A stretch of 64,000 nucleotides of DNA from Microbacterium horticulturae. GTDB lineage: Bacteria > Actinomycetota > Actinomycetes > Actinomycetales > Microbacteriaceae. The notes under the pieces were generated by a model that was not told where the DNA came from, made no database searches, and saw only the letters and a list, made by a program, of their open reading frames with translations. This document shows positions 1 through 64,000 of this stretch, in pieces (the first letter of the stretch is position 1; each line of letters opens with the position of its first letter). A program made the translations under genes and the position numbers. The DNA lies in contig NZ_CP119108.1 in assembly GCF_029094505.1 (NCBI RefSeq), forward strand, positions 2,790,001-2,854,000. The letters run 5' to 3'.

Positions 1-43
1 GATCGTACGACTTCAGGCGAATGCGGATCTTCTGTCCCGCCAT
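1..43 (-). CDS. rpsJ: 30S ribosomal protein S10 (uS10), N-terminal fragment
   Basis: Read on the minus strand from the ATG at 43, the first 14 codons give MAGQKIRIRLKSYD, the highly conserved start of actinobacterial ribosomal protein S10. The gene runs out of the window at base 1, so only about one seventh is present. A purine-rich ribosome-binding stretch (AAGAGAGTGAG on the minus strand) lies at about 50-60. S10 is normally first gene of the S10 ribosomal protein operon, so this edge is presumably the start of that operon, transcribed leftward. Seen: start codon, RBS and 14 residues. Inferred: the operon. Confidence 0.9.
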   Translation of the reverse strand, partial: MAGQKIRIRLKSYD

Positions 44-526
44 TGTCTGCTCACTCTCTTTCTCGCGTCTTACGCTTTCGCGCATTGGACGCACGACGAC
101 GCTTGCGCGCCTTGGCACGTACACCGGCTGTTCCGGTGATGCTTGCACCACTGTTCTGCTGTCAGACCGGATGCCGGGCATCCGGCTCCCACGCACGCGG
201 CTGCCCCGCGGGGAAGAGGTGTGTGGGATGTGGCGCACAGTCCGGCGGATCTTCATCCGCCCTGTGCTCGTTCTGCTGCCCGCGGCCTAGACTCTCGCCT
301 ATGCACTGCCCTGGCAGTGATCCGGCGCGCACCTGGGCGCACTTTCCGGAATATGGAACCTCAACAGTCTACGTGCATCCCGGGCGTGTCGCAAATCCAG
401 GCGGGCCCGCTCTCCCCTTCCGGCGTGTCTCCCACCACACTCCCAGTCCGCGCCACGCGCTGCTCCCCCGCCCTGCGCCCCCCGCCGCGCGCTGCTCCCC
501 CGCCGCGCTCCCGCGCCGCGCTCCTC
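44..526 (-). promoter_or_regulatory. S10 operon upstream region with hairpins, no gene seen
   Basis: No convincing gene lies here; open frames in this stretch have poor codon bias. Within the presumed 5' leader of rpsJ there are three short inverted repeats: CACCGG/CCGGTG at 122-138, CCGGATGCC/GGCATCCGG at 167-185 and GGCGGAT/ATCCGCC at 244-261. S10 operons are often controlled by leader RNA structure in other bacteria, so a structured leader would fit, but I cannot assign a promoter with confidence. A run of CG-rich low-complexity sequence follows up to the tandem array. Confidence 0.35.
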
Positions 527-663
527 ATCTCGCGAGGTCGTACCCAAATCGCCGAGGTCGTACCTAGGTTCGCGAGGTCGTACCCAGATCGCCGAGGTCG
601 TAGCCAGGTCCCCGAGGTCGTAGCCAGATCCGCGAGGTCGTACCTAGATCCGCGAGGTCGCAC
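527..663. repeat. 20-bp-period tandem array A (about 7 units)
   Basis: Seven units in exact 20-base register, each carrying the core CGAGGTCGTA(C/G)C followed by a few variable bases (units at 521-540 partial, then every 20 bases to 660). In this orientation the core reads GCGAGGTCGTACCC. The same unit in reverse orientation makes array B (1757-1930), and both orientations occur in array C (14557-14690). Period 20 is not a multiple of three, so coding is unlikely. It is not CRISPR: units are too short and no distinct spacers exist. Confidence 0.9.
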
Positions 664-777
664 GTCTCTCGGGACACGCCCGCATCGGTTCCTCCCCAGC
701 GCGACCGCGCCCGCGGACTATCCACAGATTTGTGGGCGGACCACCACAGGCTCCCGCGTTCAAGGCAGGTTACCTGC

Positions 778-1734
778 ATGGCCAATCATCAGAATCAGCT
801 CTCCGTACGTGCGGGATGGATGCCGCATCCACTCGTCGCCGCTGAGAACGTCACCCGTCTGCGCCCCGGAGTCTACGTGCTGGACGCGGCATGGCTCCGC
901 CTCTTCGTCGAAGACAGATTGCGCGTGCGCACTCGGGCGGCCTGGCCGGCGTTCTCTAACGAGCGTGCCACGGTCACACACCTCAGCGCCGCTGCGCTCC
1001 ATGACCTGCCTCTGTACAGAGTGCGGGACGACAGAGTCGACATCGGGCTGCCGGCAGGAGCCAGGAGGCGACGGGCTGCGGGAACCAAGCGCCACCATGT
1101 TCCGCTTCCTGAGCTCGATGTCACGATCGTCGACGGCATCCGAGTGACCACGCTGGAGCGAACCGTCTACGATGTCATCCGCATGGTCTCGCTCGAGGCT
1201 GCCGTTGTCGTCTTCGACGCCGCGCTTCATCAGATTGCGTGGGACACGGAGACCAACACGTACGACGAAGACGCAGCCGAGCGATTCCGCGAAGCGATTC
1301 GGCTCCGCGTCAGATCGCACCCCGGGGCCCGAGGGATCAAACAGGCTCGTTTCGTCGCCGAGTTCGCCGATGGCCGGTCGGGGTCACCTCACGAGAGCGT
1401 GAGTCGTCTCTGGATGTGGGAGCTGGGAGCGCCCACGCCCGAGCTGCAGTACCGCGTGGAGCTGCCGGACGGACGGTATGCACTCCTCGACTTCGCCTGG
1501 CCCACACTGGCCAAATGGGGCGAGTCGGACGGGCAGATCAAATACACCGATCCGCGCCTGCTCGCGGGTCGGACGCCTCACGAGGTGCTCGAGCTTCAGG
1601 AGCGACGTCAAGCAGCTGTCGAACTCGCGACCAAATGGACGTGCCACCGCTGGGGTTCTGCAGCGCTCACCGACCTACCGGAATTCGCCCAGTACCTGCG
1701 GGCCGCGGGGCTTCTCCCCGGACGAGCTGCGTGA
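778..1734 (+). CDS. AbiEi antitoxin-like / DUF559-type hypothetical protein
   Basis: A 318-residue protein resembling the widespread actinobacterial family annotated as type IV toxin-antitoxin AbiEi-domain protein or DUF559-containing protein. The N-terminal part has the LRPGVYV segment near residue 31 typical of the AbiEi winged-helix region, a middle HLSAAALHDLPLY block, and near residue 237 DFAWP followed by a GE.DG..KY pattern resembling the Vsr-like endonuclease fold seen in these proteins. No AbiEii nucleotidyltransferase partner is adjacent, so it is probably not a classical toxin-antitoxin pair. I chose the ATG at 778 because AAGGCAGGT lies 9-17 bases upstream. The gene sits alone, opposed to both flanking leftward units, and is bracketed by inverted 20-bp arrays. 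Function unknown. Confidence 0.7.
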   Translation: MANHQNQLSVRAGWMPHPLVAAENVTRLRPGVYVLDAAWLRLFVEDRLRVRTRAAWPAFSNERATVTHLSAAALHDLPLYRVRDDRVDIGLPAGARRRRAAGTKRHHVPLPELDVTIVDGIRVTTLERTVYDVIRMVSLEAAVVVFDAALHQIAWDTETNTYDEDAAERFREAIRLRVRSHPGARGIKQARFVAEFADGRSGSPHESVSRLWMWELGAPTPELQYRVELPDGRYALLDFAWPTLAKWGESDGQIKYTDPRLLAGRTPHEVLELQERRQAAVELATKWTCHRWGSAALTDLPEFAQYLRAAGLLPGRAA

Positions 1735-1756
1735 GCGGAGAGGCACAGGCGAGGGC

Positions 1757-1930
1757 TCGTACGACCTCGCGGGTTTGGGTACGACCTCGCGGATCTGGGT
1801 ACGACCTCGCGGGGATAGGTACGACCTCGCGGATCCGGGTACGACCTCGCGGATTTGGCTACGACCTCGCCGGGATGGGTACGACCTCGCGGATCTGGGT
1901 ACGACCTCGCGGGGATGGGTACGACCTCGG
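1757..1930. repeat. 20-bp-period tandem array B (about 9 units)
   Basis: Nine units in 20-base register, each starting ACGACCTCGC, with consensus GGGTACGACCTCGCGGA plus three variable bases. It is the reverse complement orientation of array A, so the two arrays form a large inverted pair around the gene at 778-1734. It begins about 20 bases after that gene's stop codon and ends about 70 bases before the rRNA terminator hairpin. Confidence 0.9.
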
Positions 1931-2003
1931 GGGCGAAGGCGGGACAGCGGGATGCCGGGACGGGGGGATGCCGGGACGGAGCAAAGGGCATCGCGGGTTA
2001 ACG

Positions 2004-2038
2004 CAAGAAGGCCGACCCGCGATGGGTCGGCCTTCTTG
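2004..2038 (-). terminator. rRNA operon terminator hairpin
   Basis: A perfect 15-bp stem, CAAGAAGGCCGACCC (2004-2018) with GGGTCGGCCTTCTTG (2024-2038), and a 5-base loop, lies about 10 bases beyond the 3' end of 5S rRNA on the minus strand. The arm on the downstream side ends in a T-rich stretch. It could also stop transcription arriving from the gene at 778-1734. Confidence 0.9.
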
Positions 2039-2047
2039 TGAAAAATG

Positions 2048-2165
2048 TTCGGCGGTGTCCTACTCTCCCACAGGGTCCCCCCTGCAGTACCATCGGCGCT
2101 GAGAAGCTTAGCTTCCGGGTTCGGAATGTGACCGGGCGTTTCCTTCTCGCTATGGCCGCCGAAAC
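2048..2165 (-). rRNA. rrf: 5S ribosomal RNA
   Basis: The minus strand reads GTTTCGGCGGCCATAGCG at the 5' end (2165 downward) and closes with GGACACCGCCGAA near 2048; these termini pair to form helix I. The internal CCGAACCCGGAAGCTAAGC segment is the conserved 5S loop. Length about 118 nt is normal. End positions are estimated to within a few bases. Confidence 0.95.
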
Positions 2166-2257
2166 TCTATGGATATGTCAATCTGTTCTCGACCGCACAT
2201 CGAGAACCACAAAGTGGACGCAAACATCATCGCAGGATCGATGAAAAGTGTTATCAA

Positions 2258-7263
<5,006 letters not shown>

Positions 7264-7730
7264 AAAAACGAAAGCCACAACACCACCGGGAAAACGGCAG
7301 ACATCGCAGCGAGTTCAATCATGACCAAAAACGAATGTCACTGACATCCATAAAATTGATCCAAAGGAATTCTCAACCACCAACCAAAAGGCCGGCAGAC
7401 GAGGATAATTTGGCATTTGACAAGTGCACGCTGTTGAGTTCTCAAGGATCGGACGCACCCACAACCCGGCCAACCAAGACCATCGCGCAGGGCAACTTCA
7501 CAATCATACCCAGCCTGATCGTTTTTGCAAATCGAAGTGGGCCGGACCCGAAGGTCGTGGCATCCACTCCCGATCGCTGACCGAGGTGGGAACTCCCCCG
7601 CGGCCCTCTGAAGAGGTCCTGAGGTGGGAGGTGGTTCACTGCTTGAGGGGGCGGAGGCCTTTCGGCCGCTTCGCTCTTCCCTTTGGGGCGAACAAGTAAT
7701 ACTTTACGCACGGATCGCCCCTCCTGCCAA
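7264..7730 (-). promoter_or_regulatory. rRNA operon promoter and leader
   Basis: On the minus strand TTGGCA (7725-7730) and TAAAGT (7701-7706) are separated by 18 bases, a good vegetative sigma promoter about 440 bases upstream of 16S. The leader contains the motif TTGAGAACTCAACAGCGTGC near 7430-7452, matching the spacer motif, and a hairpin-rich GC block around 7640-7690. No gene is visible in 7264-7869. Confidence 0.75.
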
Positions 7731-7823
7731 ATTCGAGCGGGGTTTTCGTGCATCCCGGGCGCGTCGCGTGCTGCGGCACCGAGCCGTGTCAGACGAGCGC
7801 CCCTGGTCACCGCCGAAAACGTG

Positions 7824-7861
7824 TCGAAGGGCCGGTGCGAACGCTCGCGCCGGCCCTTCGA
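7824..7861 (-). terminator. Hairpin terminator downstream of the beta-glucosidase
   Basis: TCGAAGGGCCGG (7824-7835) pairs perfectly with CCGGCCCTTCGA (7850-7861), with further inner pairing. It lies 9 bases past the stop codon of the GH3 gene and upstream of the rRNA promoter, so it would insulate the rRNA operon from the sugar operon. Confidence 0.8.
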
Positions 7862-7869
7862 GACCTGAC

Positions 7870-10137
7870 TCAGTGACGCGCGGCGTTGGCCATCGCGATG
7901 AGGCCCTCGATCTGCTCCTGCGTGACCCCGCCGATGCCGAATCCGGCGATGCGACCCACCGGGAACGACGCCATCATCTTCTGCATACCGTCGTCGTCGG
8001 CCATCATGCTGGCGCCGGCGGCGTCTCCCCCGGCACCGCCGAGCATTCCGGCGATCGCCTGCTGCACGATGGGTCCGGCCACCGGGTCGGCCATCAGGTC
8101 GCCGATCGACGACTCCATCGTCAGGGGCAGGTTCACGGCATCCCCCTCCACCGTCACCGTGGTGGTGGAGCGGATGTCGCGGCTCGACGCCGCCACGTCG
8201 ACTGTGTACGCCCCTCCCTCGACGACCCAGCGGTCCACCCGCACGTCCCAGTAGGCGAGGTCAGCGCGGCGCACCGTCAGCTGCACCTCGCGGGTCTGGC
8301 CGGCGGCGATCTCGACCGAGGCGAACGCCTTGAGCTCGCGCGGCGCGCGCTCCACGGCCGACGCGCCCAGCGAGACATAGACCTGAACGACCTCGCGTCC
8401 GTCGACCTCACCCGTGTTCGTCACCGGCACCGTGACGACGACGTCGCCCGAGGCGTCGACGGCAGCTGCGGCATCCCCGTACGCGAACGTCGTGTACGAG
8501 AGGCCGTGGCCGAACGGATACGCGACTTCGAGGCCGCGCGCGTCGTACCAGCGGTACCCGACGAGCAGGCCTTCGCCGTAGCGCACATGCCCGAACTCTC
8601 CCGGGAAGTTGCCGTACGACGGGTTGTCTTCCAGCCGCAGCGGGATCGTCTCGGTGAGCTTGCCCGACGGGTTCACGTCGCCGAAGAGCACGTCGGCGGT
8701 CGCCGATCCGCCCGCCTGGCCGAGCAGCCAGCCCTCGAGGATGGCCGCCACCCGGTCGCGGAACGGCAGCGCCACGACCGATCCGTTCGACAGGACCACG
8801 ACCGTGTTCGGGTTGACGTCGAGCACCGCGTCGAGCATCGCGAGCTGCGCGGCCGGCAGATCGATGTGCTCGCGGTCGTATCCCTCCGATTCCGCCGACG
8901 GCGGCAGGCCCAGGAAGGCCACGACGACGTCGGCGGTGGATGCCGCGGCCACGGCCTCGTCGCGCAGCGCTGCGGCGTCGCCATCCTGCTCGAGCGAGAA
9001 CCCGGGGGCGTACGCGACGTCGGCGGTCGCGGCATCCCGGATAGCATCCAGCGCGTTGTCGAGCCGCGTCGGATTGATCAGCGACGACCCGGCACCCTGA
9101 TAGCGCGGCGTCTGTGCGAACGCGCCGACGACCGCGATCTTCGCGTCGCGGCGCAGCGGCAACACGCCGCCCTCGTTGCGCAGCAGCACCATCGAGCGCC
9201 CCGCGACCTCGCGGGCCAGGGCGTGGTGGGCGTCCACGTCGAGCGGACCGACCACCGACGGCCGCGCCGCCGCCTTGCGCACCAGGTCGAGCATGCGGCC
9301 CGCGGCGACGTCGAGCGCCGCCTCGTCGAGCGAGCCGTCGCGCACCGCGGCGACCAGCTGCGCGTCGGTGCCGCCGCCGCTTCCGGGCATCTCGAGGTCG
9401 AGGCCGGCGGGCAGGCCCGCGACCCGGTCGTTGACGGCGCCCCAGTCACTGACGACCAGGCCGTCATAGCCCCATTCGCCGCGCAGCACTTGCGTGAGCA
9501 ACCACGGATCTTCCGACGCGTAGACGCCGTTGATGCGGTTGTACGAGCACATCACGGTCCACGGCTGCGCGTCTTCGACCACACGCTCGAAGCCGCGCAG
9601 GTAGATCTCGCGCAGCGGCCGCGGGTCGACGTCGCTCGAGGCGCGCATGCGGTCGAACTCCTGGTTGTTCGCGGCGAAGTGCTTCAGCGACGAGCCGACC
9701 CCCTGCGACTGGATGCCGCGCACGAGGCCCGCGCCCATGACACCGGCGACGATCGGGTCTTCGGAGAAGTACTCGAAGTTGCGCCCGCACAGCGGCGAGC
9801 GCTTGATGTTGATGCCCGGCCCGAGGATGACCGCCACGTCTTCGATGGCCGACTCGACGCCGAGCGCCTCGCCGACGCGCTTGGCAAGCGCCGGATCGAA
9901 CGACGCGCCGAGCCCGACCGCCGGCGGGAAGCAGGTGGCCGGCACGCTGTCGGCGATGCCCAGGTGGTCGCTGGACCCGGCCTGCTTGCGCAGTCCGTGC
10001 GGCCCGTCGGTGAGCATGATCGACGGGATGCCGGCATCCGGCACCGCCTTCGTGGTCCAGAAGTCCGCACCCGAGGTGAGCGACGCCTTCTGCTCGAGGG
10101 TGAGGCCGTTCACATCGGCGGGGAGCGTGTCTGTCAT
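7870..10137 (-). CDS. Glycoside hydrolase family 3 beta-glucosidase
   Basis: A 755-residue cytoplasmic GH3 enzyme without a signal peptide. The N-terminal (beta/alpha)8 domain has the LTDGPHGLR start region and the nucleophile motif VVSDWGAV with the catalytic Asp near residue 230. The GH3 C-terminal domain follows, then a fibronectin III-like domain (VQVYVSLG...) to about residue 665. A Gly/Met-rich extension of about 85 residues at the C terminus is known from many actinobacterial homologues. Family members release terminal beta-linked glucose or related sugars; the true substrate is not readable. The ATG at 10137 overlaps the stop codon of the PAP2 gene (ATGA), so it is the last gene of a coupled MFS-PAP2-GH3 operon. 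Import by the MFS protein followed by cytoplasmic hydrolysis is the simplest model. Confidence 0.9.
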   Translation of the reverse strand: MTDTLPADVNGLTLEQKASLTSGADFWTTKAVPDAGIPSIMLTDGPHGLRKQAGSSDHLGIADSVPATCFPPAVGLGASFDPALAKRVGEALGVESAIEDVAVILGPGINIKRSPLCGRNFEYFSEDPIVAGVMGAGLVRGIQSQGVGSSLKHFAANNQEFDRMRASSDVDPRPLREIYLRGFERVVEDAQPWTVMCSYNRINGVYASEDPWLLTQVLRGEWGYDGLVVSDWGAVNDRVAGLPAGLDLEMPGSGGGTDAQLVAAVRDGSLDEAALDVAAGRMLDLVRKAAARPSVVGPLDVDAHHALAREVAGRSMVLLRNEGGVLPLRRDAKIAVVGAFAQTPRYQGAGSSLINPTRLDNALDAIRDAATADVAYAPGFSLEQDGDAAALRDEAVAAASTADVVVAFLGLPPSAESEGYDREHIDLPAAQLAMLDAVLDVNPNTVVVLSNGSVVALPFRDRVAAILEGWLLGQAGGSATADVLFGDVNPSGKLTETIPLRLEDNPSYGNFPGEFGHVRYGEGLLVGYRWYDARGLEVAYPFGHGLSYTTFAYGDAAAAVDASGDVVVTVPVTNTGEVDGREVVQVYVSLGASAVERAPRELKAFASVEIAAGQTREVQLTVRRADLAYWDVRVDRWVVEGGAYTVDVAASSRDIRSTTTVTVEGDAVNLPLTMESSIGDLMADPVAGPIVQQAIAGMLGGAGGDAAGASMMADDDGMQKMMASFPVGRIAGFGIGGVTQEQIEGLIAMANAARH

Positions 10138-10904
10138 GGTGTCGCCTTTCGTTTGGTGGACAGAGTTGTGGAGCGGGTCGCGACATCGCGCCGTCGCGCC
10201 CGCGGGATCGGTCGCCCGTAGTCGCGGTGCAGCCAGGGCCAGAACGCCCACCACAACAGCAGGGCGGCGCCGGCGCCGGTCACGAGCCCGACGAGCGTGT
10301 CGGAGAGCCAGTGTGCGTTGACGAGCGTGCGCTGCCAGGCCATGCCCGCCATGAGGAGTGCCCCGATCACCCACCACGCGCGTCGCGCGAGCGCGCGCGA
10401 GGGCGGAATGAGCGCGGCGATGCTCACCGCCGTCGCCGCGGCGCTGATCGAGTGTCCCGACGGGAACGAGCCGTGATCGACCGAGAACAGCGGCTCGAAA
10501 AGGCCCAGTACCGGGTCTGCTGCCGGGCGCGGCCGGTCGACGAGGTTCTTCATGGCCTGGGACAGCAACCCCGGTCCGAGCGCGATGACGCTCAGAAAGA
10601 AGAGCGCGGAGCGCCATCGGCCAATGAGGACAAGGGCCAGCGGAATCACCACCACGGTCACGAACACCCCGGGCAGCTCGCCGAACAGCTGGAAGAACAT
10701 CGGCAGGAACCAGGAGTATGCGCCGCTGTCAGGCCCGACGCCGACCAGTCCGCGCCACGCGTCGTCGAGCGGCTGCGGGAACGGCGCCGACGGATCCACG
10801 GCGATCGCCGCTCCCATGGCGGCGAAGACCGCGAGGAGCCCGAGCGCCCACCACAGCATCGCCGCCGGACGCGGGGGTGGAGGGAGGGATGCCGCAGCCG
10901 TCAC
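10134..10904 (-). CDS. PAP2-family membrane phosphatase
   Basis: A 256-residue integral membrane protein of the PAP2/type 2 phosphatidic acid phosphatase superfamily. The three signature motifs are present: KNLVDRPRP near residue 120, FPSGHS near 148 and the NAHWLSD...G motif near 198, embedded between hydrophobic segments. Substrates in the family are lipid phosphates or pyrophosphates such as undecaprenyl pyrophosphate. I chose the GTG at 10904, which overlaps the MFS stop as GTGA and is preceded by AAGGCGA; an upstream ATG at 10934 is possible. Its place between a sugar transporter and a beta-glucosidase is unexplained and may be only co-transcription. Confidence 0.85.
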   Translation of the reverse strand: MTAAASLPPPPRPAAMLWWALGLLAVFAAMGAAIAVDPSAPFPQPLDDAWRGLVGVGPDSGAYSWFLPMFFQLFGELPGVFVTVVVIPLALVLIGRWRSALFFLSVIALGPGLLSQAMKNLVDRPRPAADPVLGLFEPLFSVDHGSFPSGHSISAAATAVSIAALIPPSRALARRAWWVIGALLMAGMAWQRTLVNAHWLSDTLVGLVTGAGAALLLWWAFWPWLHRDYGRPIPRARRRDVATRSTTLSTKRKATP

Positions 10905-12217
10905 TGAGTCGCCTTGATCGGCCAGACGGCGCATGCGCCGAGAATACCGAGCACGATGCCCACCGGGAAGAGCCCGGCGAATCCGAACGTGAGCACTATC
11001 GCCCCCGCGACCCCGGGGGCGATGGTCTGCGGGAGGGTGGCGGCGATGTTGACGACGCCGAGGTCTTTCGCGAACGACTTCGCCGAGGGCAGCACCTCGC
11101 TGATCAGCGCCTGGTCGACGGCTTGGAACATGCCGAAGCCGAAGCCGACGATGATCACGGTGATGTACCACGCGGCCAGGTCCTGCCAGAACCACGGCAG
11201 CAGCAGCGCGAGCGACATGACGATCGCCGATGCGAAGACGAAGGGCTTGCGCCGGCCGACGCGGTCAGACAGCGGCCCGCCGATGAGCGTCGTGATGATC
11301 AGGCCGACCATGCCCAGAAGGCTCAGCACCGGGATGATCGTCTCGGGCTCGGCGACGTGGAAGTAGTCGCGCAGCAGGTAGAGCTGGTAGCCCACCACGA
11401 TGAAGTACCCGGTGTACAGCAGCAGCCGACCGGTGAACGCCCAGAAGAAGTCGGGGTGGGCCACCGGGTTGACCCAGAACGTGCGCAGGAAGTCGCCGAG
11501 GCGGAACGGCTCGGGCTGGATGCGGGTGCTCGGGTGATCGGGATTGAACGCCACGAACAGGCTGAGGATCACGACGGCGAACACCGCGAACACTATGTAG
11601 CCGACCGCGATGCTGTGGAAGAACAGCGCGCCGAGGATCGTACCGCCGAGCGAGCCGACCATCAGGCCGATGCCCGAGAGTGCGGCGAACGTGCCGCGGC
11701 GCTTGAGCGCGACCCGGTCGGGCATGACCGCCGAGAGCGGCCCCTGCGCGAAGTTGAAGGCGATCTGCACGAGCGTCCAGGCGATGATGATCGCCACGAC
11801 CGACCCCGCGAACGCGAGGCCGACCAGAGCCAGGGCGCCGGCGAGCGCGCCGATGAGGATCCAGGGCGCACGGCGTCCGAAACGCGAGCGCGTGCGGTCG
11901 GAGATCTGCCCGGCGACCGGCTGCGCGATCATCGCCGCGAGCGCGCCGATGGTCGTGACGATCGCGAGAACCGCGACATCCTTCCTGTCGGCCTGACCCA
12001 CGAGATTCGTGATCTGCTGCGGCAGAAGCAGGCCCGGAACCGCGCCCCAGACCATGAAGATGCCGAGGTTGGCCGGGATGATCCAGATCATGAGCCGGCG
12101 CAGACCCTTGATCGGCTCAGGCGGGTCGATGTTGCCGGCGGCGGTGGCGACGAACGTGGTCTCGGTGAGGGGTGCGCCGGGGACGACTGGCGTCGGGGGC
12201 TCTGACGGCATTGTCAT
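10901..12217 (-). CDS. MFS transporter, probable glycoside/sugar importer
   Basis: A 438-residue major facilitator protein with about 12 hydrophobic helices and the loop 2-3 signature QISDRTRSRFGRRAPW, typical of glycoside-pentoside-hexuronide and SLC45-like sugar carriers. The N terminus has about 50 polar residues before the first helix. The ATG at 12217 is preceded by AGGA 8 bases upstream. It heads a leftward operon with PAP2 and GH3 genes and diverges from a TetR regulator, the usual layout for local repression. Uptake of a beta-glucoside is inferred from the neighbours. Confidence 0.85.
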   Translation of the reverse strand: MTMPSEPPTPVVPGAPLTETTFVATAAGNIDPPEPIKGLRRLMIWIIPANLGIFMVWGAVPGLLLPQQITNLVGQADRKDVAVLAIVTTIGALAAMIAQPVAGQISDRTRSRFGRRAPWILIGALAGALALVGLAFAGSVVAIIIAWTLVQIAFNFAQGPLSAVMPDRVALKRRGTFAALSGIGLMVGSLGGTILGALFFHSIAVGYIVFAVFAVVILSLFVAFNPDHPSTRIQPEPFRLGDFLRTFWVNPVAHPDFFWAFTGRLLLYTGYFIVVGYQLYLLRDYFHVAEPETIIPVLSLLGMVGLIITTLIGGPLSDRVGRRKPFVFASAIVMSLALLLPWFWQDLAAWYITVIIVGFGFGMFQAVDQALISEVLPSAKSFAKDLGVVNIAATLPQTIAPGVAGAIVLTFGFAGLFPVGIVLGILGACAVWPIKATQ

Positions 12218-12341
12218 GAGGGTGGTCCTGTCGGGTGAAGGAGCGCTCGACGATGAGCCCTGCGTGCGGTGCACGGCAGTGCAGAAACCATATGTCATTT
12301 GGTTTTGAGAAATCAAGCGCTGTTCGGTTTATCGTGAGGGC
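12218..12341. promoter_or_regulatory. Divergent MFS/tetR promoter with inverted repeat
   Basis: AAACCA (12285-12290) and TGGTTT (12300-12305) form an inverted repeat spaced by 9 bases, a plausible TetR operator. For the rightward gene TTGAGA (12305-12310) and TTTATC (12328-12333) are 17 bases apart, giving a very short leader. For the leftward gene TTGATT and TATGGT on the minus strand overlap the same repeat. Confidence 0.5.
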
Positions 12342-12989
12342 ATGCCGAACACCGGACAAGGACGCCGGGGCTCCTACGCCAAGGGCGTCGCCAAGCGCGA
12401 GGAGATCCTCACTCGTGCGCTCGACGTGATAGCGCGCGAGGGATACCGCGGCGCATCGGTGAAAGAGCTCGCCGCCGCCGTCGGCCTCAGCCAGGCGGGA
12501 CTGCTGCACTACTTCGACTCGAAGGAAGAGCTGTTCACCGAGATCCTGCGCAAGCGCGACGAGATCGACACCTCCGCGTTCGGCGACCTCGACGCGCTCC
12601 CCGCCGACGTCAACGGGGTGCGCGCGGGGTACCTGCAGGTGATCCGGCACAACAGCGAGGTGCCCGGGGTCGTCGAGCTGTTCTCCCGGTTGAGCGTGGA
12701 GGCGGCCGACCCGCAGCATCCCGCCCACCGCTTCTTCGTCGAGCGGAACGCGGCGCTGCGCACGGTGTTCGCCCGCGTGCTGCAGCAGGCGCAGGATGCC
12801 GGCCGCATCACCGACGCCATCGATCCCGACACGCTCGCGCGCATCGTGCAGGCGGTCGCGGATGGCCTGCAGCTGCAGTGGATGCTGGAGCCCGACGTCG
12901 ACATGGCCCGCACCGTCGATGCGCTGTTCCGGGCGCTCGGCGATCGGCAGGCTTCCGCTGACGCGAGAGAGGACGACGACCATGACTGA
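12342..12989 (+). CDS. TetR-family transcriptional regulator
   Basis: A 215-residue regulator. The N-terminal helix-turn-helix spans about residues 20-66, including ASVKELAAAVGLSQAGLLHYF, a canonical TetR recognition helix (quoted region is the only strongly conserved part). The C-terminal ligand domain is divergent, as usual. It diverges from the MFS-PAP2-GH3 operon and its last codons overlap the start of the esterase gene by 8 bases, so it probably regulates both and is co-transcribed with the esterase. Ligand unknown; a released aglycone or sugar is a guess from context. Confidence 0.88.
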   Translation: MPNTGQGRRGSYAKGVAKREEILTRALDVIAREGYRGASVKELAAAVGLSQAGLLHYFDSKEELFTEILRKRDEIDTSAFGDLDALPADVNGVRAGYLQVIRHNSEVPGVVELFSRLSVEAADPQHPAHRFFVERNAALRTVFARVLQQAQDAGRITDAIDPDTLARIVQAVADGLQLQWMLEPDVDMARTVDALFRALGDRQASADAREDDDHD

Positions 12990-14544
12990 CGCACCCGCGG
13001 TGGCCGCGGCATCCACCCCCATCCAGGACCCCGTCGTGCAGACGTCATCGGGACCGGTGCGCGGCCTGTGGCGCGATGCGTCAGCCGCGTTCCTGGGGAT
13101 CCCGTTCGCGCAGGCGCCCGTCGGCGAGCGGCGCTTCGCCGCGCCCGTACCGCCCGAGCCGTGGACCGAGGTGCGCGACGCCGTCGAATTCGGCGCGACC
13201 GCGCAGCGCGGCGACACCGGTGTCACGCTGATCCCCGAGCCGTCGGTGCCCGGGGACGCGACGCTGAACGTCAACGTGTTCACGCCGGCACCGGGGACGG
13301 ATGCCGCGCTGCCGGTGCTCGTGTGGATCCACGGCGGCGGTTTCACCGCCGGATCGCCGGCGAGCCCCTGGTATGACGGCGCAGCGTTCAACCGCGACGG
13401 GGTCGTGACCGTGAGCCTGTCGTACCGGCTCGGCTTCGACGGCTTCGGGCTCATCGACGGCGCACCCTCCAACCGCGGCGTACGCGACTGGCTGGCGGGC
13501 CTGGAATGGGTGCAGCAGAACATCGCGGCGTTCGGCGGTGACCCCTCGCGCGTCACCCTCGCCGGGCAGTCGGCCGGCGGCGGAGCGGTGCTGACCTTGC
13601 TCGGGATGCCGCAGGCACAGCACCTCTTCCACGCGGTGTGGGCGCTCTCGCCGGCGCTGACCAACGTGCCCGTCGACCGCGCCGGCACGCTGACCGCCAA
13701 ACTCGCGCGGCTCGCCGGCGTCGCCGCGACGCGGGACGGCTTCGCGTCGGTCGATGAGGCACGGCTGCTCGCGCTGCGCGAGGAGGCCGAGAAGCCGGCG
13801 TCGGGCAAGCCGCTCGACGGCATCCGCGAGATGCTCACCGACGGACTGTCGTGGGGGCCCATGCTCGACGGCGAGCTGCTCGAACGGCCGACGCTCGAGG
13901 CGCTGAGGGCGGGGGTAGGCGCCGACAAGCCGCTCGTGATCGGCACCACCGACGACGAGTTCACGATGGCCACCGACGGCATGAAGAGCAAGCTGCGGAT
14001 CGTGCCCCCGGGCGTCGCCCTCGGCCAGCTCGGCCTGGCCGGCGCGCGGCGGACCCGGTACCTCGCCGGCAACCGAGAGCAGCGAGCGAAGGGCACCGCC
14101 GCGATGCTCGGCCGCTACGTCACCGACACCGTTTTCCGGGCGCCGGTGGTGCGGGTCGCGCGGGCGCGGGCGGAGGCCTCGGCGGGTGCCGGTGCGGGCG
14201 CGTCGGCGGGTGCCGGTGCGGGTGCTGGCGCGTCGGCGCCGACCTGGGTGTACCGGTTCTCGTGGGTGTCGCCATTGATCGGGTGGGCGTGCCACTGCCT
14301 CGACGTTCCGTTCTGGTGGGACTGCCTCGGCTCGACCGCGGGCATCGCCCACCTGGCCGGGTCGCATCCACCGCAGGCGCTGGCCGACACCCTGCACGCG
14401 GCGGCCGTGTCGTTCGTGCGGTCGGGCGAGGCCGGATGGCCCGCGTGGTCGCAGCGCCCCGGCACGACGCGGGTGTTCGGCGGCGGAACGTCCGAGCGCG
14501 ACGTCGTCAGCGACGGCTACGCGACGGCCGAAGCGCTGGTCTGA
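12982..14544 (+). CDS. Type-B carboxylesterase
   Basis: A 520-residue alpha/beta-hydrolase of the carboxylesterase B family. Visible are the early GIPFAQAPVGERRF segment, the oxyanion HGGGFTAGS motif near residue 118, and the nucleophile elbow LAGQSAGGGAVL with Ser near residue 197. Family enzymes cleave carboxylic esters, often of phenolics or drugs. A Gly/Ala/Ser-rich insertion (about residues 395-420) interrupts the C-terminal half and is encoded by a GGTGCGGGC-type microrepeat at 14178-14240. No signal peptide is evident. It overlaps tetR by 8 bases. Removing acyl groups from plant glycosides would suit the neighbouring beta-glucosidase, but that is inference. Confidence 0.88.
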   Translation: MTDAPAVAAASTPIQDPVVQTSSGPVRGLWRDASAAFLGIPFAQAPVGERRFAAPVPPEPWTEVRDAVEFGATAQRGDTGVTLIPEPSVPGDATLNVNVFTPAPGTDAALPVLVWIHGGGFTAGSPASPWYDGAAFNRDGVVTVSLSYRLGFDGFGLIDGAPSNRGVRDWLAGLEWVQQNIAAFGGDPSRVTLAGQSAGGGAVLTLLGMPQAQHLFHAVWALSPALTNVPVDRAGTLTAKLARLAGVAATRDGFASVDEARLLALREEAEKPASGKPLDGIREMLTDGLSWGPMLDGELLERPTLEALRAGVGADKPLVIGTTDDEFTMATDGMKSKLRIVPPGVALGQLGLAGARRTRYLAGNREQRAKGTAAMLGRYVTDTVFRAPVVRVARARAEASAGAGAGASAGAGAGAGASAPTWVYRFSWVSPLIGWACHCLDVPFWWDCLGSTAGIAHLAGSHPPQALADTLHAAAVSFVRSGEAGWPAWSQRPGTTRVFGGGTSERDVVSDGYATAEALV

Positions 14545-14556
14545 TCGGCCGACGGC

Positions 14557-14690
14557 CCCGCGAGGTCGTACCGCATCTCGCGAGGTCGTACCGCATCTCG
14601 CGAGAACGCCTACGACCTCGCGGAAATGGGTACGACCTCGCGGAGATCGGTACGACCTCGCGGAGGCGGGTACGACCTCGCGGAGGCGGA
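14557..14690. repeat. 20-bp-period tandem array C with internal inversion
   Basis: Six to seven copies of the unit in arrays A and B, placed in the gap after the carboxylesterase. Two copies read GCGAGGTCGTAC (from 14559 and 14579), then after a degenerate unit the orientation flips to GTACGACCTCGCGGA (four copies from about 14610 to 14690), keeping the 20-base phase across the switch. The opposed halves could fold into a hairpin. It ends about 10 bases from the 3' end of the leftward oxidoreductase gene, so it lies between convergent genes. Confidence 0.88.
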
Positions 14691-14699
14691 GCGGGGAGG

Positions 14700-15686
14700 T
14701 CAGGACAGGGCGGGGATGACCTCGCGCTCGAACAGTTCCCATCCGGAGAGGTCGTACGCCAGCTCCGGGAAGTAGTGGATGCTGTAGCCCATGCCGTGCG
14801 CGGCATATTCCCCGAGCCGCTCGATGATCTGCTCGGGTGTGCCGAACGCCGGCGAGTTCAGGTAGTCCCGCTCGGCCTGGTCGGCGCGCTCCTGGCCGAG
14901 GTGCGGCAGCAGCCGGGCCTTGACGGCGGCCAGGCGTTCCTTGGCCTCGGCCTCGGTCGGCGCGACGATCGTGTTGAAGTTCGACGACCGCACGATCTCG
15001 GCCTGGTCGCGGCCGAGCGTCTCGCAGTGACCGCGCAGCGCGGCATCCTTCCGGTCCCAGTCCTCGAGCGAGCCCGCGAAGTTCGTGTACGACGCGTACT
15101 GCGCGGCGATCTTCAGCGTGACCTTCTCCCCGCCGCCGGCGACCCAGATCGGAACGCCGCCGGCCTGCACCGGCAGCGGCTGCACGATCGCTCCGTCGAC
15201 CTGGTACTCGCGGCCGTCGAGGGTCGCCGTTCCCGTGGTCCAGGCCTGGTGCATGATCTCGACGCCCTCGCGCAGCATGCGCAGCCGCTGCGGCACCTCG
15301 GGGAAGCCGTAGCCGTATGCGCGCCACTCGTGCTCGTACCAGCCGCCGCCGATGCCCATCTCGAGCCGGCCGCCCGAGACGTGATCGACCGTCGCGGCCA
15401 CCTTGGCGAGGTACGCGGGGTTGCGGTATCCCATGCAGGTGCACATCTGGCCGAGGCGAATGCGCGATGTCGATGCGGCGAACGCGGCCATGAGCGTCCA
15501 TGCCTCGTGCGTGGCCTCGGCGCTGGGCACCGGCGTCGTGTGGAAGTGGTCGTAGACCCACAGCGACTCCCACGGGCCCGTGTCGGCCCGCTGCGCGAGC
15601 GCGTGCATGGTGTTCCAGTGGTCAGCCGGGTCGATGCCGACGAGGTCGAAGCGCCAGCCCTGAGGGAGGAAGGTTCCGAATCGCAT
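14700..15686 (-). CDS. LLM-class F420-dependent oxidoreductase
   Basis: A 328-residue luciferase-like monooxygenase family TIM-barrel protein. The start MRFGTFLPQGW, the RIRLGQMCTCMGYRNPAYLAK strand-helix region near residue 75-95, and SGGRLEMGIGGGWYEHEW near 105-122 are hallmarks of F420-dependent LLM enzymes in actinobacteria. These enzymes transfer hydride between F420 and varied substrates; the substrate here cannot be read. It is monocistronic, convergent with the carboxylesterase across array C. Confidence 0.88.
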   Translation of the reverse strand: MRFGTFLPQGWRFDLVGIDPADHWNTMHALAQRADTGPWESLWVYDHFHTTPVPSAEATHEAWTLMAAFAASTSRIRLGQMCTCMGYRNPAYLAKVAATVDHVSGGRLEMGIGGGWYEHEWRAYGYGFPEVPQRLRMLREGVEIMHQAWTTGTATLDGREYQVDGAIVQPLPVQAGGVPIWVAGGGEKVTLKIAAQYASYTNFAGSLEDWDRKDAALRGHCETLGRDQAEIVRSSNFNTIVAPTEAEAKERLAAVKARLLPHLGQERADQAERDYLNSPAFGTPEQIIERLGEYAAHGMGYSIHYFPELAYDLSGWELFEREVIPALS

Positions 15687-15730
15687 GCGCTCAGCCTAGA
15701 GGTGGATGCCGCTGCGCGCGGCTCGGCGCG

Positions 15731-16237
15731 TCAGTCAGCGTCGGCGCGCCGACGCTCGGCGGCGCGCGCCACGGCGGCGAACACGATGCCCGCCACAAGA
15801 GTGAGCACCGCCCCGACGAGCCCCGCGAACGTCGCGCCATTGAGGGGCCCGGCCGATCCCGCGGTCGCGACCGAGATGCCCGCGACGGCGGCGGGCAGCG
15901 TCGCCACGACGACGGTCGCCAGCAGCGCCGCGGGCCGGAACCACGGCGCCCGGCCGCGACGGAGAAGAGCGACGATGCCGCAGGCGATGGATGCCACCAC
16001 CCCGACGAACAGGACCGCGATCAGCACCGTCGCCCACCTCGCCACGAACGCAGTGGCCACTCCGCCTCCGGGCGCGCAGATCGCCGACGTGGAAACGGCG
16101 GGCGCGGCATCCACACATCCGGCCGACGCCACCACACCGCCGAGGATCAGCGCTGCGACGACGGGGACGACGAACGTCACGGCCAGGACGATCCAGCCCA
16201 TGCGCAGGAACGGGATGCGGGGCAGGCGGGCGGTCAC
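15731..16237 (-). CDS. Hypothetical four-helix membrane protein
   Basis: A 168-residue protein with four hydrophobic segments (about residues 12-35, 58-82, 96-118 and 130-153) and short basic ends. I do not recognise a family. The segment between helices 1 and 2 carries two Cys (ASAGCVDAAP and SAICAPGG) that could form a disulfide outside the membrane. The GTG at 16237 overlaps the methyltransferase stop codon (GTGA) and is preceded by AAGGAGCG, so it is translationally coupled as last gene of the lipoate ligase-methyltransferase operon. Confidence 0.7.
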   Translation of the reverse strand: MTARLPRIPFLRMGWIVLAVTFVVPVVAALILGGVVASAGCVDAAPAVSTSAICAPGGGVATAFVARWATVLIAVLFVGVVASIACGIVALLRRGRAPWFRPAALLATVVVATLPAAVAGISVATAGSAGPLNGATFAGLVGAVLTLVAGIVFAAVARAAERRRADAD

Positions 16238-17331
16238 CGGCGCTCCTTCGGGGCGGAGGCGGGGGCCGCCGCGGGGACGGAGGCCGTGGCATCGACTGGG
16301 GCCTCGGCATGGACGGAGGCCGGGACGTGGACGGAGGCCTGCGGCAGGCGCGCCGCCATCACGGCGATAGCGTCGGAGTTGTCGTCGACGAGCACGGCGT
16401 GCCGGCCGAGGGGCGCGGCCACCGCGCCGAGGGTGCCGCTGCCGGCGAACAGATCGAGCACGCGGTCGCCGGGCCGACTCGAGGCCTGCACGATGCGCCG
16501 CAGCACGCCTTCGGGCTTCTGCGTCGGATAGCCGGTCTTCTCGCGGCCGGCCGTCGGCACGATCGTGTGCCACCAGACGTCGGTGGGCAGCTTGCCGCGT
16601 GCGGCCTTCTCGGGCGTGACCAGACCAGGGGCCATGTATGGCTCGCGATCGACGGACGCCGAGTCGAACCAGTAGCGCTGCGGATCCTTCACATACACGA
16701 GGATCGTCTCGTGCTTGTTCGGCCAGCGCTTGCGGGTCTTCGCGCCGTAGTCATATGCCCAGACGATCTCGTTGAGGAAGCGCTCGCGGCCGAACAGCGC
16801 GTCCATCATCACCTTCGCGTAGTGCACCTCGCGGAAATCCAGGTGCAGATACAGCGTGCCGTCGTCGGCCAGCAGCCGCCATGCCTCGCGCAGCCGCGGC
16901 TCGAGGAAGCCCCAGTAGTCGTCGAACCGATCGTCGTAGGCGCGGAGGTCGCCACGCAGCCGCGCGTATTCGCGCCCGTGGAAGCCGCGGCGGATCGTGG
17001 GCTCGTCGTCGGGCTGTTCAGAACTCAGTCGATCCGGCTCCGTGGCGGCCGCGATCGGCCCCATCTCCCCGCCAGGCGCCGATTCTTGCGGAGTTCTGAA
17101 CGCCGGAGCCGCGGTCCGGGCCGTCTCGACGGCCCGCGAGCGCACGCGCCCGGTGTTGAAGGGCGGGTCGAGGTAGACCAGCGTGAACTCTCCATCGGGC
17201 AGGGCCGCCGCGACGGCGAGGTTGTCGCCGTGGTGGATCTCGACACTCCCTGGCGCAGGCGCGTCGGCGCCGGGCTGCGGATCGGATTCGAGCGCGAAGA
17301 GCGGCGGGGCCGCGGCATCCCGTCCGCTCAC
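16234..17331 (-). CDS. Site-specific DNA methyltransferase (N6-A/N4-C type), orphan
   Basis: A 365-residue amino-methyltransferase. The catalytic DPPF motif (VYLDPPFNTG) is near residue 53 and the AdoMet-binding FAGSG motif near residue 292, the order found in the beta class. Between them lie conserved WGFLEPRLREAWRLL and NEIVWAYDYGAKTRKRW segments and the target region. Residues about 62-110 form a low-complexity insertion. The C-terminal 30 residues are Ala/Pro-rich. The GTG at 17331 overlaps the ligase stop (GTGA). No restriction endonuclease gene is adjacent, so it appears to be an orphan methylase. Recognition sequence cannot be deduced. Confidence 0.88.
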   Translation of the reverse strand: MSGRDAAAPPLFALESDPQPGADAPAPGSVEIHHGDNLAVAAALPDGEFTLVYLDPPFNTGRVRSRAVETARTAAPAFRTPQESAPGGEMGPIAAATEPDRLSSEQPDDEPTIRRGFHGREYARLRGDLRAYDDRFDDYWGFLEPRLREAWRLLADDGTLYLHLDFREVHYAKVMMDALFGRERFLNEIVWAYDYGAKTRKRWPNKHETILVYVKDPQRYWFDSASVDREPYMAPGLVTPEKAARGKLPTDVWWHTIVPTAGREKTGYPTQKPEGVLRRIVQASSRPGDRVLDLFAGSGTLGAVAAPLGRHAVLVDDNSDAIAVMAARLPQASVHVPASVHAEAPVDATASVPAAAPASAPKERR

Positions 17332-18377
17332 GGGACCCGGTGCAGCCACGCGTCGGTCGCGAACTTCGTCCGCACGAGCTCTTCGGCCTCGGCGTACTCC
17401 TCGTCGGTGATGTGCCCGGTCGTCGCCCCGTAGAGGTTCGAGAACGTGCCGATGAACCGCTCGATGATCGTCTCGCGCGGGAGCCCTGTCTGACTGCGCA
17501 GCGGGTCGACGCGCTTGGCGGCCGAGACCGTGCCCTTGTCGCTGAGCTTCTCGCGTCCGATCCGCAGCACCTCGGTCATGACCTGACCGTCCATGTCGTA
17601 GCTGAGCGTCGCGTGGTGCAGCACTCCCCCGTTGGCGAAGCGCTTCTGGGCTGCGCCGCCGATCTTGCCGCTGGGACCGGTGATGTCGTTGAGCGGCTGG
17701 TACTCGGCGTCGATGCCGAGGGAGCGCAGCGCCTGCAGCACCCAGTCGTCGAGGAACGCGTACGAGTCGGCGAACGTCATGCCCGACACGAGCGATGCCG
17801 GCACAGAGAGCGAGTAGGTCACGATCGAGTTGGCGCCCATCATCATGGCGCCCCCGCCCGAGACACGCCGGACGACGTCGTAGCCGTGCTTGCGGGCGCC
17901 CTCGGGGTCGACCTCGTTGCGCAGCGACTGGAACGAGCCGATCACGACCGCAGACTCGTTCCACTCCCACATGCGCAGCGTCGGGTTGCGCCTGCCGTCG
18001 CCGACGCGGGTGGTGAGCACCTCGTCGAGCGCGAGGTTCATCCGCGGCGAGACGGGCTTGGCGTGCACGACCTCCCAGTCGAAGTCCTTCCAGCCGGGGG
18101 CGACGATCAGGGCCCGGCGCACCGCCGTGCCGACGGCCTCGGGGGTGAAGCCGAGCAAGACCGCGCCCTCAGGCAGCGCCGTGCGCACGGCGGCTGCGAT
18201 CGCCGCAGTGTCGGCCGTGTCGGGCAGCCCGTTCACAGCCGCGTCGATGTCGGCGAGCGCATCATCGGGTTCGAGGAAGAAGTCGCCCGCGAGGTGGAAG
18301 TCGGCGATGCGCCCATCGCGCACCTCGAGGTCGACGACGACGAGCTTGCCACCCGGAACCTTGTACTCACCGTGCAT
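17328..18377 (-). CDS. Lipoate-protein ligase A family protein, permuted domains
   Basis: A 349-residue lipoyl/biotinyl transferase-fold protein. The catalytic domain (about residues 95-349) has RRVSGGGAMM near residue 172 and the GPSGKIGGAAQKR segment near 235 with the lysine expected to contact lipoyl-AMP. The N-terminal 85 residues (starting KVPGGKLVVVDLEV, then GDFFLEPDDAL) resemble the small accessory domain that is C-terminal in E. coli LplA, so the order is swapped. It would attach lipoate to acyltransferase or GcvH domains. First gene of a coupled operon with a DNA methyltransferase and membrane protein; divergent from the DEAD-box gene. Confidence 0.85.
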   Translation of the reverse strand: MHGEYKVPGGKLVVVDLEVRDGRIADFHLAGDFFLEPDDALADIDAAVNGLPDTADTAAIAAAVRTALPEGAVLLGFTPEAVGTAVRRALIVAPGWKDFDWEVVHAKPVSPRMNLALDEVLTTRVGDGRRNPTLRMWEWNESAVVIGSFQSLRNEVDPEGARKHGYDVVRRVSGGGAMMMGANSIVTYSLSVPASLVSGMTFADSYAFLDDWVLQALRSLGIDAEYQPLNDITGPSGKIGGAAQKRFANGGVLHHATLSYDMDGQVMTEVLRIGREKLSDKGTVSAAKRVDPLRSQTGLPRETIIERFIGTFSNLYGATTGHITDEEYAEAEELVRTKFATDAWLHRVP

Positions 18378-18571
18378 GCTCCCAGCCTATGGCCGGTAAG
18401 GTGGATGCTGCGGCTGAGGCCGCTGCGTCGTCGATGCGCTCTTGCGGCCCGGGCTGTGCCCGCCGCGATTCTTCTTCGAACGGCGATCCCGTGCAGTTCT
18501 GCACACGCGCCGTCCGGCGCCGCCACCGATCCGCGCACCGACCCGCGTGCGCCCCTGCTGAAAGCATCTCT

Positions 18572-20266
18572 GTGACTTCTTTCCTCTCGCTCGGCGTGCC
18601 CGAGCCCCTCGCCGCCGTCCTGTCTGCGGACGGCAAGACCGAGGCCTTCGCCATCCAGCGCGACACGCTGCCCGACTCGCTCGCCGGCCGAGACGTGCTC
18701 GGCCGCGGCCGCACCGGCAGCGGCAAGACCATCGCGTTCGCCCTGCCGCTCGTGGCACGGCTCGCCTCCTCCGGCACCGCCACCCGCCCGGCGCGCCCGC
18801 GCGGCCTCGTGCTCGCTCCGACCCGCGAGCTCGCGACCCAGATCGCCGCGACCGTGAAGCCGCTGGCCGATGCCGTGGGACTTTCGGTCACCACGATCTT
18901 CGGCGGCGTGAGCCAGAAGCCGCAGGAGCAGGCCATGCGCCGCGGCGTCGACATCGTCGTGGCGTGCCCCGGCCGGCTCGAAGACCTGCAGAAGCAGGGC
19001 GTCGTCGACCTCGGCGCCGTCGAGATCGCGGTGCTCGACGAGGCCGACCACATGGCCGACCTCGGGTTCCTCCCGGGTGTCACCCGCATCCTCGCGGCGA
19101 CGCCGGCGAACGGTCAGCGGCTGCTGTTCAGCGCCACCCTGGACCGCGGCGTCGACAAGCTGGTCAAGCGCTTCCTGCATGACGCGGTGTCGCACTCGGT
19201 CGACGAGTCGTCGGTTCCGCAGGGCGTCATGACGCACCGGGTCTTCCTGGTGCCCGACGGCGGCGCGAAGACCGAGCTCGTGCGGCACCTGGCCTCGGGC
19301 CGCGGCCGTCGCATCATGTTCACGCGCACCAAGCACCAGGCCAAGCGCCTGGCCAAGCAGCTGACCGCATCGGGCATCCCCGCTGTCGATCTGCAGGGCA
19401 ACCTGTCGCAGAACGCGCGCGAGCGCAACCTCGCCGCGTTCGGCGCCGACCCCGACGCCGGCGGCGTGCGCGTGCTGGTGGCGACGGATGTCGCGGCCCG
19501 CGGCGTGCACGTCGACGACGTCGAGCTGGTCGTGCACGTCGACCCGCCGGTCGAGCACAAGGCGTACCTGCACCGCTCGGGCCGCACCGCCCGCGCCGGC
19601 GCCGAGGGTGTCGTCGTCACAGTTGCTCTCGACGAGCAGCGCCGTGACGTCGTCGACCTCTTGCGCGGCGCAAAGCTGAAGGTGCCGTTCGAGTCGGTCG
19701 CGGCGGGTGACGACACCGTCTCGACGCTCGTCGGCGATCCGGCGCCGCACGTGAAGCCGGCCCCCGTCGCAGCGCCCGCGCAGGGCGGCGGCGGTCGCAG
19801 CGGCGGGCGCGGCGGCGAGCGCGGTTCACGCGGCGGCCGTGGCGGCTCTGGCGGTCGCGGCGCGCAGGGTGGCCAGTCCGGTCGCGGCGCGCAGGGCGGC
19901 CGTTCTGGCCGGTCCGACGCCTCGGCGACCGCCGACCGGCACCCGCGCACAGGGGGTTCGGACGCCTCACGTCTTGATAACCGTGACGTATCAACCGGTG
20001 AGGGCCGGCAGAAGGGTGCGCGCGGCGACGCCCCGCGCGGCGACCAGCGCGGTGGCGGGCAACGCAACGGCCAGCGCGACGGCGCGCCGCGCAAGAGCGG
20101 CCAGCACAGCGGTGGCCAGCGCAAGGGCGGCCAGCACGGTCAGTCCGCACACAGCGCCGCGCCGCAGAGCGGCCGCACGGCCTCGGGCACGCCGACCATC
20201 GGCGCGACCGTGGGCAGCTTGCACAGCCGCGGTCCGCGCCGCGCATCGCGCCCGACCGGGCGCTGA
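18572..20266 (+). CDS. DEAD-box ATP-dependent RNA helicase with RGG-like tail
   Basis: A 564-residue superfamily 2 helicase. Walker A is GRTGSGKT near residue 48, PTRELA near 88, DEAD (VLDEADHM) near 155, SAT near 187 and HRSGRTARAG near 334. After residue about 400 the tail is rich in Gly, Arg, Gln and Ser (repeated GGRG and GGQ units), typical of RNA-binding tails of actinobacterial RhlE/CsdA-like proteins that unwind structured RNA. The GTG at 18572 is chosen because similarity starts there; an in-frame ATG at 18389 would add a region without helicase features. The 194-base gap upstream may hold a long leader, as is common for these genes. Confidence 0.9.
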   Translation: MTSFLSLGVPEPLAAVLSADGKTEAFAIQRDTLPDSLAGRDVLGRGRTGSGKTIAFALPLVARLASSGTATRPARPRGLVLAPTRELATQIAATVKPLADAVGLSVTTIFGGVSQKPQEQAMRRGVDIVVACPGRLEDLQKQGVVDLGAVEIAVLDEADHMADLGFLPGVTRILAATPANGQRLLFSATLDRGVDKLVKRFLHDAVSHSVDESSVPQGVMTHRVFLVPDGGAKTELVRHLASGRGRRIMFTRTKHQAKRLAKQLTASGIPAVDLQGNLSQNARERNLAAFGADPDAGGVRVLVATDVAARGVHVDDVELVVHVDPPVEHKAYLHRSGRTARAGAEGVVVTVALDEQRRDVVDLLRGAKLKVPFESVAAGDDTVSTLVGDPAPHVKPAPVAAPAQGGGGRSGGRGGERGSRGGRGGSGGRGAQGGQSGRGAQGGRSGRSDASATADRHPRTGGSDASRLDNRDVSTGEGRQKGARGDAPRGDQRGGGQRNGQRDGAPRKSGQHSGGQRKGGQHGQSAHSAAPQSGRTASGTPTIGATVGSLHSRGPRRASRPTGR

Positions 20267-20270
20267 GCCG

Positions 20271-20359
20271 CGTTCATCTCGCAGGACGATCGCGCGCCGA
20301 GCGCCCGACACGCCGGGTGACACGCACGGGATCGCGACAACGTCCTGCGAGATGAACGC
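20271..20359. repeat. 19-bp perfect inverted repeat between convergent genes
   Basis: GCGTTCATCTCGCAGGACG (20271-20289) is repeated exactly in reverse complement at 20341-20359, with 51 bases between. It starts 4 bases after the helicase stop and ends 20 bases before the stop of the leftward hydrolase gene. It could be a bidirectional terminator or a small mobile or REP-like element; no T-tract follows either arm. Confidence 0.85.
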
Positions 20360-20378
20360 CGCGGCGCAGCATCCACCC

Positions 20379-21227
20379 CTATGCGCGCGAGGGAAAGCGG
20401 GCGTCGAGCCACGCGAGCACGTCGGCGCGCACGTCATCCTGACACAGCTCGTTGAAAAGCTCGTGCCGCGCGCCGGGGTACACCAGGGTCGTGACGTCGG
20501 TGAACCCCGAGCGTGCGCGATAAGCGTCGGCGAGCTTATGCACGCTGCGGGGCCCGCCGACCGGGTCGTCGCGTCCGACGATGAGCAGGGTAGGGACGTC
20601 GTGGCCGGGGTTCTTGCGCGGCCGGCCGAACAGCCGTGCCGCGTCGACAAGCCCGAACAGGCGCAGCAGCGGCGCCTCGACCGTCAGCGGATCGTCATGG
20701 AACGCCGTCCCCACCTGCGGGTCGCTCGAGAGCCACTCCAGCCCGGTGGCGCCGTTCGCCTTCCACCGCGCGTTCAGATCGCCGGCGTTCAGCGAGCCGG
20801 GCAGGCGCAGCGCCGAGCCCGACAGGATCATCGCGTCGTAGGCGTCGGGATGCCGGTTCATGAGGATCTGCGTGAGGAACGATCCCCAGGAGTGGCCCAG
20901 GATCACCAGCGGCAGGTCGGGGTTCTCGGCGCGGATGATCTCGCTCAGCTGCCAGCACGCCGCGACGGCGGCCTGGTGGCCGCCCGGCCCGAGATGCCCC
21001 AGGCGCGCGGCGTCGCCATGCTGCTTCATGCCGGTGCGCCCGTGGCCGCGATGGTCATCGGCGTACACGATGTAGCCGGCGTCGGTGAGGGCGGTGATCA
21101 GCGCGCCGTAGCGCCCCGCGTGCTCTCCGACACCGTGCAGCAGCTGCACGACGGCGCGCGCGGCTCCACGTGCGGGATGCACGTCGTAGACGATGGTGAC
21201 GCCGTGTGCATCGATGAACTCGGGCAT
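20379..21227 (-). CDS. Alpha/beta hydrolase, monoacylglycerol lipase-like
   Basis: A 282-residue serine hydrolase of the Hydrolase_4 (S33-like) group. The oxyanion HGVGEHAGRY motif is near residue 31, the ADDHRGHGRT motif near 55 and the nucleophile elbow GHSWGS near residue 110. The likely acid is in VGRDDPVGG and the catalytic His in YPGARHELFNE near the C terminus. The family includes monoacylglycerol lipases and lysophospholipases acting in the cytoplasm. It is divergent from the MarR operon, 80 bases apart. Confidence 0.88.
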   Translation of the reverse strand: MPEFIDAHGVTIVYDVHPARGAARAVVQLLHGVGEHAGRYGALITALTDAGYIVYADDHRGHGRTGMKQHGDAARLGHLGPGGHQAAVAACWQLSEIIRAENPDLPLVILGHSWGSFLTQILMNRHPDAYDAMILSGSALRLPGSLNAGDLNARWKANGATGLEWLSSDPQVGTAFHDDPLTVEAPLLRLFGLVDAARLFGRPRKNPGHDVPTLLIVGRDDPVGGPRSVHKLADAYRARSGFTDVTTLVYPGARHELFNELCQDDVRADVLAWLDARFPSRA

Positions 21228-21281
21228 GTCGGGAGCATACCCGTGCGCTCGGAGCGGCCGGTGCGATATTTACTTAGCGAG

Positions 21282-21307
21282 ACTAATAAGCTAAGCTAAC
21301 TATTAGT
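21282..21307. promoter_or_regulatory. Probable MarR operator at the marR start
   Basis: ACTAATA (21282-21288) and TATTAGT (21301-21307) are perfect inverted arms with 12 bases between, which themselves hold the repeated AGCTAAGCTAAC. The right arm ends one base before the ATG at 21308, implying a leaderless marR transcript and autorepression by steric block. Confidence 0.65.
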
Positions 21308-21772
21308 ATGGCGCACGAGACGACGACCCCCGCAGACGAAAACACCCCCACCGAAGAGGATGCCGCGACCGCCCGCGACCTGCGCATGGCGACGTTCCGG
21401 CTCGGGCGGCGCCTGCGCTCCGAGCGCGCGCTCGATTCCATGAGTGATGGGCAGTTCGCTGTTCTCTACACGCTCAAGGCTTCCGGGCCGCACACGCTCG
21501 GCGAGCTGGCCGATCACGAACGGGTCACCGCCCCGTCGATGAACCGCACGGTGAACTGCCTAGAAGAGTCGGGATGGATCACCCGCACCCCCGACGAGAC
21601 CGACCGGCGCAAGGTCAACATCGAGATCACCGACGACGGCCGATCCTTGGTCACCGAGGCGCTGCAACGGCGCGACCGATGGCTGGCGTCCGCGATGGGC
21701 GAGCTCACCGCCCGCCAGCGCAAGACCCTCGCCCACGCCGCCGCGATCATGAGCGAGGTGGCCGCCCGATGA
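21308..21772 (+). CDS. MarR-family transcriptional regulator
   Basis: A 154-residue winged-helix regulator. SDGQFAVLYTLKASG near residue 47, the recognition helix region ERVTAPSMNRTVNCLEESGWI near 75-95, and the wing TPDETDRRKVNIEITDDG with the conserved DxRxxxxxLT-like pattern are typical. The N-terminal 20 residues are acidic and not conserved. Its stop overlaps the start of the following MFS exporter (ATGA), the common marR-exporter pairing, so it probably represses export of a toxic compound and itself through the adjacent palindrome. Confidence 0.9.
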   Translation: MAHETTTPADENTPTEEDAATARDLRMATFRLGRRLRSERALDSMSDGQFAVLYTLKASGPHTLGELADHERVTAPSMNRTVNCLEESGWITRTPDETDRRKVNIEITDDGRSLVTEALQRRDRWLASAMGELTARQRKTLAHAAAIMSEVAAR

Positions 21773-23160
21773 AGGCCATGTTCCGCTCCCTCGGCCTGTT
21801 CAACTACCGCGTCTGGTTCATCGGCGCGCTGATCTCGAACATCGGCGGGTGGATGCAGTCCACCGCGCAGGACTGGGTCGTGCTCACCGAGCTGACGAAC
21901 AATGACGCCACCGCCATGGGCGTCACGATGGCGCTGCAGTTCGGCCCTCCGCTCGTGCTCGTCAGCTTCACCGGATGGGTCGCCGACCACTTCGACCGAC
22001 GCAAGCTGCTCATGTGCACGCAGACGGCGCTGGGTCTGCTGGCGATCACGGTCGGCGTGCTGCTGCTCACGCACGTCATGACCCTGCCGCTGATGTGGAT
22101 GTTCGCCGGCATGTTCGGCATCGCGAACGCGTTCGACTCCCCCGCCCGCCAGGCGTTCGTCTCCGATGTCGTCTCGCGCCAGAACGCCGCCAACGCCGTG
22201 GCGCTGAACTCGGCATCCTTCAACACCGCACGCCTGATCGGACCGGCCGTGGGCGGCATCATGATCGTGCTGGTGGGCACCGGCTGGATGTTCATCATCA
22301 ACGCCGCCACGTTTATCGCGATGCTCGTCGCCCTCTCGATGATGCGCAAGGACGAGCTCGAGCCACGGGTGAAGGCGACGGATGCCACCCGGCTGGCCGA
22401 CGGCTTCCGCTATGTCGCGCGGCGCAAGGATCTGCTCGTGCTGTTCGTCATGGTGTTCCTGATCGGGGCGTTCGGCATGAACTTCCCGATCTTCGCCTCG
22501 ACGATGGCACTGGAGTTCGGCCGCAACGCCGACGGCTACGGTGCCCTCAGCTCGATGCTCGCGATCGGCTCGCTGGCCGGCGCCCTCATGGCCGCACGCC
22601 GCGAGCGCGCGCGCATCCGCGTGGTGATCGTGGCCACCGGCGGCTTCGGCATCGCCTCGATCGTGTCGTCGTTCATGCCCGAGTACTGGATGTACGCGCT
22701 CATCGTGATCCTCGTCGGTTTCACGACGGTCTCCATGCTCACGACGGCGAACGGGTACGTGCAGACCACCACCGATCCGCAGCTGCGCGGGCGGGTGCTG
22801 GCCCTCTACATGGCGGTCATCATGGGCTCCACGCCCATCGGCGCCCCGATCGTGGGCTGGGTCGCCACGGCGTTCGGTCCGCGCACCGCCATCCAGGTCG
22901 GCGGCGTCGCCGGGCTGCTGGCCTGCGTGATCGGCGCCGTATGGCTGGTCACCTCAGGACGACTGCACCGCAGCGAGACGAACCGCTTCACGTTCACCCT
23001 CGACGAGACGCGCCCGATCCAAGTGGTCGAGCCGAAGATCCCCGAGGAATTCAGCGACGAGATCGCACAGACCACGCCCATCGCGCTGCCCGTCGACCAC
23101 GACGTGGACGATGCGGTGGATGCCGCGGCCGGCGCCGACCGGAGGGCGGAGCGTCCGTGA
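21769..23160 (+). CDS. MFS efflux transporter (DHA3/EntS-like)
   Basis: A 463-residue major facilitator protein. RSLGLFNYRVWFIGALISNIG at the start and DWVVLTELTNN near residue 35 are typical of the MFS_3 group that includes macrolide (MefA) and enterobactin (EntS) exporters; FDSPARQAF near 120 is a further group marker. After the last helix there is a 60-residue polar, acidic tail. The ATG at 21769 overlaps the marR stop. Substrate unknown; control by MarR suggests inducible efflux. Confidence 0.88.
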   Translation: MKAMFRSLGLFNYRVWFIGALISNIGGWMQSTAQDWVVLTELTNNDATAMGVTMALQFGPPLVLVSFTGWVADHFDRRKLLMCTQTALGLLAITVGVLLLTHVMTLPLMWMFAGMFGIANAFDSPARQAFVSDVVSRQNAANAVALNSASFNTARLIGPAVGGIMIVLVGTGWMFIINAATFIAMLVALSMMRKDELEPRVKATDATRLADGFRYVARRKDLLVLFVMVFLIGAFGMNFPIFASTMALEFGRNADGYGALSSMLAIGSLAGALMAARRERARIRVVIVATGGFGIASIVSSFMPEYWMYALIVILVGFTTVSMLTTANGYVQTTTDPQLRGRVLALYMAVIMGSTPIGAPIVGWVATAFGPRTAIQVGGVAGLLACVIGAVWLVTSGRLHRSETNRFTFTLDETRPIQVVEPKIPEEFSDEIAQTTPIALPVDHDVDDAVDAAAGADRRAERP

Positions 23161-23173
23161 CCGAGCGAGCCCG

Positions 23174-24103
23174 ATGCTGACCCCCTCCGATCTCGGGGTG
23201 AAGGCGATGGCCTGGTACATCGCGCGCCGCGGCGAGCCCGCCGACTCGCGCCCCGACATCGACACGGCGTCGCTCAAGCGCCGCTTCCGTCACCTCGAGC
23301 CGGTCACCGTGACCGACATCGCGGTGCCCGGTCCGCACGGTCCGGTGGCCACGCGGCTGTACCGCGATGCGTCTCAGGACGCACGCAACGCGTTCGTCTG
23401 GGTGCACGGCGGCGCTTTCTTCGGCGGCACGCTCGACATGCCCGAGTCGAACTGGGTCGGGCTGGAGCTGGCCGCGCGCGGCATCCCGACCCTCGCCGTC
23501 GACTACCGCAAGGCGCTCCACGGCGTGAAGCACCCGATCCCACTCGACGACGTGCAGGCCGCGTGGGAGCACGCCTGTTCGCGAGCCGATGAGCTGTTCG
23601 GCACCGGCCAGGTGCATCTCGGCGGGGCAAGCGCGGGCGGGGCGCTCGTGGCCGGAGCGGCGCTGCGCCTGCGCGATGTGGACCGCCCGCTGCCGGCATC
23701 CCTCGTCCTGGCCTATCCGTTTCTGCACCCCGACCTGCCGGCGAACACGGCCGAGACGCAGAAGCTCATGGCGAAGATGCCGGCGCGGCTGCGGTTCCGC
23801 CCGCCGATCGTGCACGCGCTCGCGAAGCACTACGCCCGCGCCGCGGGGCTGCGCGACCCGTACGCGTTCGCGGGTGTCGCCGACGATCTGCGCGGCCTCC
23901 CGCCGACGTACATCCTCGTCGCCGCCATCGACGACCTGCGCTCGTCGGGCGACCTGTTCGCGCAACAGCTGCGCGACGCCGGCGTGCGGGTCGAGCTGTT
24001 CGCCGAGCGCAGCGCGACCCATGGGCACCTCAACCATCCCGAGGCGAACTCCGCACAGCGCAGCCTGAAGCGGATCCGGGCCTGGATCGACGGGTTCAGC
24101 TGA
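23174..24103 (+). CDS. Alpha/beta hydrolase, hormone-sensitive lipase type
   Basis: A 309-residue esterase of the HSL group: the HGGAFFGG oxyanion motif is near residue 78 and the nucleophile GGASAGG near residue 151; the Asp in AAIDDLRSSGD and the His in THGHLNHPE complete the expected triad. Start ATG at 23174 is 14 bases after the MFS stop; an in-frame ATG at 23111 inside the exporter gene is less likely. It is probably third gene of the MarR operon, so it may hydrolyse the exported or inducing compound. The last 8 bases overlap the convergent glycerate kinase. Confidence 0.82.
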   Translation: MLTPSDLGVKAMAWYIARRGEPADSRPDIDTASLKRRFRHLEPVTVTDIAVPGPHGPVATRLYRDASQDARNAFVWVHGGAFFGGTLDMPESNWVGLELAARGIPTLAVDYRKALHGVKHPIPLDDVQAAWEHACSRADELFGTGQVHLGGASAGGALVAGAALRLRDVDRPLPASLVLAYPFLHPDLPANTAETQKLMAKMPARLRFRPPIVHALAKHYARAAGLRDPYAFAGVADDLRGLPPTYILVAAIDDLRSSGDLFAQQLRDAGVRVELFAERSATHGHLNHPEANSAQRSLKRIRAWIDGFS

Positions 24104-25202
24104 ACCGCTGGGCCAGCCGGCGCCCGGCCTCGCGCAGCCAGCGCGCGGGGTCGGCGAGGGCGGCTTCGGTACTCCCGGCCAGTTCACTGAGGGAGAGGGA
24201 TGCCGCAAAGCCCGCGGTGTCGGCGTCAGGGGCGATCCGCCCCGCCACGAGGGCAATCGGCACTCCCGCCGCACGTGCAACGGCCATGATGTGCGTGGGC
24301 GCTTTGCCGGCGGCGGACTGACTGTCGTACGACCCCTCGCCGGTGACGATGAGGGATGCCGCGGCCGCCGCGTCGGCCAGCCTCACGAGCTCGGCGATCT
24401 CGGCGGCTCCCGAGACTGAGCGTGCACCCCAGGCCTGCAGGGCGAAGCCGGTTCCGCCCGCTGCTCCGGCGCCTGGGGCGTCGGGGTCCGCGGCCGGGAG
24501 CGAGGCGCCCAGCACCCGGGCCCAGTGCCGCAGCGCGGCATCGGCCGCGTCGATGTCGTTCGGGGCGAGTCCCTTCTGCCGTCCGAACACGGCCGCGGCG
24601 CCGCGTGGGCCGAGCAGCGGGTTGGTGACGTCCGAGAGCACGAGTGCGCCGCCGGGCGGCGGCGGCCGCAGTCCGCTCACGTCCACCGCCCGCACGGCGT
24701 CGAGCCCGCGCAGGCCGTCGCCGCCGTCGAACCGGGCGCCCAAGGACCGCAGCATCCCGGCTCCCCCATCCGTCGACGCGCTCGAACCGATGCCGAGCAC
24801 GAGACGCTCCACACCGTGGTCGAGGGCCGCGGCGATCGCCTGCCCGAACCCGCGGGTGTGCGCGTCGTGCGGCAGGCGTCTCTCCCCCAGCAGCTCGATG
24901 CCGCTCGTGGACGCGAGTTCGACGACCCCGGTGCCGCCCTGTGCGTCGGGGGTCGGCGGCAGCAGCATCCACTCCGCTTCCGTCTCGCCGCCGTCGGGGC
25001 CGGTGACGACGATCGGCATGCGCTGCACGCCCGGCATTGCGGCGGCGAAGGCGTCGAGCGTACCCTCGCCGCCGTCGGCCATCGGCCGGGCAGTGATGTG
25101 CGCGGCGGGGTCGGCCTCGCGCCAGCCTTCTGCCAGCGCATCACAGACGGCGGCTGCGCTGAGCGAGCCCTTGAAGCTGTCGGGGGCGAGGAGGATGCTC
25201 AC
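24096..25202 (-). CDS. Glycerate kinase
   Basis: A 368-residue protein of the GlxK/GarK glycerate 2-kinase family, phosphorylating D-glycerate to 2-phosphoglycerate. The start ILLAPDSFKGSLSA, the MADGGEGT motif near residue 41, GIGSSASTDGGAGM near 136 and VTGEGSYDSQSAAGKAP near 290 are all family hallmarks. The initiation codon is GTG at 25202, overlapping the gntR stop (GTGA). Co-transcribed with a FadR-type regulator and divergent from the apionate-type operon, it may handle a glycerate product from sugar-acid breakdown, though the OiaC branch predicted next door yields erythrulose rather than glycerate. Confidence 0.92.
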   Translation of the reverse strand: MSILLAPDSFKGSLSAAAVCDALAEGWREADPAAHITARPMADGGEGTLDAFAAAMPGVQRMPIVVTGPDGGETEAEWMLLPPTPDAQGGTGVVELASTSGIELLGERRLPHDAHTRGFGQAIAAALDHGVERLVLGIGSSASTDGGAGMLRSLGARFDGGDGLRGLDAVRAVDVSGLRPPPPGGALVLSDVTNPLLGPRGAAAVFGRQKGLAPNDIDAADAALRHWARVLGASLPAADPDAPGAGAAGGTGFALQAWGARSVSGAAEIAELVRLADAAAAASLIVTGEGSYDSQSAAGKAPTHIMAVARAAGVPIALVAGRIAPDADTAGFAASLSLSELAGSTEAALADPARWLREAGRRLAQRFS

Positions 25203-25945
25203 TCGGCGACCTGCGCCGTAGAATCCAGCAGCCGCGCCGAAGCGGTCGCCATGTGCACGGCCATCGCCGAGGCCGCGGCATCCCCGTCCGCGGCGCGCAC
25301 GGCCGCCAGCACGGCCTGGTGCTCGGCCAGTGCACGCTCCGCCTGTTCGCGGTCGTGGACCGCCCGGTCGGCATACACCTGCAGGAGCGACCGGATCACG
25401 TGCAGATGGTCGGTGAGCATGTCGTTGCCCGCCGCCTCAGCGAGCGCGTGGTGAAAGTCCAGATCGGCGCGCGCGAACGCCGCGAGGTCGTCGATCTTCG
25501 CGCGCATGCGCGCCACGCTCTTCTCGAGGCGAACGCATGTCGCCTCATCGGCACGCGCCGCGGCGAGCCGTGCGACGTAGATCTCAAGCCCTTCACGCAG
25601 TTCGAGAAGCTGTGCGGTGTTCCGCTCGCCGATGAGCAGCCCCCATCGCAGCGTCTGCGGCAGCAGTTCGCTCGCGGTGCCGCGCAGATAGGTGCCCGAC
25701 CCGGGCCGGACGTCGACGATCCCCAGGATCTCGAGCGCTGCGAGCGCCTCGCGCACGGCCGACCGGCCGACACCCAGGGTCGTGGCCAGCTGGCGCTCAG
25801 GGGGCAGTCGGGTGCCCGGCGTCAGCGACCCACCGGTGAACAGGTCGAGCAGTCGACGTGCGACCTCCGACACAGGCGTTCCGGATGGAAGCGTGCCGAG
25901 CGCCGCCGTGATGTCGTCGACGGAATCAGCGCGGAAGGCGGGCAT
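25199..25945 (-). CDS. GntR/FadR-family transcriptional regulator
   Basis: A 248-residue FCD-type regulator. The GntR winged helix occupies about residues 20-90 with LPPERQLATTLGVGRSAVRE and the VRPGSGTYL wing; the C-terminal all-helical FCD domain has DLDFHHALAEAAGN (metal/ligand Asp and His). ATG at 25945 was chosen as first codon of the domain; no strong RBS is visible. FCD regulators commonly respond to sugar acids or other carboxylates. It diverges from the apionate-like operon across 72 bases that hold a candidate operator, and is coupled to glycerate kinase, so it most likely controls both. Confidence 0.88.
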   Translation of the reverse strand: MPAFRADSVDDITAALGTLPSGTPVSEVARRLLDLFTGGSLTPGTRLPPERQLATTLGVGRSAVREALAALEILGIVDVRPGSGTYLRGTASELLPQTLRWGLLIGERNTAQLLELREGLEIYVARLAAARADEATCVRLEKSVARMRAKIDDLAAFARADLDFHHALAEAAGNDMLTDHLHVIRSLLQVYADRAVHDREQAERALAEHQAVLAAVRAADGDAAASAMAVHMATASARLLDSTAQVAE

Positions 25946-25982
25946 GACAGCAAAGATACCCGGCGCTGACGCGGAACGGGGC

Positions 25983-26017
25983 TTGTATTTGGTCAACCGG
26001 TTTGTCAGAATCGGGAC
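25983..26017 (+). promoter_or_regulatory. Promoter and candidate FadR-type operator of the apionate-like operon
   Basis: TTGTAT (25983-25988) and CAGAAT (26006-26011) are 17 bases apart, and the GTG start at 26018 would be close to +1, giving a leaderless mRNA. Between them TTGGTCAACCGGTTTGTCA (25989-26007) contains the palindrome AACCGGTT flanked by TGGTC and TGTCA, resembling GntR/FadR operators. Binding there would occlude polymerase. Confidence 0.55.
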
Positions 26018-26812
26018 GTGATCGGCCTCGGTACCTATGCCTTCTTCTGGCAGCACTCTCCCCGCGCGCCGCAGCCGCTCACACTCGTCGGCGCATTCGA
26101 GGCCACCCGCGAACTCGGCGTGGAGCTGTTCCAGATCTGCGATCACGCACCGCTCGAGCAGATGGGCGACGCGGAGATCCGGGATGCCGCGGCCGCCGCC
26201 CGAGCACTGGGGCTGACTGTGCAGCTGGGCACGAAGGGCATCGCCCCGGCCCATCTCGAACATTTCCTGCGACTCGCCGAGGTCTTCGACGCGACGCTCA
26301 TCCGCTCGATGCTGCACGGTCCCGACACGCATCCTTCCCTCGCGGAGGCCGAAGGACAGCTGCGATACGTGCTGCCGCGATTCACGGCATCCGGCGTCGC
26401 ACTCGCCCTCGAGACGTACGAGCAGGTGGCCACCGACGATCTGGTCGGGCTCGTCGAGCGCATCGACAGCCCCGCGCTCGGAATCTGCCTCGACCCCGCC
26501 AATGTCGTCGCCCGGCTCGAGAACCCGCGCGACTGCGTGGAACGCGCCGCGGCCCGCACGCTGAACGTGCACGCGAAGGACTTCTCATTCACCCGCGAAT
26601 CCGGCTGGGTGGGGTTCCGCTACAGCGGAGCGCGCCTGGGCACCGGGCTGCACGACCACCGGCACCTGCGGGCTCGGGTACGGCCGCACGAGCGGGGCGT
26701 CGACGAGATCGTCGAGCACTGGCTGAACTGGCAGGGCGACGTCGAGACCACCATCCGGGCCGAGCGGGAGTGGACCCGCTCAGCCATCGAGTATCTGAGG
26801 AGCACCCCATGA
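26018..26812 (+). CDS. oiaC: Sugar phosphate isomerase/epimerase-fold protein, probable 3-oxo-isoapionate decarboxylase
   Basis: A 264-residue xylose isomerase-like TIM barrel. Metal-site positions are visible as ALETYEQ (Glu near residue 129), CLDPAN (Asp near 154) and VHAKD (His and Asp near 186-189). The family is diverse, so fold alone does not give function. It is directly coupled (ATGA) to a gene resembling D-apionate oxidoisomerase and is followed by an apionate lactonase-like gene; known apionate pathways use a protein of this fold, OiaC, to decarboxylate 3-oxo-isoapionate to L-erythrulose. GTG at 26018 is taken because it suits the promoter and the conserved GLGTYAFFW start. The assignment depends on context. 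Confidence 0.6.
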   Translation: MIGLGTYAFFWQHSPRAPQPLTLVGAFEATRELGVELFQICDHAPLEQMGDAEIRDAAAAARALGLTVQLGTKGIAPAHLEHFLRLAEVFDATLIRSMLHGPDTHPSLAEAEGQLRYVLPRFTASGVALALETYEQVATDDLVGLVERIDSPALGICLDPANVVARLENPRDCVERAAARTLNVHAKDFSFTRESGWVGFRYSGARLGTGLHDHRHLRARVRPHERGVDEIVEHWLNWQGDVETTIRAEREWTRSAIEYLRSTP

Positions 26813-27663
26813 GCACCACCCACAGGATCGCCGTCGTCGGTGCGGGCGGGAAGATGGGCATGCGCGTGTCCGACAACCTCGCACGCACCGATCACATCGT
26901 CCGGTACGTGGAGAACTCCCCCGCCGGGCGGGCGCGCACCCTCGACGCCGGCCGCACGCTCACCGACGCCGCCGAGGCGGTCGCGGACGCCGACATCGTC
27001 GTGCTTGCCGTGCCCGACCTCGCCCTGCAGGCGGTCACCGCCGAGCTGGTGCCGCAGATGAAGCCCGGCGCCGTCGCCCTGACCCTCGACCCGGCCGCCG
27101 CCTATGCAGGACTGCTGACCGACCGCGACGACGTCGTGCGGGCGGTCGCCCATCCGTGCCACCCGTCGATCTTCCTGCAGCGCACAACACCGGCCGAGTA
27201 CGCCGACACCTTCGGGGGCATCGCCGCACCGCAGGACGCCATCGCCGCGGTCGAGAACGACGACCCCGCCGTGAAAGCGCTGGTCGAGGAAACCGTCCGC
27301 GCCATCTACGCACCGGTCATCGACGTGCACTTCGTCACCATCAAGCAGCTCGCCCAGCTCGAGCCCACCCTCGTCGAGACCGTCGCCTGCATGATCGGGG
27401 CGCTGCTGAACGAGGCGCTCGACGAGGCGATCCACACGATGGGCGTGCCGGAGGCCGCGGCCCGCAGCATCCTCTACGGACACACCCAGGTCGCCCTGGC
27501 CAACGGGCTGCGCGGCGACAATCCCTTCAGCGACGCGTGCCTGATCGCCATGGACTACGGACGCGAGAGCATCGTCAAAGAGGACTGGAAGAAGATCTTC
27601 CGCGACGACGAGCTCGACAGGAACCTCGCGCGGATGCTGCGCCTCGAGAAGATCGAACGATAG
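26809..27663 (+). CDS. apnO: NAD(P)-binding dehydrogenase with PGDH_C-type domain, probable D-apionate oxidoisomerase
   Basis: A 284-residue protein. The N-terminal Rossmann domain starts IAVVGAGGKMGMRV at residues 7-20 and continues DADIVVLAVPDLALQ near 65. The all-helical C-terminal half (about 150-284) resembles the family called phosphogluconate dehydrogenase C-terminal domain-containing proteins, with HPCHPSIF near 120 and FSDACLIAMDYGRESIVKEDW near 245. Members of this group have been shown to act as D-apionate oxidoisomerases (ApnO), making 3-oxo-isoapionate with NAD reduction. The start overlaps the preceding stop (ATGA). The assignment is from memory of the family plus neighbours and is not certain. 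Confidence 0.65.
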   Translation: MSTTHRIAVVGAGGKMGMRVSDNLARTDHIVRYVENSPAGRARTLDAGRTLTDAAEAVADADIVVLAVPDLALQAVTAELVPQMKPGAVALTLDPAAAYAGLLTDRDDVVRAVAHPCHPSIFLQRTTPAEYADTFGGIAAPQDAIAAVENDDPAVKALVEETVRAIYAPVIDVHFVTIKQLAQLEPTLVETVACMIGALLNEALDEAIHTMGVPEAAARSILYGHTQVALANGLRGDNPFSDACLIAMDYGRESIVKEDWKKIFRDDELDRNLARMLRLEKIER

Positions 27664-27672
27664 GAGCGGGTG

Positions 27673-28434
27673 ATGGGACGACTGGACGGCAAGACCGCGC
27701 TGATCACGGGGGCAGGGTCGGGCATCGGTCGCGGTGTGGCCAAACGCTTCGCCCGGGAGGGCGCCCGCGTCATCGTCGCCGACCGCGACGCGGATGCCGC
27801 CCGACTGGTCGCGGACGCGCTCGGGGACGCCGCACGCGCGGTCACCGTCGACATCTCCGACGAGGCGTCGGTCGAGTCCGCGTTCTCGGAGTCCGCGGCC
27901 GCGGGATGGCCGCCCGACGTGGTCGTCGCCAACGCGGGCGTGCAGCTGTTCGGCCGCGATGCGAAGATCGCCGACCTCGACCTGGAGGCGTGGAACGCGA
28001 CGATCGGAGTGAACCTGACCGGCACGTTCTTGACCGTCAAGCATGCCATCCGGACGATGCTGGCGGCGGGCATCGGCGGCTCGATCGTCCTCACCGGCAG
28101 CCCGACCGCGTTCGGCGGTACCGAGGGCGCCGCGTTCACGGCGTACAGCACGTCGAAGGCGGGGATCCATGCGCTGGCGCGGTTCGCGGCCGCAGCCTAT
28201 GCCGGCCGGGGCATCCGCGTGAACGTGGTGGTGCCCGCGTACACCGAGACGGGTCTGGTGTCGACCATCACCGAGAACGCCGCCGATCGCGCCGCGATCA
28301 TCGGGCGCATCCCGCTCGGCCGCGCCGGTGCGCCCGCCGACGTCGAGGGCGCGATGACGTTCCTCGCCTCCGACGATGCGGCATTCGCCACCGGCGCACT
28401 GCTCGCCGTCGACGGCGGCATGTCGACACTCTGA
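27673..28434 (+). CDS. Short-chain dehydrogenase/reductase
   Basis: A 253-residue classical SDR: cofactor motif TGAGSGIG at residues 12-19, NAG near 87, catalytic Ser in TGSPTAFGG near 138, and YSTSK (Tyr/Lys) near 156. The Asp after strand 2 (VIVADRDAD) suggests NAD preference. ATG 27673 follows AGGAG at 27662-27666; a GTG three bases earlier is possible. Located third in the apionate-like operon, it could oxidise apiose to apionolactone (the role of ApsD, which is of another family) or reduce L-erythrulose; the sequence does not decide. Confidence 0.85.
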   Translation: MGRLDGKTALITGAGSGIGRGVAKRFAREGARVIVADRDADAARLVADALGDAARAVTVDISDEASVESAFSESAAAGWPPDVVVANAGVQLFGRDAKIADLDLEAWNATIGVNLTGTFLTVKHAIRTMLAAGIGGSIVLTGSPTAFGGTEGAAFTAYSTSKAGIHALARFAAAAYAGRGIRVNVVVPAYTETGLVSTITENAADRAAIIGRIPLGRAGAPADVEGAMTFLASDDAAFATGALLAVDGGMSTL

Positions 28435-28446
28435 CCGAGGTGTGAC

Positions 28447-30156
28447 ATGGACTGGTGGCAGCCCGACCGCAGCTGGCGCGCCGGCGATTGGACGCTGCGG
28501 CTGCGCGGCGACGAGCTCGCCGACATCGCGTTCGCCGGGCGACCGGTTCTGCGCAGCATCCGCGCGGTGGTGCGCGACCACGACTGGAACACCGCCGCCC
28601 TCGTCGTGGACGGCATCGGCGAGAGCGCGGGCGGGCTGACCCTGCAGGTCCGCGCGAGCGGCGCGGTCACCGGACTGTCGGGGACCGTGCGGGCCGCGGC
28701 GTCCGGCCGCACCCTGACCGTGGAGCTCGACCTCGCCGTCGCCGCCGACCTCGACACGAACCGCACCGGGCTCGTCGTGCTGCATCCGGCCGACCTCGCC
28801 GGCGCCGGGCTCCGCGTGCGCCACGGCGACGGGTCGCACGAAGACACCCTGTTCCCCGCGGCGATCAGCCCGCACCAGCCGGTCTTCGACATCACCACAC
28901 TGTCCTGGCGCGCCGCCGGGCTCGACGTCGAGGCGACATTCAGCGGCGACGTGTTCGAGATGGAGGACCAGCGCAACTGGACCGACGCCTCGTACAAGAC
29001 CTACAGCCGTCCATTGGCGCTGCCGTTCCCCTACCGATTGGGCGCCGGCACGCACGTGCGCCAGCGGATCGAGGTGCGAGCCGGACGAGACGGGGGCGAC
29101 ACGGGCGGAGAGGATGCGGCGGCCGCGGCGATCGCCCTGGCCGCAGCCGGCCCGTTCCCCGAGATTTCGCTCGGCGCCGCCACAGCACCCGCACCGGCGC
29201 CGCGCGTCGAGCCGATCGGTCAGGCAGTGCTCGTCGAGCTCGACCTGGCCGCCCCGAACTGGCACGCTGCCCTCGACCGGGCCGCGACCGCCGGACTGCC
29301 GCTGGACGTGCGGCTGGTGGCCCGCGACACGCACTCGCTCGACGCGGCCGCACAGGCGCTGCGTGGGCGGAGCGTCGCTCGCGTCGCGGCGTTCCGTGCG
29401 GACGGTGAGGGCGCGCACGTGTCGGATGCCGCTCTGGTCGCCGCGCTGCGCGCAGCGCTCGGCCGAGCCGGGGTCGTCGCTGCGGTGATCGGGGGCGCCC
29501 GGTCGCACTTCACCGAGTTCAACCGTGAACACCACCGTCTGCCCGACGCGCTGGACGGCATCACGTTCAGCGTCACCGGGCTGTTCCACAGCACGAGCAC
29601 CCAGCAGCTGGTCGAGTCGATCGCGATACAGCGCCTCGTCGCGACCCAGGCCGTCGGCCTGGCCGGGGACACACCCGTGCACATCGGCCCGGTGACCCTC
29701 CGGCCGCGTTTCAACAACGTGGCGACGACTCCGGCGCCGGGTCCCGGCGCGGTCGACCTGCGCAACGGCTACGGCGCCGCCTTCGCCGATGCGGATGACC
29801 CGAGACAGATCACGCCCGAGCTGGCGGCGTGGACGATCGCGAGTGCCGCGGCCCTCGCCGTGCCGGGCGTGGCATCGCTCACGTTCTTCGAGGAGTGGGG
29901 GCCCCGCGGCATCCGCTCCTCGGGCGGCGAAGAGCTGCCGGTCGCCGCGGCGGTGCGAGCCCTGGCCGCACAGCACGGAGGCAGGCTGCTGTGCGGCGAC
30001 TCCCCTGACGGGCTCGTCTGGGCGATCGGTGCGGATGACACCGTGCTCATCGCCAACCTGGACCGGCGCGACCGGCGCGTCGAACTCGAGTCGCCCGACG
30101 GTGGGCGTGTGTTCGTGGAGGTCACGGCCGGTTCGTGGCGGCGGACCGGCCTCTAG
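28447..30156 (+). CDS. apnL: Probable D-apionate lactonase
   Basis: A 569-residue protein without signal peptide. Residues 1-190 form a beta-rich part (FAGRPVLRSIRAVVRDHDWN, then FEMEDQRNWTDASYKTYSRP near 175-195); residues about 255-520 look like a TIM barrel, with FSVTGLFHSTSTQQL near 378 and SLTFFEEWGPRGIR near 480; a small beta domain ends it. This architecture and the EDQRNWTDASYKTY block match the family that contains D-apionate lactonase (ApnL), which opens apionolactone made from D-apiose. Its place after ApnO-like and OiaC-like genes supports this. GAGGTG lies 7 bases before the ATG. Its TAG stop shares CTAG with the convergent lacI gene. Confidence 0.65.
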   Translation: MDWWQPDRSWRAGDWTLRLRGDELADIAFAGRPVLRSIRAVVRDHDWNTAALVVDGIGESAGGLTLQVRASGAVTGLSGTVRAAASGRTLTVELDLAVAADLDTNRTGLVVLHPADLAGAGLRVRHGDGSHEDTLFPAAISPHQPVFDITTLSWRAAGLDVEATFSGDVFEMEDQRNWTDASYKTYSRPLALPFPYRLGAGTHVRQRIEVRAGRDGGDTGGEDAAAAAIALAAAGPFPEISLGAATAPAPAPRVEPIGQAVLVELDLAAPNWHAALDRAATAGLPLDVRLVARDTHSLDAAAQALRGRSVARVAAFRADGEGAHVSDAALVAALRAALGRAGVVAAVIGGARSHFTEFNREHHRLPDALDGITFSVTGLFHSTSTQQLVESIAIQRLVATQAVGLAGDTPVHIGPVTLRPRFNNVATTPAPGPGAVDLRNGYGAAFADADDPRQITPELAAWTIASAAALAVPGVASLTFFEEWGPRGIRSSGGEELPVAAAVRALAAQHGGRLLCGDSPDGLVWAIGADDTVLIANLDRRDRRVELESPDGGRVFVEVTAGSWRRTGL

Positions 30157-31154
30157 CCCGTCGTCGACGCCCGTGCGACGAGTTCGGGGCGGAAGAGCAC
30201 GTGGGCATGGGGATCTGCGCCGTCGGTGTCGGCGACGAGAAGGTCGACCGCCGTCGACCCGATGAGCTTCGCGGGCTGCCGGATCGAACTGAGCGGCACG
30301 ACGGCGGCGGCGGCGAAGTCGATGTCGTCGTACCCGATCAGAGCGATATCGTCGGGCACCCGGACCTCGCCCGTCATCACGAGCCCCTGCAGCAGTCCGA
30401 GGGCGATCAGGTCGTTCGCGGCGAACACCGCGTCGGGGCGGGCCGTCGGCGCGCGCCGCGCGAGGCGCTCGCCCGCGCGCCGGCCCTCTTCGACCGTGAG
30501 CCCGTCGGTGCCGACGTACTCGAGGGTCGCCTCGGCCGTGGCCGCGACCGCCTGCTGCGCGCCGTCGAGACGGTCGGCCACCTGACGCAGCGACGTCGGC
30601 CCGCCCACGAGCGCGAGGCGCCGGCGACCGATCTCGAGCAGATGGGCGGCCGCGATGCGCCCGCCCTCGATGTCGTCGACGGCCACCGACGGGAAGCCGT
30701 CCTCCTGTGACTGCCGATCGACCAGCACCACCGACATCCCACGCTCGCGCATGCGGCGCAGGCGCGGCAGATCCTCCGCGATGGGCGTGACGAGCACGCC
30801 CGAGACCCGCTGCTGCTCGAACAGGTCGAGCGCCGAGCGCTCGCGTTCGAGCTTCTCGTCGCTGTTGGCGACGAACACCGAGAGCCCGTGCTCGGCGGCG
30901 CGGTCCTCGGCGCCGCGTGCCACATCGGTGAAGAACGGGTTGCGGATGTCGAGCACGACCAGGCCGAGTGCACGGCTCCGCCCGGCGCGCAGCTGACGCG
31001 CGGCGTCGTTGCGCACGAAGCCGAGCTGAGCGATCGCACTCTGCACGCGCTCGACGGTCTGCGCGGAGACCTTGTCGGGGCGGTTGAGCACGTTCGACAC
31101 CGTGCCGACCGACACGCCCGCCGTCGCCGCGACGTCACGCACGCTGACCGCCAC
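30153..31154 (-). CDS. LacI-family transcriptional regulator
   Basis: A 333-residue repressor. The helix-turn-helix and hinge VRDVAATAGVSVGTVSNVLN occupy residues 5-24, followed by a periplasmic-binding-protein-like sensor domain (NPFFTDVARGAEDRA near 70, DRQ near 145, FAANDLIALGL near 250). The GTG at 31154 follows AAGGGG; an upstream ATG at 31184 is less likely. It lies downstream of the leftward GH78 gene, so it probably controls the rhamnose genes by binding the two TGAATCGATTCA sites at 34926 and 35016. It is also convergent with the apionate-like operon, so a role there is not excluded. Confidence 0.88.
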   Translation of the reverse strand: MAVSVRDVAATAGVSVGTVSNVLNRPDKVSAQTVERVQSAIAQLGFVRNDAARQLRAGRSRALGLVVLDIRNPFFTDVARGAEDRAAEHGLSVFVANSDEKLERERSALDLFEQQRVSGVLVTPIAEDLPRLRRMRERGMSVVLVDRQSQEDGFPSVAVDDIEGGRIAAAHLLEIGRRRLALVGGPTSLRQVADRLDGAQQAVAATAEATLEYVGTDGLTVEEGRRAGERLARRAPTARPDAVFAANDLIALGLLQGLVMTGEVRVPDDIALIGYDDIDFAAAAVVPLSSIRQPAKLIGSTAVDLLVADTDGADPHAHVLFRPELVARASTTG

Positions 31155-31220
31155 TGCGCCCCTTTCTTCGGGCCTCTCGCGCACCCCTCCCCGCGAGCCT
31201 ATGGTACGAAGGCGCCCTTC

Positions 31221-33500
31221 TCAGTCCGATGTGAACTCGTGCGCCCCGCCGATCACCTGCTCGATGCGTCCGTCCGGCAGGACCACCTCCGCGGGCAGGC
31301 CGTCGGGCAACTCGACGCGCAGCTCGACGCCCTCGGCCGAGCGCCGCCACCCCACGGAGACCGTGCCGGTGAACGTCTCATACGAGGTCTCGGCCCAGTC
31401 GATCCCGGGTCCAGGGACGGGCTGGATCCTCACCCGGCCGTAGCCCGGCTCCGCAGGACGGATGCCGCCGACCACCTGATAGATCCAGTCGACGACGGCG
31501 CCGAGCGCATAGTGGTTGAAGCTCGTCATCTCGCCGGGGTTGATCGTGCCGTCCGGCAGCATCGAGTCCCAGCGCTCCCAGACCGTGGTCGCGCCCATCG
31601 TGACCGGGTACAGCCAGGACGGGCACTGCTCCTCGAGCAGCAGCCGGTAGGCGTCGTCGGCGTGACCCGTCTGCGACAGAGCCCAGGTGACGAACGGCGT
31701 GCCGGCGAAGCCCGTGGTGACGCGGTAGTCGCGCTCGCGAACGAGCTCGGCCAGCCGCCGGCCCGCGGCATCCCGGCTCTCGCCGTCCACCAGGTCGAAG
31801 CAGATCGCGAGCGCGTACACCGTCGCGCAGTCGGACCGGATCCGACCCCCGTCGACATAGTGCTCCTTGAAGGCCGCACGGGTCCGCTGCGCAAGGCTCG
31901 CCCAGCGCTCGGCGTCGGCAGTACGACCCAGGATCTCGGCGGCCTCACCGGCGAACGCCGCAGAGCGGTACAGACACGCAGTGGCGACCACGCCGGGATC
32001 AGCCTTCGCTGCGGCCGGATTCTCGGGCGGAGCGTCGGGGTCGAGCCAGTCTCCAAACTGGAACCCCTGATCCCAGAGGCCCGTCGGCGAGAGGACCCGC
32101 TCGACCGATTCCAGATGCAGCACCATCGCCGGATAATGCGCGGCGAGCAGGCCGCGATCTCCGTAGGCCTGCCACAGAGCCTGCGGCACCCACACCGCCG
32201 CATCGCCCCAGATCGCGGTCGCATGGGGCTGGGCGAACGGGAAGCCCTCGGGGAAGTGTGCGTATTTGAGGACATCGGGCACCACGACGGGGACGACACC
32301 ACCGGGAGAGTTCTCGAGTTCGGCGCGCAGATCGCGCAACCAGCTGTCGAGGAAGCCCGACGTGTCGAACTGGAACGAGGCCGATGCCGCATAGGCAGCG
32401 ATGTCACCGGTCCAACCCAGTCGTTCGTCACGCTGCGGGCAGTCGGTGGGCACGCTCAGGAAGTTCCCCTTCTGCCCCCAGACCGAGTTGTGCACGAGCT
32501 GGTTCACCAGCGGGTGGGAACAACGGAAGCGTCCGGTGCGACGCATGTCGGAGTGGACGACGACGGCTTCGAGATCGTCGGCCGTCACCTCGCCCGGCCA
32601 GCCGTCCACCTCGACGTAGCGGAACCCGTGGAAGGTGAACGTCGGCTCGAACGCGTCGACCTCACCGGACAGCACGAACTCGTCGGTGGCCTGCGCCGCC
32701 CGCAGCGGACGCGTGCCGAGCTCGCCGTGCTCGAGGACCTCGGCATGGCGCAGCGTGATTCGGGTGCCCGCCGGCCCCTGCACCGTGCAGCGCACCCATC
32801 CGACGAGGTTCTGCCCGAAGTCGACGAGGGTGCGACCGGAAGGCGAGAGCCAGATGCGCTCGGGGCGCAGCACCTCGTGACGTGTGACCGGTGGGCTGCT
32901 CTGCGCCACGAGCGTTCCGCGATCGACCTCGACCGGGACCACGTCGAGCCGTTGCGCGTCGCCGGCACGGAGGCGCGCGTCGATGGTCTGGCCGTTGTAG
33001 AGCGAGTTCCGCGTGATCTCGGACGACTCCGCGCTCCATTCCGTGGAAGTCGGGATGCGGCGCAGCTCACCGTCGGCGAACGTCACCGTCAACTCGGCGG
33101 CGACGGCGATGCGGTCGCCGTAGTTGGCGTCGGCCTCTGCGAATCCGAGGTCGCCCCGGTACCAGCCGTTGCCGAGCAGCAACTCGATGCGCACGTCACC
33201 GTGGCCGCCCCTCCGCAGGAGCTCGGTGACGTCGTGGGTCTGCACAGGCAGCCGCCACTCGTACGACGTCCACCCGGGCGCGAGCACCTCATCCGACACG
33301 GGTGTGCCGTCGATGCGGGCCTCGTACACGCCGTGTGCCGTGGCTGCCAGCGTCGCGGACGCGATGTCGGAGCGTGAGCGGCCGAGGGGTGCCCGCGTCC
33401 ACAGGCGCACGGCCTGCTCACGGGGCGCGTCCGCGCCGATGAACACGGCGTGCTCGAGAAGTCGGTCGGGCGAGACCGGGGCGTTCGTTAGGGGGGTCAT
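31221..33500 (-). CDS. GH78 alpha-L-rhamnosidase (759 aa)
   Basis: A 759-residue family 78 glycosidase without a signal peptide. It carries an N-terminal beta-sandwich (GVYEARIDGTPV near 57), the LVDFGQNLVGWVR segment, FTFHGFRYVEV near 290, and the catalytic (alpha/alpha)6 barrel with DCPQRDERLGWTGD near residue 352 (general acid Glu and partner Asp residues) and GATTVWERWDS near 640 (general base Glu). It releases terminal alpha-L-rhamnose from plant oligosaccharides or flavonoid glycosides. It lacks the long N-terminal domain of its neighbour at 35045, so the two may differ in substrate. It is 63 bases downstream of the MFS gene in the same operon. Confidence 0.93.
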   Translation of the reverse strand: MTPLTNAPVSPDRLLEHAVFIGADAPREQAVRLWTRAPLGRSRSDIASATLAATAHGVYEARIDGTPVSDEVLAPGWTSYEWRLPVQTHDVTELLRRGGHGDVRIELLLGNGWYRGDLGFAEADANYGDRIAVAAELTVTFADGELRRIPTSTEWSAESSEITRNSLYNGQTIDARLRAGDAQRLDVVPVEVDRGTLVAQSSPPVTRHEVLRPERIWLSPSGRTLVDFGQNLVGWVRCTVQGPAGTRITLRHAEVLEHGELGTRPLRAAQATDEFVLSGEVDAFEPTFTFHGFRYVEVDGWPGEVTADDLEAVVVHSDMRRTGRFRCSHPLVNQLVHNSVWGQKGNFLSVPTDCPQRDERLGWTGDIAAYAASASFQFDTSGFLDSWLRDLRAELENSPGGVVPVVVPDVLKYAHFPEGFPFAQPHATAIWGDAAVWVPQALWQAYGDRGLLAAHYPAMVLHLESVERVLSPTGLWDQGFQFGDWLDPDAPPENPAAAKADPGVVATACLYRSAAFAGEAAEILGRTADAERWASLAQRTRAAFKEHYVDGGRIRSDCATVYALAICFDLVDGESRDAAGRRLAELVRERDYRVTTGFAGTPFVTWALSQTGHADDAYRLLLEEQCPSWLYPVTMGATTVWERWDSMLPDGTINPGEMTSFNHYALGAVVDWIYQVVGGIRPAEPGYGRVRIQPVPGPGIDWAETSYETFTGTVSVGWRRSAEGVELRVELPDGLPAEVVLPDGRIEQVIGGAHEFTSD

Positions 33501-33563
33501 GTCTCCTTCGTTGCGTGTGTCGTCACGAGGGGCGGTGCGGCCGCTCCGGCCGCACCGCCGCGA

Positions 33564-34847
33564 TCAGACCTGTGCGGGCGTCTCCGCCTCGAGCTGCTTC
33601 TCCTCGGCGAACTGGTCGCCGCCGCGCCGCCGGAACGTGAACCATGCGACGAGAAGACCGATGGCGACGAGAGCAGACAGTGCGTAGTAGAGGCCCTGCG
33701 GACTCACCGCGATCAGCGCGGGGGTCGCGAACGCGAGCAGCGCGGCGATCACGCGGGCGACCGCGATGATCGTCCCCTGCGCGGTCGAGCGCAGAAGCGT
33801 GGGGAAGGACTCCTGCGTCCACACCTTCATGATGCCCTCGAAGGCGAACGCGCCGCCGAAGGCCAGGGCGAAGTTCATGATCACGATCGTCACGAGCGAG
33901 AAGCCGAACACGGCCGGCGCCAGGTAGCCCAGCAGCAGCACGACCGCGCCGGCGGCGAAGAACGCCATGCGGTGGCGGCCACCCACGATCTTCATGAACC
34001 ACAGACCGAAGAGGATGCCCACGGGGAAGGAGACCAGGCCGATCGCCGAGTTCGTCGCCACCGAGATGCCCGCGACGTTCACGGCGAGATAGGTGCCGAA
34101 CTGACCGCCCGTGTTGGCCGCGGTGTTCGTGAGCGCGTAGAAGACGAGGAGCGCCGCGAACGGCGCCACGTAGGGCGCGCGCAGGAGGTCACGGATGTGC
34201 ACACGATCCGCGCGGACGGTGGTGATCCCCTGGGCGCGCTCATCGCGGGCCGCACGCCAGCGTGCCGACTCGGGGATCGACAGACGGCAGAAGAACACGA
34301 TGAGGGCCATGACCCCGACCTGCCCGAACAGCAGCTGACCGCCGAGCCGTCCCGCGTCGCCGAAGAAGGTGGCGATGAGGACGGCGCTGAGGATTCCGAT
34401 CGTCCACAGGATGTTGGACAGGCCGATGATCGCGCCGCGGTTCTTGTCGGAGGCCGCCTCGGAGATGGTGGACAGCGACACCGGCAGGTCTGCTCCGGTG
34501 CCGAGTCCGGCAAGGACGACGCCCAGCAGCAGCAGCGGGAAGGCCGTGCTGAACACCAGGAGCGTCGCGCCGATCGCGATGATGAGCATCGTCACGAGGA
34601 AGACGGAGCGCCGGCCGAAGCGATCGCTGATGCGTCCGCCGAAGATGGCGCCGATCGCGATGCACAGGGTGAGCATGCCCGACATGACACCGATCTCGGT
34701 CTCGGTCACGCCGATCGTGTGCTGGTAGATGACGAGCGCGATACCCGTGGCGACGATGGTCGAGGCGTCGATGTACGACGCCATGCCGCACACCACCCCC
34801 GTCCACCAGGCGTTCGCCTGTTGGTAGTTCGAGGTCGTGATGGCCAT
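33564..34847 (-). CDS. MFS sugar transporter, probable rhamnose/rhamnoside importer
   Basis: A 427-residue major facilitator protein with 12 hydrophobic helices. GGRISDRFGRRSVF after helix 2 and IPESARW after helix 6 are the sugar porter (MFS_1/Sugar_tr) signatures. The N terminus is short and the C terminus is acidic and polar. It is first gene of the leftward arm of the rhamnose regulon (MFS-GH78-lacI), and its promoter holds the palindrome TGAATCGATTCA. As both rhamnosidases lack signal peptides, it may import intact rhamnosyl oligosaccharides, as well as free rhamnose. Confidence 0.85.
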   Translation of the reverse strand: MAITTSNYQQANAWWTGVVCGMASYIDASTIVATGIALVIYQHTIGVTETEIGVMSGMLTLCIAIGAIFGGRISDRFGRRSVFLVTMLIIAIGATLLVFSTAFPLLLLGVVLAGLGTGADLPVSLSTISEAASDKNRGAIIGLSNILWTIGILSAVLIATFFGDAGRLGGQLLFGQVGVMALIVFFCRLSIPESARWRAARDERAQGITTVRADRVHIRDLLRAPYVAPFAALLVFYALTNTAANTGGQFGTYLAVNVAGISVATNSAIGLVSFPVGILFGLWFMKIVGGRHRMAFFAAGAVVLLLGYLAPAVFGFSLVTIVIMNFALAFGGAFAFEGIMKVWTQESFPTLLRSTAQGTIIAVARVIAALLAFATPALIAVSPQGLYYALSALVAIGLLVAWFTFRRRGGDQFAEEKQLEAETPAQV

Positions 34848-34925
34848 GGGTTCTCCTTTGAACGGACGCAGCGATGCGGTCTTCTGGGACGGGTGAACTG
34901 CTTGACCGGGAAGCTAACACAAGAA

Positions 34926-34937
34926 TGAATCGATTCA
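34926..34937. promoter_or_regulatory. LacI-type operator, copy 1
   Basis: TGAATCGATTCA is a perfect 12-base palindrome with the central CG typical of LacI-family operators. On the minus strand it overlaps TTGTGA, which with TAGCTT 18 bases downstream makes a plausible promoter for the MFS-GH78 arm. Confidence 0.8.
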
Positions 34938-34968
34938 CAAGATCCGATCTCGACGATAAGTATCTTCG

Positions 34969-34998
34969 TTGACAACTTTGACGACGGCACGGTAGCGT
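34969..34998 (+). promoter_or_regulatory. Promoter of the rhamnose catabolic operon
   Basis: TTGACA (34969-34974) and TAGCGT (34993-34998) with an 18-base spacer form the best vegetative promoter match in this gap. The second operator copy starts 17 bases further, just downstream of +1, so repression would block early elongation or open-complex formation. Confidence 0.65.
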
Positions 34999-35015
34999 GG
35001 CGAAAACCAGATTTT

Positions 35016-35027
35016 TGAATCGATTCA
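35016..35027. promoter_or_regulatory. LacI-type operator, copy 2
   Basis: A second exact TGAATCGATTCA, 90 bases centre to centre from copy 1. It lies in the 5' leader of the rightward GH78 gene. Two sites between divergent promoters would allow one LacI dimer or tetramer to control both arms, possibly with DNA looping. Confidence 0.8.
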
Positions 35028-35044
35028 TCGACACGGAGGTCGTT

Positions 35045-37804
35045 GTGAACGTTCGCCTCACGCATCTGCGCGCCGACCATCTGACAGCGCCACTCGCGCT
35101 ACGCCGCACGACCCCGCGGCTCTCCTGGCGTCTCGAGGCGGAGGGGGCTCCGGCGAGCGCCGTCGCCCACCGCGTCCGCATCCACCGGGCCATCCCCGAC
35201 GGCACGTCGGAGATGGTGCACGACACCGGCTGGGTCGACTCCCCCGACGGCACGTCACAGCCGGACGGCTTCACGGGCCTGCCCGGCGAGGAGTATCGAT
35301 GGCAGGTCACGGTGCGCACGGCCGACGGCGGAGAGACGACGGCGGAGAGCGGCTTCGGCATCGGGCTGAGCGAGTGGGGCGCACCGTGGGCCGAGCCGGT
35401 GCAGCAGCCCGTTCTCGAAGACGGTCCCCTGCAGCTCGGACCGGAGGCCTTCGGCGCTGCGGCCAGCGCCGGCCCTCCCGGTGACCGGTTGCACCCGCCG
35501 CGGCACCTTCGGCAGTCGTTCGCGCTGCCCGCACGGCCGGTGCGCGCGCGGCTGCGGATCACGAGCCAGGGAGTGCATCAGCCCTCCGTCAACGGCGCGC
35601 CCGTCGGTGACGGCGTGCTCGCCCCGGGCTATGAGAGCTATCAGCACGCGATCTCCGTGATGACCCACGATGTCACGGCACAGCTGGCGCCCGGCGAGAA
35701 CGTCCTCGGCGTCGTCCTCGGCGACGGCTGGTACGCCGGCCGCATCTCGATCCTCGGACGCAGCGCACAGTACGGCGATCTGCTCCGGGCGAGCTGGCGG
35801 CTCGAGGTCGATCTCCCTGACGGAACGCGCATGCTCATCACCCCAGACGACTCCGTCACCTCCGCGCGGGGGCCCATCGACTGGTCCGACATCTTCATCG
35901 GCGAGCGCCACGACGCCCGCTCCGCGATCCCCGGCTGGGATGCACCGGGCTTCGACGACAGCGGCTGGAACGCCTGCGCGCTGCGGACCGTCGAGGTGCC
36001 GCTGCGGCCGTTCATCGGCGAGCCGATCACCCGGGTCGCCGAGCTTCCCGTGCAGCAGATCCTGACGACGCCCTCCGGCGACACGGTGCTCGACTTCGGT
36101 CAGGTCCTCGCCGGCAGGGTGCGGATGACAGTCCGCGGACGCCGCGGTCAGGTCGTGCGCCTCGAGCACGCCGAGGTCGTCGACAGCACGGGCGAGTTCC
36201 TGGACAACATCCTCGGCGTGAACAAGGACCAGGCCGACGAGTACGTGCTCTCAGGCGCTCCCGAGGGCGAGACGTGGGAGCCGCTGTTCACCTTCCACGG
36301 CTTCCGCTACGTGAAGCTCATCGGCTACCCGGGCGCACCGCGCCCCGAGGACTTCGCCGCGGTGGTCATCGCGAACGACCTCGAGCAGACGGCATCCTTC
36401 CGCTCTTCGGATCCCCGTCTCGACCGACTGGTGCAGAACACGATCTGGTCGCAGCGGTCGAACTTCCTCGCGGTGCCGACCGACTGCCCCCAGCGCGAGC
36501 GCGCCGGCTGGACCGGCGACCTGCAGATCTTCGCCCCGACGGCCGCCACCCTGATGGGCGTCGCGTCGTTCCTCGAGCGGTGGCTGGAGAACCTGCGCAC
36601 CGATCAGAGCGTGCGCGACGGTGTCGTGCCGATCATCGTCCCGATGCCGCCGGCGATGGACGAGGTCGACCACGGCGAGGACAGCGTTCTCGACATCCGT
36701 GACGCCGCGGGATGGAGCGACGCGGTGACCATCGCGCCCTGGGAGCTGTACCGGCACTACGGCGATCCCCGGTTCCTGAGCGACAACCTCGCTGCGATGA
36801 CGGCGTGGGTCGAGCATCAGACGAAGGACGCCGCGGTCACGCTGCCCCCACGTCTCCGCGATGCGCCGCTGAGCGAGCGCCAGCGCGCGAACCACGCGCT
36901 GCTCTGGAACGGCCGCATGAACTTCGGCGACTGGCTCGCCCCATCGACCCTCGCCTCGGGCGAGGACGAGTTCGAGGCCATGATGATCGCGCCGAAGCTG
37001 ACTGCGGAGCTCACCGGCCCGCTGTTCCAGCTGCGATCGCTCGACCTCCTCGCCGCGGCCTCCGACGAGCTCGGCGACGATGCGGAGGCGACACGGCGTC
37101 GTGCGCAGGCCGCGGAGGTGCGACGCGCCTTCGCGGAGGAGTACCTCGCCGACGATGGCCGGATCATCCCCGACATGCAGGGCATCTACGTGCTGGCGCT
37201 GGCCTTCGATGCGGTGCCGGCGGACCGGAAGGCGACCGTCGTCGACCGGCTCGTCGAACTCATCCACACCGCCGGTGACCACCTGGACACCGGGTTCGTC
37301 TCGGTGCCCTTCCTCCTCGACGTGCTCTGGGAGAACGGCCACGCCGAACTCGCTCGCACCCTGCTGCATCAGGACTCGGCGCCCTCGTGGCTCTACGAGG
37401 TCGACCACGGCGCCACCACCATCTGGGAGGCCTGGCACGCCGTGCACGAGGACGGCACCGTCGACCGCGTGTCGATGAACCACTACGCGTTCGGCTGCGT
37501 CGTCGACTGGATCATGCGCCGCCAGGCCGGCATCGATCTGGTCGCGCCGGGGTACGCGCGGTGGCGCATCGCCCCCGATCTCGACGGACGTCTCGATCAC
37601 TGCGCGGCCCACGTCGACACCCCCTCCGGTCGGTTGGCCGTCGAGTGGAGCCGAGACCGCGACGCGGCATCCCTCACCATCACCGTCCCGCCAGGGACGT
37701 CCGGAACAGTCGTCGTCCCGGACGGCTGGCGCCTCGACGGCGAGTCCGAGCACGGCGCCGGGACCCGCACACTGACCATCGCACGAGAAAGCACCGCATC
37801 ATGA
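35045..37804 (+). CDS. GH78 alpha-L-rhamnosidase, large form (919 aa)
   Basis: A 919-residue family 78 enzyme. The N-terminal fibronectin-like domain (SWRLEAEGAPASAVAHRVRI near residues 23-42) precedes two beta domains (VNGAPVGDGVLAPGYESY near 183), LDFGQVLAGRVRM near 350, FTFHGFRYVKL near 417, and the catalytic barrel with DCPQRERAGWTGD near 479 (Asp, general-acid Glu and Asp in the known 5 and 7 spacing) and GATTIWEAWHAV near 785. No signal peptide. The GTG at 35045 follows GGAGGT at the right distance. First gene of the rightward rhamnose operon; its stop overlaps rhaI (ATGA). Confidence 0.93.
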   Translation: MNVRLTHLRADHLTAPLALRRTTPRLSWRLEAEGAPASAVAHRVRIHRAIPDGTSEMVHDTGWVDSPDGTSQPDGFTGLPGEEYRWQVTVRTADGGETTAESGFGIGLSEWGAPWAEPVQQPVLEDGPLQLGPEAFGAAASAGPPGDRLHPPRHLRQSFALPARPVRARLRITSQGVHQPSVNGAPVGDGVLAPGYESYQHAISVMTHDVTAQLAPGENVLGVVLGDGWYAGRISILGRSAQYGDLLRASWRLEVDLPDGTRMLITPDDSVTSARGPIDWSDIFIGERHDARSAIPGWDAPGFDDSGWNACALRTVEVPLRPFIGEPITRVAELPVQQILTTPSGDTVLDFGQVLAGRVRMTVRGRRGQVVRLEHAEVVDSTGEFLDNILGVNKDQADEYVLSGAPEGETWEPLFTFHGFRYVKLIGYPGAPRPEDFAAVVIANDLEQTASFRSSDPRLDRLVQNTIWSQRSNFLAVPTDCPQRERAGWTGDLQIFAPTAATLMGVASFLERWLENLRTDQSVRDGVVPIIVPMPPAMDEVDHGEDSVLDIRDAAGWSDAVTIAPWELYRHYGDPRFLSDNLAAMTAWVEHQTKDAAVTLPPRLRDAPLSERQRANHALLWNGRMNFGDWLAPSTLASGEDEFEAMMIAPKLTAELTGPLFQLRSLDLLAAASDELGDDAEATRRRAQAAEVRRAFAEEYLADDGRIIPDMQGIYVLALAFDAVPADRKATVVDRLVELIHTAGDHLDTGFVSVPFLLDVLWENGHAELARTLLHQDSAPSWLYEVDHGATTIWEAWHAVHEDGTVDRVSMNHYAFGCVVDWIMRRQAGIDLVAPGYARWRIAPDLDGRLDHCAAHVDTPSGRLAVEWSRDRDAASLTITVPPGTSGTVVVPDGWRLDGESEHGAGTRTLTIARESTAS

Positions 37805-38967
37805 CCGCACTTTCCCCCGAGATCCTGAACACACTCGAGAAGCAGACCATCGAGCTGCCCAGTTGGGCGTTCGGCAACTCGGGCACGCGGTTCAAGGTGT
37901 TCACCACGCCCGGAACGCCGCGCGACCCGTTCGAGAAGGTCGCCGACGCTGCGCAGGTCAACGCCCTCACGGGCCTGGCACCCAGCGTCGCCCTGCACAT
38001 CCCATGGGACCTCGTCGACGACTTCGACGCACTCCGCCGGCACGCCGAGGGCCTCGGCGTGCGCCTGGGCACGATCAACTCCAACGCGTTCCAGGACGAC
38101 GACTACAAGTTCGGATCACTGACCTCGGCTGACGACACGGTGCGCCGCAAGGCGATCGACCACCACCTCGCGTGTATCGATGTGATGGATGCCACGGGCA
38201 GCCGTGACCTGAAGATCTGGCTGGCCGACGGCACGAACTATCCGGGCCAGGACGATATGCGCGCCCGCCAGGACCGGCTGCACGAATCACTCACCGAGAT
38301 CTACGCGCGTCTGGGTGACGAACAGCGCCTCGTGCTCGAGTACAAGTTCTTCGAGCCGGCGTTCTATCACACCGACGTACCCGACTGGGGAACGTCGTAC
38401 GCGCAGGTGAGCGCTCTGGGCGACAAGGCGATGGTGTGCCTCGACACCGGCCACCACGCCCCCGGCACCAACATCGAGTTCATCGTCATGCAGCTGCTGC
38501 GCCTGGGCAAGCTCGGTTCCTTCGACTTCAATTCGCGCTTCTACGCCGACGACGATCTGATCGTCGGTGCGGCCGATCCCTTCCAGCTGTTCCGCATCCT
38601 CGTCGAGGTCATCCGCGGCGGGGGCCTGAACAACCCCGACGTCGCATTCATGCTCGACCAGTGCCACAACATCGAGAAGAAGATCCCCGGACAGATCCGC
38701 TCGGTGCTGAACGTGCAGGAGATGACCGCCCGGGCCCTGCTGCTCGACGGCGACGCTCTGGCCGCGGCCCAGAAGGCGAACGACGTACTGGCCGCCAACG
38801 CGGTGTTCATGGACGCCTTCCAGACCGATGTGCGCCCGGCTCTGGCCCAGTGGCGCGAGTCGCGGGGGCTGCCTGCCGATCCGATGGCCGCGTACGCTGC
38901 GTGCGGGTACCAGGAGAAGATCGAGGCCGAGCGCGTGGGCGGCGTGCAGGCCGGATGGGGAGCATGA
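37801..38967 (+). CDS. rhaI: L-rhamnose isomerase
   Basis: A 388-residue isomerase of the RhaI type (Pseudomonas/actinobacterial form rather than E. coli RhaA), converting L-rhamnose to L-rhamnulose. Metal-binding positions typical of the TIM barrel are seen: EYKFFEPAFYH near 180, CLDTGHHAPGTNIE near 215 and SFDFNSRFYADDD near 240. Starting ATG overlaps the GH78 stop (ATGA), and its own stop overlaps the aldolase start (ATGA), so the three are translationally coupled. Confidence 0.93.
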   Translation: MTALSPEILNTLEKQTIELPSWAFGNSGTRFKVFTTPGTPRDPFEKVADAAQVNALTGLAPSVALHIPWDLVDDFDALRRHAEGLGVRLGTINSNAFQDDDYKFGSLTSADDTVRRKAIDHHLACIDVMDATGSRDLKIWLADGTNYPGQDDMRARQDRLHESLTEIYARLGDEQRLVLEYKFFEPAFYHTDVPDWGTSYAQVSALGDKAMVCLDTGHHAPGTNIEFIVMQLLRLGKLGSFDFNSRFYADDDLIVGAADPFQLFRILVEVIRGGGLNNPDVAFMLDQCHNIEKKIPGQIRSVLNVQEMTARALLLDGDALAAAQKANDVLAANAVFMDAFQTDVRPALAQWRESRGLPADPMAAYAACGYQEKIEAERVGGVQAGWGA

Positions 38968-41009
38968 CCACGATGACCAATCCGACCGTCGCCGAACTGA
39001 TAGCGCGCAGCAACCGACTGGGCGCCGACCCGGCGAACACGAACTACGCCGGGGGCAACACCTCGGCCAAGGGCACCGAGACCGACCCCGTCACGGGTGA
39101 GCCGGTCGAACTGCTCTGGGTGAAGGGCTCGGGCGGCGACCTGGGCACCCTGAAGCCCGAGGGCCTCGCCGCGCTGCGGCTGGACCGGCTGCGCGCCCTC
39201 GTCGATGTGTACCCGGGCGTCGAGCGCGAGGACGAGATGGTCGCGGCCTTCGACTACTGCCTGCACGGCAAGGGCGGAGCTGCTCCCTCGATCGACACCG
39301 CGATGCACGGACTGGTGGATGCCGCTCACGTGGACCACCTGCATCCCGATTCCGGCATCGCCATCGCCACGGCCGCCGACGGCGAAGAACTCACTGGAAA
39401 GATCTTCGGCGACAAGGTCGTCTGGGTGCCGTGGCGCCGGCCCGGATTCCAGCTGGGCCTGGACATCGCCGCGATCAAGCGGGCCCACCCTGCCGCAATC
39501 GGCTGCATCCTCGGCGGGCACGGCATCACCGCGTGGGGCGACACGTCCGATGAGGCCGAGCAGAACTCGCTGTGGATCATCACCACCGCACAGGCCTACA
39601 TCGACGAGCATGGGACGGCTGCGCCGTTCGGGGCGGTGCGCCCCGGCTTCGAGGTCCTGCCCGAGGCCGAACGCCACGCGAAGGCGGCGGCCCTGGCCGC
39701 GACCATCCGCGGCCTCGCGTCGACCGACAAGCCGATGGTCGGGCATTACACCGATTCGGCGGCGGTGCTGGAGTTCCTCGCCTCCGAGAAGGCACCGGCC
39801 CTCGCGGAGCTGGGGACGAGCTGCCCCGATCATTTCCTGCGGACCAAGGTCAAGCCGATGCTGCTCGACCTGCCGGCCGACGCGTCGGTCGAGGCATCCA
39901 TCGCCCGTCTGATTCAGCTGCACGAGCAGTACCGCGCCGACTACGCCGCCTACTACCAGCGCCACGCCGACGACGCGTCGCCGGCCATGCGCGGCGCCGA
40001 CCCGCTGATCGTGCTCGTGCCCGGCGTGGGGATGTTCTCGTACGGCGCGAACAAGCAGACCGCGCGGGTCGCGGGCGAATTCTACGTCAACGCGATCAAT
40101 GTCATGCGCGGTGCCGAGGCGCTGTCGAGCTACCGCCCGATCCCCGAGTCGGAGAAGTTCCGCATCGAGTACTGGGCGCTCGAAGAGGCCAAACTGCAGC
40201 GGATACCCAAGGCCAAGACCCACCAGGGCCGCATCGCGTTCGTCACCGGCGCCGCCTCGGGCATCGGCAAGGCCACGGCCGCGCGGCTGGCCGCTGAAGG
40301 CGCGTGCGTCGTGATCGCCGATCTGGACCTCGAGAAGGCGCAGGCCGCCGCGGCCGAGCTCGGCAACACGGACGTCGCCATCGGCGTGGCCGCCAACGTC
40401 GCCGACGCCGACGGCGTGCAGGCGGCGATCGACGCGACGCTGCTCGCGTTCGGCGGCATCGACCTCGTCGTGAACAACGCCGGGCTGTCGCTGTCGAAGC
40501 CGCTGCTGGAGACTACGGAGAAAGACTGGGACCTGCAGCACGACGTGATGGCGAAGGGGTCGTTCCTCGTCTCGCGTGCGGCCGCGAAGCCGCTGATCGA
40601 GCAGGGCATGGGCGGCGACATCATCTACATCTCGTCGAAGAACAGCGTGTTCGCCGGCCCGAACAACATCGCCTACTCGGCCACCAAGGCCGACCAGGCA
40701 CATCAGGTGCGGCTGCTGGCGGTCGAGCTGGGCGCGCACGGCGTGCGCGTGAACGGCATCAACCCCGACGGCGTCGTGCGCGGCTCGGGCATCTTCGCCG
40801 GCGGCTGGGGCGCCCAGCGCGCGGCGACATACGGGATCAAGGAGGAGGACCTGGGCCAGTTCTACGCGAATCGCACGATCCTCGGGCGCGAGGTCGTCCC
40901 CTCCAACGTCGCCGACGCCGTGTACGTGCTGACCGGGCCCGAGCTCTCGCGCACCACGGGCTTGCACGTGCCCGTCGACTCCGGCGTCGCCGCCGCGTTC
41001 CTGCGATGA
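38964..41009 (+). CDS. rhaE: Bifunctional rhamnulose-1-phosphate aldolase / L-lactaldehyde dehydrogenase
   Basis: A 681-residue fusion. Residues 1-410 are a class II aldolase (AraD-like) domain with GGNTSAK near 27, the zinc-type HVDHLHPDSG near 121 and GHG near 180. Residues about 420-681 are a short-chain dehydrogenase with VTGAASGIGKA near 424, NNAG near 508 and YSATK near 571. The fusion, known as RhaE or RhaEW in other bacteria, splits L-rhamnulose-1-phosphate into dihydroxyacetone phosphate and L-lactaldehyde and oxidises the latter to lactate. Start ATG 38964 overlaps rhaI; ATG 38973 is an alternative. Replaces separate RhaD and AldA. Confidence 0.92.
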   Translation: MTTMTNPTVAELIARSNRLGADPANTNYAGGNTSAKGTETDPVTGEPVELLWVKGSGGDLGTLKPEGLAALRLDRLRALVDVYPGVEREDEMVAAFDYCLHGKGGAAPSIDTAMHGLVDAAHVDHLHPDSGIAIATAADGEELTGKIFGDKVVWVPWRRPGFQLGLDIAAIKRAHPAAIGCILGGHGITAWGDTSDEAEQNSLWIITTAQAYIDEHGTAAPFGAVRPGFEVLPEAERHAKAAALAATIRGLASTDKPMVGHYTDSAAVLEFLASEKAPALAELGTSCPDHFLRTKVKPMLLDLPADASVEASIARLIQLHEQYRADYAAYYQRHADDASPAMRGADPLIVLVPGVGMFSYGANKQTARVAGEFYVNAINVMRGAEALSSYRPIPESEKFRIEYWALEEAKLQRIPKAKTHQGRIAFVTGAASGIGKATAARLAAEGACVVIADLDLEKAQAAAAELGNTDVAIGVAANVADADGVQAAIDATLLAFGGIDLVVNNAGLSLSKPLLETTEKDWDLQHDVMAKGSFLVSRAAAKPLIEQGMGGDIIYISSKNSVFAGPNNIAYSATKADQAHQVRLLAVELGAHGVRVNGINPDGVVRGSGIFAGGWGAQRAATYGIKEEDLGQFYANRTILGREVVPSNVADAVYVLTGPELSRTTGLHVPVDSGVAAAFLR

Positions 41010-41032
41010 GCGGCCGCCCTGCCCCTCGCCCG

Positions 41033-41116
41033 CGGCGAATTCATATGAATCTGTCCATTGCACATCATTCCGCCGCCGGTTCGATGTGCACGCGACAAAT
41101 CCATATGAATTCGGCG
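41033..41116. repeat. 84-bp imperfect palindrome between rhaE and rhaB
   Basis: Two 40-base arms (41033-41072 and 41077-41116) match in reverse complement at 31 of 40 positions by my alignment, around a 4-base centre. The outer arms share GAATTCATATG, the inner arms TGCACATC. AT-rich EcoRI/NdeI-like sequence is unlike the surrounding GC-rich DNA. The right arm ends 14 bases before rhaB and next to its GGAGGGG ribosome site. It could fold in the intercistronic mRNA or be a small inserted repeat. Confidence 0.8.
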
Positions 41117-41130
41117 GAGGGGCGGGGGCG

Positions 41131-42546
41131 ATGAGCGGCGGCGCGGTCGCCGCGGTCGACCTGGGCGCCACCAGCGGCCGCGTCATCGTCGGCCGCGTCG
41201 GGCCCGACACGCTCGACGTACGGCAGGTCGCACGCTTTGCGAACACCCCGGTGCGCGCCGGCGTCGGCCTGCACTGGGACGTGCTCGGGCTGTACGGCGA
41301 CGCGCTCGACGGGCTGCGCGAGGCCCTGCGCACCGAGCCCGGGATCGCGAGCATCGGCGTCGACTCGTGGGCCGTCGACTACGCCCTGCTGCGCGACGGG
41401 CGCATGCTCGGCACCCCTTTCCACTACCGCGACGAACGGTGCGAGCGCGGAGTGGCGGCCGTGCACGCGCGGATGCCGCACGCCGAGCTGTTCGCCCGCA
41501 ACGGGCTGCAGTTCCTGCCGTTCACGACGCTCTACCAGCTCGCCGCCGAAGATCCCGCGCTGCTCGAGATCGCCGACACCGCCCTGCTGATCCCCGACCT
41601 GATCGGCTTCTGGCTCACCGGCCGCGCGGTCGCCGAGCGCACGAACGCCTCGACCACCGGACTGCTGCACGGCGGCGCGTGGGACGACGACCTCGTCGAC
41701 GCGCTCGGCGTGCCGCGCGGCATCCTTCCTCCGCTCGTCTCGCCGGGAGAGCGGATCGGGATGCTGCGCCCCGACGTCGCCGCGTCGATCGGCGCCCGCG
41801 CCGACCTGCCGGTCACCGCGGTCGGATCGCACGACACCGCCTCGGCGGTCGTCGCGGTGCCGATGCAGGCCGAGCACGCCGCATACATCTCGTGTGGCAC
41901 ATGGGGCCTCGTCGGGGTCGAGGTGCCACAGCCCGTTCTCACCGAGGCCGCCCTGGCCGCGAATTTCACGAACGAGGGCGGGGCCGACGGGCGCGTGCGC
42001 CTGCTGCACAACGTGATGGGGCTCTGGGTTCTCACCGAGACGGTGCGCGGCTGGGAACGCGCCGGCACGGCGATCGACCTGCCCGCGCTCCTGACCGAGG
42101 CTGCGGCGATCGACCCGGCCGCGGTGCCCGTCTTCGACATCGAGGACGCGCGCTTCCTGCCGCCGGGCGATATGCCCGCACGGATCGACGCGTGGTGCGC
42201 CGAGCATTCGCTGCGCCCGCCCCGTACCCGGGCCGAGTACGCGCGCGCGATCGTCGAGTCACTCGCGCGGGCGTTCACCGAGACGGTGGATGCCGCATCC
42301 CGCGTCTCCGGTGTCGACGTGCGCGCGATCCACATCGTCGGGGGCGGGGCGCTCAACGAGCTGCTCTGCCAGCGCGTCGCCGACCGGTCGGGCATACCGG
42401 TGCTCGCCGGCCCCGTCGAAGCCACGGCCCTGGGCAACCTGCTCATACAGGCCCGCGCGGCCGGATTCGTCACCGGGTCGCTCGAGGCGCTCCGCGACCT
42501 CGTCGCGCGCACGCACGCCCCCCGGCGGTTCACCCCCGGCGCCTGA
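41131..42546 (+). CDS. rhaB: Rhamnulokinase
   Basis: A 471-residue FGGY-family kinase that phosphorylates L-rhamnulose to L-rhamnulose-1-phosphate. VDLGATSGRVIVG at residues 9-21 is the phosphate-binding start, IGVDSWAVDYALL near 75 the sugar-site motif, YISCGTWGLVGVE near 251 and VGGGALNELLCQ near 406 the ATP-site motifs, all characteristic of RhaB. ATG 41131 follows GGAGGGG; ATG 41086 upstream lies in the palindrome and is unlikely. It is separated from rhaE by 121 bases with the palindrome, so its level may be set separately from the genes before it. Confidence 0.93.
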   Translation: MSGGAVAAVDLGATSGRVIVGRVGPDTLDVRQVARFANTPVRAGVGLHWDVLGLYGDALDGLREALRTEPGIASIGVDSWAVDYALLRDGRMLGTPFHYRDERCERGVAAVHARMPHAELFARNGLQFLPFTTLYQLAAEDPALLEIADTALLIPDLIGFWLTGRAVAERTNASTTGLLHGGAWDDDLVDALGVPRGILPPLVSPGERIGMLRPDVAASIGARADLPVTAVGSHDTASAVVAVPMQAEHAAYISCGTWGLVGVEVPQPVLTEAALAANFTNEGGADGRVRLLHNVMGLWVLTETVRGWERAGTAIDLPALLTEAAAIDPAAVPVFDIEDARFLPPGDMPARIDAWCAEHSLRPPRTRAEYARAIVESLARAFTETVDAASRVSGVDVRAIHIVGGGALNELLCQRVADRSGIPVLAGPVEATALGNLLIQARAAGFVTGSLEALRDLVARTHAPRRFTPGA

Positions 42547-42574
42547 CGGTCCGCTACGGTCGTACAATCGTTGG

Positions 42575-42688
42575 GTGCCCGCACGTGACGTCGACGTGAC
42601 GTGGGGAGAGCTCTCTGCATCGACGCCCGGCACCGCCCTCGCCGCCGCAGCACCGCAGATCACCGACCTGCCGGGGGGAGGAATCTGA
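42575..42688 (+). CDS. Leaderless short ORF upstream of ctaG (37 codons)
   Basis: TACAAT (42563-42568) is a good -10 element, placing +1 near the GTG at 42575, so the reading frame VPARDVDVTWGELSAS... would be leaderless. It runs 37 codons and its TGA overlaps the ctaG ATG as TGATG. It has no recognised domain and no membrane segment. It might be a coupling or regulatory peptide, or simply a translated leader that delivers ribosomes to ctaG. No sigma -35 match is evident. Existence as a protein is unproven. Confidence 0.45.
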   Translation: MPARDVDVTWGELSASTPGTALAAAAPQITDLPGGGI

Positions 42689-43734
42689 TGCTCGCACTTC
42701 TCGGCAACATGCCGATGCCTCCGGCCGATGGTGGCAACGGCGCCGCGGGCATGACGGGGCTGATGTGGATGCCGCAGCAGCCGGAGACGACCGCGCGACT
42801 GTTCGCCCTCCACCCGCAGCCGATCCCGCTGTTGCCGATCATCGGCGTGCTGCTGGCGGTCGCGTACGCGATCGGTGTGATCGTGCTGCTGCGCCGGGGC
42901 GATGGCTGGCCGCCCGTCCGGGCGGTGTTCTGGCTGCTGGGCGTGCTCTCACTCGAGCTGATGACGGCGACCGGATTCGACGGATACGGAATGGAGCTGT
43001 TCAGCGTCCACATGATCCAGCACATGATGCTGAGCATGGGCACGCCGATCCTGCTGTGTCTGGGCGCGCCGATCACGCTGCTGCTACGGGCGCTCTCCGG
43101 CGGCGGCCCCGTGCGCCGGTGGGTGCGCGCGCTCGTGCTGCGTGTGATCCACTCGCGGCCCGTCGCCTTCCTCGCGAACCCCATCGTCACCGGTCTCCTG
43201 TTTCTCATCAGCCTGTATGTGCTGTACTTCACGCCGATCTTCTCCACGCTGATGAGCACCATGTGGGGTCACAACCTCATGCTCATCCACTTCCTGCTGG
43301 TCGGGATGCTGTACTTCTGGGGCATCCTCGGCGTCGACCCGAACCCCCGCCGCGGCGGCGGGATGATGGGACGCGCCGCCTCGCCGGTCGCTCGCATCGC
43401 AGAGTTGGCCCTGCCGATTCCGTTCCATGCGTTCTTCGGTGTCGTGCTCATGATGGCCAGCACCGCGGTCGTGGCGTACTACGCGCACCCGATGCCGTTC
43501 CTGCATGTGGCCGCCCTCACCGACCAGCAGACCGCCGGCGGCATCGCCTGGGGCTTCACCGAAGTGCCCACGCTGATGGTGCTGCTGGTGCTGTTCGTGC
43601 AGTGGCAGCGTGGCGACAAGCGTCGCACTGCGGCGGCCGACCGACGTGCAACGTACCTGGGCGACCGTGAACTCGATGCCTACAACGAGCGCCTGCGGCT
43701 GCTGGCGCTTCGCGACGGCGAGCAAGGCCGATGA
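42688..43734 (+). CDS. ctaG: Cytochrome c oxidase assembly protein, CtaG (caa3) family
   Basis: A 348-residue membrane protein with about seven helices. HMIQHMMLSMGTPILL near residue 110, the arginine-rich cytoplasmic loop, MWGHNLMLIHFLLVGMLYFWGILGVDP near 190-215 and the late FHAFFGVVLM/GGIAWGFTEVPTL segments are features of the CtaG_caa3 family (distinct from Cox11-type CtaG), which helps supply copper to cytochrome oxidase in Gram-positives. Conserved His and Met residues in these segments could bind copper. The ATG is preceded by GGGGGAGGAA. It starts an operon with ccdA-like and SCO-TlpA genes, all with thiol/copper themes. Confidence 0.88.
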   Translation: MLALLGNMPMPPADGGNGAAGMTGLMWMPQQPETTARLFALHPQPIPLLPIIGVLLAVAYAIGVIVLLRRGDGWPPVRAVFWLLGVLSLELMTATGFDGYGMELFSVHMIQHMMLSMGTPILLCLGAPITLLLRALSGGGPVRRWVRALVLRVIHSRPVAFLANPIVTGLLFLISLYVLYFTPIFSTLMSTMWGHNLMLIHFLLVGMLYFWGILGVDPNPRRGGGMMGRAASPVARIAELALPIPFHAFFGVVLMMASTAVVAYYAHPMPFLHVAALTDQQTAGGIAWGFTEVPTLMVLLVLFVQWQRGDKRRTAAADRRATYLGDRELDAYNERLRLLALRDGEQGR

Positions 43735-44591
43735 CGGCGGGAACCGTCGGCTTCGCCTTCGTCATGGGCATGGTCGCCCTGCTCAATCCCTGCGGGCTGC
43801 CCCTCCTGCCGGTCTACCTCGTCACGTTCGTCGGCGGCGCGGATCGTCGGGGCGCCGCCTGGCGCGTGCGCGCCGGTGTGCGCGCGGGGCTCGGGCTGAC
43901 CACCGGGTTCCTCGCGGTGTTCTGCGCGGCGGCGGTGCTGATCGGTTCTCTGCACGCGCTGCTGCTGTCGGTGCTGCCGATGCTGATGATCGGGGTGGCC
44001 GCGGTGATCGTCGTCGTCGGTGCGCTCGCGCTGGCCGGCCGGCCGCTGTCCTTCCATCTGGCCGCACGGTTCGGCGGCGGCACGGGGCTGGTCGCCATGG
44101 TCGGGTTCGGCATCGCGTACGCGGCCGGATCGCTGAGTTGTGCGCTGCCGGTGTTCGCCGCCGCCGTCGGTGGGGCGCTCTCGTCGGGTTCGTCGGTGCA
44201 GACCGTGGCCGTGATCATCGCCTACGGCCTGGGGATGGGGCTGCTGGCCACCGTGCTCGCCTTCATCGCCGCGTTCGCCGGCGGCCTCTCACTCGGGCGG
44301 ATCCGTCGTGCGGCCGCCGCGCTCCCCCGTGTCGCCGGCGCCCTGTGCGTGGTCATCGGCCTGTACCTCATCGGTTTCTGGGTGGGCCAAGCCGGCGGCC
44401 CGCAGCTGGTCGCGCCGGTGACCGAGGCGATCGATGTCGTGCAGCAGGCGCTGGCGGGCCTTATCGAAGACGCGTGGATGCCGCTGGGCGCGGCCCTGCT
44501 GACGGTCGTCGTCGCCGCACTGCTGCTCAGCGCGCAGCGCGCACGCCGCCGAGCCGCGGCATCCCCCCATCCCCTTCCCGGAGAGGACTGA
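43731..44591 (+). CDS. ccdA: CcdA/DsbD-type thiol-disulfide transporter
   Basis: A 286-residue integral membrane protein with six to seven helices. The two conserved redox cysteines appear in LLNPCGLPLLP near residue 22 and GSLSCALPVF near 140, matching CcdA. These proteins carry reducing equivalents across the membrane to extracytoplasmic thioredoxin-like proteins for cytochrome c maturation or copper-site assembly. It overlaps ctaG (ATGA) and is 2 bases ahead of the SCO-TlpA gene, its likely redox partner. Confidence 0.88.
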   Translation: MTAGTVGFAFVMGMVALLNPCGLPLLPVYLVTFVGGADRRGAAWRVRAGVRAGLGLTTGFLAVFCAAAVLIGSLHALLLSVLPMLMIGVAAVIVVVGALALAGRPLSFHLAARFGGGTGLVAMVGFGIAYAAGSLSCALPVFAAAVGGALSSGSSVQTVAVIIAYGLGMGLLATVLAFIAAFAGGLSLGRIRRAAAALPRVAGALCVVIGLYLIGFWVGQAGGPQLVAPVTEAIDVVQQALAGLIEDAWMPLGAALLTVVVAALLLSAQRARRRAAASPHPLPGED

Positions 44592-44593
44592 TC

Positions 44594-45811
44594 ATGAGTG
44601 GCGAGAAGAGCACCCGAGGCACCGTCTGGGATCGTCCCTGGATTCTGTGGGTGTCGTCAGCCGCCCTGCTGGCGGTGGTCGCGGCGCTCGTGGTCGTCGG
44701 CGTGCGCGGAATGGGCGCCACCGAGCCGGCGCCGGCCGCCGATGCGCTGCCGACGGGTCTGAACGAGGCAACCGCCGAGCTCATCGGCGCGGCTCCGGTG
44801 GCCACCGACCCGGTCACCGCACCTGCGTTCGCGCTGACCGATCAGAACGGACGCACCGTCGACTCCGCATCGCTGCGAGGCAAGGTCGTCGTCCTCAGCT
44901 TCAACGACGACAAGTGCACGGATCTGTGCGCCATGCTCGCCGACGACATCCGCGTCGCCGACACCGACCTGCCGGCCGCCGCGCGCGCGAAGGTCGAGTT
45001 CGTCTCGATCAACGCCAATCCGTACTATCCGAAGCCGGCGGATGTGAAGGCGTGGTCGGCGAAGAACGGCCTGGACACGCTGCCGAACTGGGAGTACCTC
45101 ACCGGCACCTCGCAGCAGCTGGCCGCCGCCGCGCGCGCTTACGACGTGCCCATCGAACTCGATGCGGACACCCGCACGGTCTCACACGGCAGTCAGATCT
45201 TCGTCATCGGCCCTGCCGGGCACATCGTCGGGCAAGCCGCCTTCGGCGCGGAATCAGCCGACACCGGCCCGTTCGCCCACGGGCTGGCCGTGCTCGCCGT
45301 CGACGCGTTACCGCACGGCGACTCCGGCAAGGTCGCGGGCAAGAATCTGGCTGCGGCTCTGCCGGGAGGCACCGGCATCGGCGACACCCCGGCGGCGGTG
45401 CACGGCCCGTCGCTGTCGGGCCCGGGGACCGTCAGCAGCGCCTCGACACGCGGAAGCTTCACCGTCGTCGACTTCTGGTCGTCGACATGCGCCGCGTGCA
45501 CCCAGCAGCTGAGCGCCGACCGCACCGAAGCGAAGACGCTGGGCGGCCAGGTCGCGTTCCTCGGCGTCGACGTGGGCGATGACACGAACGCCGGGCGGTC
45601 CATGGCGGCCCGCGAGCACATCGCCTTCCCTGTGCTGAGCGACGCTGCCGGAACGCAGGCGGCCCGGTATCGCGTCAGCGAGCTGCCGTACACGGTGATC
45701 TTGTCGCCGGACGGCACGGTGCTCGTGCGGCATCCCGGCCTGTTCACCGCCGATGAGCTCGACTATGTCGTCCGCGAACTCGATGCGAAGCTGCCGCCGG
45801 GCGACGGCTGA
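44594..45811 (+). CDS. Membrane-anchored SCO1-like / TlpA-like two-domain redoxin
   Basis: A 405-residue protein with one N-terminal membrane anchor (about 18-42) and an outside part. Domain 1 (about 70-235) resembles SCO1/SenC: DDKCTDLC near residue 106-112 gives a Cys-x3-Cys copper site and SHGSQIFVIGPAGHI near 196 supplies the distal His. Domain 2 (about 275-405) is a TlpA/ResA thioredoxin with SSTCAACTQQL (CxxC) near 300 and the cis-Pro segment ELPYTVIL near 365. Fusion of copper chaperone and thiol reductase in one chain fits CuA-site assembly, with electrons from the CcdA-like neighbour. Start ATG 44594. Confidence 0.85.
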   Translation: MSGEKSTRGTVWDRPWILWVSSAALLAVVAALVVVGVRGMGATEPAPAADALPTGLNEATAELIGAAPVATDPVTAPAFALTDQNGRTVDSASLRGKVVVLSFNDDKCTDLCAMLADDIRVADTDLPAAARAKVEFVSINANPYYPKPADVKAWSAKNGLDTLPNWEYLTGTSQQLAAAARAYDVPIELDADTRTVSHGSQIFVIGPAGHIVGQAAFGAESADTGPFAHGLAVLAVDALPHGDSGKVAGKNLAAALPGGTGIGDTPAAVHGPSLSGPGTVSSASTRGSFTVVDFWSSTCAACTQQLSADRTEAKTLGGQVAFLGVDVGDDTNAGRSMAAREHIAFPVLSDAAGTQAARYRVSELPYTVILSPDGTVLVRHPGLFTADELDYVVRELDAKLPPGDG

Positions 45812-46255
45812 TCACTCTTCGACAGGAGTGAGGCGGGCGACGATGTATGCCTGCGCGGCCATGCCCGCCAAGTAGGTCGTCGTCCCGGCCAGCCCGGTGA
45901 GCAGCCATGCCAGGTGGATGATCGGCACGGACGCCGCGATCCACGACACCCCGACGGCCACCAGCAGCGTCAAGATGTTGCCGGTCGCCACGCGATAGGG
46001 GTGCGCGATGACGCGACGCTCCACGGCGGGCTGCGCCCCGTGTCGCCGGTGGGCGACGCGCCCCACGACGACGTAGGCCGTGCACGCGCCGACGAGCATG
46101 AGCAGCACCGACCAGATGTCGGGCAGGCCATGGTGTTCGACGGCCGCCATCGTCGTCCCCCAGATGAGGAGCGTATAGGTGTGCGGGATAGCGACGGTCT
46201 CCGTGACTTCGTGGATGAGCCGTCCATAGGGTGTGCGGGGCCGTGACGTCGTCAC
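45812..46255 (-). CDS. Hypothetical membrane protein
   Basis: A 147-residue protein if started at GTG 46255, with four hydrophobic segments (about 22-40, 50-72, 92-112 and 117-138). I recognise no family. Start is uncertain: no good ribosome-binding site precedes the GTG, and a later GTG in frame is possible. It lies 76 bases downstream of the enterochelin esterase on the same strand, after a small hairpin, and its stop codon abuts the convergent SCO-TlpA gene. It may be an addition to the iron operon or independent. Confidence 0.55.
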   Translation of the reverse strand: MTTSRPRTPYGRLIHEVTETVAIPHTYTLLIWGTTMAAVEHHGLPDIWSVLLMLVGACTAYVVVGRVAHRRHGAQPAVERRVIAHPYRVATGNILTLLVAVGVSWIAASVPIIHLAWLLTGLAGTTTYLAGMAAQAYIVARLTPVEE

Positions 46256-46295
46256 GACAGGGCACCGGAGCAGGAGGAGACAGCAGACACGCGCA

Positions 46296-46311
46296 TGCTT
46301 CCATAGAAGCA
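46296..46311 (-). terminator. Small hairpin after the siderophore operon
   Basis: TGCTTC (46296-46301) and GAAGCA (46306-46311) form a 6-bp stem with a CATA loop, with partial outer GCG pairing, about 20 bases past the esterase stop codon on the minus strand. No T-run follows, so termination would be partial at best. Confidence 0.35.
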
Positions 46312-46331
46312 CGTGCGCGACCGGAGGCGTG

Positions 46332-47597
46332 TCAGAGCGCGTCGAGCGCATCGAGCGCATCGAGCGCATCGAGCGCATCGAGCGCGTCGAGCGCGTCGAA
46401 CAGCCCGATCCGCCACCACGCGAAGTCGTGCCCACCCGTATACACGCGCAGCGACACGTCGCCTCCGGCTGCGCGCGCCGCATCGGCGAAGGCCTGCGCA
46501 GCCGGCAGCATCCCGGGCTCTTCTGTGCCCGCCTGCACGACGAACCGCCCTGACACGCGCGAGTGGTCCAGTACCCGGACGAGGTCGCCGACCTGCCCGG
46601 CCGGGGGGCGCTCGCTCTGCCCGCGGCGGAAGTGGAACGACCCGGATTGCACGATGGCGGTGTGCGCGATGTCCGGTCGCAGGCACGCCGTCAGCGCCGC
46701 AGCGAGCCCGCCGAAGCTCTGCCCGGCGACGACGGTGCGCGCGGCATCCCACCCGCCGATGACGTCAGCGACGGCGGGCACTATCTCGTCGGCGAGGTAG
46801 GGCAGCAGCCGCTCGGGATGCGGCAGCCGCTCGGCACGCTGCGCGAGGGAACCGGACGGCACGAGCACGGTCAACGGCCCGGCGTGACGCGCGAGGGCGC
46901 CCACGATCCCGAGCCGCCCCCACCACTCGCCGTCGAACAGCACCAGCACTCGCGACGGGTCTCCGTGCACGATCGTCACCGGCCCTGACGGCAGCGGCAC
47001 GGTCGTGATGGGCAGTTCACCGGCGCCGGCTGTGTCCCACGCGGGATGCCGCGGCGCCGCCGGCATCGTCAGCACCGACGAGCGGGTGCCCAGCGGGTTC
47101 AGCAGCGTGTCGGGGTTGCGCGGGTCGGGTCGCCCGCGCTCATGGATGCGGCGCCATCCCTCGCGGGTGCGCCCGGCGTCGCGGGGCAGCGCGGCGTCGA
47201 CGACGAACCGGTAGCTGACGCGCAGCTCGTCGGGCAGCAGGTACGTGAGCGCGTACCGGCCGGTGCCCACGGGCTCCATGACCGCCGGTGCGATGTCTTC
47301 GCGGTGCGCATCGGTGACGCCGTTGAGGTGGACCATCACCTCGTGCCCGATCGGAGCGTCGGCGACGAACGTGACCGGGCGCAGCATCCACCCCTCCCGT
47401 TCGACCGCGCCGCCGATCACCGGCCACTGCGCACTGATCTCGTCGGGGTGGATGCCGCGACGAAGACGCTCGTGCACGTCGCTGTCCGCGCGCACCGGCC
47501 CGCCGTCGGCCGCACGGGGAACGGTCTGCGGGTGCACGCCCTCGCGCGGCATCGCCGGCGCGCCCACGGTCTGCTCGCCCCTGCGGTGCCCACTCAC
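46332..47597 (-). CDS. Enterochelin esterase-like hydrolase (Fes type)
   Basis: A 421-residue protein. The N-terminal enterochelin esterase domain (about 60-170) has VTFVADAPIGHEVMVHLNG; the C-terminal alpha/beta-hydrolase has the nucleophile motif VVAGQSFGGLAA near residue 293 and the catalytic His in TGGHDFAWWR near 396. Fes-type enzymes cleave the ester backbone of ferric catecholate siderophores to free iron in the cytoplasm. The extreme C terminus is seven Asp-Ala-Leu repeats encoded by a 9-base tandem repeat (46335-46395), an odd, likely length-variable tail. GTG 47597 overlaps the ATPase stop (GTGA). Confidence 0.85.
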   Translation of the reverse strand: MSGHRRGEQTVGAPAMPREGVHPQTVPRAADGGPVRADSDVHERLRRGIHPDEISAQWPVIGGAVEREGWMLRPVTFVADAPIGHEVMVHLNGVTDAHREDIAPAVMEPVGTGRYALTYLLPDELRVSYRFVVDAALPRDAGRTREGWRRIHERGRPDPRNPDTLLNPLGTRSSVLTMPAAPRHPAWDTAGAGELPITTVPLPSGPVTIVHGDPSRVLVLFDGEWWGRLGIVGALARHAGPLTVLVPSGSLAQRAERLPHPERLLPYLADEIVPAVADVIGGWDAARTVVAGQSFGGLAAALTACLRPDIAHTAIVQSGSFHFRRGQSERPPAGQVGDLVRVLDHSRVSGRFVVQAGTEEPGMLPAAQAFADAARAAGGDVSLRVYTGGHDFAWWRIGLFDALDALDALDALDALDALDAL

Positions 47598-48418
47598 GCC
47601 GATTCCTCCGACGACGCCACCGGCGCCGACACTGCGGCCCATCCCGCCAGCGGCACGACGAGCGGGGTGCCGGTCACCGGGTCGTCGATGACGCGCGCAG
47701 CCAGACCGAACACCCGCTCGATGAGCTCGGGGGTGACCAGCTCTGAGGGGTCGCCGGTGGCGACCACCTCGCCGTCGCGCATCGCGACGAGGTGCGAGGC
47801 GTAGCGACAGGCCTGGTTGACGTCGTGCAGCACGGCGACGATCGTCCGTCCCTCTCGGTGCAGGCGCCGGCACAGCTCGAGCACCTCGACCTGGTGCGCC
47901 ATGTCGAGGAACGTCGTCGGCTCGTCGAGCAGAAGGATTTCCGTCTCCTGCGCGAGGGTCATCGCCAGCAGCACGCGCTGGCGCTGCCCGCCGGAGAGCT
48001 CGTCGACGTGCCGGTCGGCGAGGTCGGTCGTGCCGGTCACCCGCAGGGCCTCGTCGACGGCCGCGCCATCGGCGCTCGTCCACTGCCGCAGCAGCCGTTG
48101 ATGGGGAAAGCGGCCCCTCGCCACGAGGTCGGTCACGGCGATGCCGTCGGGCGTGGCCACCTGCTGCGGCAGCAGCGCGAGCCGGCGGGCGACCTCTTTG
48201 CTGCGCAGCGACCCGAGCGGCTTGCCGTCGAGGGCGACGGTCCCCGCCTGCGGCGTCAGCAGCCGCGACAGCGCCCGCAGCAGCGTCGACTTGCCGCAGG
48301 CGTTGGGTCCGACGATGACGGTGAATGCGCCGTCGGGGATCGAAAGGCTCAGCTCGGGCACGACGATGCGCCCTTCATAGGCGAGCCGGATGCCCTGCGC
48401 GGTCAGTCGCGCGTCCAT
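47594..48418 (-). CDS. Iron-siderophore ABC transporter ATPase (FepC-like)
   Basis: A 274-residue ABC ATPase: Walker A GPNACGKSTLLRAL near residue 37, Q-loop LLPQQ near 82, signature LSGGQRQRVLLAM near 142, Walker B ILLLDEPTTFLD near 162 and switch His in VLHDVNQA near 197. FepC/FecE-type spacing. I chose the ATG at 48418 because AAGGAG lies 7 bases upstream; ATGs at 48433 and 48463 are in frame but without such a site. Powers the two permeases encoded just upstream. Confidence 0.92.
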   Translation of the reverse strand: MDARLTAQGIRLAYEGRIVVPELSLSIPDGAFTVIVGPNACGKSTLLRALSRLLTPQAGTVALDGKPLGSLRSKEVARRLALLPQQVATPDGIAVTDLVARGRFPHQRLLRQWTSADGAAVDEALRVTGTTDLADRHVDELSGGQRQRVLLAMTLAQETEILLLDEPTTFLDMAHQVEVLELCRRLHREGRTIVAVLHDVNQACRYASHLVAMRDGEVVATGDPSELVTPELIERVFGLAARVIDDPVTGTPLVVPLAGWAAVSAPVASSEESA

Positions 48419-48466
48419 GTCTGTCTCCTTCATCGTCGCGTCGGGATCGCCGTCGCCGGCCATGCC

Positions 48467-49543
48467 TCATCTCCCTCGCCCGAGCAGCCACAGCAGGTAC
48501 ACGCCGCCGAGCACGCCGGTGACAAGTCCCACCGGCGCCGACAGGTTCAGCGGCAGATGCTGCGAGACGAGGTCGGCGGTCACCAGCACCACGGCACCCA
48601 TCGCCGCCGAGCCCACCAGTGACACCGAGGTCGCCTTGCCGATGCGGGTGACCAGCTGCGGCGCGGCCAGTGCCACGAACGCAATAGGCCCCGCGGTCGC
48701 CGTCGCGAACGCGGCGAGCGCCACCGCCACCGCGAGCGCGACCAGCCGCACCGCGCCCACCCGCACCCCGACCTGGCGTGCCTGATCTTCGCCGAGTTCG
48801 AGCACCGCGAGCCCGTGCCGCACCCCCAGCAGCACTGGCAGGAGCACGACCATCGCCACCAGCGTCGGCAGCACCTCGCTCCAATCGCGCGCGTTCAGCG
48901 TGCCGACCAGCCACATCTGCGCGGCCAGGGCCTCGTCGCGCTGGCTGTGGGTCATCAGCAGGTCGTTGACCGCAGCCAAGAGTGCGCCGGCGCCGATGCC
49001 GACGAGCACGATCCGATACCCGCCACCGCTGCCGCCGCGCAGCGACAGCCCGCCGACGAGCAGCGCGGTGAGCACACCGCCGAGCACGGCGGCCCCCGAG
49101 ACGGCCCACGGCGGTGCCTCGAACACGAGGATCGCCACGATGGCGCCGGTGGCGGCACCGGTTACGAAGCCGATGACGTCGGGCGAGCCGAGCGGGTTGC
49201 GGGTGATCGACTGGAAGACGGCGCCGCTCACGCCCAACGCGGCCCCGACGGCGATACCGGCCACGAGCCGCGGCGCACGGATCAGCCCGAGCACGCGTGC
49301 GATCGACGGCTCGGCGGTGCCGGCCGCGGCGGCGCACAGGTCGCCGAGGCCGATCTCGAAGGTGCCGGTCAGGAGCACGCCGAGCCCGAGCGGGATCAGC
49401 AGCAGGAAGAGAAGGGATGCCACGGCCGCGGGCCGCCGGCGCCACCGCAGAGCGATCCGCTCCCCCGGTGTGCGCCACACCGTGACGCCCGCAGGGCGGG
49501 GCATCGCGGCATCCCGTGTCTTCGTCCGAGTGGATGCCGGCAT
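48467..49543 (-). CDS. Iron-siderophore ABC permease (FecCD family), FepG-like
   Basis: A 358-residue membrane protein with about ten helices. RNPLGSPDVIGFVTGA near residue 112 and AGPIAFVALAAPQLVTRI near 270 are FecCD family hallmarks; the latter holds the coupling helix contacting the ATPase. About 35 polar residues precede the first helix. Its ATG overlaps the stop of the upstream permease by one base (TGATG). Second permease of the complex. Confidence 0.92.
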   Translation of the reverse strand: MPASTRTKTRDAAMPRPAGVTVWRTPGERIALRWRRRPAAVASLLFLLLIPLGLGVLLTGTFEIGLGDLCAAAAGTAEPSIARVLGLIRAPRLVAGIAVGAALGVSGAVFQSITRNPLGSPDVIGFVTGAATGAIVAILVFEAPPWAVSGAAVLGGVLTALLVGGLSLRGGSGGGYRIVLVGIGAGALLAAVNDLLMTHSQRDEALAAQMWLVGTLNARDWSEVLPTLVAMVVLLPVLLGVRHGLAVLELGEDQARQVGVRVGAVRLVALAVAVALAAFATATAGPIAFVALAAPQLVTRIGKATSVSLVGSAAMGAVVLVTADLVSQHLPLNLSAPVGLVTGVLGGVYLLWLLGRGR

Positions 49544-50598
49544 CACAGCCTCATCAGTCGACGTCGACGGGCTAACAGGATGAACACGGGAGCGCCCACG
49601 AGGGCTGTCACGATCGAGGTCTCGAGCTCGTCGGGCGGCAGCGCCACCCGGCCGATGATGTCGGCGCCGAGCACCAGCACAGCCGCAGCCAGAGCCGACA
49701 GCGGCAGAATGCGGCGATAATCGGGTCCCACCAGCATGCGCACGCCCAGCGGGGCGACCAGCCCCACGAAGCCGATGGGTCCGGCGACCGCGGTCGCCGT
49801 GCCGGCCAGCAGCACGATGAGCACCGCTCCGGTGACGAGCACCCGCTGCGGCGAGGCGCCCAGGGCGCGGGCCGCGTCGTGCCCGAGGGCGACGGCGTTG
49901 AACGAGCGCCCCAGCAGCACCGCCACGAGGGCGGCGGGCACGATGAGAACCAGCGCCGGCAGCACGAGTTCGTTGCCTCGCCCCTGCACCGACCCGACCG
50001 CCCAGTGCCGGAAGCTGTCGAACACGGTCGGAAAGTTCAGCAGCAGCGCGTTGGTGTACGCCGCGAGAGTCACCGCCAGCGCCGCGCCGGCAAGGGTCAG
50101 TCGCACGGGATCGGCCCCACGGCCGAAGACGCCGCCGAGGGCGGCGACGAGGAGGGATGCCGCGGCCGCACCCGCGAATGAGAAGAGGAACGAGCCGGTC
50201 ATGCCCCATGCACCGCCGGTGACAGCGAGGCCGGTGGCGGCGGCCGCCGCGGCACCGGCGTTCACACCGAGGATGCCGGGCTCGGCCAACGGGTTGCGCG
50301 TGAGCGCCTGCATGACGGATCCGGCCACGCCCAGCGCGACACCGACGAGGATCGCGAGGATCGTGCGCGGCACGCGCAGCTCGGTGATCACGAGCTGCGC
50401 CGTGTCGGTGCTGTCGGGGCGGGTCAGTGCCTGCCACACCACGCTCGGGTCGATGTTGCGCGAGCCGACGAACAGGCTCAGCACGACGCAGAGGCCGAGC
50501 GCGACGAGACCGGCGGCGACCGCCGCCCCGGTCGCTCGCCGGCCCCATGCGGTGCCCCGCCGGCTGGGTGCCGGCGGGGCGGTGGTGAGGGCGGTCAC
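49543..50598 (-). CDS. Iron-siderophore ABC permease (FecCD family), FepD-like
   Basis: A 351-residue permease with the FecCD hallmarks VPRTILAILVGVALGVAGSV near residue 75, RNPLAEPGILGVNAGAA near 101 and AGPIGFVGLVAPLGVRML near 275. GTG 50598 overlaps the binding protein's stop (GTGA). It forms the heterodimeric channel with the next permease for import of a ferric siderophore. Confidence 0.92.
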   Translation of the reverse strand: MTALTTAPPAPSRRGTAWGRRATGAAVAAGLVALGLCVVLSLFVGSRNIDPSVVWQALTRPDSTDTAQLVITELRVPRTILAILVGVALGVAGSVMQALTRNPLAEPGILGVNAGAAAAAATGLAVTGGAWGMTGSFLFSFAGAAAASLLVAALGGVFGRGADPVRLTLAGAALAVTLAAYTNALLLNFPTVFDSFRHWAVGSVQGRGNELVLPALVLIVPAALVAVLLGRSFNAVALGHDAARALGASPQRVLVTGAVLIVLLAGTATAVAGPIGFVGLVAPLGVRMLVGPDYRRILPLSALAAAVLVLGADIIGRVALPPDELETSIVTALVGAPVFILLARRRRLMRL

Positions 50599-51581
50599 GC
50601 GAAGTCGGACTCGACGATGTCGACGATCTGCGACGCGCTGTAGTAGTCGATACGGAACGAGGTGTCGCCCAGGGCGTGCACGTTGCCGGCCTTCACCGCG
50701 GGGGTGTTGGCGAGCACCTTCGTGTCGGCGAAGTCGTCGGCGGTCGCGTCGCCCCCGCTGACGAGGAACACCGTCGAGCCGGTCAGGGCCGCCGTCGTGT
50801 TCTCGATCGAGAGGAACGCGAAGTCCTCGCGGGCGGTCTCGCTGAGGTCGTACTCGTCGGGCGCGCCCTCGACGTCGAAGCCGAGCGCGTCGAGCAGCTC
50901 GGCGTGCGAGCCGCCGGGCTTGGCGAAGGCGGTCTGACCCTCAACGCCGTTCCACACGATGGCGTTCGCGGTGCCGTCGGGAACCGTGATCTTCGCCGCG
51001 ACGTCTGCGACGCGCTGATCGAAGTCGGCGACGACCTTCTTCGCCTCGGCCTCGTGGCCGGTGGCCTCGCCGAGGGTCTCGGCCAGCTCCTGCCACGACT
51101 CGTCGCCGTAGTTCAGCACGATGGTCGGGGCGATGGCCGACAGCTTGTCGTACTGGTCGGCCGTGGCATCCGCCCCCGTCGACGAGACCACGATCAGATC
51201 GGGCGCCGCGGCGATGACGGCCTCTTCGTCGAACTCGAGGTTCGGGTACAGCGAAGTGACACCGCGGTCATGGGCGACGTCGGCCCACTGGCTGAAGAAG
51301 CCCTCGTCGTCGGTGATGGCGCTGGGCGTCGTGGTGGCGGTGGCGGTGACCGGCGCGTCGATGGCCAGCAACGTGCCGGTCAGCGTGATCGACGTCGACA
51401 CGATGTTCGCGGGCTGCGCGGGGATCTCGGTGCTGCCGTTCACGTGCTCGATGGTCCGGGGCCAGTCCCCGCCCGCCGAGGCGTCATCGGTGGCGGCCTC
51501 GCTCGACGCCGCGCAACCGCTCAGCGCGAGCGCGACGATGGCCGCTCCCGCCGCGAGGGCCGTCTTCAGGCGTGCATGCAT
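50595..51581 (-). CDS. Ferric siderophore-binding lipoprotein (FepB-like)
   Basis: A 328-residue extracellular solute-binding protein. A signal peptide (MHARLKTALAAGAAIVALAL) ends at lipobox LSGC, giving a lipid-anchored Cys near residue 23. The body has the class III binding protein layout, with PANIVSTSITLTGTLLAI near 57, PDLIVVSSTG near 128 and a long connecting helix. Related to Fe-enterobactin binding proteins. It follows the siderophore-interacting protein by 47 bases in the operon. Confidence 0.9.
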   Translation of the reverse strand: MHARLKTALAAGAAIVALALSGCAASSEAATDDASAGGDWPRTIEHVNGSTEIPAQPANIVSTSITLTGTLLAIDAPVTATATTTPSAITDDEGFFSQWADVAHDRGVTSLYPNLEFDEEAVIAAAPDLIVVSSTGADATADQYDKLSAIAPTIVLNYGDESWQELAETLGEATGHEAEAKKVVADFDQRVADVAAKITVPDGTANAIVWNGVEGQTAFAKPGGSHAELLDALGFDVEGAPDEYDLSETAREDFAFLSIENTTAALTGSTVFLVSGGDATADDFADTKVLANTPAVKAGNVHALGDTSFRIDYYSASQIVDIVESDFA

Positions 51582-51628
51582 GTGCTGTCTCTCTTCTCTT
51601 GGGTGGTGGGTCGGGATGCCGCGGCTGC

Positions 51629-52441
51629 TCAGTCGTCGTCCGCGACGTGGTGATCGAGACCGGCGACACCCCGCCGCCAGTACCCGTCGATGTCGTAGCG
51701 GGCGCGGTCGACGCCGCGCTCGCGCAGCGCTCGCCGCAGCGGCTTGAGGCTGTCCGCTTCACCCGCCGCCCACAAGAACGCGTCGGTGTCATCGGCGACG
51801 AGCGCGGCGGCCGCGGCGAGCGCGGCAGGTCGTTCGGATGCCGGCAGCACCTGCCACTGCACGGTGGAGCGGGCGCGCGGCGCGAGCGGGTATTCGTCCA
51901 CCCCGCCGACGACCGCCAGCACGGTGACCTCGGCGTCCCAGTCCGGCTCGTCGAGCCAGCGGCCGACGGCCGGCAGCGCCGTCTCATCGGCTACGAGCAC
52001 GTACCGCTCGTAGTCGGACGGGTACAGGTGCGAGCCGCGGGGGCCGAGCACACCGAGCGGGTCGCCCACCCGCGCGGCGCCGACCCAGCGGCCCGCGGGG
52101 CCGTGGTCGTGGAGCACGAAGTCGAGGACGAGGTGCTCGGCGTCCACGCGCCGCACGGTGTAGTCACGGAAGATCGGCTCGGCGCCGGGGGTGCGGCCCA
52201 GACGGTCGTCGACGATCGGCGGCAGCGGGATCTCTCCGGTCACCGGGTCGGGCACGACGATCTTCACGTGATCGGGCGCGGCGAACGGCGGCGCGGGGAA
52301 GTCGGCCTCGAGGTCCTCTCCCCCGAGCACGACCCGACGCATCCGCGGACCGATGTCGTCGATCGCGGTCACCGTCAGCAAGCGTGAGCGCAGCGGATGC
52401 ATGACGGTGGTCACCGGCGCGTGCGTCGAAGTGGAGGACAT
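51629..52441 (-). CDS. Siderophore-interacting protein (ViuB/SIP family)
   Basis: A 270-residue FAD-binding ferric-siderophore reductase. The FAD site RDYTVRRVD is near residue 92 and the NAD-binding half includes YVLVADETALPAVGRWL near 147 and DAFLWAAGEADSLKPLRR near 220. It would reduce iron from imported ferric siderophores in the cytoplasm, complementing the esterase at the other end of the operon. The ATG at 52441 is six bases after a TAACCT -10-like element on the minus strand, suggesting a leaderless transcript, and the DtxR-like box overlaps this promoter. Confidence 0.9.
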   Translation of the reverse strand: MSSTSTHAPVTTVMHPLRSRLLTVTAIDDIGPRMRRVVLGGEDLEADFPAPPFAAPDHVKIVVPDPVTGEIPLPPIVDDRLGRTPGAEPIFRDYTVRRVDAEHLVLDFVLHDHGPAGRWVGAARVGDPLGVLGPRGSHLYPSDYERYVLVADETALPAVGRWLDEPDWDAEVTVLAVVGGVDEYPLAPRARSTVQWQVLPASERPAALAAAAALVADDTDAFLWAAGEADSLKPLRRALRERGVDRARYDIDGYWRRGVAGLDHHVADDD

Positions 52442-52450
52442 GCCACAAGG

Positions 52451-52469
52451 TTAGGTTTGCCTATCCTCA
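52451..52469. promoter_or_regulatory. DtxR/IdeR-type iron box
   Basis: TTAGGTTTGCCTATCCTCA matches the 19-base IdeR/DtxR consensus TTAGGTTAGGCTAACCTAA at 15 positions. It overlaps the -10 region for the leftward siderophore operon and the -35 region (TTGCCT) of the rightward araC promoter, whose -10 is TAGAAT (52479-52484). Iron-loaded DtxR would therefore shut both. Confidence 0.75.
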
Positions 52470-52519
52470 TGTCGTGGCTAGAATCGGACAACCGCTATCG
52501 CGCAACGGACACCTCTGAC

Positions 52520-53236
52520 ATGACCAGCCCCGCACTCCTCGACGCCGCTCTGACCGACGTGCGCCTGGTCGATGCCATCGAGCACGTGCACGACGGTGAC
52601 GAGCTGACCTGGGTGGTCTCGGGTGCCTGCCGCATCGAGACCGGCGAGCAGCGCTGGCGCGTCGACACTGAGACGGCGTTGCTGATCCCCGCCGGCACCG
52701 TCCACCGGGTCGTGCCGCGCCCCGACTCGATCGTCTTTCCGTTGCTGCTGCCCGCCGGCACGGCGCAGACCCCGACGCCGATCACCCGGACGCCCGCGCT
52801 CGAGACCTGCGCGCGGGTACTCCTGCAGCCAGGGCTCGCCTCACGCGAGGCCGTCGCGTGCGCGCAGGCTGCGGCATCCACTCTCCTGCACATGGCCGGC
52901 GACGCCTGCACGCCGCTGCCGCACGATCCGCGCGTGCGGCGGCTCGCCCAGGCGATCCTCGATGCGCCCGCCCACCCGGCCAACCTCGAAGAGCTCGCCG
53001 AGCGCATGCACATGAGCAGCCGGACGGTGCAGCGGCACTTCCGCCGCGACACCGGCATGTCGTTCGGCGCCTGGCGCACTGCTGTGCGCCTCGCCCACGC
53101 GCGCCGGCTGCTGCAGCGCGGCGAGAGCGTCGCCGCAGCCGCCCGCGCCGCCGGTTACCGCAGCACGAGCGCGTTCGTCGTGGCGTTCCGCCGCCGGCAC
53201 GGGGTCACGCCCGGCGCCGTCGCCGCGCGTAACTGA
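52520..53236 (+). CDS. AraC-family transcriptional regulator
   Basis: A 238-residue regulator with an N-terminal cupin-like sensor (VDAIEHVHDGDELTWVVSG..., about 15-110) and a C-terminal double helix-turn-helix (about 145-238) including LEELAERMHMSSRTVQRHF and AAARAAGYRSTSAFVVAFRR. ATG 52520 is taken because it lies about 30 bases after the predicted +1; ATG 52469 overlaps the iron box and is unlikely. Divergent placement suggests that it activates the siderophore uptake operon when the siderophore is sensed. An earlier-start isoform is possible. Confidence 0.87.
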   Translation: MTSPALLDAALTDVRLVDAIEHVHDGDELTWVVSGACRIETGEQRWRVDTETALLIPAGTVHRVVPRPDSIVFPLLLPAGTAQTPTPITRTPALETCARVLLQPGLASREAVACAQAAASTLLHMAGDACTPLPHDPRVRRLAQAILDAPAHPANLEELAERMHMSSRTVQRHFRRDTGMSFGAWRTAVRLAHARRLLQRGESVAAAARAAGYRSTSAFVVAFRRRHGVTPGAVAARN

Positions 53237-53275
53237 ACGCCTCCCGCGGCACCCGCCGGGTTGCACAATTCTCAG

Positions 53276-53317
53276 ACACTCCTGGGGATAAGGACTCGTC
53301 CTTATCCCCAGGAGTGT
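53276..53317. repeat. Dispersed hairpin element, copy 1
   Basis: ACACTCCTGGGGATAAGGAC (53276-53295) pairs perfectly with the complementary arm at 53298-53317 around a TC centre. It lies between the convergent araC and VTC-domain genes. A second, slightly degenerate copy is at 60669-60712, also between convergent genes, so this is a repeat family that may serve as a bidirectional terminator. Confidence 0.85.
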
Positions 53318-53366
53318 TCGCGAACGAGGTCGATTCGCGTGGTGCAGGTGCGCGTCGCGAAGCATC

Positions 53367-54104
53367 TCAGACGAGGGCGAACGAGCGCTGCAGCGTGCGG
53401 TGCCAGCGATTGCGCGGCAACTGCGGATACAGCAGCGCCGCCGCCACGCAGTACTTGCTCACCGAGTGCGGGCGGACGCCCGCGTGCACGAGCGCGCGGT
53501 CGAGCCCGGTACGGCCGTCGGGAGACTTCGTCTCGACGAGCACGTCGTCGGGTCCGCGTCCGCGCCGGTCGCCGGCCGCGCACGTCAGGTCGGTATCGAG
53601 GGTGATCCGCTGGTCGCCCGCGCAGAGCGTCGTGCGGTCGTACACCGTCTCGAGCACGGGGCGCAACACTGCAGCATCCCGCCCCGTGATCGACGAGACG
53701 AACGCGCGCTCGTCCGCGTCAAGGGCGTCGGGATGCCGCGGGCCCCGCGGCCGGCGGTCTTTCACAGTCTGCCCGCGGTACCCCTTCGACTTGACCTCGA
53801 GCATGCAGTCACCGCTGTCGCAGTAGGTGCGTACGCGCACCTTGAACCGGTGTCGACGGCCCTGCACGTGCTCGCGGTAGTGCGTGAATGCGGCCGAGTC
53901 GTAGTAGACGGTGCGATAGCGGAACGACCGGTGCCCGCCGATCTCGAGCACCCGCAGCTCGGGGATCGCCTCGAGCAGCTCGGCCAGCGCGGCGCGCGGG
54001 GCGAAGTACTTGCTGTCGACGCGGCGCAGCAGCGCGGCGCGGGCGTTCAGCTCGTCGAGCGCGATCGGAGGCAACGCGGCGACGAGGCCGTCGAGCGCGG
54101 TCAT
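53367..54104 (-). CDS. VTC-domain protein (polyphosphate polymerase fold)
   Basis: A 245-residue protein with the VTC/tunnel-type triphosphate fold. RRVDSKYFAPRA near residue 27 and FRYRTVYYDSAAFTHYREH near 61-79 form the conserved basic tunnel start; KVRVRTYCDSGDCMLEVKSKG near 88-108 carries ExK-like pairs, and LVETKSPDGR near 188 and HSVSKYCV near 213 complete it. In eukaryotes this fold makes polyphosphate; in bacteria these proteins commonly pair with DUF4956 membrane proteins as here (ATGA overlap). Function is not proven. Confidence 0.82.
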   Translation of the reverse strand: MTALDGLVAALPPIALDELNARAALLRRVDSKYFAPRAALAELLEAIPELRVLEIGGHRSFRYRTVYYDSAAFTHYREHVQGRRHRFKVRVRTYCDSGDCMLEVKSKGYRGQTVKDRRPRGPRHPDALDADERAFVSSITGRDAAVLRPVLETVYDRTTLCAGDQRITLDTDLTCAAGDRRGRGPDDVLVETKSPDGRTGLDRALVHAGVRPHSVSKYCVAAALLYPQLPRNRWHRTLQRSFALV

Positions 54105-54772
54105 GCCGGAATCCTCTCGCGCTCTTCCTGCCGGGGCGCGGCCTGTTCGGCCGACTGGCTCAGAGCGCGTCGGTCCGCCGCAGTGGCTGTCTGCGCGGCA
54201 GCAGTCTGCGCGGCAGCACTGCGCCGCGGCATCCGGTATCGCACGTCGACGACGGTGATGTCGCGCACGAGGTCGACGTCGAGCACCTCCACCCGGGTGA
54301 TCGTCGCTCCCAGCACGCGCTCGAGCTCAGCGCGCAGCGCATCGGGCCGCGTGATCGCGCGGTCGAGCGTGAGCGTGTGCCGCAGCGCGCGCGGAGCCAC
54401 GAGCGGACTGTCAACGATCGCCATCACGGCGATGAGCAGCGCCGACAGCATCGGCACGATCCAGATCGGGGCCGGCCGGAGGCCCGCGAGCAGGCCGAGG
54501 GTCAACGCTATGAAGTAGTACGCGATCTCGCCCTGCGTGATCTGGTCGCTGCGCAGTCGGATGATCGACAGGATGCCGAACAGCCCGATACCGAGGCCGA
54601 TGCCCACTTGCACCGAGCCGAGCGCGATGGTGACTGCGACCACGCCGACGTTCAACGCGATGTACGACAGCATGAGGTCGCGGCGCCGGTGCCGGCGGAA
54701 GTACAGGACGACGGCCAGCAGAGTGATGGCCACGAGATCGGTGGCCAGAGCGATGAGCAGTTCGATGGTCAT
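54101..54772 (-). CDS. DUF4956 membrane protein
   Basis: A 223-residue protein with four helices in the first 120 residues and a cytoplasmic ferredoxin-like part after it. The conserved GLGIGLFGILSIIRLRSDQIT near residue 57-77 and ITQGEIAYYFIALTLGLLAG near 76-95 are DUF4956 hallmarks. The last 35 residues are Ala/Gln/Arg-rich. It is upstream of and overlaps the VTC-domain gene, the usual pairing, so the two probably form a membrane complex handling polyphosphate or a related anion. Confidence 0.82.
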   Translation of the reverse strand: MTIELLIALATDLVAITLLAVVLYFRRHRRRDLMLSYIALNVGVVAVTIALGSVQVGIGLGIGLFGILSIIRLRSDQITQGEIAYYFIALTLGLLAGLRPAPIWIVPMLSALLIAVMAIVDSPLVAPRALRHTLTLDRAITRPDALRAELERVLGATITRVEVLDVDLVRDITVVDVRYRMPRRSAAAQTAAAQTATAADRRALSQSAEQAAPRQEERERIPA

Positions 54773-54826
54773 GCCTCTACGCTCTCGGCCGGCTCTAAGA
54801 CATCGATGAGTCGAAGATGAGAGAAC

Positions 54827-55495
54827 TCATATGCGACCGGGGCGCAGCCGGTACCCGGCGCCGCGCACCGTCTCGATCTGCTGCTCGCCCAGCTTGGCGC
54901 GCAGATACCCGACGTACACGTCCACGACGTTCGATCCCGGGTCGAAGTCGAAGCCCCACACCTGACTGAGCAGCTGCTGGCGGCTGAGCACCTCGCCCGG
55001 GTGACGCAGGAACGTCTCCAGCAGCGTGAACTCGCGGGATGTCAGCTCGACGGCGGCGTCTCTGCGGGTTGCGCGCCGCGTGCGCACGTCGAGCGTGAGA
55101 TCGCCGGCCTTGAGCACGGTCGCCTGGGTCGCGGCATCCGTCCGCAGGCGCAACCGGATGCGCGCGACGAGCTCTTCGATGGCGAACGGCTTGGTCATGT
55201 AGTCGTCGGCGCCACCCGAGAGCCCCGCGACGGTGTCTTCGAGCGCATCGCGCGCGGTGAGGATGATGACGGGGATCTCGACGCGCTCGGTGCGCAGCCG
55301 GCGCAGGGCGCTGAAGCCGTCGAGCTTGGGCAGGCCGATATCGAGCACGAGCAGGTCGTACTGCCCGCTGCGCGCGTACTCGACCGCCTGCGCGCCGTCG
55401 GCGACGGTCTCGGTGCCGAAGCCCTCAGCGGCCAGGCCCTTGGCGATGAACGAGGCGATGCGCTGCTCGTCTTCGGCGATGAGGATGCGGCTCAT
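54827..55495 (-). CDS. OmpR-family response regulator
   Basis: A 222-residue two-component regulator. Receiver: acidic pocket AEDE at residues 7-10, phosphoacceptor Asp52 in VLDIGLP, Thr in ILTARD near 80 and Lys in TKPF near 102. Winged-helix output: ELTSREFTLLETFLRHPG near 150 and VVDVYVGYLRAKLG near 190. The ATG overlaps the kinase stop (ATGA). It is the last gene in the three-gene operon with the kinase and an acidic secreted protein. Confidence 0.92.
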   Translation of the reverse strand: MSRILIAEDEQRIASFIAKGLAAEGFGTETVADGAQAVEYARSGQYDLLVLDIGLPKLDGFSALRRLRTERVEIPVIILTARDALEDTVAGLSGGADDYMTKPFAIEELVARIRLRLRTDAATQATVLKAGDLTLDVRTRRATRRDAAVELTSREFTLLETFLRHPGEVLSRQQLLSQVWGFDFDPGSNVVDVYVGYLRAKLGEQQIETVRGAGYRLRPGRI

Positions 55496-56934
55496 GGGTG
55501 CTCCCGAGGTTCGAGGGCGGGCGTGTGGAACGGGATGTCGAGAGTGAAGGTGGCGCCGGCGCCCGGGGCCGAGTCGACCTTCACCTCGCCGCCGTGCGCG
55601 GCGGCGATACGGGCGACGATCGCGAGGCCGAGCCCGGTGCCCTGGCCTCGTCCTTCGTCGGCGCCGCGGTCGAAGCGCTCGAAGATCCGCTCCTGATCGT
55701 CGACGGCGATGCCGCTGCCGGCGTCGGTGACCCACAGCCGGATGCGCCCGCCGGCGACCGCGCCGCCGATCGAGATCGCGTCCCCGTCGCCGGTGTGGTC
55801 GACGGCGTTGCGTCCGAGCTGCAGCAGCGCCTGCGCGAGCCGCTGCCCGTCGGCGACGGCCTGGCCGCTGGGCACGGCGTCGATCGACCAGGTGCGCCCG
55901 CCCAGCGCCGTCATCTTGGCGAGCGTGTCCACAACGAGATCGGCGAGATCGGCCGGTGCCATCACGAGGAAGCCGGGCCGCTCGGCCCGCGCGAGCAGGA
56001 TGAGGTCGTCGACGAGCCGTGACATCCGCCCCAGCTCGTCGTTCACGAGCCGCAGTGTCTCCTCACGGTCGGCGGGGTCGTCGCGCATCACGTCGAGGTG
56101 GCCGCGGATGATCGTGATCGGCGTGCGCAATTCGTGCCCGGCGTCGTCGAGAAAGCGGCGCTGCCCGTCGAAGGCGGTCTCGAGCCGGTCGAGCATGCGG
56201 TTGAACGTCGCCGCCAGCTGCGCGACGTCGTCGGTTCCCGACACCTCGATGCGCCGTGCCAGGTCGGTCTCGCTGATGCGTGCCGCCGTCTCGCGCACGT
56301 CGCGGATCGGCGCGAGGATGCGGCCTGCCACCAGCCACCCCGCCCACAGCGCCGCCAGGAGCGCGACCGCCGACACGACCGACATGAGCAGGATCGTCGC
56401 CCGGGCCTCGTCGCGCTCGGTCTGCAGGAACTCGACGACCACGAGCGCGGCCGTGGGCGTGGAATCGGCGGCCGCGACCGGCAGCACGGCGTAGACAGCA
56501 GGACCCGCCGGGGTGTTGACGCGTCCCGTGCGCGGCACTGTGGTCGCGGCAACGTCAGCCACGAACGCGGCGTCGCGGTCGAGGCGTACGGGCGGCGCAC
56601 CGGCGCTGCGCAGGTGGGCGCGGCCATCGACGACGCTGAAGAGGGTCTCGTCCGCCTCCGGAACCGCGCGGCTCAAGTACGCGCGCAGCATCTCGGGCAC
56701 CGACGCGAAAGCCGCGCCGGTGTCGGGGTCGACGCCCGCGGCGAACGTGCGCAGCTTCTCGGCCTCGTGGCCGAGCTCGGCGGCTGCGGCGGCGTCGATG
56801 CGCGTGAACATCGAGCGCCCGGTCGCAACGACGATGACCGCGACCGCCAGGGTCACGATCAACAGGATGCCGCCGACGATGCGGGTGCGCACCGACAGCC
56901 CGCGACGCTCAGTCGTCGAATTCGTCGTCGTCAT
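55492..56934 (-). CDS. Sensor histidine kinase
   Basis: A 480-residue membrane kinase with two transmembrane helices (about 16-38 and 175-200) enclosing an extracytoplasmic sensor of about 135 residues, a HAMP domain (about 200-250), a DHp domain with the phosphoacceptor His in DDAGHELRTPI near 268, and an HATPase domain with GRNAVDH, DAGSGI and GTGLGLAIV. The start is uncertain: ATGs at 56967, 56963-type positions and 56934 all lie inside an ACGATG repeat that overlaps, in another frame, the poly-Asp end of the preceding gene. I use 56934. Confidence 0.88.
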   Translation of the reverse strand: MTTTNSTTERRGLSVRTRIVGGILLIVTLAVAVIVVATGRSMFTRIDAAAAAELGHEAEKLRTFAAGVDPDTGAAFASVPEMLRAYLSRAVPEADETLFSVVDGRAHLRSAGAPPVRLDRDAAFVADVAATTVPRTGRVNTPAGPAVYAVLPVAAADSTPTAALVVVEFLQTERDEARATILLMSVVSAVALLAALWAGWLVAGRILAPIRDVRETAARISETDLARRIEVSGTDDVAQLAATFNRMLDRLETAFDGQRRFLDDAGHELRTPITIIRGHLDVMRDDPADREETLRLVNDELGRMSRLVDDLILLARAERPGFLVMAPADLADLVVDTLAKMTALGGRTWSIDAVPSGQAVADGQRLAQALLQLGRNAVDHTGDGDAISIGGAVAGGRIRLWVTDAGSGIAVDDQERIFERFDRGADEGRGQGTGLGLAIVARIAAAHGGEVKVDSAPGAGATFTLDIPFHTPALEPREHP

Positions 56935-57229
56935 CATCGTCATCGTCGTCGTCATCGTCATCGTCATCGTCCCCGGCGGGCGGGGGCGTCGCCGGCGCCA
57001 CGGTTTGGGCGCCGTCGGAGGGCGGCGTCACCGGCGTGGGGGTGGGGGATGCCGTCGGTTGTGGCGTCGGCGCCGATGTCGAGGGTGATCCGGGGGTCGG
57101 CTCGACCGTGACGACGATCACCGCACCGAGTTCGGGCGCGGCCGCCGAGCGCGCGAGGTCGAACGCCAGCCACCCGCCACCGGCCGCGAGCACGGCGACG
57201 GGCAACGCGATCCACGCCCCTCGAGCCAT
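56909..57229 (-). CDS. Small secreted or membrane-anchored poly-Asp protein
   Basis: A 106-residue protein with one N-terminal hydrophobic segment (about 5-27) that could be an anchor or signal, a Thr/Pro/Ser-rich linker (about 45-80), and an end of 16 consecutive Asp followed by Glu, Phe and two Asp. The linker is typical of exposed, extended stalks, and the acidic run could bind Ca2+ or another divalent cation. The DNA of the run is a GAC/GAT triplet repeat that continues into the start of the histidine kinase in a different frame, so the genes overlap by about 26-59 bases. It may be an accessory sensor for this two-component system. No family recognised. Confidence 0.7.
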   Translation of the reverse strand: MARGAWIALPVAVLAAGGGWLAFDLARSAAAPELGAVIVVTVEPTPGSPSTSAPTPQPTASPTPTPVTPPSDGAQTVAPATPPPAGDDDDDDDDDDDDDDDDEFDD

Positions 57230-57407
57230 GGTGCCAGTCTGCCGGAGCGGCTCTGCGCGACCGAGAAGGGTAAGGAATCTCTCACGACGTCCCGGTTTCT
57301 GCCAGACTTCTCCGAAACGATTCGATAGACTCGTGAACTATTCGGCGACCGCGGCCTGCGCGCGGTCGCCTTCGTCCTTTCCGTCTTCTCTTCCGCCGAG
57401 AGCTCTC

Positions 57408-58901
57408 ATGGCCACCACTCTCACCACGGGCCGTCCGTGGCGCGTCATCCTGCTGTTCGCCGTTCCGCTGCTGATCGGCAACGTCGTGCAGCAGCTGTAC
57501 CAGTTCGTCGACACGATCGTCGTGGGCCGCCACCTCGGCGTCGACGCGCTGGCCGCCGTCGGTGCGACCGGCAGCCTGCTGTTCCTGCTGCTCGGTTTCG
57601 CGTGGGGCATGACGAGCGGTTTCGCCATCCCCACCGCCCAGGCGTTCGGAGCCCGGGATTATGCGGGGGTGCGCCGCTCCGTGGCATCCGGCGCCATCCT
57701 CACCGGCATCACGACCGTGATCCTCACCGTGGTCGCGCCGCTGATCGCACGCCCCGTGCTGATCCTTCTGCAGACGCCCGCGGTGCTGCTCGACGATGCC
57801 ACGGTGTTCACGCAGGTGAGCTTCCTGGGCGCGGGCGCGACCATGTTCTTCAACTTCTTCGCGGCGATCATCCGCGCCATCGGCGACTCGCGCACGCCAC
57901 TCGTGTTCCTCACGATCGCGTGCGGGTTGAACGTCGTGCTGGTGCTGACCTTCGTGGGCGTGCTCGAATTCGGGGTCGCCGGCGCGGCGCTGGCGACCGT
58001 GACCTCGCAGGCCGTCTCGGTGCTGCTGTGCCTGGAGTATGTGCGACGCCGGGTGCCGGTGCTGCACGTGCACCGTGCCGACTGGCGGGTCAGCCGCGCC
58101 GATCTGATCGAGCACCTGCGGCTCGGTCTGCCCATGGGCTTCCAGGCCTCGATCATCGCTATCGGCACGCTCACCGTGCAGGTGGCTCTGAACCGCTTGG
58201 GCGCCGACGCCGTCGCGGCCTACACGACGGCGTCGCGCGTCGACAGTCTCGCCGTCGCGTTCCTGCAGTCGCTGGGCCTCGCGGTGTCGATGTATGCCGC
58301 GCAGAACCTCGGCGGACGCCGCCCCGACCGCATCCGTCGCGGCGTCGTGCAGGCCACCGGCATGGCGATTCTCGCGTCGCTGGCGCTCGGCGCGCTGCTG
58401 ATCACGTTCGGCACGCAGATGGTGCGCATCTTCATCGGCTCCGGATCCGACGAGGTCGTGCACCTGGCGCACCTCATGCTCATCGTCAACGGCGTGAGCT
58501 ACAGCGCTCTGGGGGTGCTGTTCGTGCTGCGCGGAGCGCTGCAGGGCATCGGGCACACCCTCATCCCGACCGTGACGGGGGTCATCGAACTGGTCATGCG
58601 CGTGGGCGCGGCCATCGTGCTCGGAGCCTTCCTGGGCTACGTCGGCGTCGTGCTCAGCAACCCCCTCGCCTGGCTGGGCGCGGCCGCCGTGCTCATCCCG
58701 TCGTATGTGCGCGAGCACCGGCGGCTCGCGAAGATGCCCATCGCCCCCGACCTGGCGACCGAGACGACGCCGATCGCCGTCATCGGCCCGACCGACGGCT
58801 CGATGGTCGTCGACGCGGTCATCACGCAACCGGTGCGCGTCGTGCCGGCGCGACGGCGCCTGCGGCCGCGTCGCAAAGCGGGTTCGGGCGCGCGGCGCTG
58901 A
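57408..58901 (+). CDS. MATE-family multidrug efflux transporter
   Basis: A 497-residue MATE (NorM/DinF-type) exporter with 12 helices. IGNVVQQLYQFVDTIVVGRHLG near residue 25-46 and the second-half LRLGLPMGFQASIIAIG near 240 and AAQNLGGRRPDRIRRG near 300 are typical. It should use a cation gradient to export cationic drugs or metabolites. About 55 polar residues follow the last helix, ending in an Arg/Lys-rich tail. Divergent from the poly-Asp/kinase operon; TAGACT (57326-57331) is a possible -10. Confidence 0.9.
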   Translation: MATTLTTGRPWRVILLFAVPLLIGNVVQQLYQFVDTIVVGRHLGVDALAAVGATGSLLFLLLGFAWGMTSGFAIPTAQAFGARDYAGVRRSVASGAILTGITTVILTVVAPLIARPVLILLQTPAVLLDDATVFTQVSFLGAGATMFFNFFAAIIRAIGDSRTPLVFLTIACGLNVVLVLTFVGVLEFGVAGAALATVTSQAVSVLLCLEYVRRRVPVLHVHRADWRVSRADLIEHLRLGLPMGFQASIIAIGTLTVQVALNRLGADAVAAYTTASRVDSLAVAFLQSLGLAVSMYAAQNLGGRRPDRIRRGVVQATGMAILASLALGALLITFGTQMVRIFIGSGSDEVVHLAHLMLIVNGVSYSALGVLFVLRGALQGIGHTLIPTVTGVIELVMRVGAAIVLGAFLGYVGVVLSNPLAWLGAAAVLIPSYVREHRRLAKMPIAPDLATETTPIAVIGPTDGSMVVDAVITQPVRVVPARRRLRPRRKAGSGARR

Positions 58902-59085
58902 CGCGCGGGCAGCCGGGCTCACGCACTTCACGCTGACGCCGCGTGCAGCGGCATCCCTCGCCGGAGCCCCTCCCTCGCGCTTCGCCCGCTCTCGCTGCCG
59001 TTCTCCGCACACGCACATGCGAATCACACGCGCAAACGCCAAGAACGACAGCGCGACGCCGCGCTGTCCGACGTATGCTCAGGGC

Positions 59086-60618
59086 GTGGACGGGCGGTGG
59101 AGGCTGCGCGCGGCCGCGGCGGGGATCGCGGCCGTCGTCCTGGGCGTCGGCGCCGGCGAGCTCGCGGCCGCGGTGCTTGCGCCCGCGTCGAGTCCGATCG
59201 GCGCGATCGGCGATGCCCTGATCGACCTCGCTCCCGGATGGGGTAAAGAGGCTGCTATCTCGCTGTTCGGCACGTCCGACAAGCTCGCCTTGATCGTCGG
59301 CATCGGCGTCGTACTCATCGGGATCGCCGCGCTGCTCGGCGTCGTGGAGGCGCGCTTCCCCCGTGCGGGCGCACTGTCGTGCGCGGCCCTCGGCGTGGTC
59401 GGCATCGCCGCCGCCGTTTCGCGTGCCGATGCCGAAGGCCTGGCCTGGACGCCTTCGGCGATCGCCGGCGCTATGGCCGCCTTCGCTATCGGTCCCCTGG
59501 CGCGCCGCAGCGCCCCGCCGGGTCGGGTTGCCGCCGCGCGCGCCACCGATCCTGAGCGTCGCTGGTTCCTCGCATGGGCCGGCACGGCAACGCTGATCGG
59601 CGTGGCCTCGGCCGCCGGCGGCGTGCTGCTCCAGACCCGTGCACGCGCGGCGACGGCGACGCGGAGGGCCCTGCACCTGCCAGCGCCGGCACGGGCAGCG
59701 CCGCCGGTCCCTTCGGGCGCCGAGTTGACCGTGCCGGGGCTGACGCCTCTGGTGACCCCCAGCACCGACTTCTACCGGATCGACACCGCGCTCTTCGTCC
59801 CCCAGATCGATCCCGCCTCGTGGTCGCTGCGAATCCATGGCCTCGTCGATCACACGGTGGTCCTCACCTGGGATGAACTCCTGGCGCTGCCTCTTCAGGA
59901 GAGCTACACAACGCTCGCCTGCGTGTCCAACCCGGTGGGCGGCGGCCTCATCGGGAATGCGAAGTGGCTCGGCTATCCGATCAGGGACCTGCTCGCGCGG
60001 GCGGCTCCACGCGCCGAGGCCGACATGGTGCTCTCCCGCTCCACCGACGGATTCACGGCGTCGACGCCGCTCGAGGTGCTCACCGACAACCGTGACGCGG
60101 TCCTGGCGGTCGGTATGAACGGTGCACCTCTTCCGCCGGAGCATGGCTTCCCCGTGCGCATGGTGGTCCCCGGGCTCTACGGGTACGTCTCGGCGACGAA
60201 ATGGGTCGTCGACCTCGAGGTCACGCGTTTCGACCGCGCGAGCGCCTACTGGACCGAGCAGGGCTGGTCGCCCCGCGGCCCCATCAAGCTCGAGTCGCGT
60301 ATCGATGTGCCGCGCACGGGCGCGACCGTGCCGTCGGGCGATACCGTGATCGCGGGCGTCGCCTGGCAGCAGCATGTCGGGATATCGAAGGTCGAGGTGT
60401 CGGTCGACGACGGCGCCTGGCAGGACGCCGAACTGGCGACGGCCATCTCCGCCGACACCTGGGTACAGTGGCGACTGCCCTGGCACGCAGCATCCGGCGC
60501 GCACACGATCCGTTGCCGCGCGACCAATCACGCCGGTGAGGTCCAGACCGCGCGAGAGGTGCCACCTGCACCCGACGGGGCGACGGGATGGCCGCACATC
60601 ACGGTGCAGGTGGCGTGA
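59086..60618 (+). CDS. Membrane-anchored molybdopterin oxidoreductase (sulfite oxidase family)
   Basis: A 510-residue protein. The first 170 residues contain five or so hydrophobic helices and the rest is an extracytoplasmic sulfite oxidase fold: FYRIDTALFVPQIDPASWSLRI near 225, the Mo-ligand Cys in TTLACVSNPVGGG near 279, GMNGAPLPPEHGFPVRMVVPGLYG near 345-368 and the Mo-co dimerisation immunoglobulin-like domain from about 400. Similar to actinobacterial YedY/SorT-like fusions. Substrate unknown. TATGCT (59074-59079) ends six bases before the GTG 59086, consistent with a leaderless mRNA. Confidence 0.85.
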   Translation: MDGRWRLRAAAAGIAAVVLGVGAGELAAAVLAPASSPIGAIGDALIDLAPGWGKEAAISLFGTSDKLALIVGIGVVLIGIAALLGVVEARFPRAGALSCAALGVVGIAAAVSRADAEGLAWTPSAIAGAMAAFAIGPLARRSAPPGRVAAARATDPERRWFLAWAGTATLIGVASAAGGVLLQTRARAATATRRALHLPAPARAAPPVPSGAELTVPGLTPLVTPSTDFYRIDTALFVPQIDPASWSLRIHGLVDHTVVLTWDELLALPLQESYTTLACVSNPVGGGLIGNAKWLGYPIRDLLARAAPRAEADMVLSRSTDGFTASTPLEVLTDNRDAVLAVGMNGAPLPPEHGFPVRMVVPGLYGYVSATKWVVDLEVTRFDRASAYWTEQGWSPRGPIKLESRIDVPRTGATVPSGDTVIAGVAWQQHVGISKVEVSVDDGAWQDAELATAISADTWVQWRLPWHAASGAHTIRCRATNHAGEVQTAREVPPAPDGATGWPHITVQVA

Positions 60619-60668
60619 GTCGCGGCATCCCTCGTCGTCCGCCCCGCGCATGGCGAGGACGACGGTAA

Positions 60669-60712
60669 AACGCTCCTGAAGATAAGGACGTGTCCTTATC
60701 CCCAGGAGCGTT
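60669..60712. repeat. Dispersed hairpin element, copy 2
   Basis: Arms at 60669-60689 and 60692-60712, 21 bases each, pair with two mismatches (GAAG against CCCC). The right arm GTCCTTATCCCCAGGAGCGTT differs from copy 1 (53298-53317) mainly at one base of the shared core. It is between the convergent oxidoreductase and rocD genes, again a terminator-like position. Confidence 0.85.
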
Positions 60713-60760
60713 CATGAAGAGAGCGCACGGGCGTCTGCAGCGGACGAAGCTCAGCGCGGA

Positions 60761-61984
60761 TCAGCCTTCGAGCACGACCTTGAGCTGCTCGATCGCCCAG
60801 TCGAGCTCGGTCGCGCGGATCACGAGCGGCGGTGCGATGCGAATCGTCTGCCCGTGGGTGTCCTTCACAAGCACCCCACGGGTCAGCAGCCGCTCGGCGA
60901 TCTCGCGTCCGGTGCCGATCGCCGGGTCGATGTCGACGCCGGCCCACAGACCCGCGACACGCGCCTCGGTCACACCGTGGCCGATGAGCTCGTCGAGCTT
61001 GGCCTTCAGATGCTCACCGAGGGCGACAGCACGCTGCTGGAACTCTCCCGACTCGAGCATCTCGACCACGCGCAGCCCGACGGCCGCGGCCATCGGGTTT
61101 CCGCCGAAGGTCGAGCCGTGCTCACCGGGCTGGATGACGCCGAGGATCTCGCGGTCGGCGGCTACGGCCGACACCGCGACGATTCCGCCGCCGAGCGCCT
61201 TGCCGAGCAGATACATGTCGGGCACGACACCCTCGCGATCGCACGCGAACGTCGTGCCGACCCGGCCGAGCCCAGCCTGGATCTCGTCGGCGATGAACAG
61301 CACGTCGTTCTTCGTGCAGATCTCGCGCACGGCGGCAAGATACCCCTCCGGCGGGATGATCACACCGGCCTCGCCCTGGATCGGCTCGATGAGCACGGCG
61401 GCGGTGTTCGGCGTGATGGCCGCCTCGATCGCGGCGGCATCGCCGTACGGCACCGAGACGAATCCCGGCGCGAACGGACCGAATCCGTCGCGCGCAGTCG
61501 GATCGTCGCTGAAGCCCACGACGGTCGTGGTGCGTCCGTGGAAGTTTCCGTTGGCCACCACGATCGCGGCGGCGCCGGCCGGCAGGCCCTTCACGCGGTA
61601 GCCCCACGCGCGCGCGACCTTGATGCCGGTCTCGACGGCCTCGGCTCCGGTGTTCATCGGCAGCACGAGGTCCTTGTCGCAGAGGTTCGCGAGCGCCGTG
61701 GCGAATGCGCCGAGCCGGTCGTTGTGGAACGCCCGACTGGTGAGCGTGAGCCGGCCGAGCTGTTCGGTGGCCGCTTCGATGAGGGCGGGATGCCGGTGCC
61801 CGAAGTTCAGCGCCGAGTACGCCGACAGCAGGTCGAGGTAGCGCTTGCCTTCGACGTCGGTGACCCAGGCTCCCTCACCCGTGGCTACAACCACCGGAAG
61901 CGGGTTGTAGTTGTGGGCGAGGTGGTCGTCTTCGGTGCGGATGATCCGCACGGCCTTGGTGTCGAGGGTGGGTGCAGAGGTCAT
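60761..61984 (-). CDS. rocD: Ornithine aminotransferase
   Basis: A 407-residue class III PLP aminotransferase converting ornithine and 2-oxoglutarate to glutamate semialdehyde and glutamate. Marks are NYNPLPVV near 25, LPMNTGAEAVETGIKVARAWGY near 108-128, FHGRTTTVVGFSDD near 147, VLIEPIQGEAGVIIPP near 197, FIADEIQAGLGRVG near 232 and the PLP lysine in YLLGKALGGG near 263. ATG 61984 overlaps the dimethylargininase stop (ATGA). The pair suggests catabolism of arginine derivatives to glutamate. Confidence 0.93.
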   Translation of the reverse strand: MTSAPTLDTKAVRIIRTEDDHLAHNYNPLPVVVATGEGAWVTDVEGKRYLDLLSAYSALNFGHRHPALIEAATEQLGRLTLTSRAFHNDRLGAFATALANLCDKDLVLPMNTGAEAVETGIKVARAWGYRVKGLPAGAAAIVVANGNFHGRTTTVVGFSDDPTARDGFGPFAPGFVSVPYGDAAAIEAAITPNTAAVLIEPIQGEAGVIIPPEGYLAAVREICTKNDVLFIADEIQAGLGRVGTTFACDREGVVPDMYLLGKALGGGIVAVSAVAADREILGVIQPGEHGSTFGGNPMAAAVGLRVVEMLESGEFQQRAVALGEHLKAKLDELIGHGVTEARVAGLWAGVDIDPAIGTGREIAERLLTRGVLVKDTHGQTIRIAPPLVIRATELDWAIEQLKVVLEG

Positions 61985-62871
61985 CGGGTCGCTCCTCTTA
62001 GTTCGAGGGTGCAGCACTTGATCCCGCCGCCGCCGCGCAGCAGCTCCGACAGGTCGATGTGCACCGGGTTGTAGCCGTGCTCGCGCAGCTGGGCGTCGTA
62101 CCCGGTCGCGCGCGGCGAGATGAAGACGTTGCGGCCGTCGCTGGCCGAGTTCAGTCCGAACACCGAGCCGTCCGCATCGGCGACACGGATCGCGTCGGGG
62201 AAGCGCTCTTCGAGGATGCCGCGGCTGGCGTCGTCGAAGGCGTTCGGCAGATACGCGATGTTGGCGGCATCCACCCCTTCCGATCCGATGACCGGGTCGA
62301 GGATGCTGATCGCGGTGTCGAGGTGGTAGAACTCGGGGTTCACGAGGTGCAGCGAGACGACCTCGCGGCCGAACACGTCGGCGATCTCGCGATGGCTGTC
62401 GATCGACGAGCGGAAGCCGTAGCCGGCGAGGATCACGTCGCCGGCGAGAAGGATGTCGCCCTCACCCTCCTGCACGGCGGCCGGCTCGACGACCTCGAAG
62501 CCGTGCGACGCGAACCAGTCCATGAACGGACGCTCTTCGCCGCGCCGCTCGTCGACGCTGAACCGGACACCCAGCGCCTTGCCGTCGACGATGAACCCGC
62601 CGTTGGCGGTGTAGACCATGTCGGGCAGGCCGGGTACCGGGTCGATGAGCTCGACGTCGTGACCGAGCGACAGGTATGTGTCGTACAGGGTCTGCCACTG
62701 ACGCACGGCCAGGGCCGTGTCGGTCGGGACGGCCTTGTGCATCCACGGGTTGATCTCGTAACTCACCGTGAAGTGCTCCGGCTTGCACATCAGATACCGC
62801 CGGTGCTGTTGGATGCGGGGGGATGCCGCGGCCGTGTCGTTCTCGGGTACGGCGGTGTTCTGCAGGGACAT
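61981..62871 (-). CDS. ddaH: Dimethylarginine dimethylaminohydrolase (DDAH) family
   Basis: A 296-residue guanidino-modifying enzyme. RYLMCKPEHFTVSYEINPWM near 26-45 (substrate gate), DMVYTANGGFIVDG near 84, EGDILLAGDVILAGYGFRSS near 136, VNPEFYHLDTAISILD near 178 with catalytic His, and the nucleophilic Cys in GGGIKCCTLELRG near the C terminus all fit. It would hydrolyse dimethylarginine (or arginine-like compounds) to citrulline. Actinobacterial homologues are often coupled with rocD as here. Citrulline is not itself a rocD substrate, so an ornithine-producing step must be elsewhere. Confidence 0.88.
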   Translation of the reverse strand: MSLQNTAVPENDTAAASPRIQQHRRYLMCKPEHFTVSYEINPWMHKAVPTDTALAVRQWQTLYDTYLSLGHDVELIDPVPGLPDMVYTANGGFIVDGKALGVRFSVDERRGEERPFMDWFASHGFEVVEPAAVQEGEGDILLAGDVILAGYGFRSSIDSHREIADVFGREVVSLHLVNPEFYHLDTAISILDPVIGSEGVDAANIAYLPNAFDDASRGILEERFPDAIRVADADGSVFGLNSASDGRNVFISPRATGYDAQLREHGYNPVHIDLSELLRGGGGIKCCTLELRGATR

Positions 62872-63128
62872 ATCGCTCCTCACTGAGTGCGGGCGGCGGA
62901 CGCTGTCCTCGGGCCCGGCGGCACTTCGACCCAGGCGATGCTGGGGAAGAGGCGACACGGGCACGCCGCATCCATTCTCCCACTGCTGAGCGCGAAGTCT
63001 GCTCAGCCGACGCTCAGCGGGTCGGCACCCGGTCGCGTCGGTCGTGTCGGCGGCCCCCGCCCCCGCGCAGTCTATGACCCGACGACGCACCGCCCGCGCG
63101 CGCTGCGAGGTCGTGCCAATCTTGTACT

Positions 63129-63899
63129 ATGTCCCGCCGCACTGCCGAACAGACGCGACGCCTCATCCTCGACGCCGCGCTGCAGCTGCTGCTGGAGCGC
63201 GGCGCCTCCGCCGGTGTGCAGCACATCCGCCTGCAGGAGGTGCTGCGCGCCGTGGGCCTCACCTCGGGCGCCGCATACCGCATCTGGTCGGATCAAGACC
63301 AGTTTCACCGCGACCTGGCCGTCGAGATGATGGGCCTGCGCGTCTCGGCGCCGACGGCGAGCGCGACGGCTGCGATCGCCGACTTCGTCGAGCACGGTGG
63401 AACCATCGATGACGTCATCCGCGCCGCGACGCGCGACCACGTCGAGTACGCCGCACAGTTCCACCGCCGCCCCGAATCGCAGGACTCGCACGTGTTCATC
63501 ACGGCGCTCGCCCTGCGGACGGCGGCGGGCTCGTGGCCCGAGCTGCGAGCAGCAGCCGCAGCCCGGCACGAGGAGTCGATCGACGCGTTCAGCCGCTTCT
63601 ACTCCGAGCTCCTGCTGCGCTTCGGATATCGGATGCGCGAGCCGTTCACGGTCCGCGACCTGGCCGAGGCGATGGCGGCGCTGGGCGAGGGCTTCGCCGT
63701 GCGCGCGGCCGAAGGGCTCGAGCACCCCATCATCGCGCTCGACGACGACCCGACCGAATGGACGCTGTTCGGCATCGCCGCACGCGGGCTCGCCACCGCC
63801 TTCATCGAGCGGTTCGACGACGGCGCGACGGCCGACGCAACGACGAACGAGGGAGCGGCCCCGGCCGCGGACCCCCTGCCCGCGAACCGGAGCCGCTGA
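63129..63899 (+). CDS. TetR-family transcriptional regulator
   Basis: A 256-residue TetR regulator. The N-terminal helix-turn-helix is degenerate but present: TAEQTRRLILDAALQLLLERG at residues 5-25 then VLRAVGLTSGAAYRIW near 40. The long C-terminal domain is not classifiable by eye, ending in an Ala/Thr/Asn/Pro-rich tail. ATG 63129 has TTGTACT directly upstream, so the real +1 may be close and the mRNA leaderless. The upstream gap (62872-63128) contains one isolated GCGAGGTCGTGCC, close to the unit of arrays A-C. Divergent from the ddaH-rocD operon, which it may or may not control. Confidence 0.85.
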   Translation: MSRRTAEQTRRLILDAALQLLLERGASAGVQHIRLQEVLRAVGLTSGAAYRIWSDQDQFHRDLAVEMMGLRVSAPTASATAAIADFVEHGGTIDDVIRAATRDHVEYAAQFHRRPESQDSHVFITALALRTAAGSWPELRAAAAARHEESIDAFSRFYSELLLRFGYRMREPFTVRDLAEAMAALGEGFAVRAAEGLEHPIIALDDDPTEWTLFGIAARGLATAFIERFDDGATADATTNEGAAPAADPLPANRSR

Positions 63900-64000
63900 C
63901 CCCAGTTCGTCGGAGCGGGTGGTGCCCCCCGACAGCGCCCCCACGCCCTGCGGCCACCTCGCTCCATAACCATGGTCACCGATCGGGTCGGCCATGTACA

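Follow-up and report, generated by a model that had tools for sequence, protein, structure and literature searches.

Apiose is a rare plant sugar, and the locus described here raises the question of which enzyme starts its oxidation in an actinobacterium. Degradation of D-apionate through OiaC reportedly proceeds, in the work of Carter et al. 2018, with ApsD, ApnL, ApnO and OiaC. Our window, by which we mean the whole 64,000-nt stretch analysed from Microbacterium horticulturae (GCF_029094505.1, contig NZ_CP119108.1, positions 2,790,001-2,854,000 of the forward strand; the host genome is G000 in our comparisons), has homologues of ApnL, ApnO and OiaC but carries an SDR where a Gfo/Idh/MocA ApsD is expected. 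A first-pass annotation had read 26018-30156 as four adjacent same-strand actinobacterial genes resembling OiaC, ApnO, an SDR and ApnL, and had suggested that the SDR may fill the apiose dehydrogenase role. Codon-usage gene calling recovers four adjoining plus-strand genes with open reading frames, the host is an actinobacterium, and the family assignments stand on profile matches and identities to named proteins. We think it quite probable that this operon would serve oxidative D-apiose catabolism, with SDR, lactonase, oxidoisomerase and decarboxylase leading to L-erythrulose, and its first enzyme is likely of a different kind from the dehydrogenase described so far.

Two of the four products lie close to named pathway proteins, a comparison that the first-pass annotation had proposed and in which the names are source annotations. 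The OiaC-like gene (putative 3-oxo-isoapionate decarboxylase; 26018-26812, plus strand, GTG start, 264 aa) encodes a xylose-isomerase-like TIM barrel (PF01261, 61.9 bits, E 1e-16, cut-off 31.1) with a full-length match, 48% over 261 aa, to P0174, which bears the JGI name 3-oxoisoapionate decarboxylase, and with 50% identity to a homologue from Pectobacterium carotovorum. The next gene, which overlaps the OiaC-like one by 4 nt, is ApnO-like (putative D-apionate oxidoisomerase; 26809-27663, plus strand, ATG start, 284 aa) and encodes a protein with Rossmann and PGDH_C domains (PF16896, 186.6 bits, E 4e-55, cut-off 25; PDB match 5t57_A, E 1.2e-58) that is 57% identical over 284 aa to P0325 of Pantoea brenneri, named D-apionate oxidoisomerase; no NCBIfam ApnO model matched it in an NCBIfam profile search. 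The SDR gene, our candidate for D-apiose 1-dehydrogenase (27673-28434, plus strand, ATG start, 253 aa, with an in-frame GTG at 27670 as a possible alternative start), matches PF13561 (E 1.8e-54) and PF00106 (E 5e-45); it matches 228 NCBIfam families and attains the family's own cut-off in none of the 25 matches listed.

The fourth gene encodes an ApnL-like protein (putative D-apionolactone lactonase; 28447-30156, plus strand, ATG start, 569 aa) that matches the D-apionate lactonase model NF049900 at E 1.4e-63 with 215.5 bits, where the curated cut-off is 750. Since it stays under this equivalog cut-off, the proposed ApnL-family membership of the 569-residue protein is upheld in part: the model does not claim it, and the invariant core of the family is kept. 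The same model gives 770 and 818 bits for two proteobacterial proteins (L002 and L228), above the cut-off, and 618 for a third (L003), below it. E171, E173-W178, D180, K184-Y186, E357, N359, R360 and H381 are invariant in all 16 sequences of an alignment that included proteobacterial ApnL; when distant actinobacterial rows were added, to make 22 sequences, Q175, T185, E357 and N359 became nearly invariant and the other core residues were unchanged. The window protein is predicted to be a distant member, a divergent subfamily, of D-apionate lactonase. Precomputed annotation places PF25838 and PF25837 on it. A Pfam-A scan returned nothing for it, and only a sub-threshold DUF match for a proteobacterial ApnL even at E 10, a result that is uninformative because these two families are seemingly missing from the copy scanned.

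Families, gene order, co-occurrence and a conserved site come from comparison, and from them we infer the catalytic steps, above all the substrate of the SDR, together with cofactor and repression. The SDR, probably with NAD+, would oxidise D-apiose at C1 to D-apionolactone, ApnL would open the ring to D-apionate, ApnO would convert D-apionate into 3-oxo-isoapionate with migration of the hydroxymethyl group, and OiaC would decarboxylate this to L-erythrulose. A DhaK-type kinase and TPI- and RpiB-type isomerases from another G000 locus would then carry L-erythrulose to D-erythrose-4-phosphate. In most relatives these genes lie alongside the operon, as in the OiaC route, with DhaK followed directly by RpiB in 28 of 39 related regions and TPI by OiaC in 27, whereas in G000 the three sit together at 334280-337276, away from the operon (60%, 47% and 42-43% identical to the Erwinia set for DhaK, RpiB and TPI, respectively). 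The kinase is also apart from the operon in G091, where its gene looks interrupted, and in G095 and G141. In G000, the region around DhaK, RpiB and TPI (326000-345900) also encodes a ribose-type ABC transporter and two Zn-dependent alcohol dehydrogenases; its genes presumably have roles resembling those of the tetritol/erythrulose pathway of Mycolicibacterium smegmatis, with the difference that the G000 locus would additionally supply the lower part of the apiose route. The M. smegmatis route is summarised in PMC12780249.

Two further kinds of cluster help to place the operon. Proteobacterial clusters (L002, L228, L231 and L232) combine an ABC transporter, DUF2291, a Gfo/Idh/MocA gene, ApnL and a RuBisCO-like protein, and L230 is similar but shows no RuBisCO-like gene over the part read. 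They share with the window an ApnL homologue and the lactone route, as well as an ApnO-type gene in L228, L230, L231 and L232, but place the Gfo/Idh/MocA gene immediately upstream of ApnL and replace OiaC by a decarboxylase of RuBisCO-like type, which carries the annotation OiaX in L228 and L231. Erwinia/Pantoea plasmid clusters (L033 and L034) run MFS-DhaK-TPI-OiaC-ApnO, and the window OiaC and ApnO are 48% and 56% identical to theirs; unlike the window, they lack an annotated ApnL, SDR or Gfo/Idh gene over the 16.9 kb that were read, and L034 has an SMP-30/gluconolactonase-family gene downstream.

Across 149 Microbacterium genomes, ApnL occurs in 40, ApnO in 40, the SDR of the operon in 39 and all three in 37. 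Strict adjacency on one strand holds for OiaC and ApnO in 34 of the 39 related regions, for ApnO and the SDR in 33 and for the SDR and ApnL in 30. A tree was built from 84 of 152 SDR rows, namely the 44 that were labelled plus the 40 best of the remainder. In it the window SDR groups with 43 further SDRs in a single clade, and 42 of these, all but L235, have ApnL, ApnO or an apiosidase-like gene nearby; the threshold of 58% identity used for labelling makes this grouping partly definitional. The window protein has a long end branch (0.33) and retains 106 of the 110 near-invariant alignment columns. A search of genome contigs with a single SDR protein found two orthologues, 69% and 66% identical, each immediately upstream of ApnL; the remaining 78 of the 80 loci, none above 42% identity, gave no match to ApnL, ApnO, OiaC, DhaK or apiosidase in the stretch read.

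The ApsD expected at this position was sought as well. With the ApsD-type protein of L002 as query, the best match in G000 reached 43 bits at 27% identity, which is no close match, and across the 17 genomes searched, of which 11 carry ApnL, nothing exceeded 84 bits. No ApsD orthologue was found in the 39 related regions, near ApnL or in G000, though G005 has a Gfo/Idh/MocA gene just past ApnO on the opposite strand, 25% identical to the L002 protein. Gene context, co-occurrence with ApnL and this lack of a close ApsD lend comparative support to the dehydrogenase role first suggested for the SDR.

A competing explanation keeps the pathway and moves the SDR downstream, where it would act on L-erythrulose, for instance reducing it to a tetritol, while an enzyme encoded elsewhere oxidises apiose. 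L-erythrulose is the expected product of OiaC, SDRs include polyol dehydrogenases, and galactitol dehydrogenase is among the PDB matches of the window protein. Moreover, two genomes outside Microbacterium (G271 and G360; L124 and L125) have a DhaK-RpiB-TPI-OiaC-ApnO-ApnL operon and an apiosidase, with neither an SDR of the operon's kind (threshold E 1e-40) nor, in the portion read around the operon, ApsD. However, the SDR goes with ApnL rather than with OiaC and ApnO. All three genomes with ApnO but no ApnL lack the SDR at E 1e-60; two of them, G115 (L147) and G104 (L233, whose contig stops 3.4 kb past ApnO), carry kinase, isomerases, OiaC and ApnO consecutively, and in G066 (L146) RpiB, TPI, OiaC and ApnO lie at a contig end. 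Conversely, in Glycomyces artemisiae (L148) the SDR is immediately upstream of ApnL with neither ApnO nor OiaC within the 20.7 kb read, and in G103 (L074) a 61% identical SDR adjoins an acid-sugar-kinase/ApnO/ApnL/RuBisCO-like cluster whose decarboxylation product should be phosphorylated. In four genomes (G075, G088, G005 and G009) the SDR stands directly downstream of a GH78 (rhamnosidase) gene and an apiosidase-like gene. Less in line with an apiose dehydrogenase, G009 has the SDR but neither ApnO nor ApnL, and in G087 the portion read around the SDR shows no apiose gene. We consider action on L-erythrulose improbable.

To an equal degree we doubt that the operon handles another aldonolactone, its ApnL-like protein being a paralogue with a shifted substrate. 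This would fit the score far under the equivalog cut-off and the fact that G052 and G105, both without ApnO and SDR, have ApnL-like genes next to rhamnose genes, but the closeness of ApnO and OiaC to proteins carrying apionate-pathway names and the core residues retained in ApnL speak against it, as does the enrichment of apiosidase-family genes: PF13204 (Apiosidase) was found in 19 of 40 ApnL-positive against 8 of 109 ApnL-negative genomes; it often adjoins ApnL, and in 10 genomes the two are at most 5 kb apart.

We return to the SDR as the candidate entry enzyme. It is probable, as far as comparative data can indicate, that this SDR represents a second family of D-apiose 1-dehydrogenase, one unrelated to the Gfo/Idh/MocA ApsD that it replaces in actinobacteria, and that it behaves as a portable unit: it accompanies ApnL alone in Glycomyces, joins lower pathways of OiaC type or RuBisCO-like type in Microbacterium, or follows the rhamnosidase and apiosidase-like genes that would free apiose. 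If the entry enzyme is non-orthologous, searches based on ApsD would overlook the pathway in Microbacterium, where ApnL occurs in 40 of 149 genomes; the pathway would consist of exchangeable upper and lower modules, and the SDR is a ready enzyme for assay. Apiose, according to PMC11747546, is a branched sugar present in rhamnogalacturonan II and in many plant glycosides, and PMC13001218 describes another unexplained apiose entry step, in E. coli, where two putative oxidoreductases stand in for the isomerase apsI. Our literature search, whose scope did not extend to Carter et al. 2018, found nothing joining apiose with Microbacterium and nothing on an apiose dehydrogenase.

A further difference from the OiaC route is a divergent FadR-type (GntR/FCD) regulator with a conserved site (25199-25945, minus strand; FCD 90.3 bits, GntR 65.3 bits); 24 other gene-called regions have an orthologue of the regulator. 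Between regulator and operon, the 72 nt of divergent intergenic DNA hold an operator-like site, TTGGTCAACCGGTTTGTCA (25989-26007, plus strand), and of 20 such regulator/operon intergenic stretches, the window's included, 19 contain the word GGTCAACC. The operator of L047 was overlooked in this count because the called gene start lies too far upstream; a genome scan (G075) found it with one mismatch. A whole-genome scan of G000 at up to two mismatches gave one match, that of the window, without mismatch. The regulator is probably the repressor of the operon, acting through this site. That the G000 operon is decaying, or merely salvages D-apionate or apionolactone, a reading that arises because apiosidase and in-operon kinase and isomerases are missing there, seems very improbable: the unlinked kinase module, the single operator, the long SDR end branch and the absence of a PF13204 match in G000 (a scan whose negatives are not firm, since it overlooked the G075 copy seen by hmmscan) are outweighed by four open frames, the conserved SDR columns, the mismatch-free operator and the off-operon kinases of the three other genomes.

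The first-pass annotation was silent on both this regulator with its operator and the unlinked kinase/isomerase module. Read by eye, TTGTAT and CAGAAT, separated by a 17-nt spacer within the operator (25983-26011, plus strand), form a possible promoter that could yield a leaderless mRNA beginning at the GTG at 26018; a consensus scan gave no sigma-70-type match at the operator, so we only infer this promoter. A plus-strand ORF at 25253-25969 proposed by the gene caller was rejected because that interval codes for the FadR-type regulator on the minus strand. The regulator gene is followed, with a 4-nt overlap, by a glycerate kinase gene (24096-25202, minus strand; TIGR00045, 290.6 bits, cut-off 168.45).

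Gene calling fills the interval 26018–30156 with four plus-strand genes whose ends overlap or stand apart by no more than 12 nt: an OiaC-like gene (26018–26812), an ApnO-like gene (26809–27663), an SDR gene (27673–28434) and an ApnL-like gene (28447–30156). Their products match, in order, the xylose-isomerase-like TIM barrel, PGDH_C protein, SDR and D-apionate lactonase families. Gene calling and family matches bear out the four-gene operon, and its coordinates, as described in the first-pass annotation. ApnO shares 57% identity, along its whole length of 284 residues, with a protein annotated as D-apionate oxidoisomerase in Pantoea brenneri; it also matches the solved structure 5t57 (E 1.2e-58), which we take to be Cupriavidus ApnO. 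For OiaC, identity is 48% with a protein that carries the JGI name 3-oxoisoapionate decarboxylase and 50% with a homologue from Pectobacterium carotovorum; the ApnO and OiaC reference names are database annotations. ApnL has a single NCBIfam match, NF049900, whose cut-off is 750 bits; ApnL scores 215.5. Among three proteobacterial homologues, two pass this model (770 and 818 bits) and one fails (618), and three other actinobacterial homologues score 204–237 bits. In the alignment, ApnL is 30–33% identical to the protein of L074, a second cluster in genome G103, and to the seven sequences from Proteobacteria, and it has all residues invariant across 16 aligned sequences, some of which loosen once more distant rows join. 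The low score combined with the kept residues places this protein in the wider ApnL family, outside the curated equivalog. Its closest homologue outside the window, among the matches listed, is from Microbacterium sp. KR10-403 (89%), and most named organisms among those matches are Microbacterium. On this basis we treat the host, and the same-genus genomes compared below, as Microbacterium.

The pathway and three of the enzyme families are already known. PMC11747546 lists the set of enzymes, its lower half being of the kinase/phosphate-decarboxylase kind, and a Rhodobacteraceae strain growing on D-apiose, and PMC6302742 credits the RuBisCO-like enzymes to Carter et al. We found no mention in the open-access papers searched of an SDR entry step or of the Microbacterium operon; the founding paper lay outside this search, and an earlier mention is possible. 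In the known pathway D-apiose is oxidized by ApsD, a Gfo/Idh/MocA dehydrogenase. A gene of this family lies directly 5' of ApnL in five of the seven proteobacterial ApnL plasmid loci inspected (L002, L228, L230, L231 and L232; not L003 or L229), and also directly precedes ApnL in four of nine regions retrieved (L127–L130), where it is 43–46% identical to the protein of L002, our reference cluster. In the operon studied here the ApnO–ApnL interval is occupied by the SDR gene instead. The L002 dehydrogenase gave no match above 84 bits in 17 genomes, 11 of them ApnL-positive; match levels were about equal in ApnL-negative genomes, and the best match in the strain's own genome reached 43 bits (27%). 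No L002-type orthologue was seen in 39 ApnL regions inspected. A separate OiaC–ApnO locus of G005 (L101) has a 25% relative just 3' of ApnO, on the opposite strand.

Our reading of the SDR relies on its gene settings. In G075, G088 and G005 it lies outside the operon, the orthologue elsewhere in the genome (73–78% identity) directly following a GH78 rhamnosidase gene and an apiosidase-like gene. This trio occurs in four same-genus genomes (L143, L144, L145 and L234), including G009. Its apiosidase-like gene exceeds the PF13204 cut-off in the G005 and G075 copies; the G088 copy matches just DUF5060 and DUF5605 (E 1e-5), and the only match for the G009 copy came from BLAST (37%). The L074 cluster encodes a binding protein, permeases, an ATPase, an acid-sugar-kinase-type protein (SBD_N/NBD_C), ApnO, ApnL and a RuBisCO-like protein, and a 61% identical SDR lies divergently beside it. 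In Glycomyces artemisiae (L148) the SDR is directly 5' of ApnL, and neither ApnO nor OiaC was found in the 20.7 kb read. What these settings have in common is the release of apiose or the hydrolysis of apionolactone, not the formation of L-erythrulose, and we therefore propose that the SDR acts first in the route. The 44 SDRs, a set picked by identity, form one clade (SH-aLRT 100), and the SDR of the window agrees with them at 106 of the 110 near-invariant columns, among which are the presumed catalytic Ser, Tyr and Lys of the SDR motif.

Several observations count against this assignment. G009 carries the SDR despite missing ApnO and ApnL, and in G087, which lacks the same two genes, the 18 kb read with the SDR shows none for apiose. 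G271 and G360 have a DhaK-RpiB-TPI-OiaC-ApnO-ApnL row with apiosidase and GH42 genes (L124 and L125). The stretch read contains neither type of dehydrogenase, and a genome-wide search at E 1e-40 gave no SDR match; therefore, either a third entry solution must exist there or the SDR is dispensable. In G115 (L147, 9510–12360) OiaC and ApnO lie near mandelate-racemase-type, DHDPS-type and epimerase-type genes, GH42 and an apiosidase, and ApnL is absent; this set is perhaps another oxidative sugar route.

Across 149 same-genus genomes, ApnL is found in 40, ApnO in 40, the SDR (E 1e-60 or better) in 39, and all three in 37. Among the ApnO-positive genomes, SDR and ApnL are jointly present in 37 and jointly absent in three (G066, G104 and G115; Fisher p 1e-4, kinship ignored). 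ApnL occurs without the other two in G046, G052 and G105. We read 39 regions from 38 of the 40 ApnL-positive genomes, G103 giving two; the set leaves out the window's own genome and G046, where only a 95-residue ApnL frame was found. The usual order is a FadR-type regulator and, divergently, (MFS), DhaK, RpiB, TPI, OiaC, ApnO, SDR and ApnL, with strict adjacency for OiaC>ApnO in 34/39, ApnO>SDR in 33/39, SDR>ApnL in 30/39, DhaK>RpiB and RpiB>TPI in 28/39 each, and TPI>OiaC in 27/39. Erwinia and Pantoea plasmids have DhaK and TPI upstream of OiaC-ApnO, with rpiB divergent nearby. ApnO, OiaC, SDR and ApnL also stand in one row in the low-GC genome G319 (L131, 9050–13213), whose proteins are only 26–45% identical to those of the window or Erwinia.

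PF13204 (Apiosidase) was found in 19/40 ApnL-positive and 8/109 ApnL-negative genomes (Fisher p 1.5e-7, kinship ignored), and within 5 kb of ApnL in ten (G019, G028, G049, G062, G065, G074, G100, G101, G109 and G129). This search listed nothing for the window's genome, G075, G088 or G009, and it missed the G075 copy that exceeds the cut-off. The strain may rely on apiose released by others or on a missed enzyme.

The window operon lacks DhaK, RpiB and TPI, which fit an L-erythrulose kinase and the two isomerases leading to D-erythrose-4-phosphate, by analogy with the tetritol pathway. PMC12780249 outlines the M. smegmatis route. The three genes stand together at 334280–337276 of the strain's genome. 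Genes for a ribose-type ABC transporter and for two zinc alcohol dehydrogenases precede them, and genes for a DeoR regulator and for a PfkB protein follow; this is probably a tetritol locus that would serve apiose as well. The transporter parts are 44–49% identical to those of the L002 cluster, and this transporter might therefore be a candidate apiose carrier. The kinase is likewise away from the operon in G091, G095 and G141. In G091 (68% complete) the DhaK gene (L100, G091:C1) was matched as three overlapping pieces and looks interrupted.

A GntR/FCD regulator gene (25199–25945, minus strand) lies upstream of the operon, and the 72-nt divergent intergenic stretch contains TTGGTCAACCGGTTTGTCA, within which the word GGTCAACC is found in 19 of 20 regulator-operon stretches. 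Allowing up to two mismatches, the 19-base pattern has a single match in the whole genome, a single contig of 3,645,982 bases. In a scan of 14 genomes it matched in nine and was absent from five: G001, G002 and G007 (no ApnL, ApnO or SDR), G105 (ApnL only) and G009 (SDR only). Read backward, it matched once, in G104. G095 has a second copy, with two mismatches, about 25 bases 5' of ApnL. A consensus promoter scan found no promoter at the window site. The site is flanked by TTGTAT and CAGAAT, 17 nt apart, with CAGAAT 6 nt from the OiaC GTG, an arrangement suggesting that the transcript starting with OiaC is repressed and leaderless.

The operon is adjoined by a rhamnose block (30153–42546) of LacI, GH78 and MFS genes (all minus), a second GH78 gene (plus), a RhaA-like isomerase, an aldolase-SDR fusion and an FGGY kinase. 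ApnL is likewise followed by LacI and rha genes in L042, L055, L060 and L149. At L042 (G105) and L060 (G052) the ApnL-like gene adjoins rhamnose genes although neither genome matches ApnO or the SDR; it may be a remnant, or else encode a different lactonase. The chromosomal site looks the same in L060, L048 and the window, whose upstream neighbour genes are shared. A D-arabinono-1,4-lactone oxidase-family FAD enzyme occurs in eight gene-called regions, including L042 (7727–8974), with PF04030 in the one member scanned. The window also contains an rRNA operon (16S, 23S and 5S; 2047–7265, minus strand), outside which G+C is about 70%.
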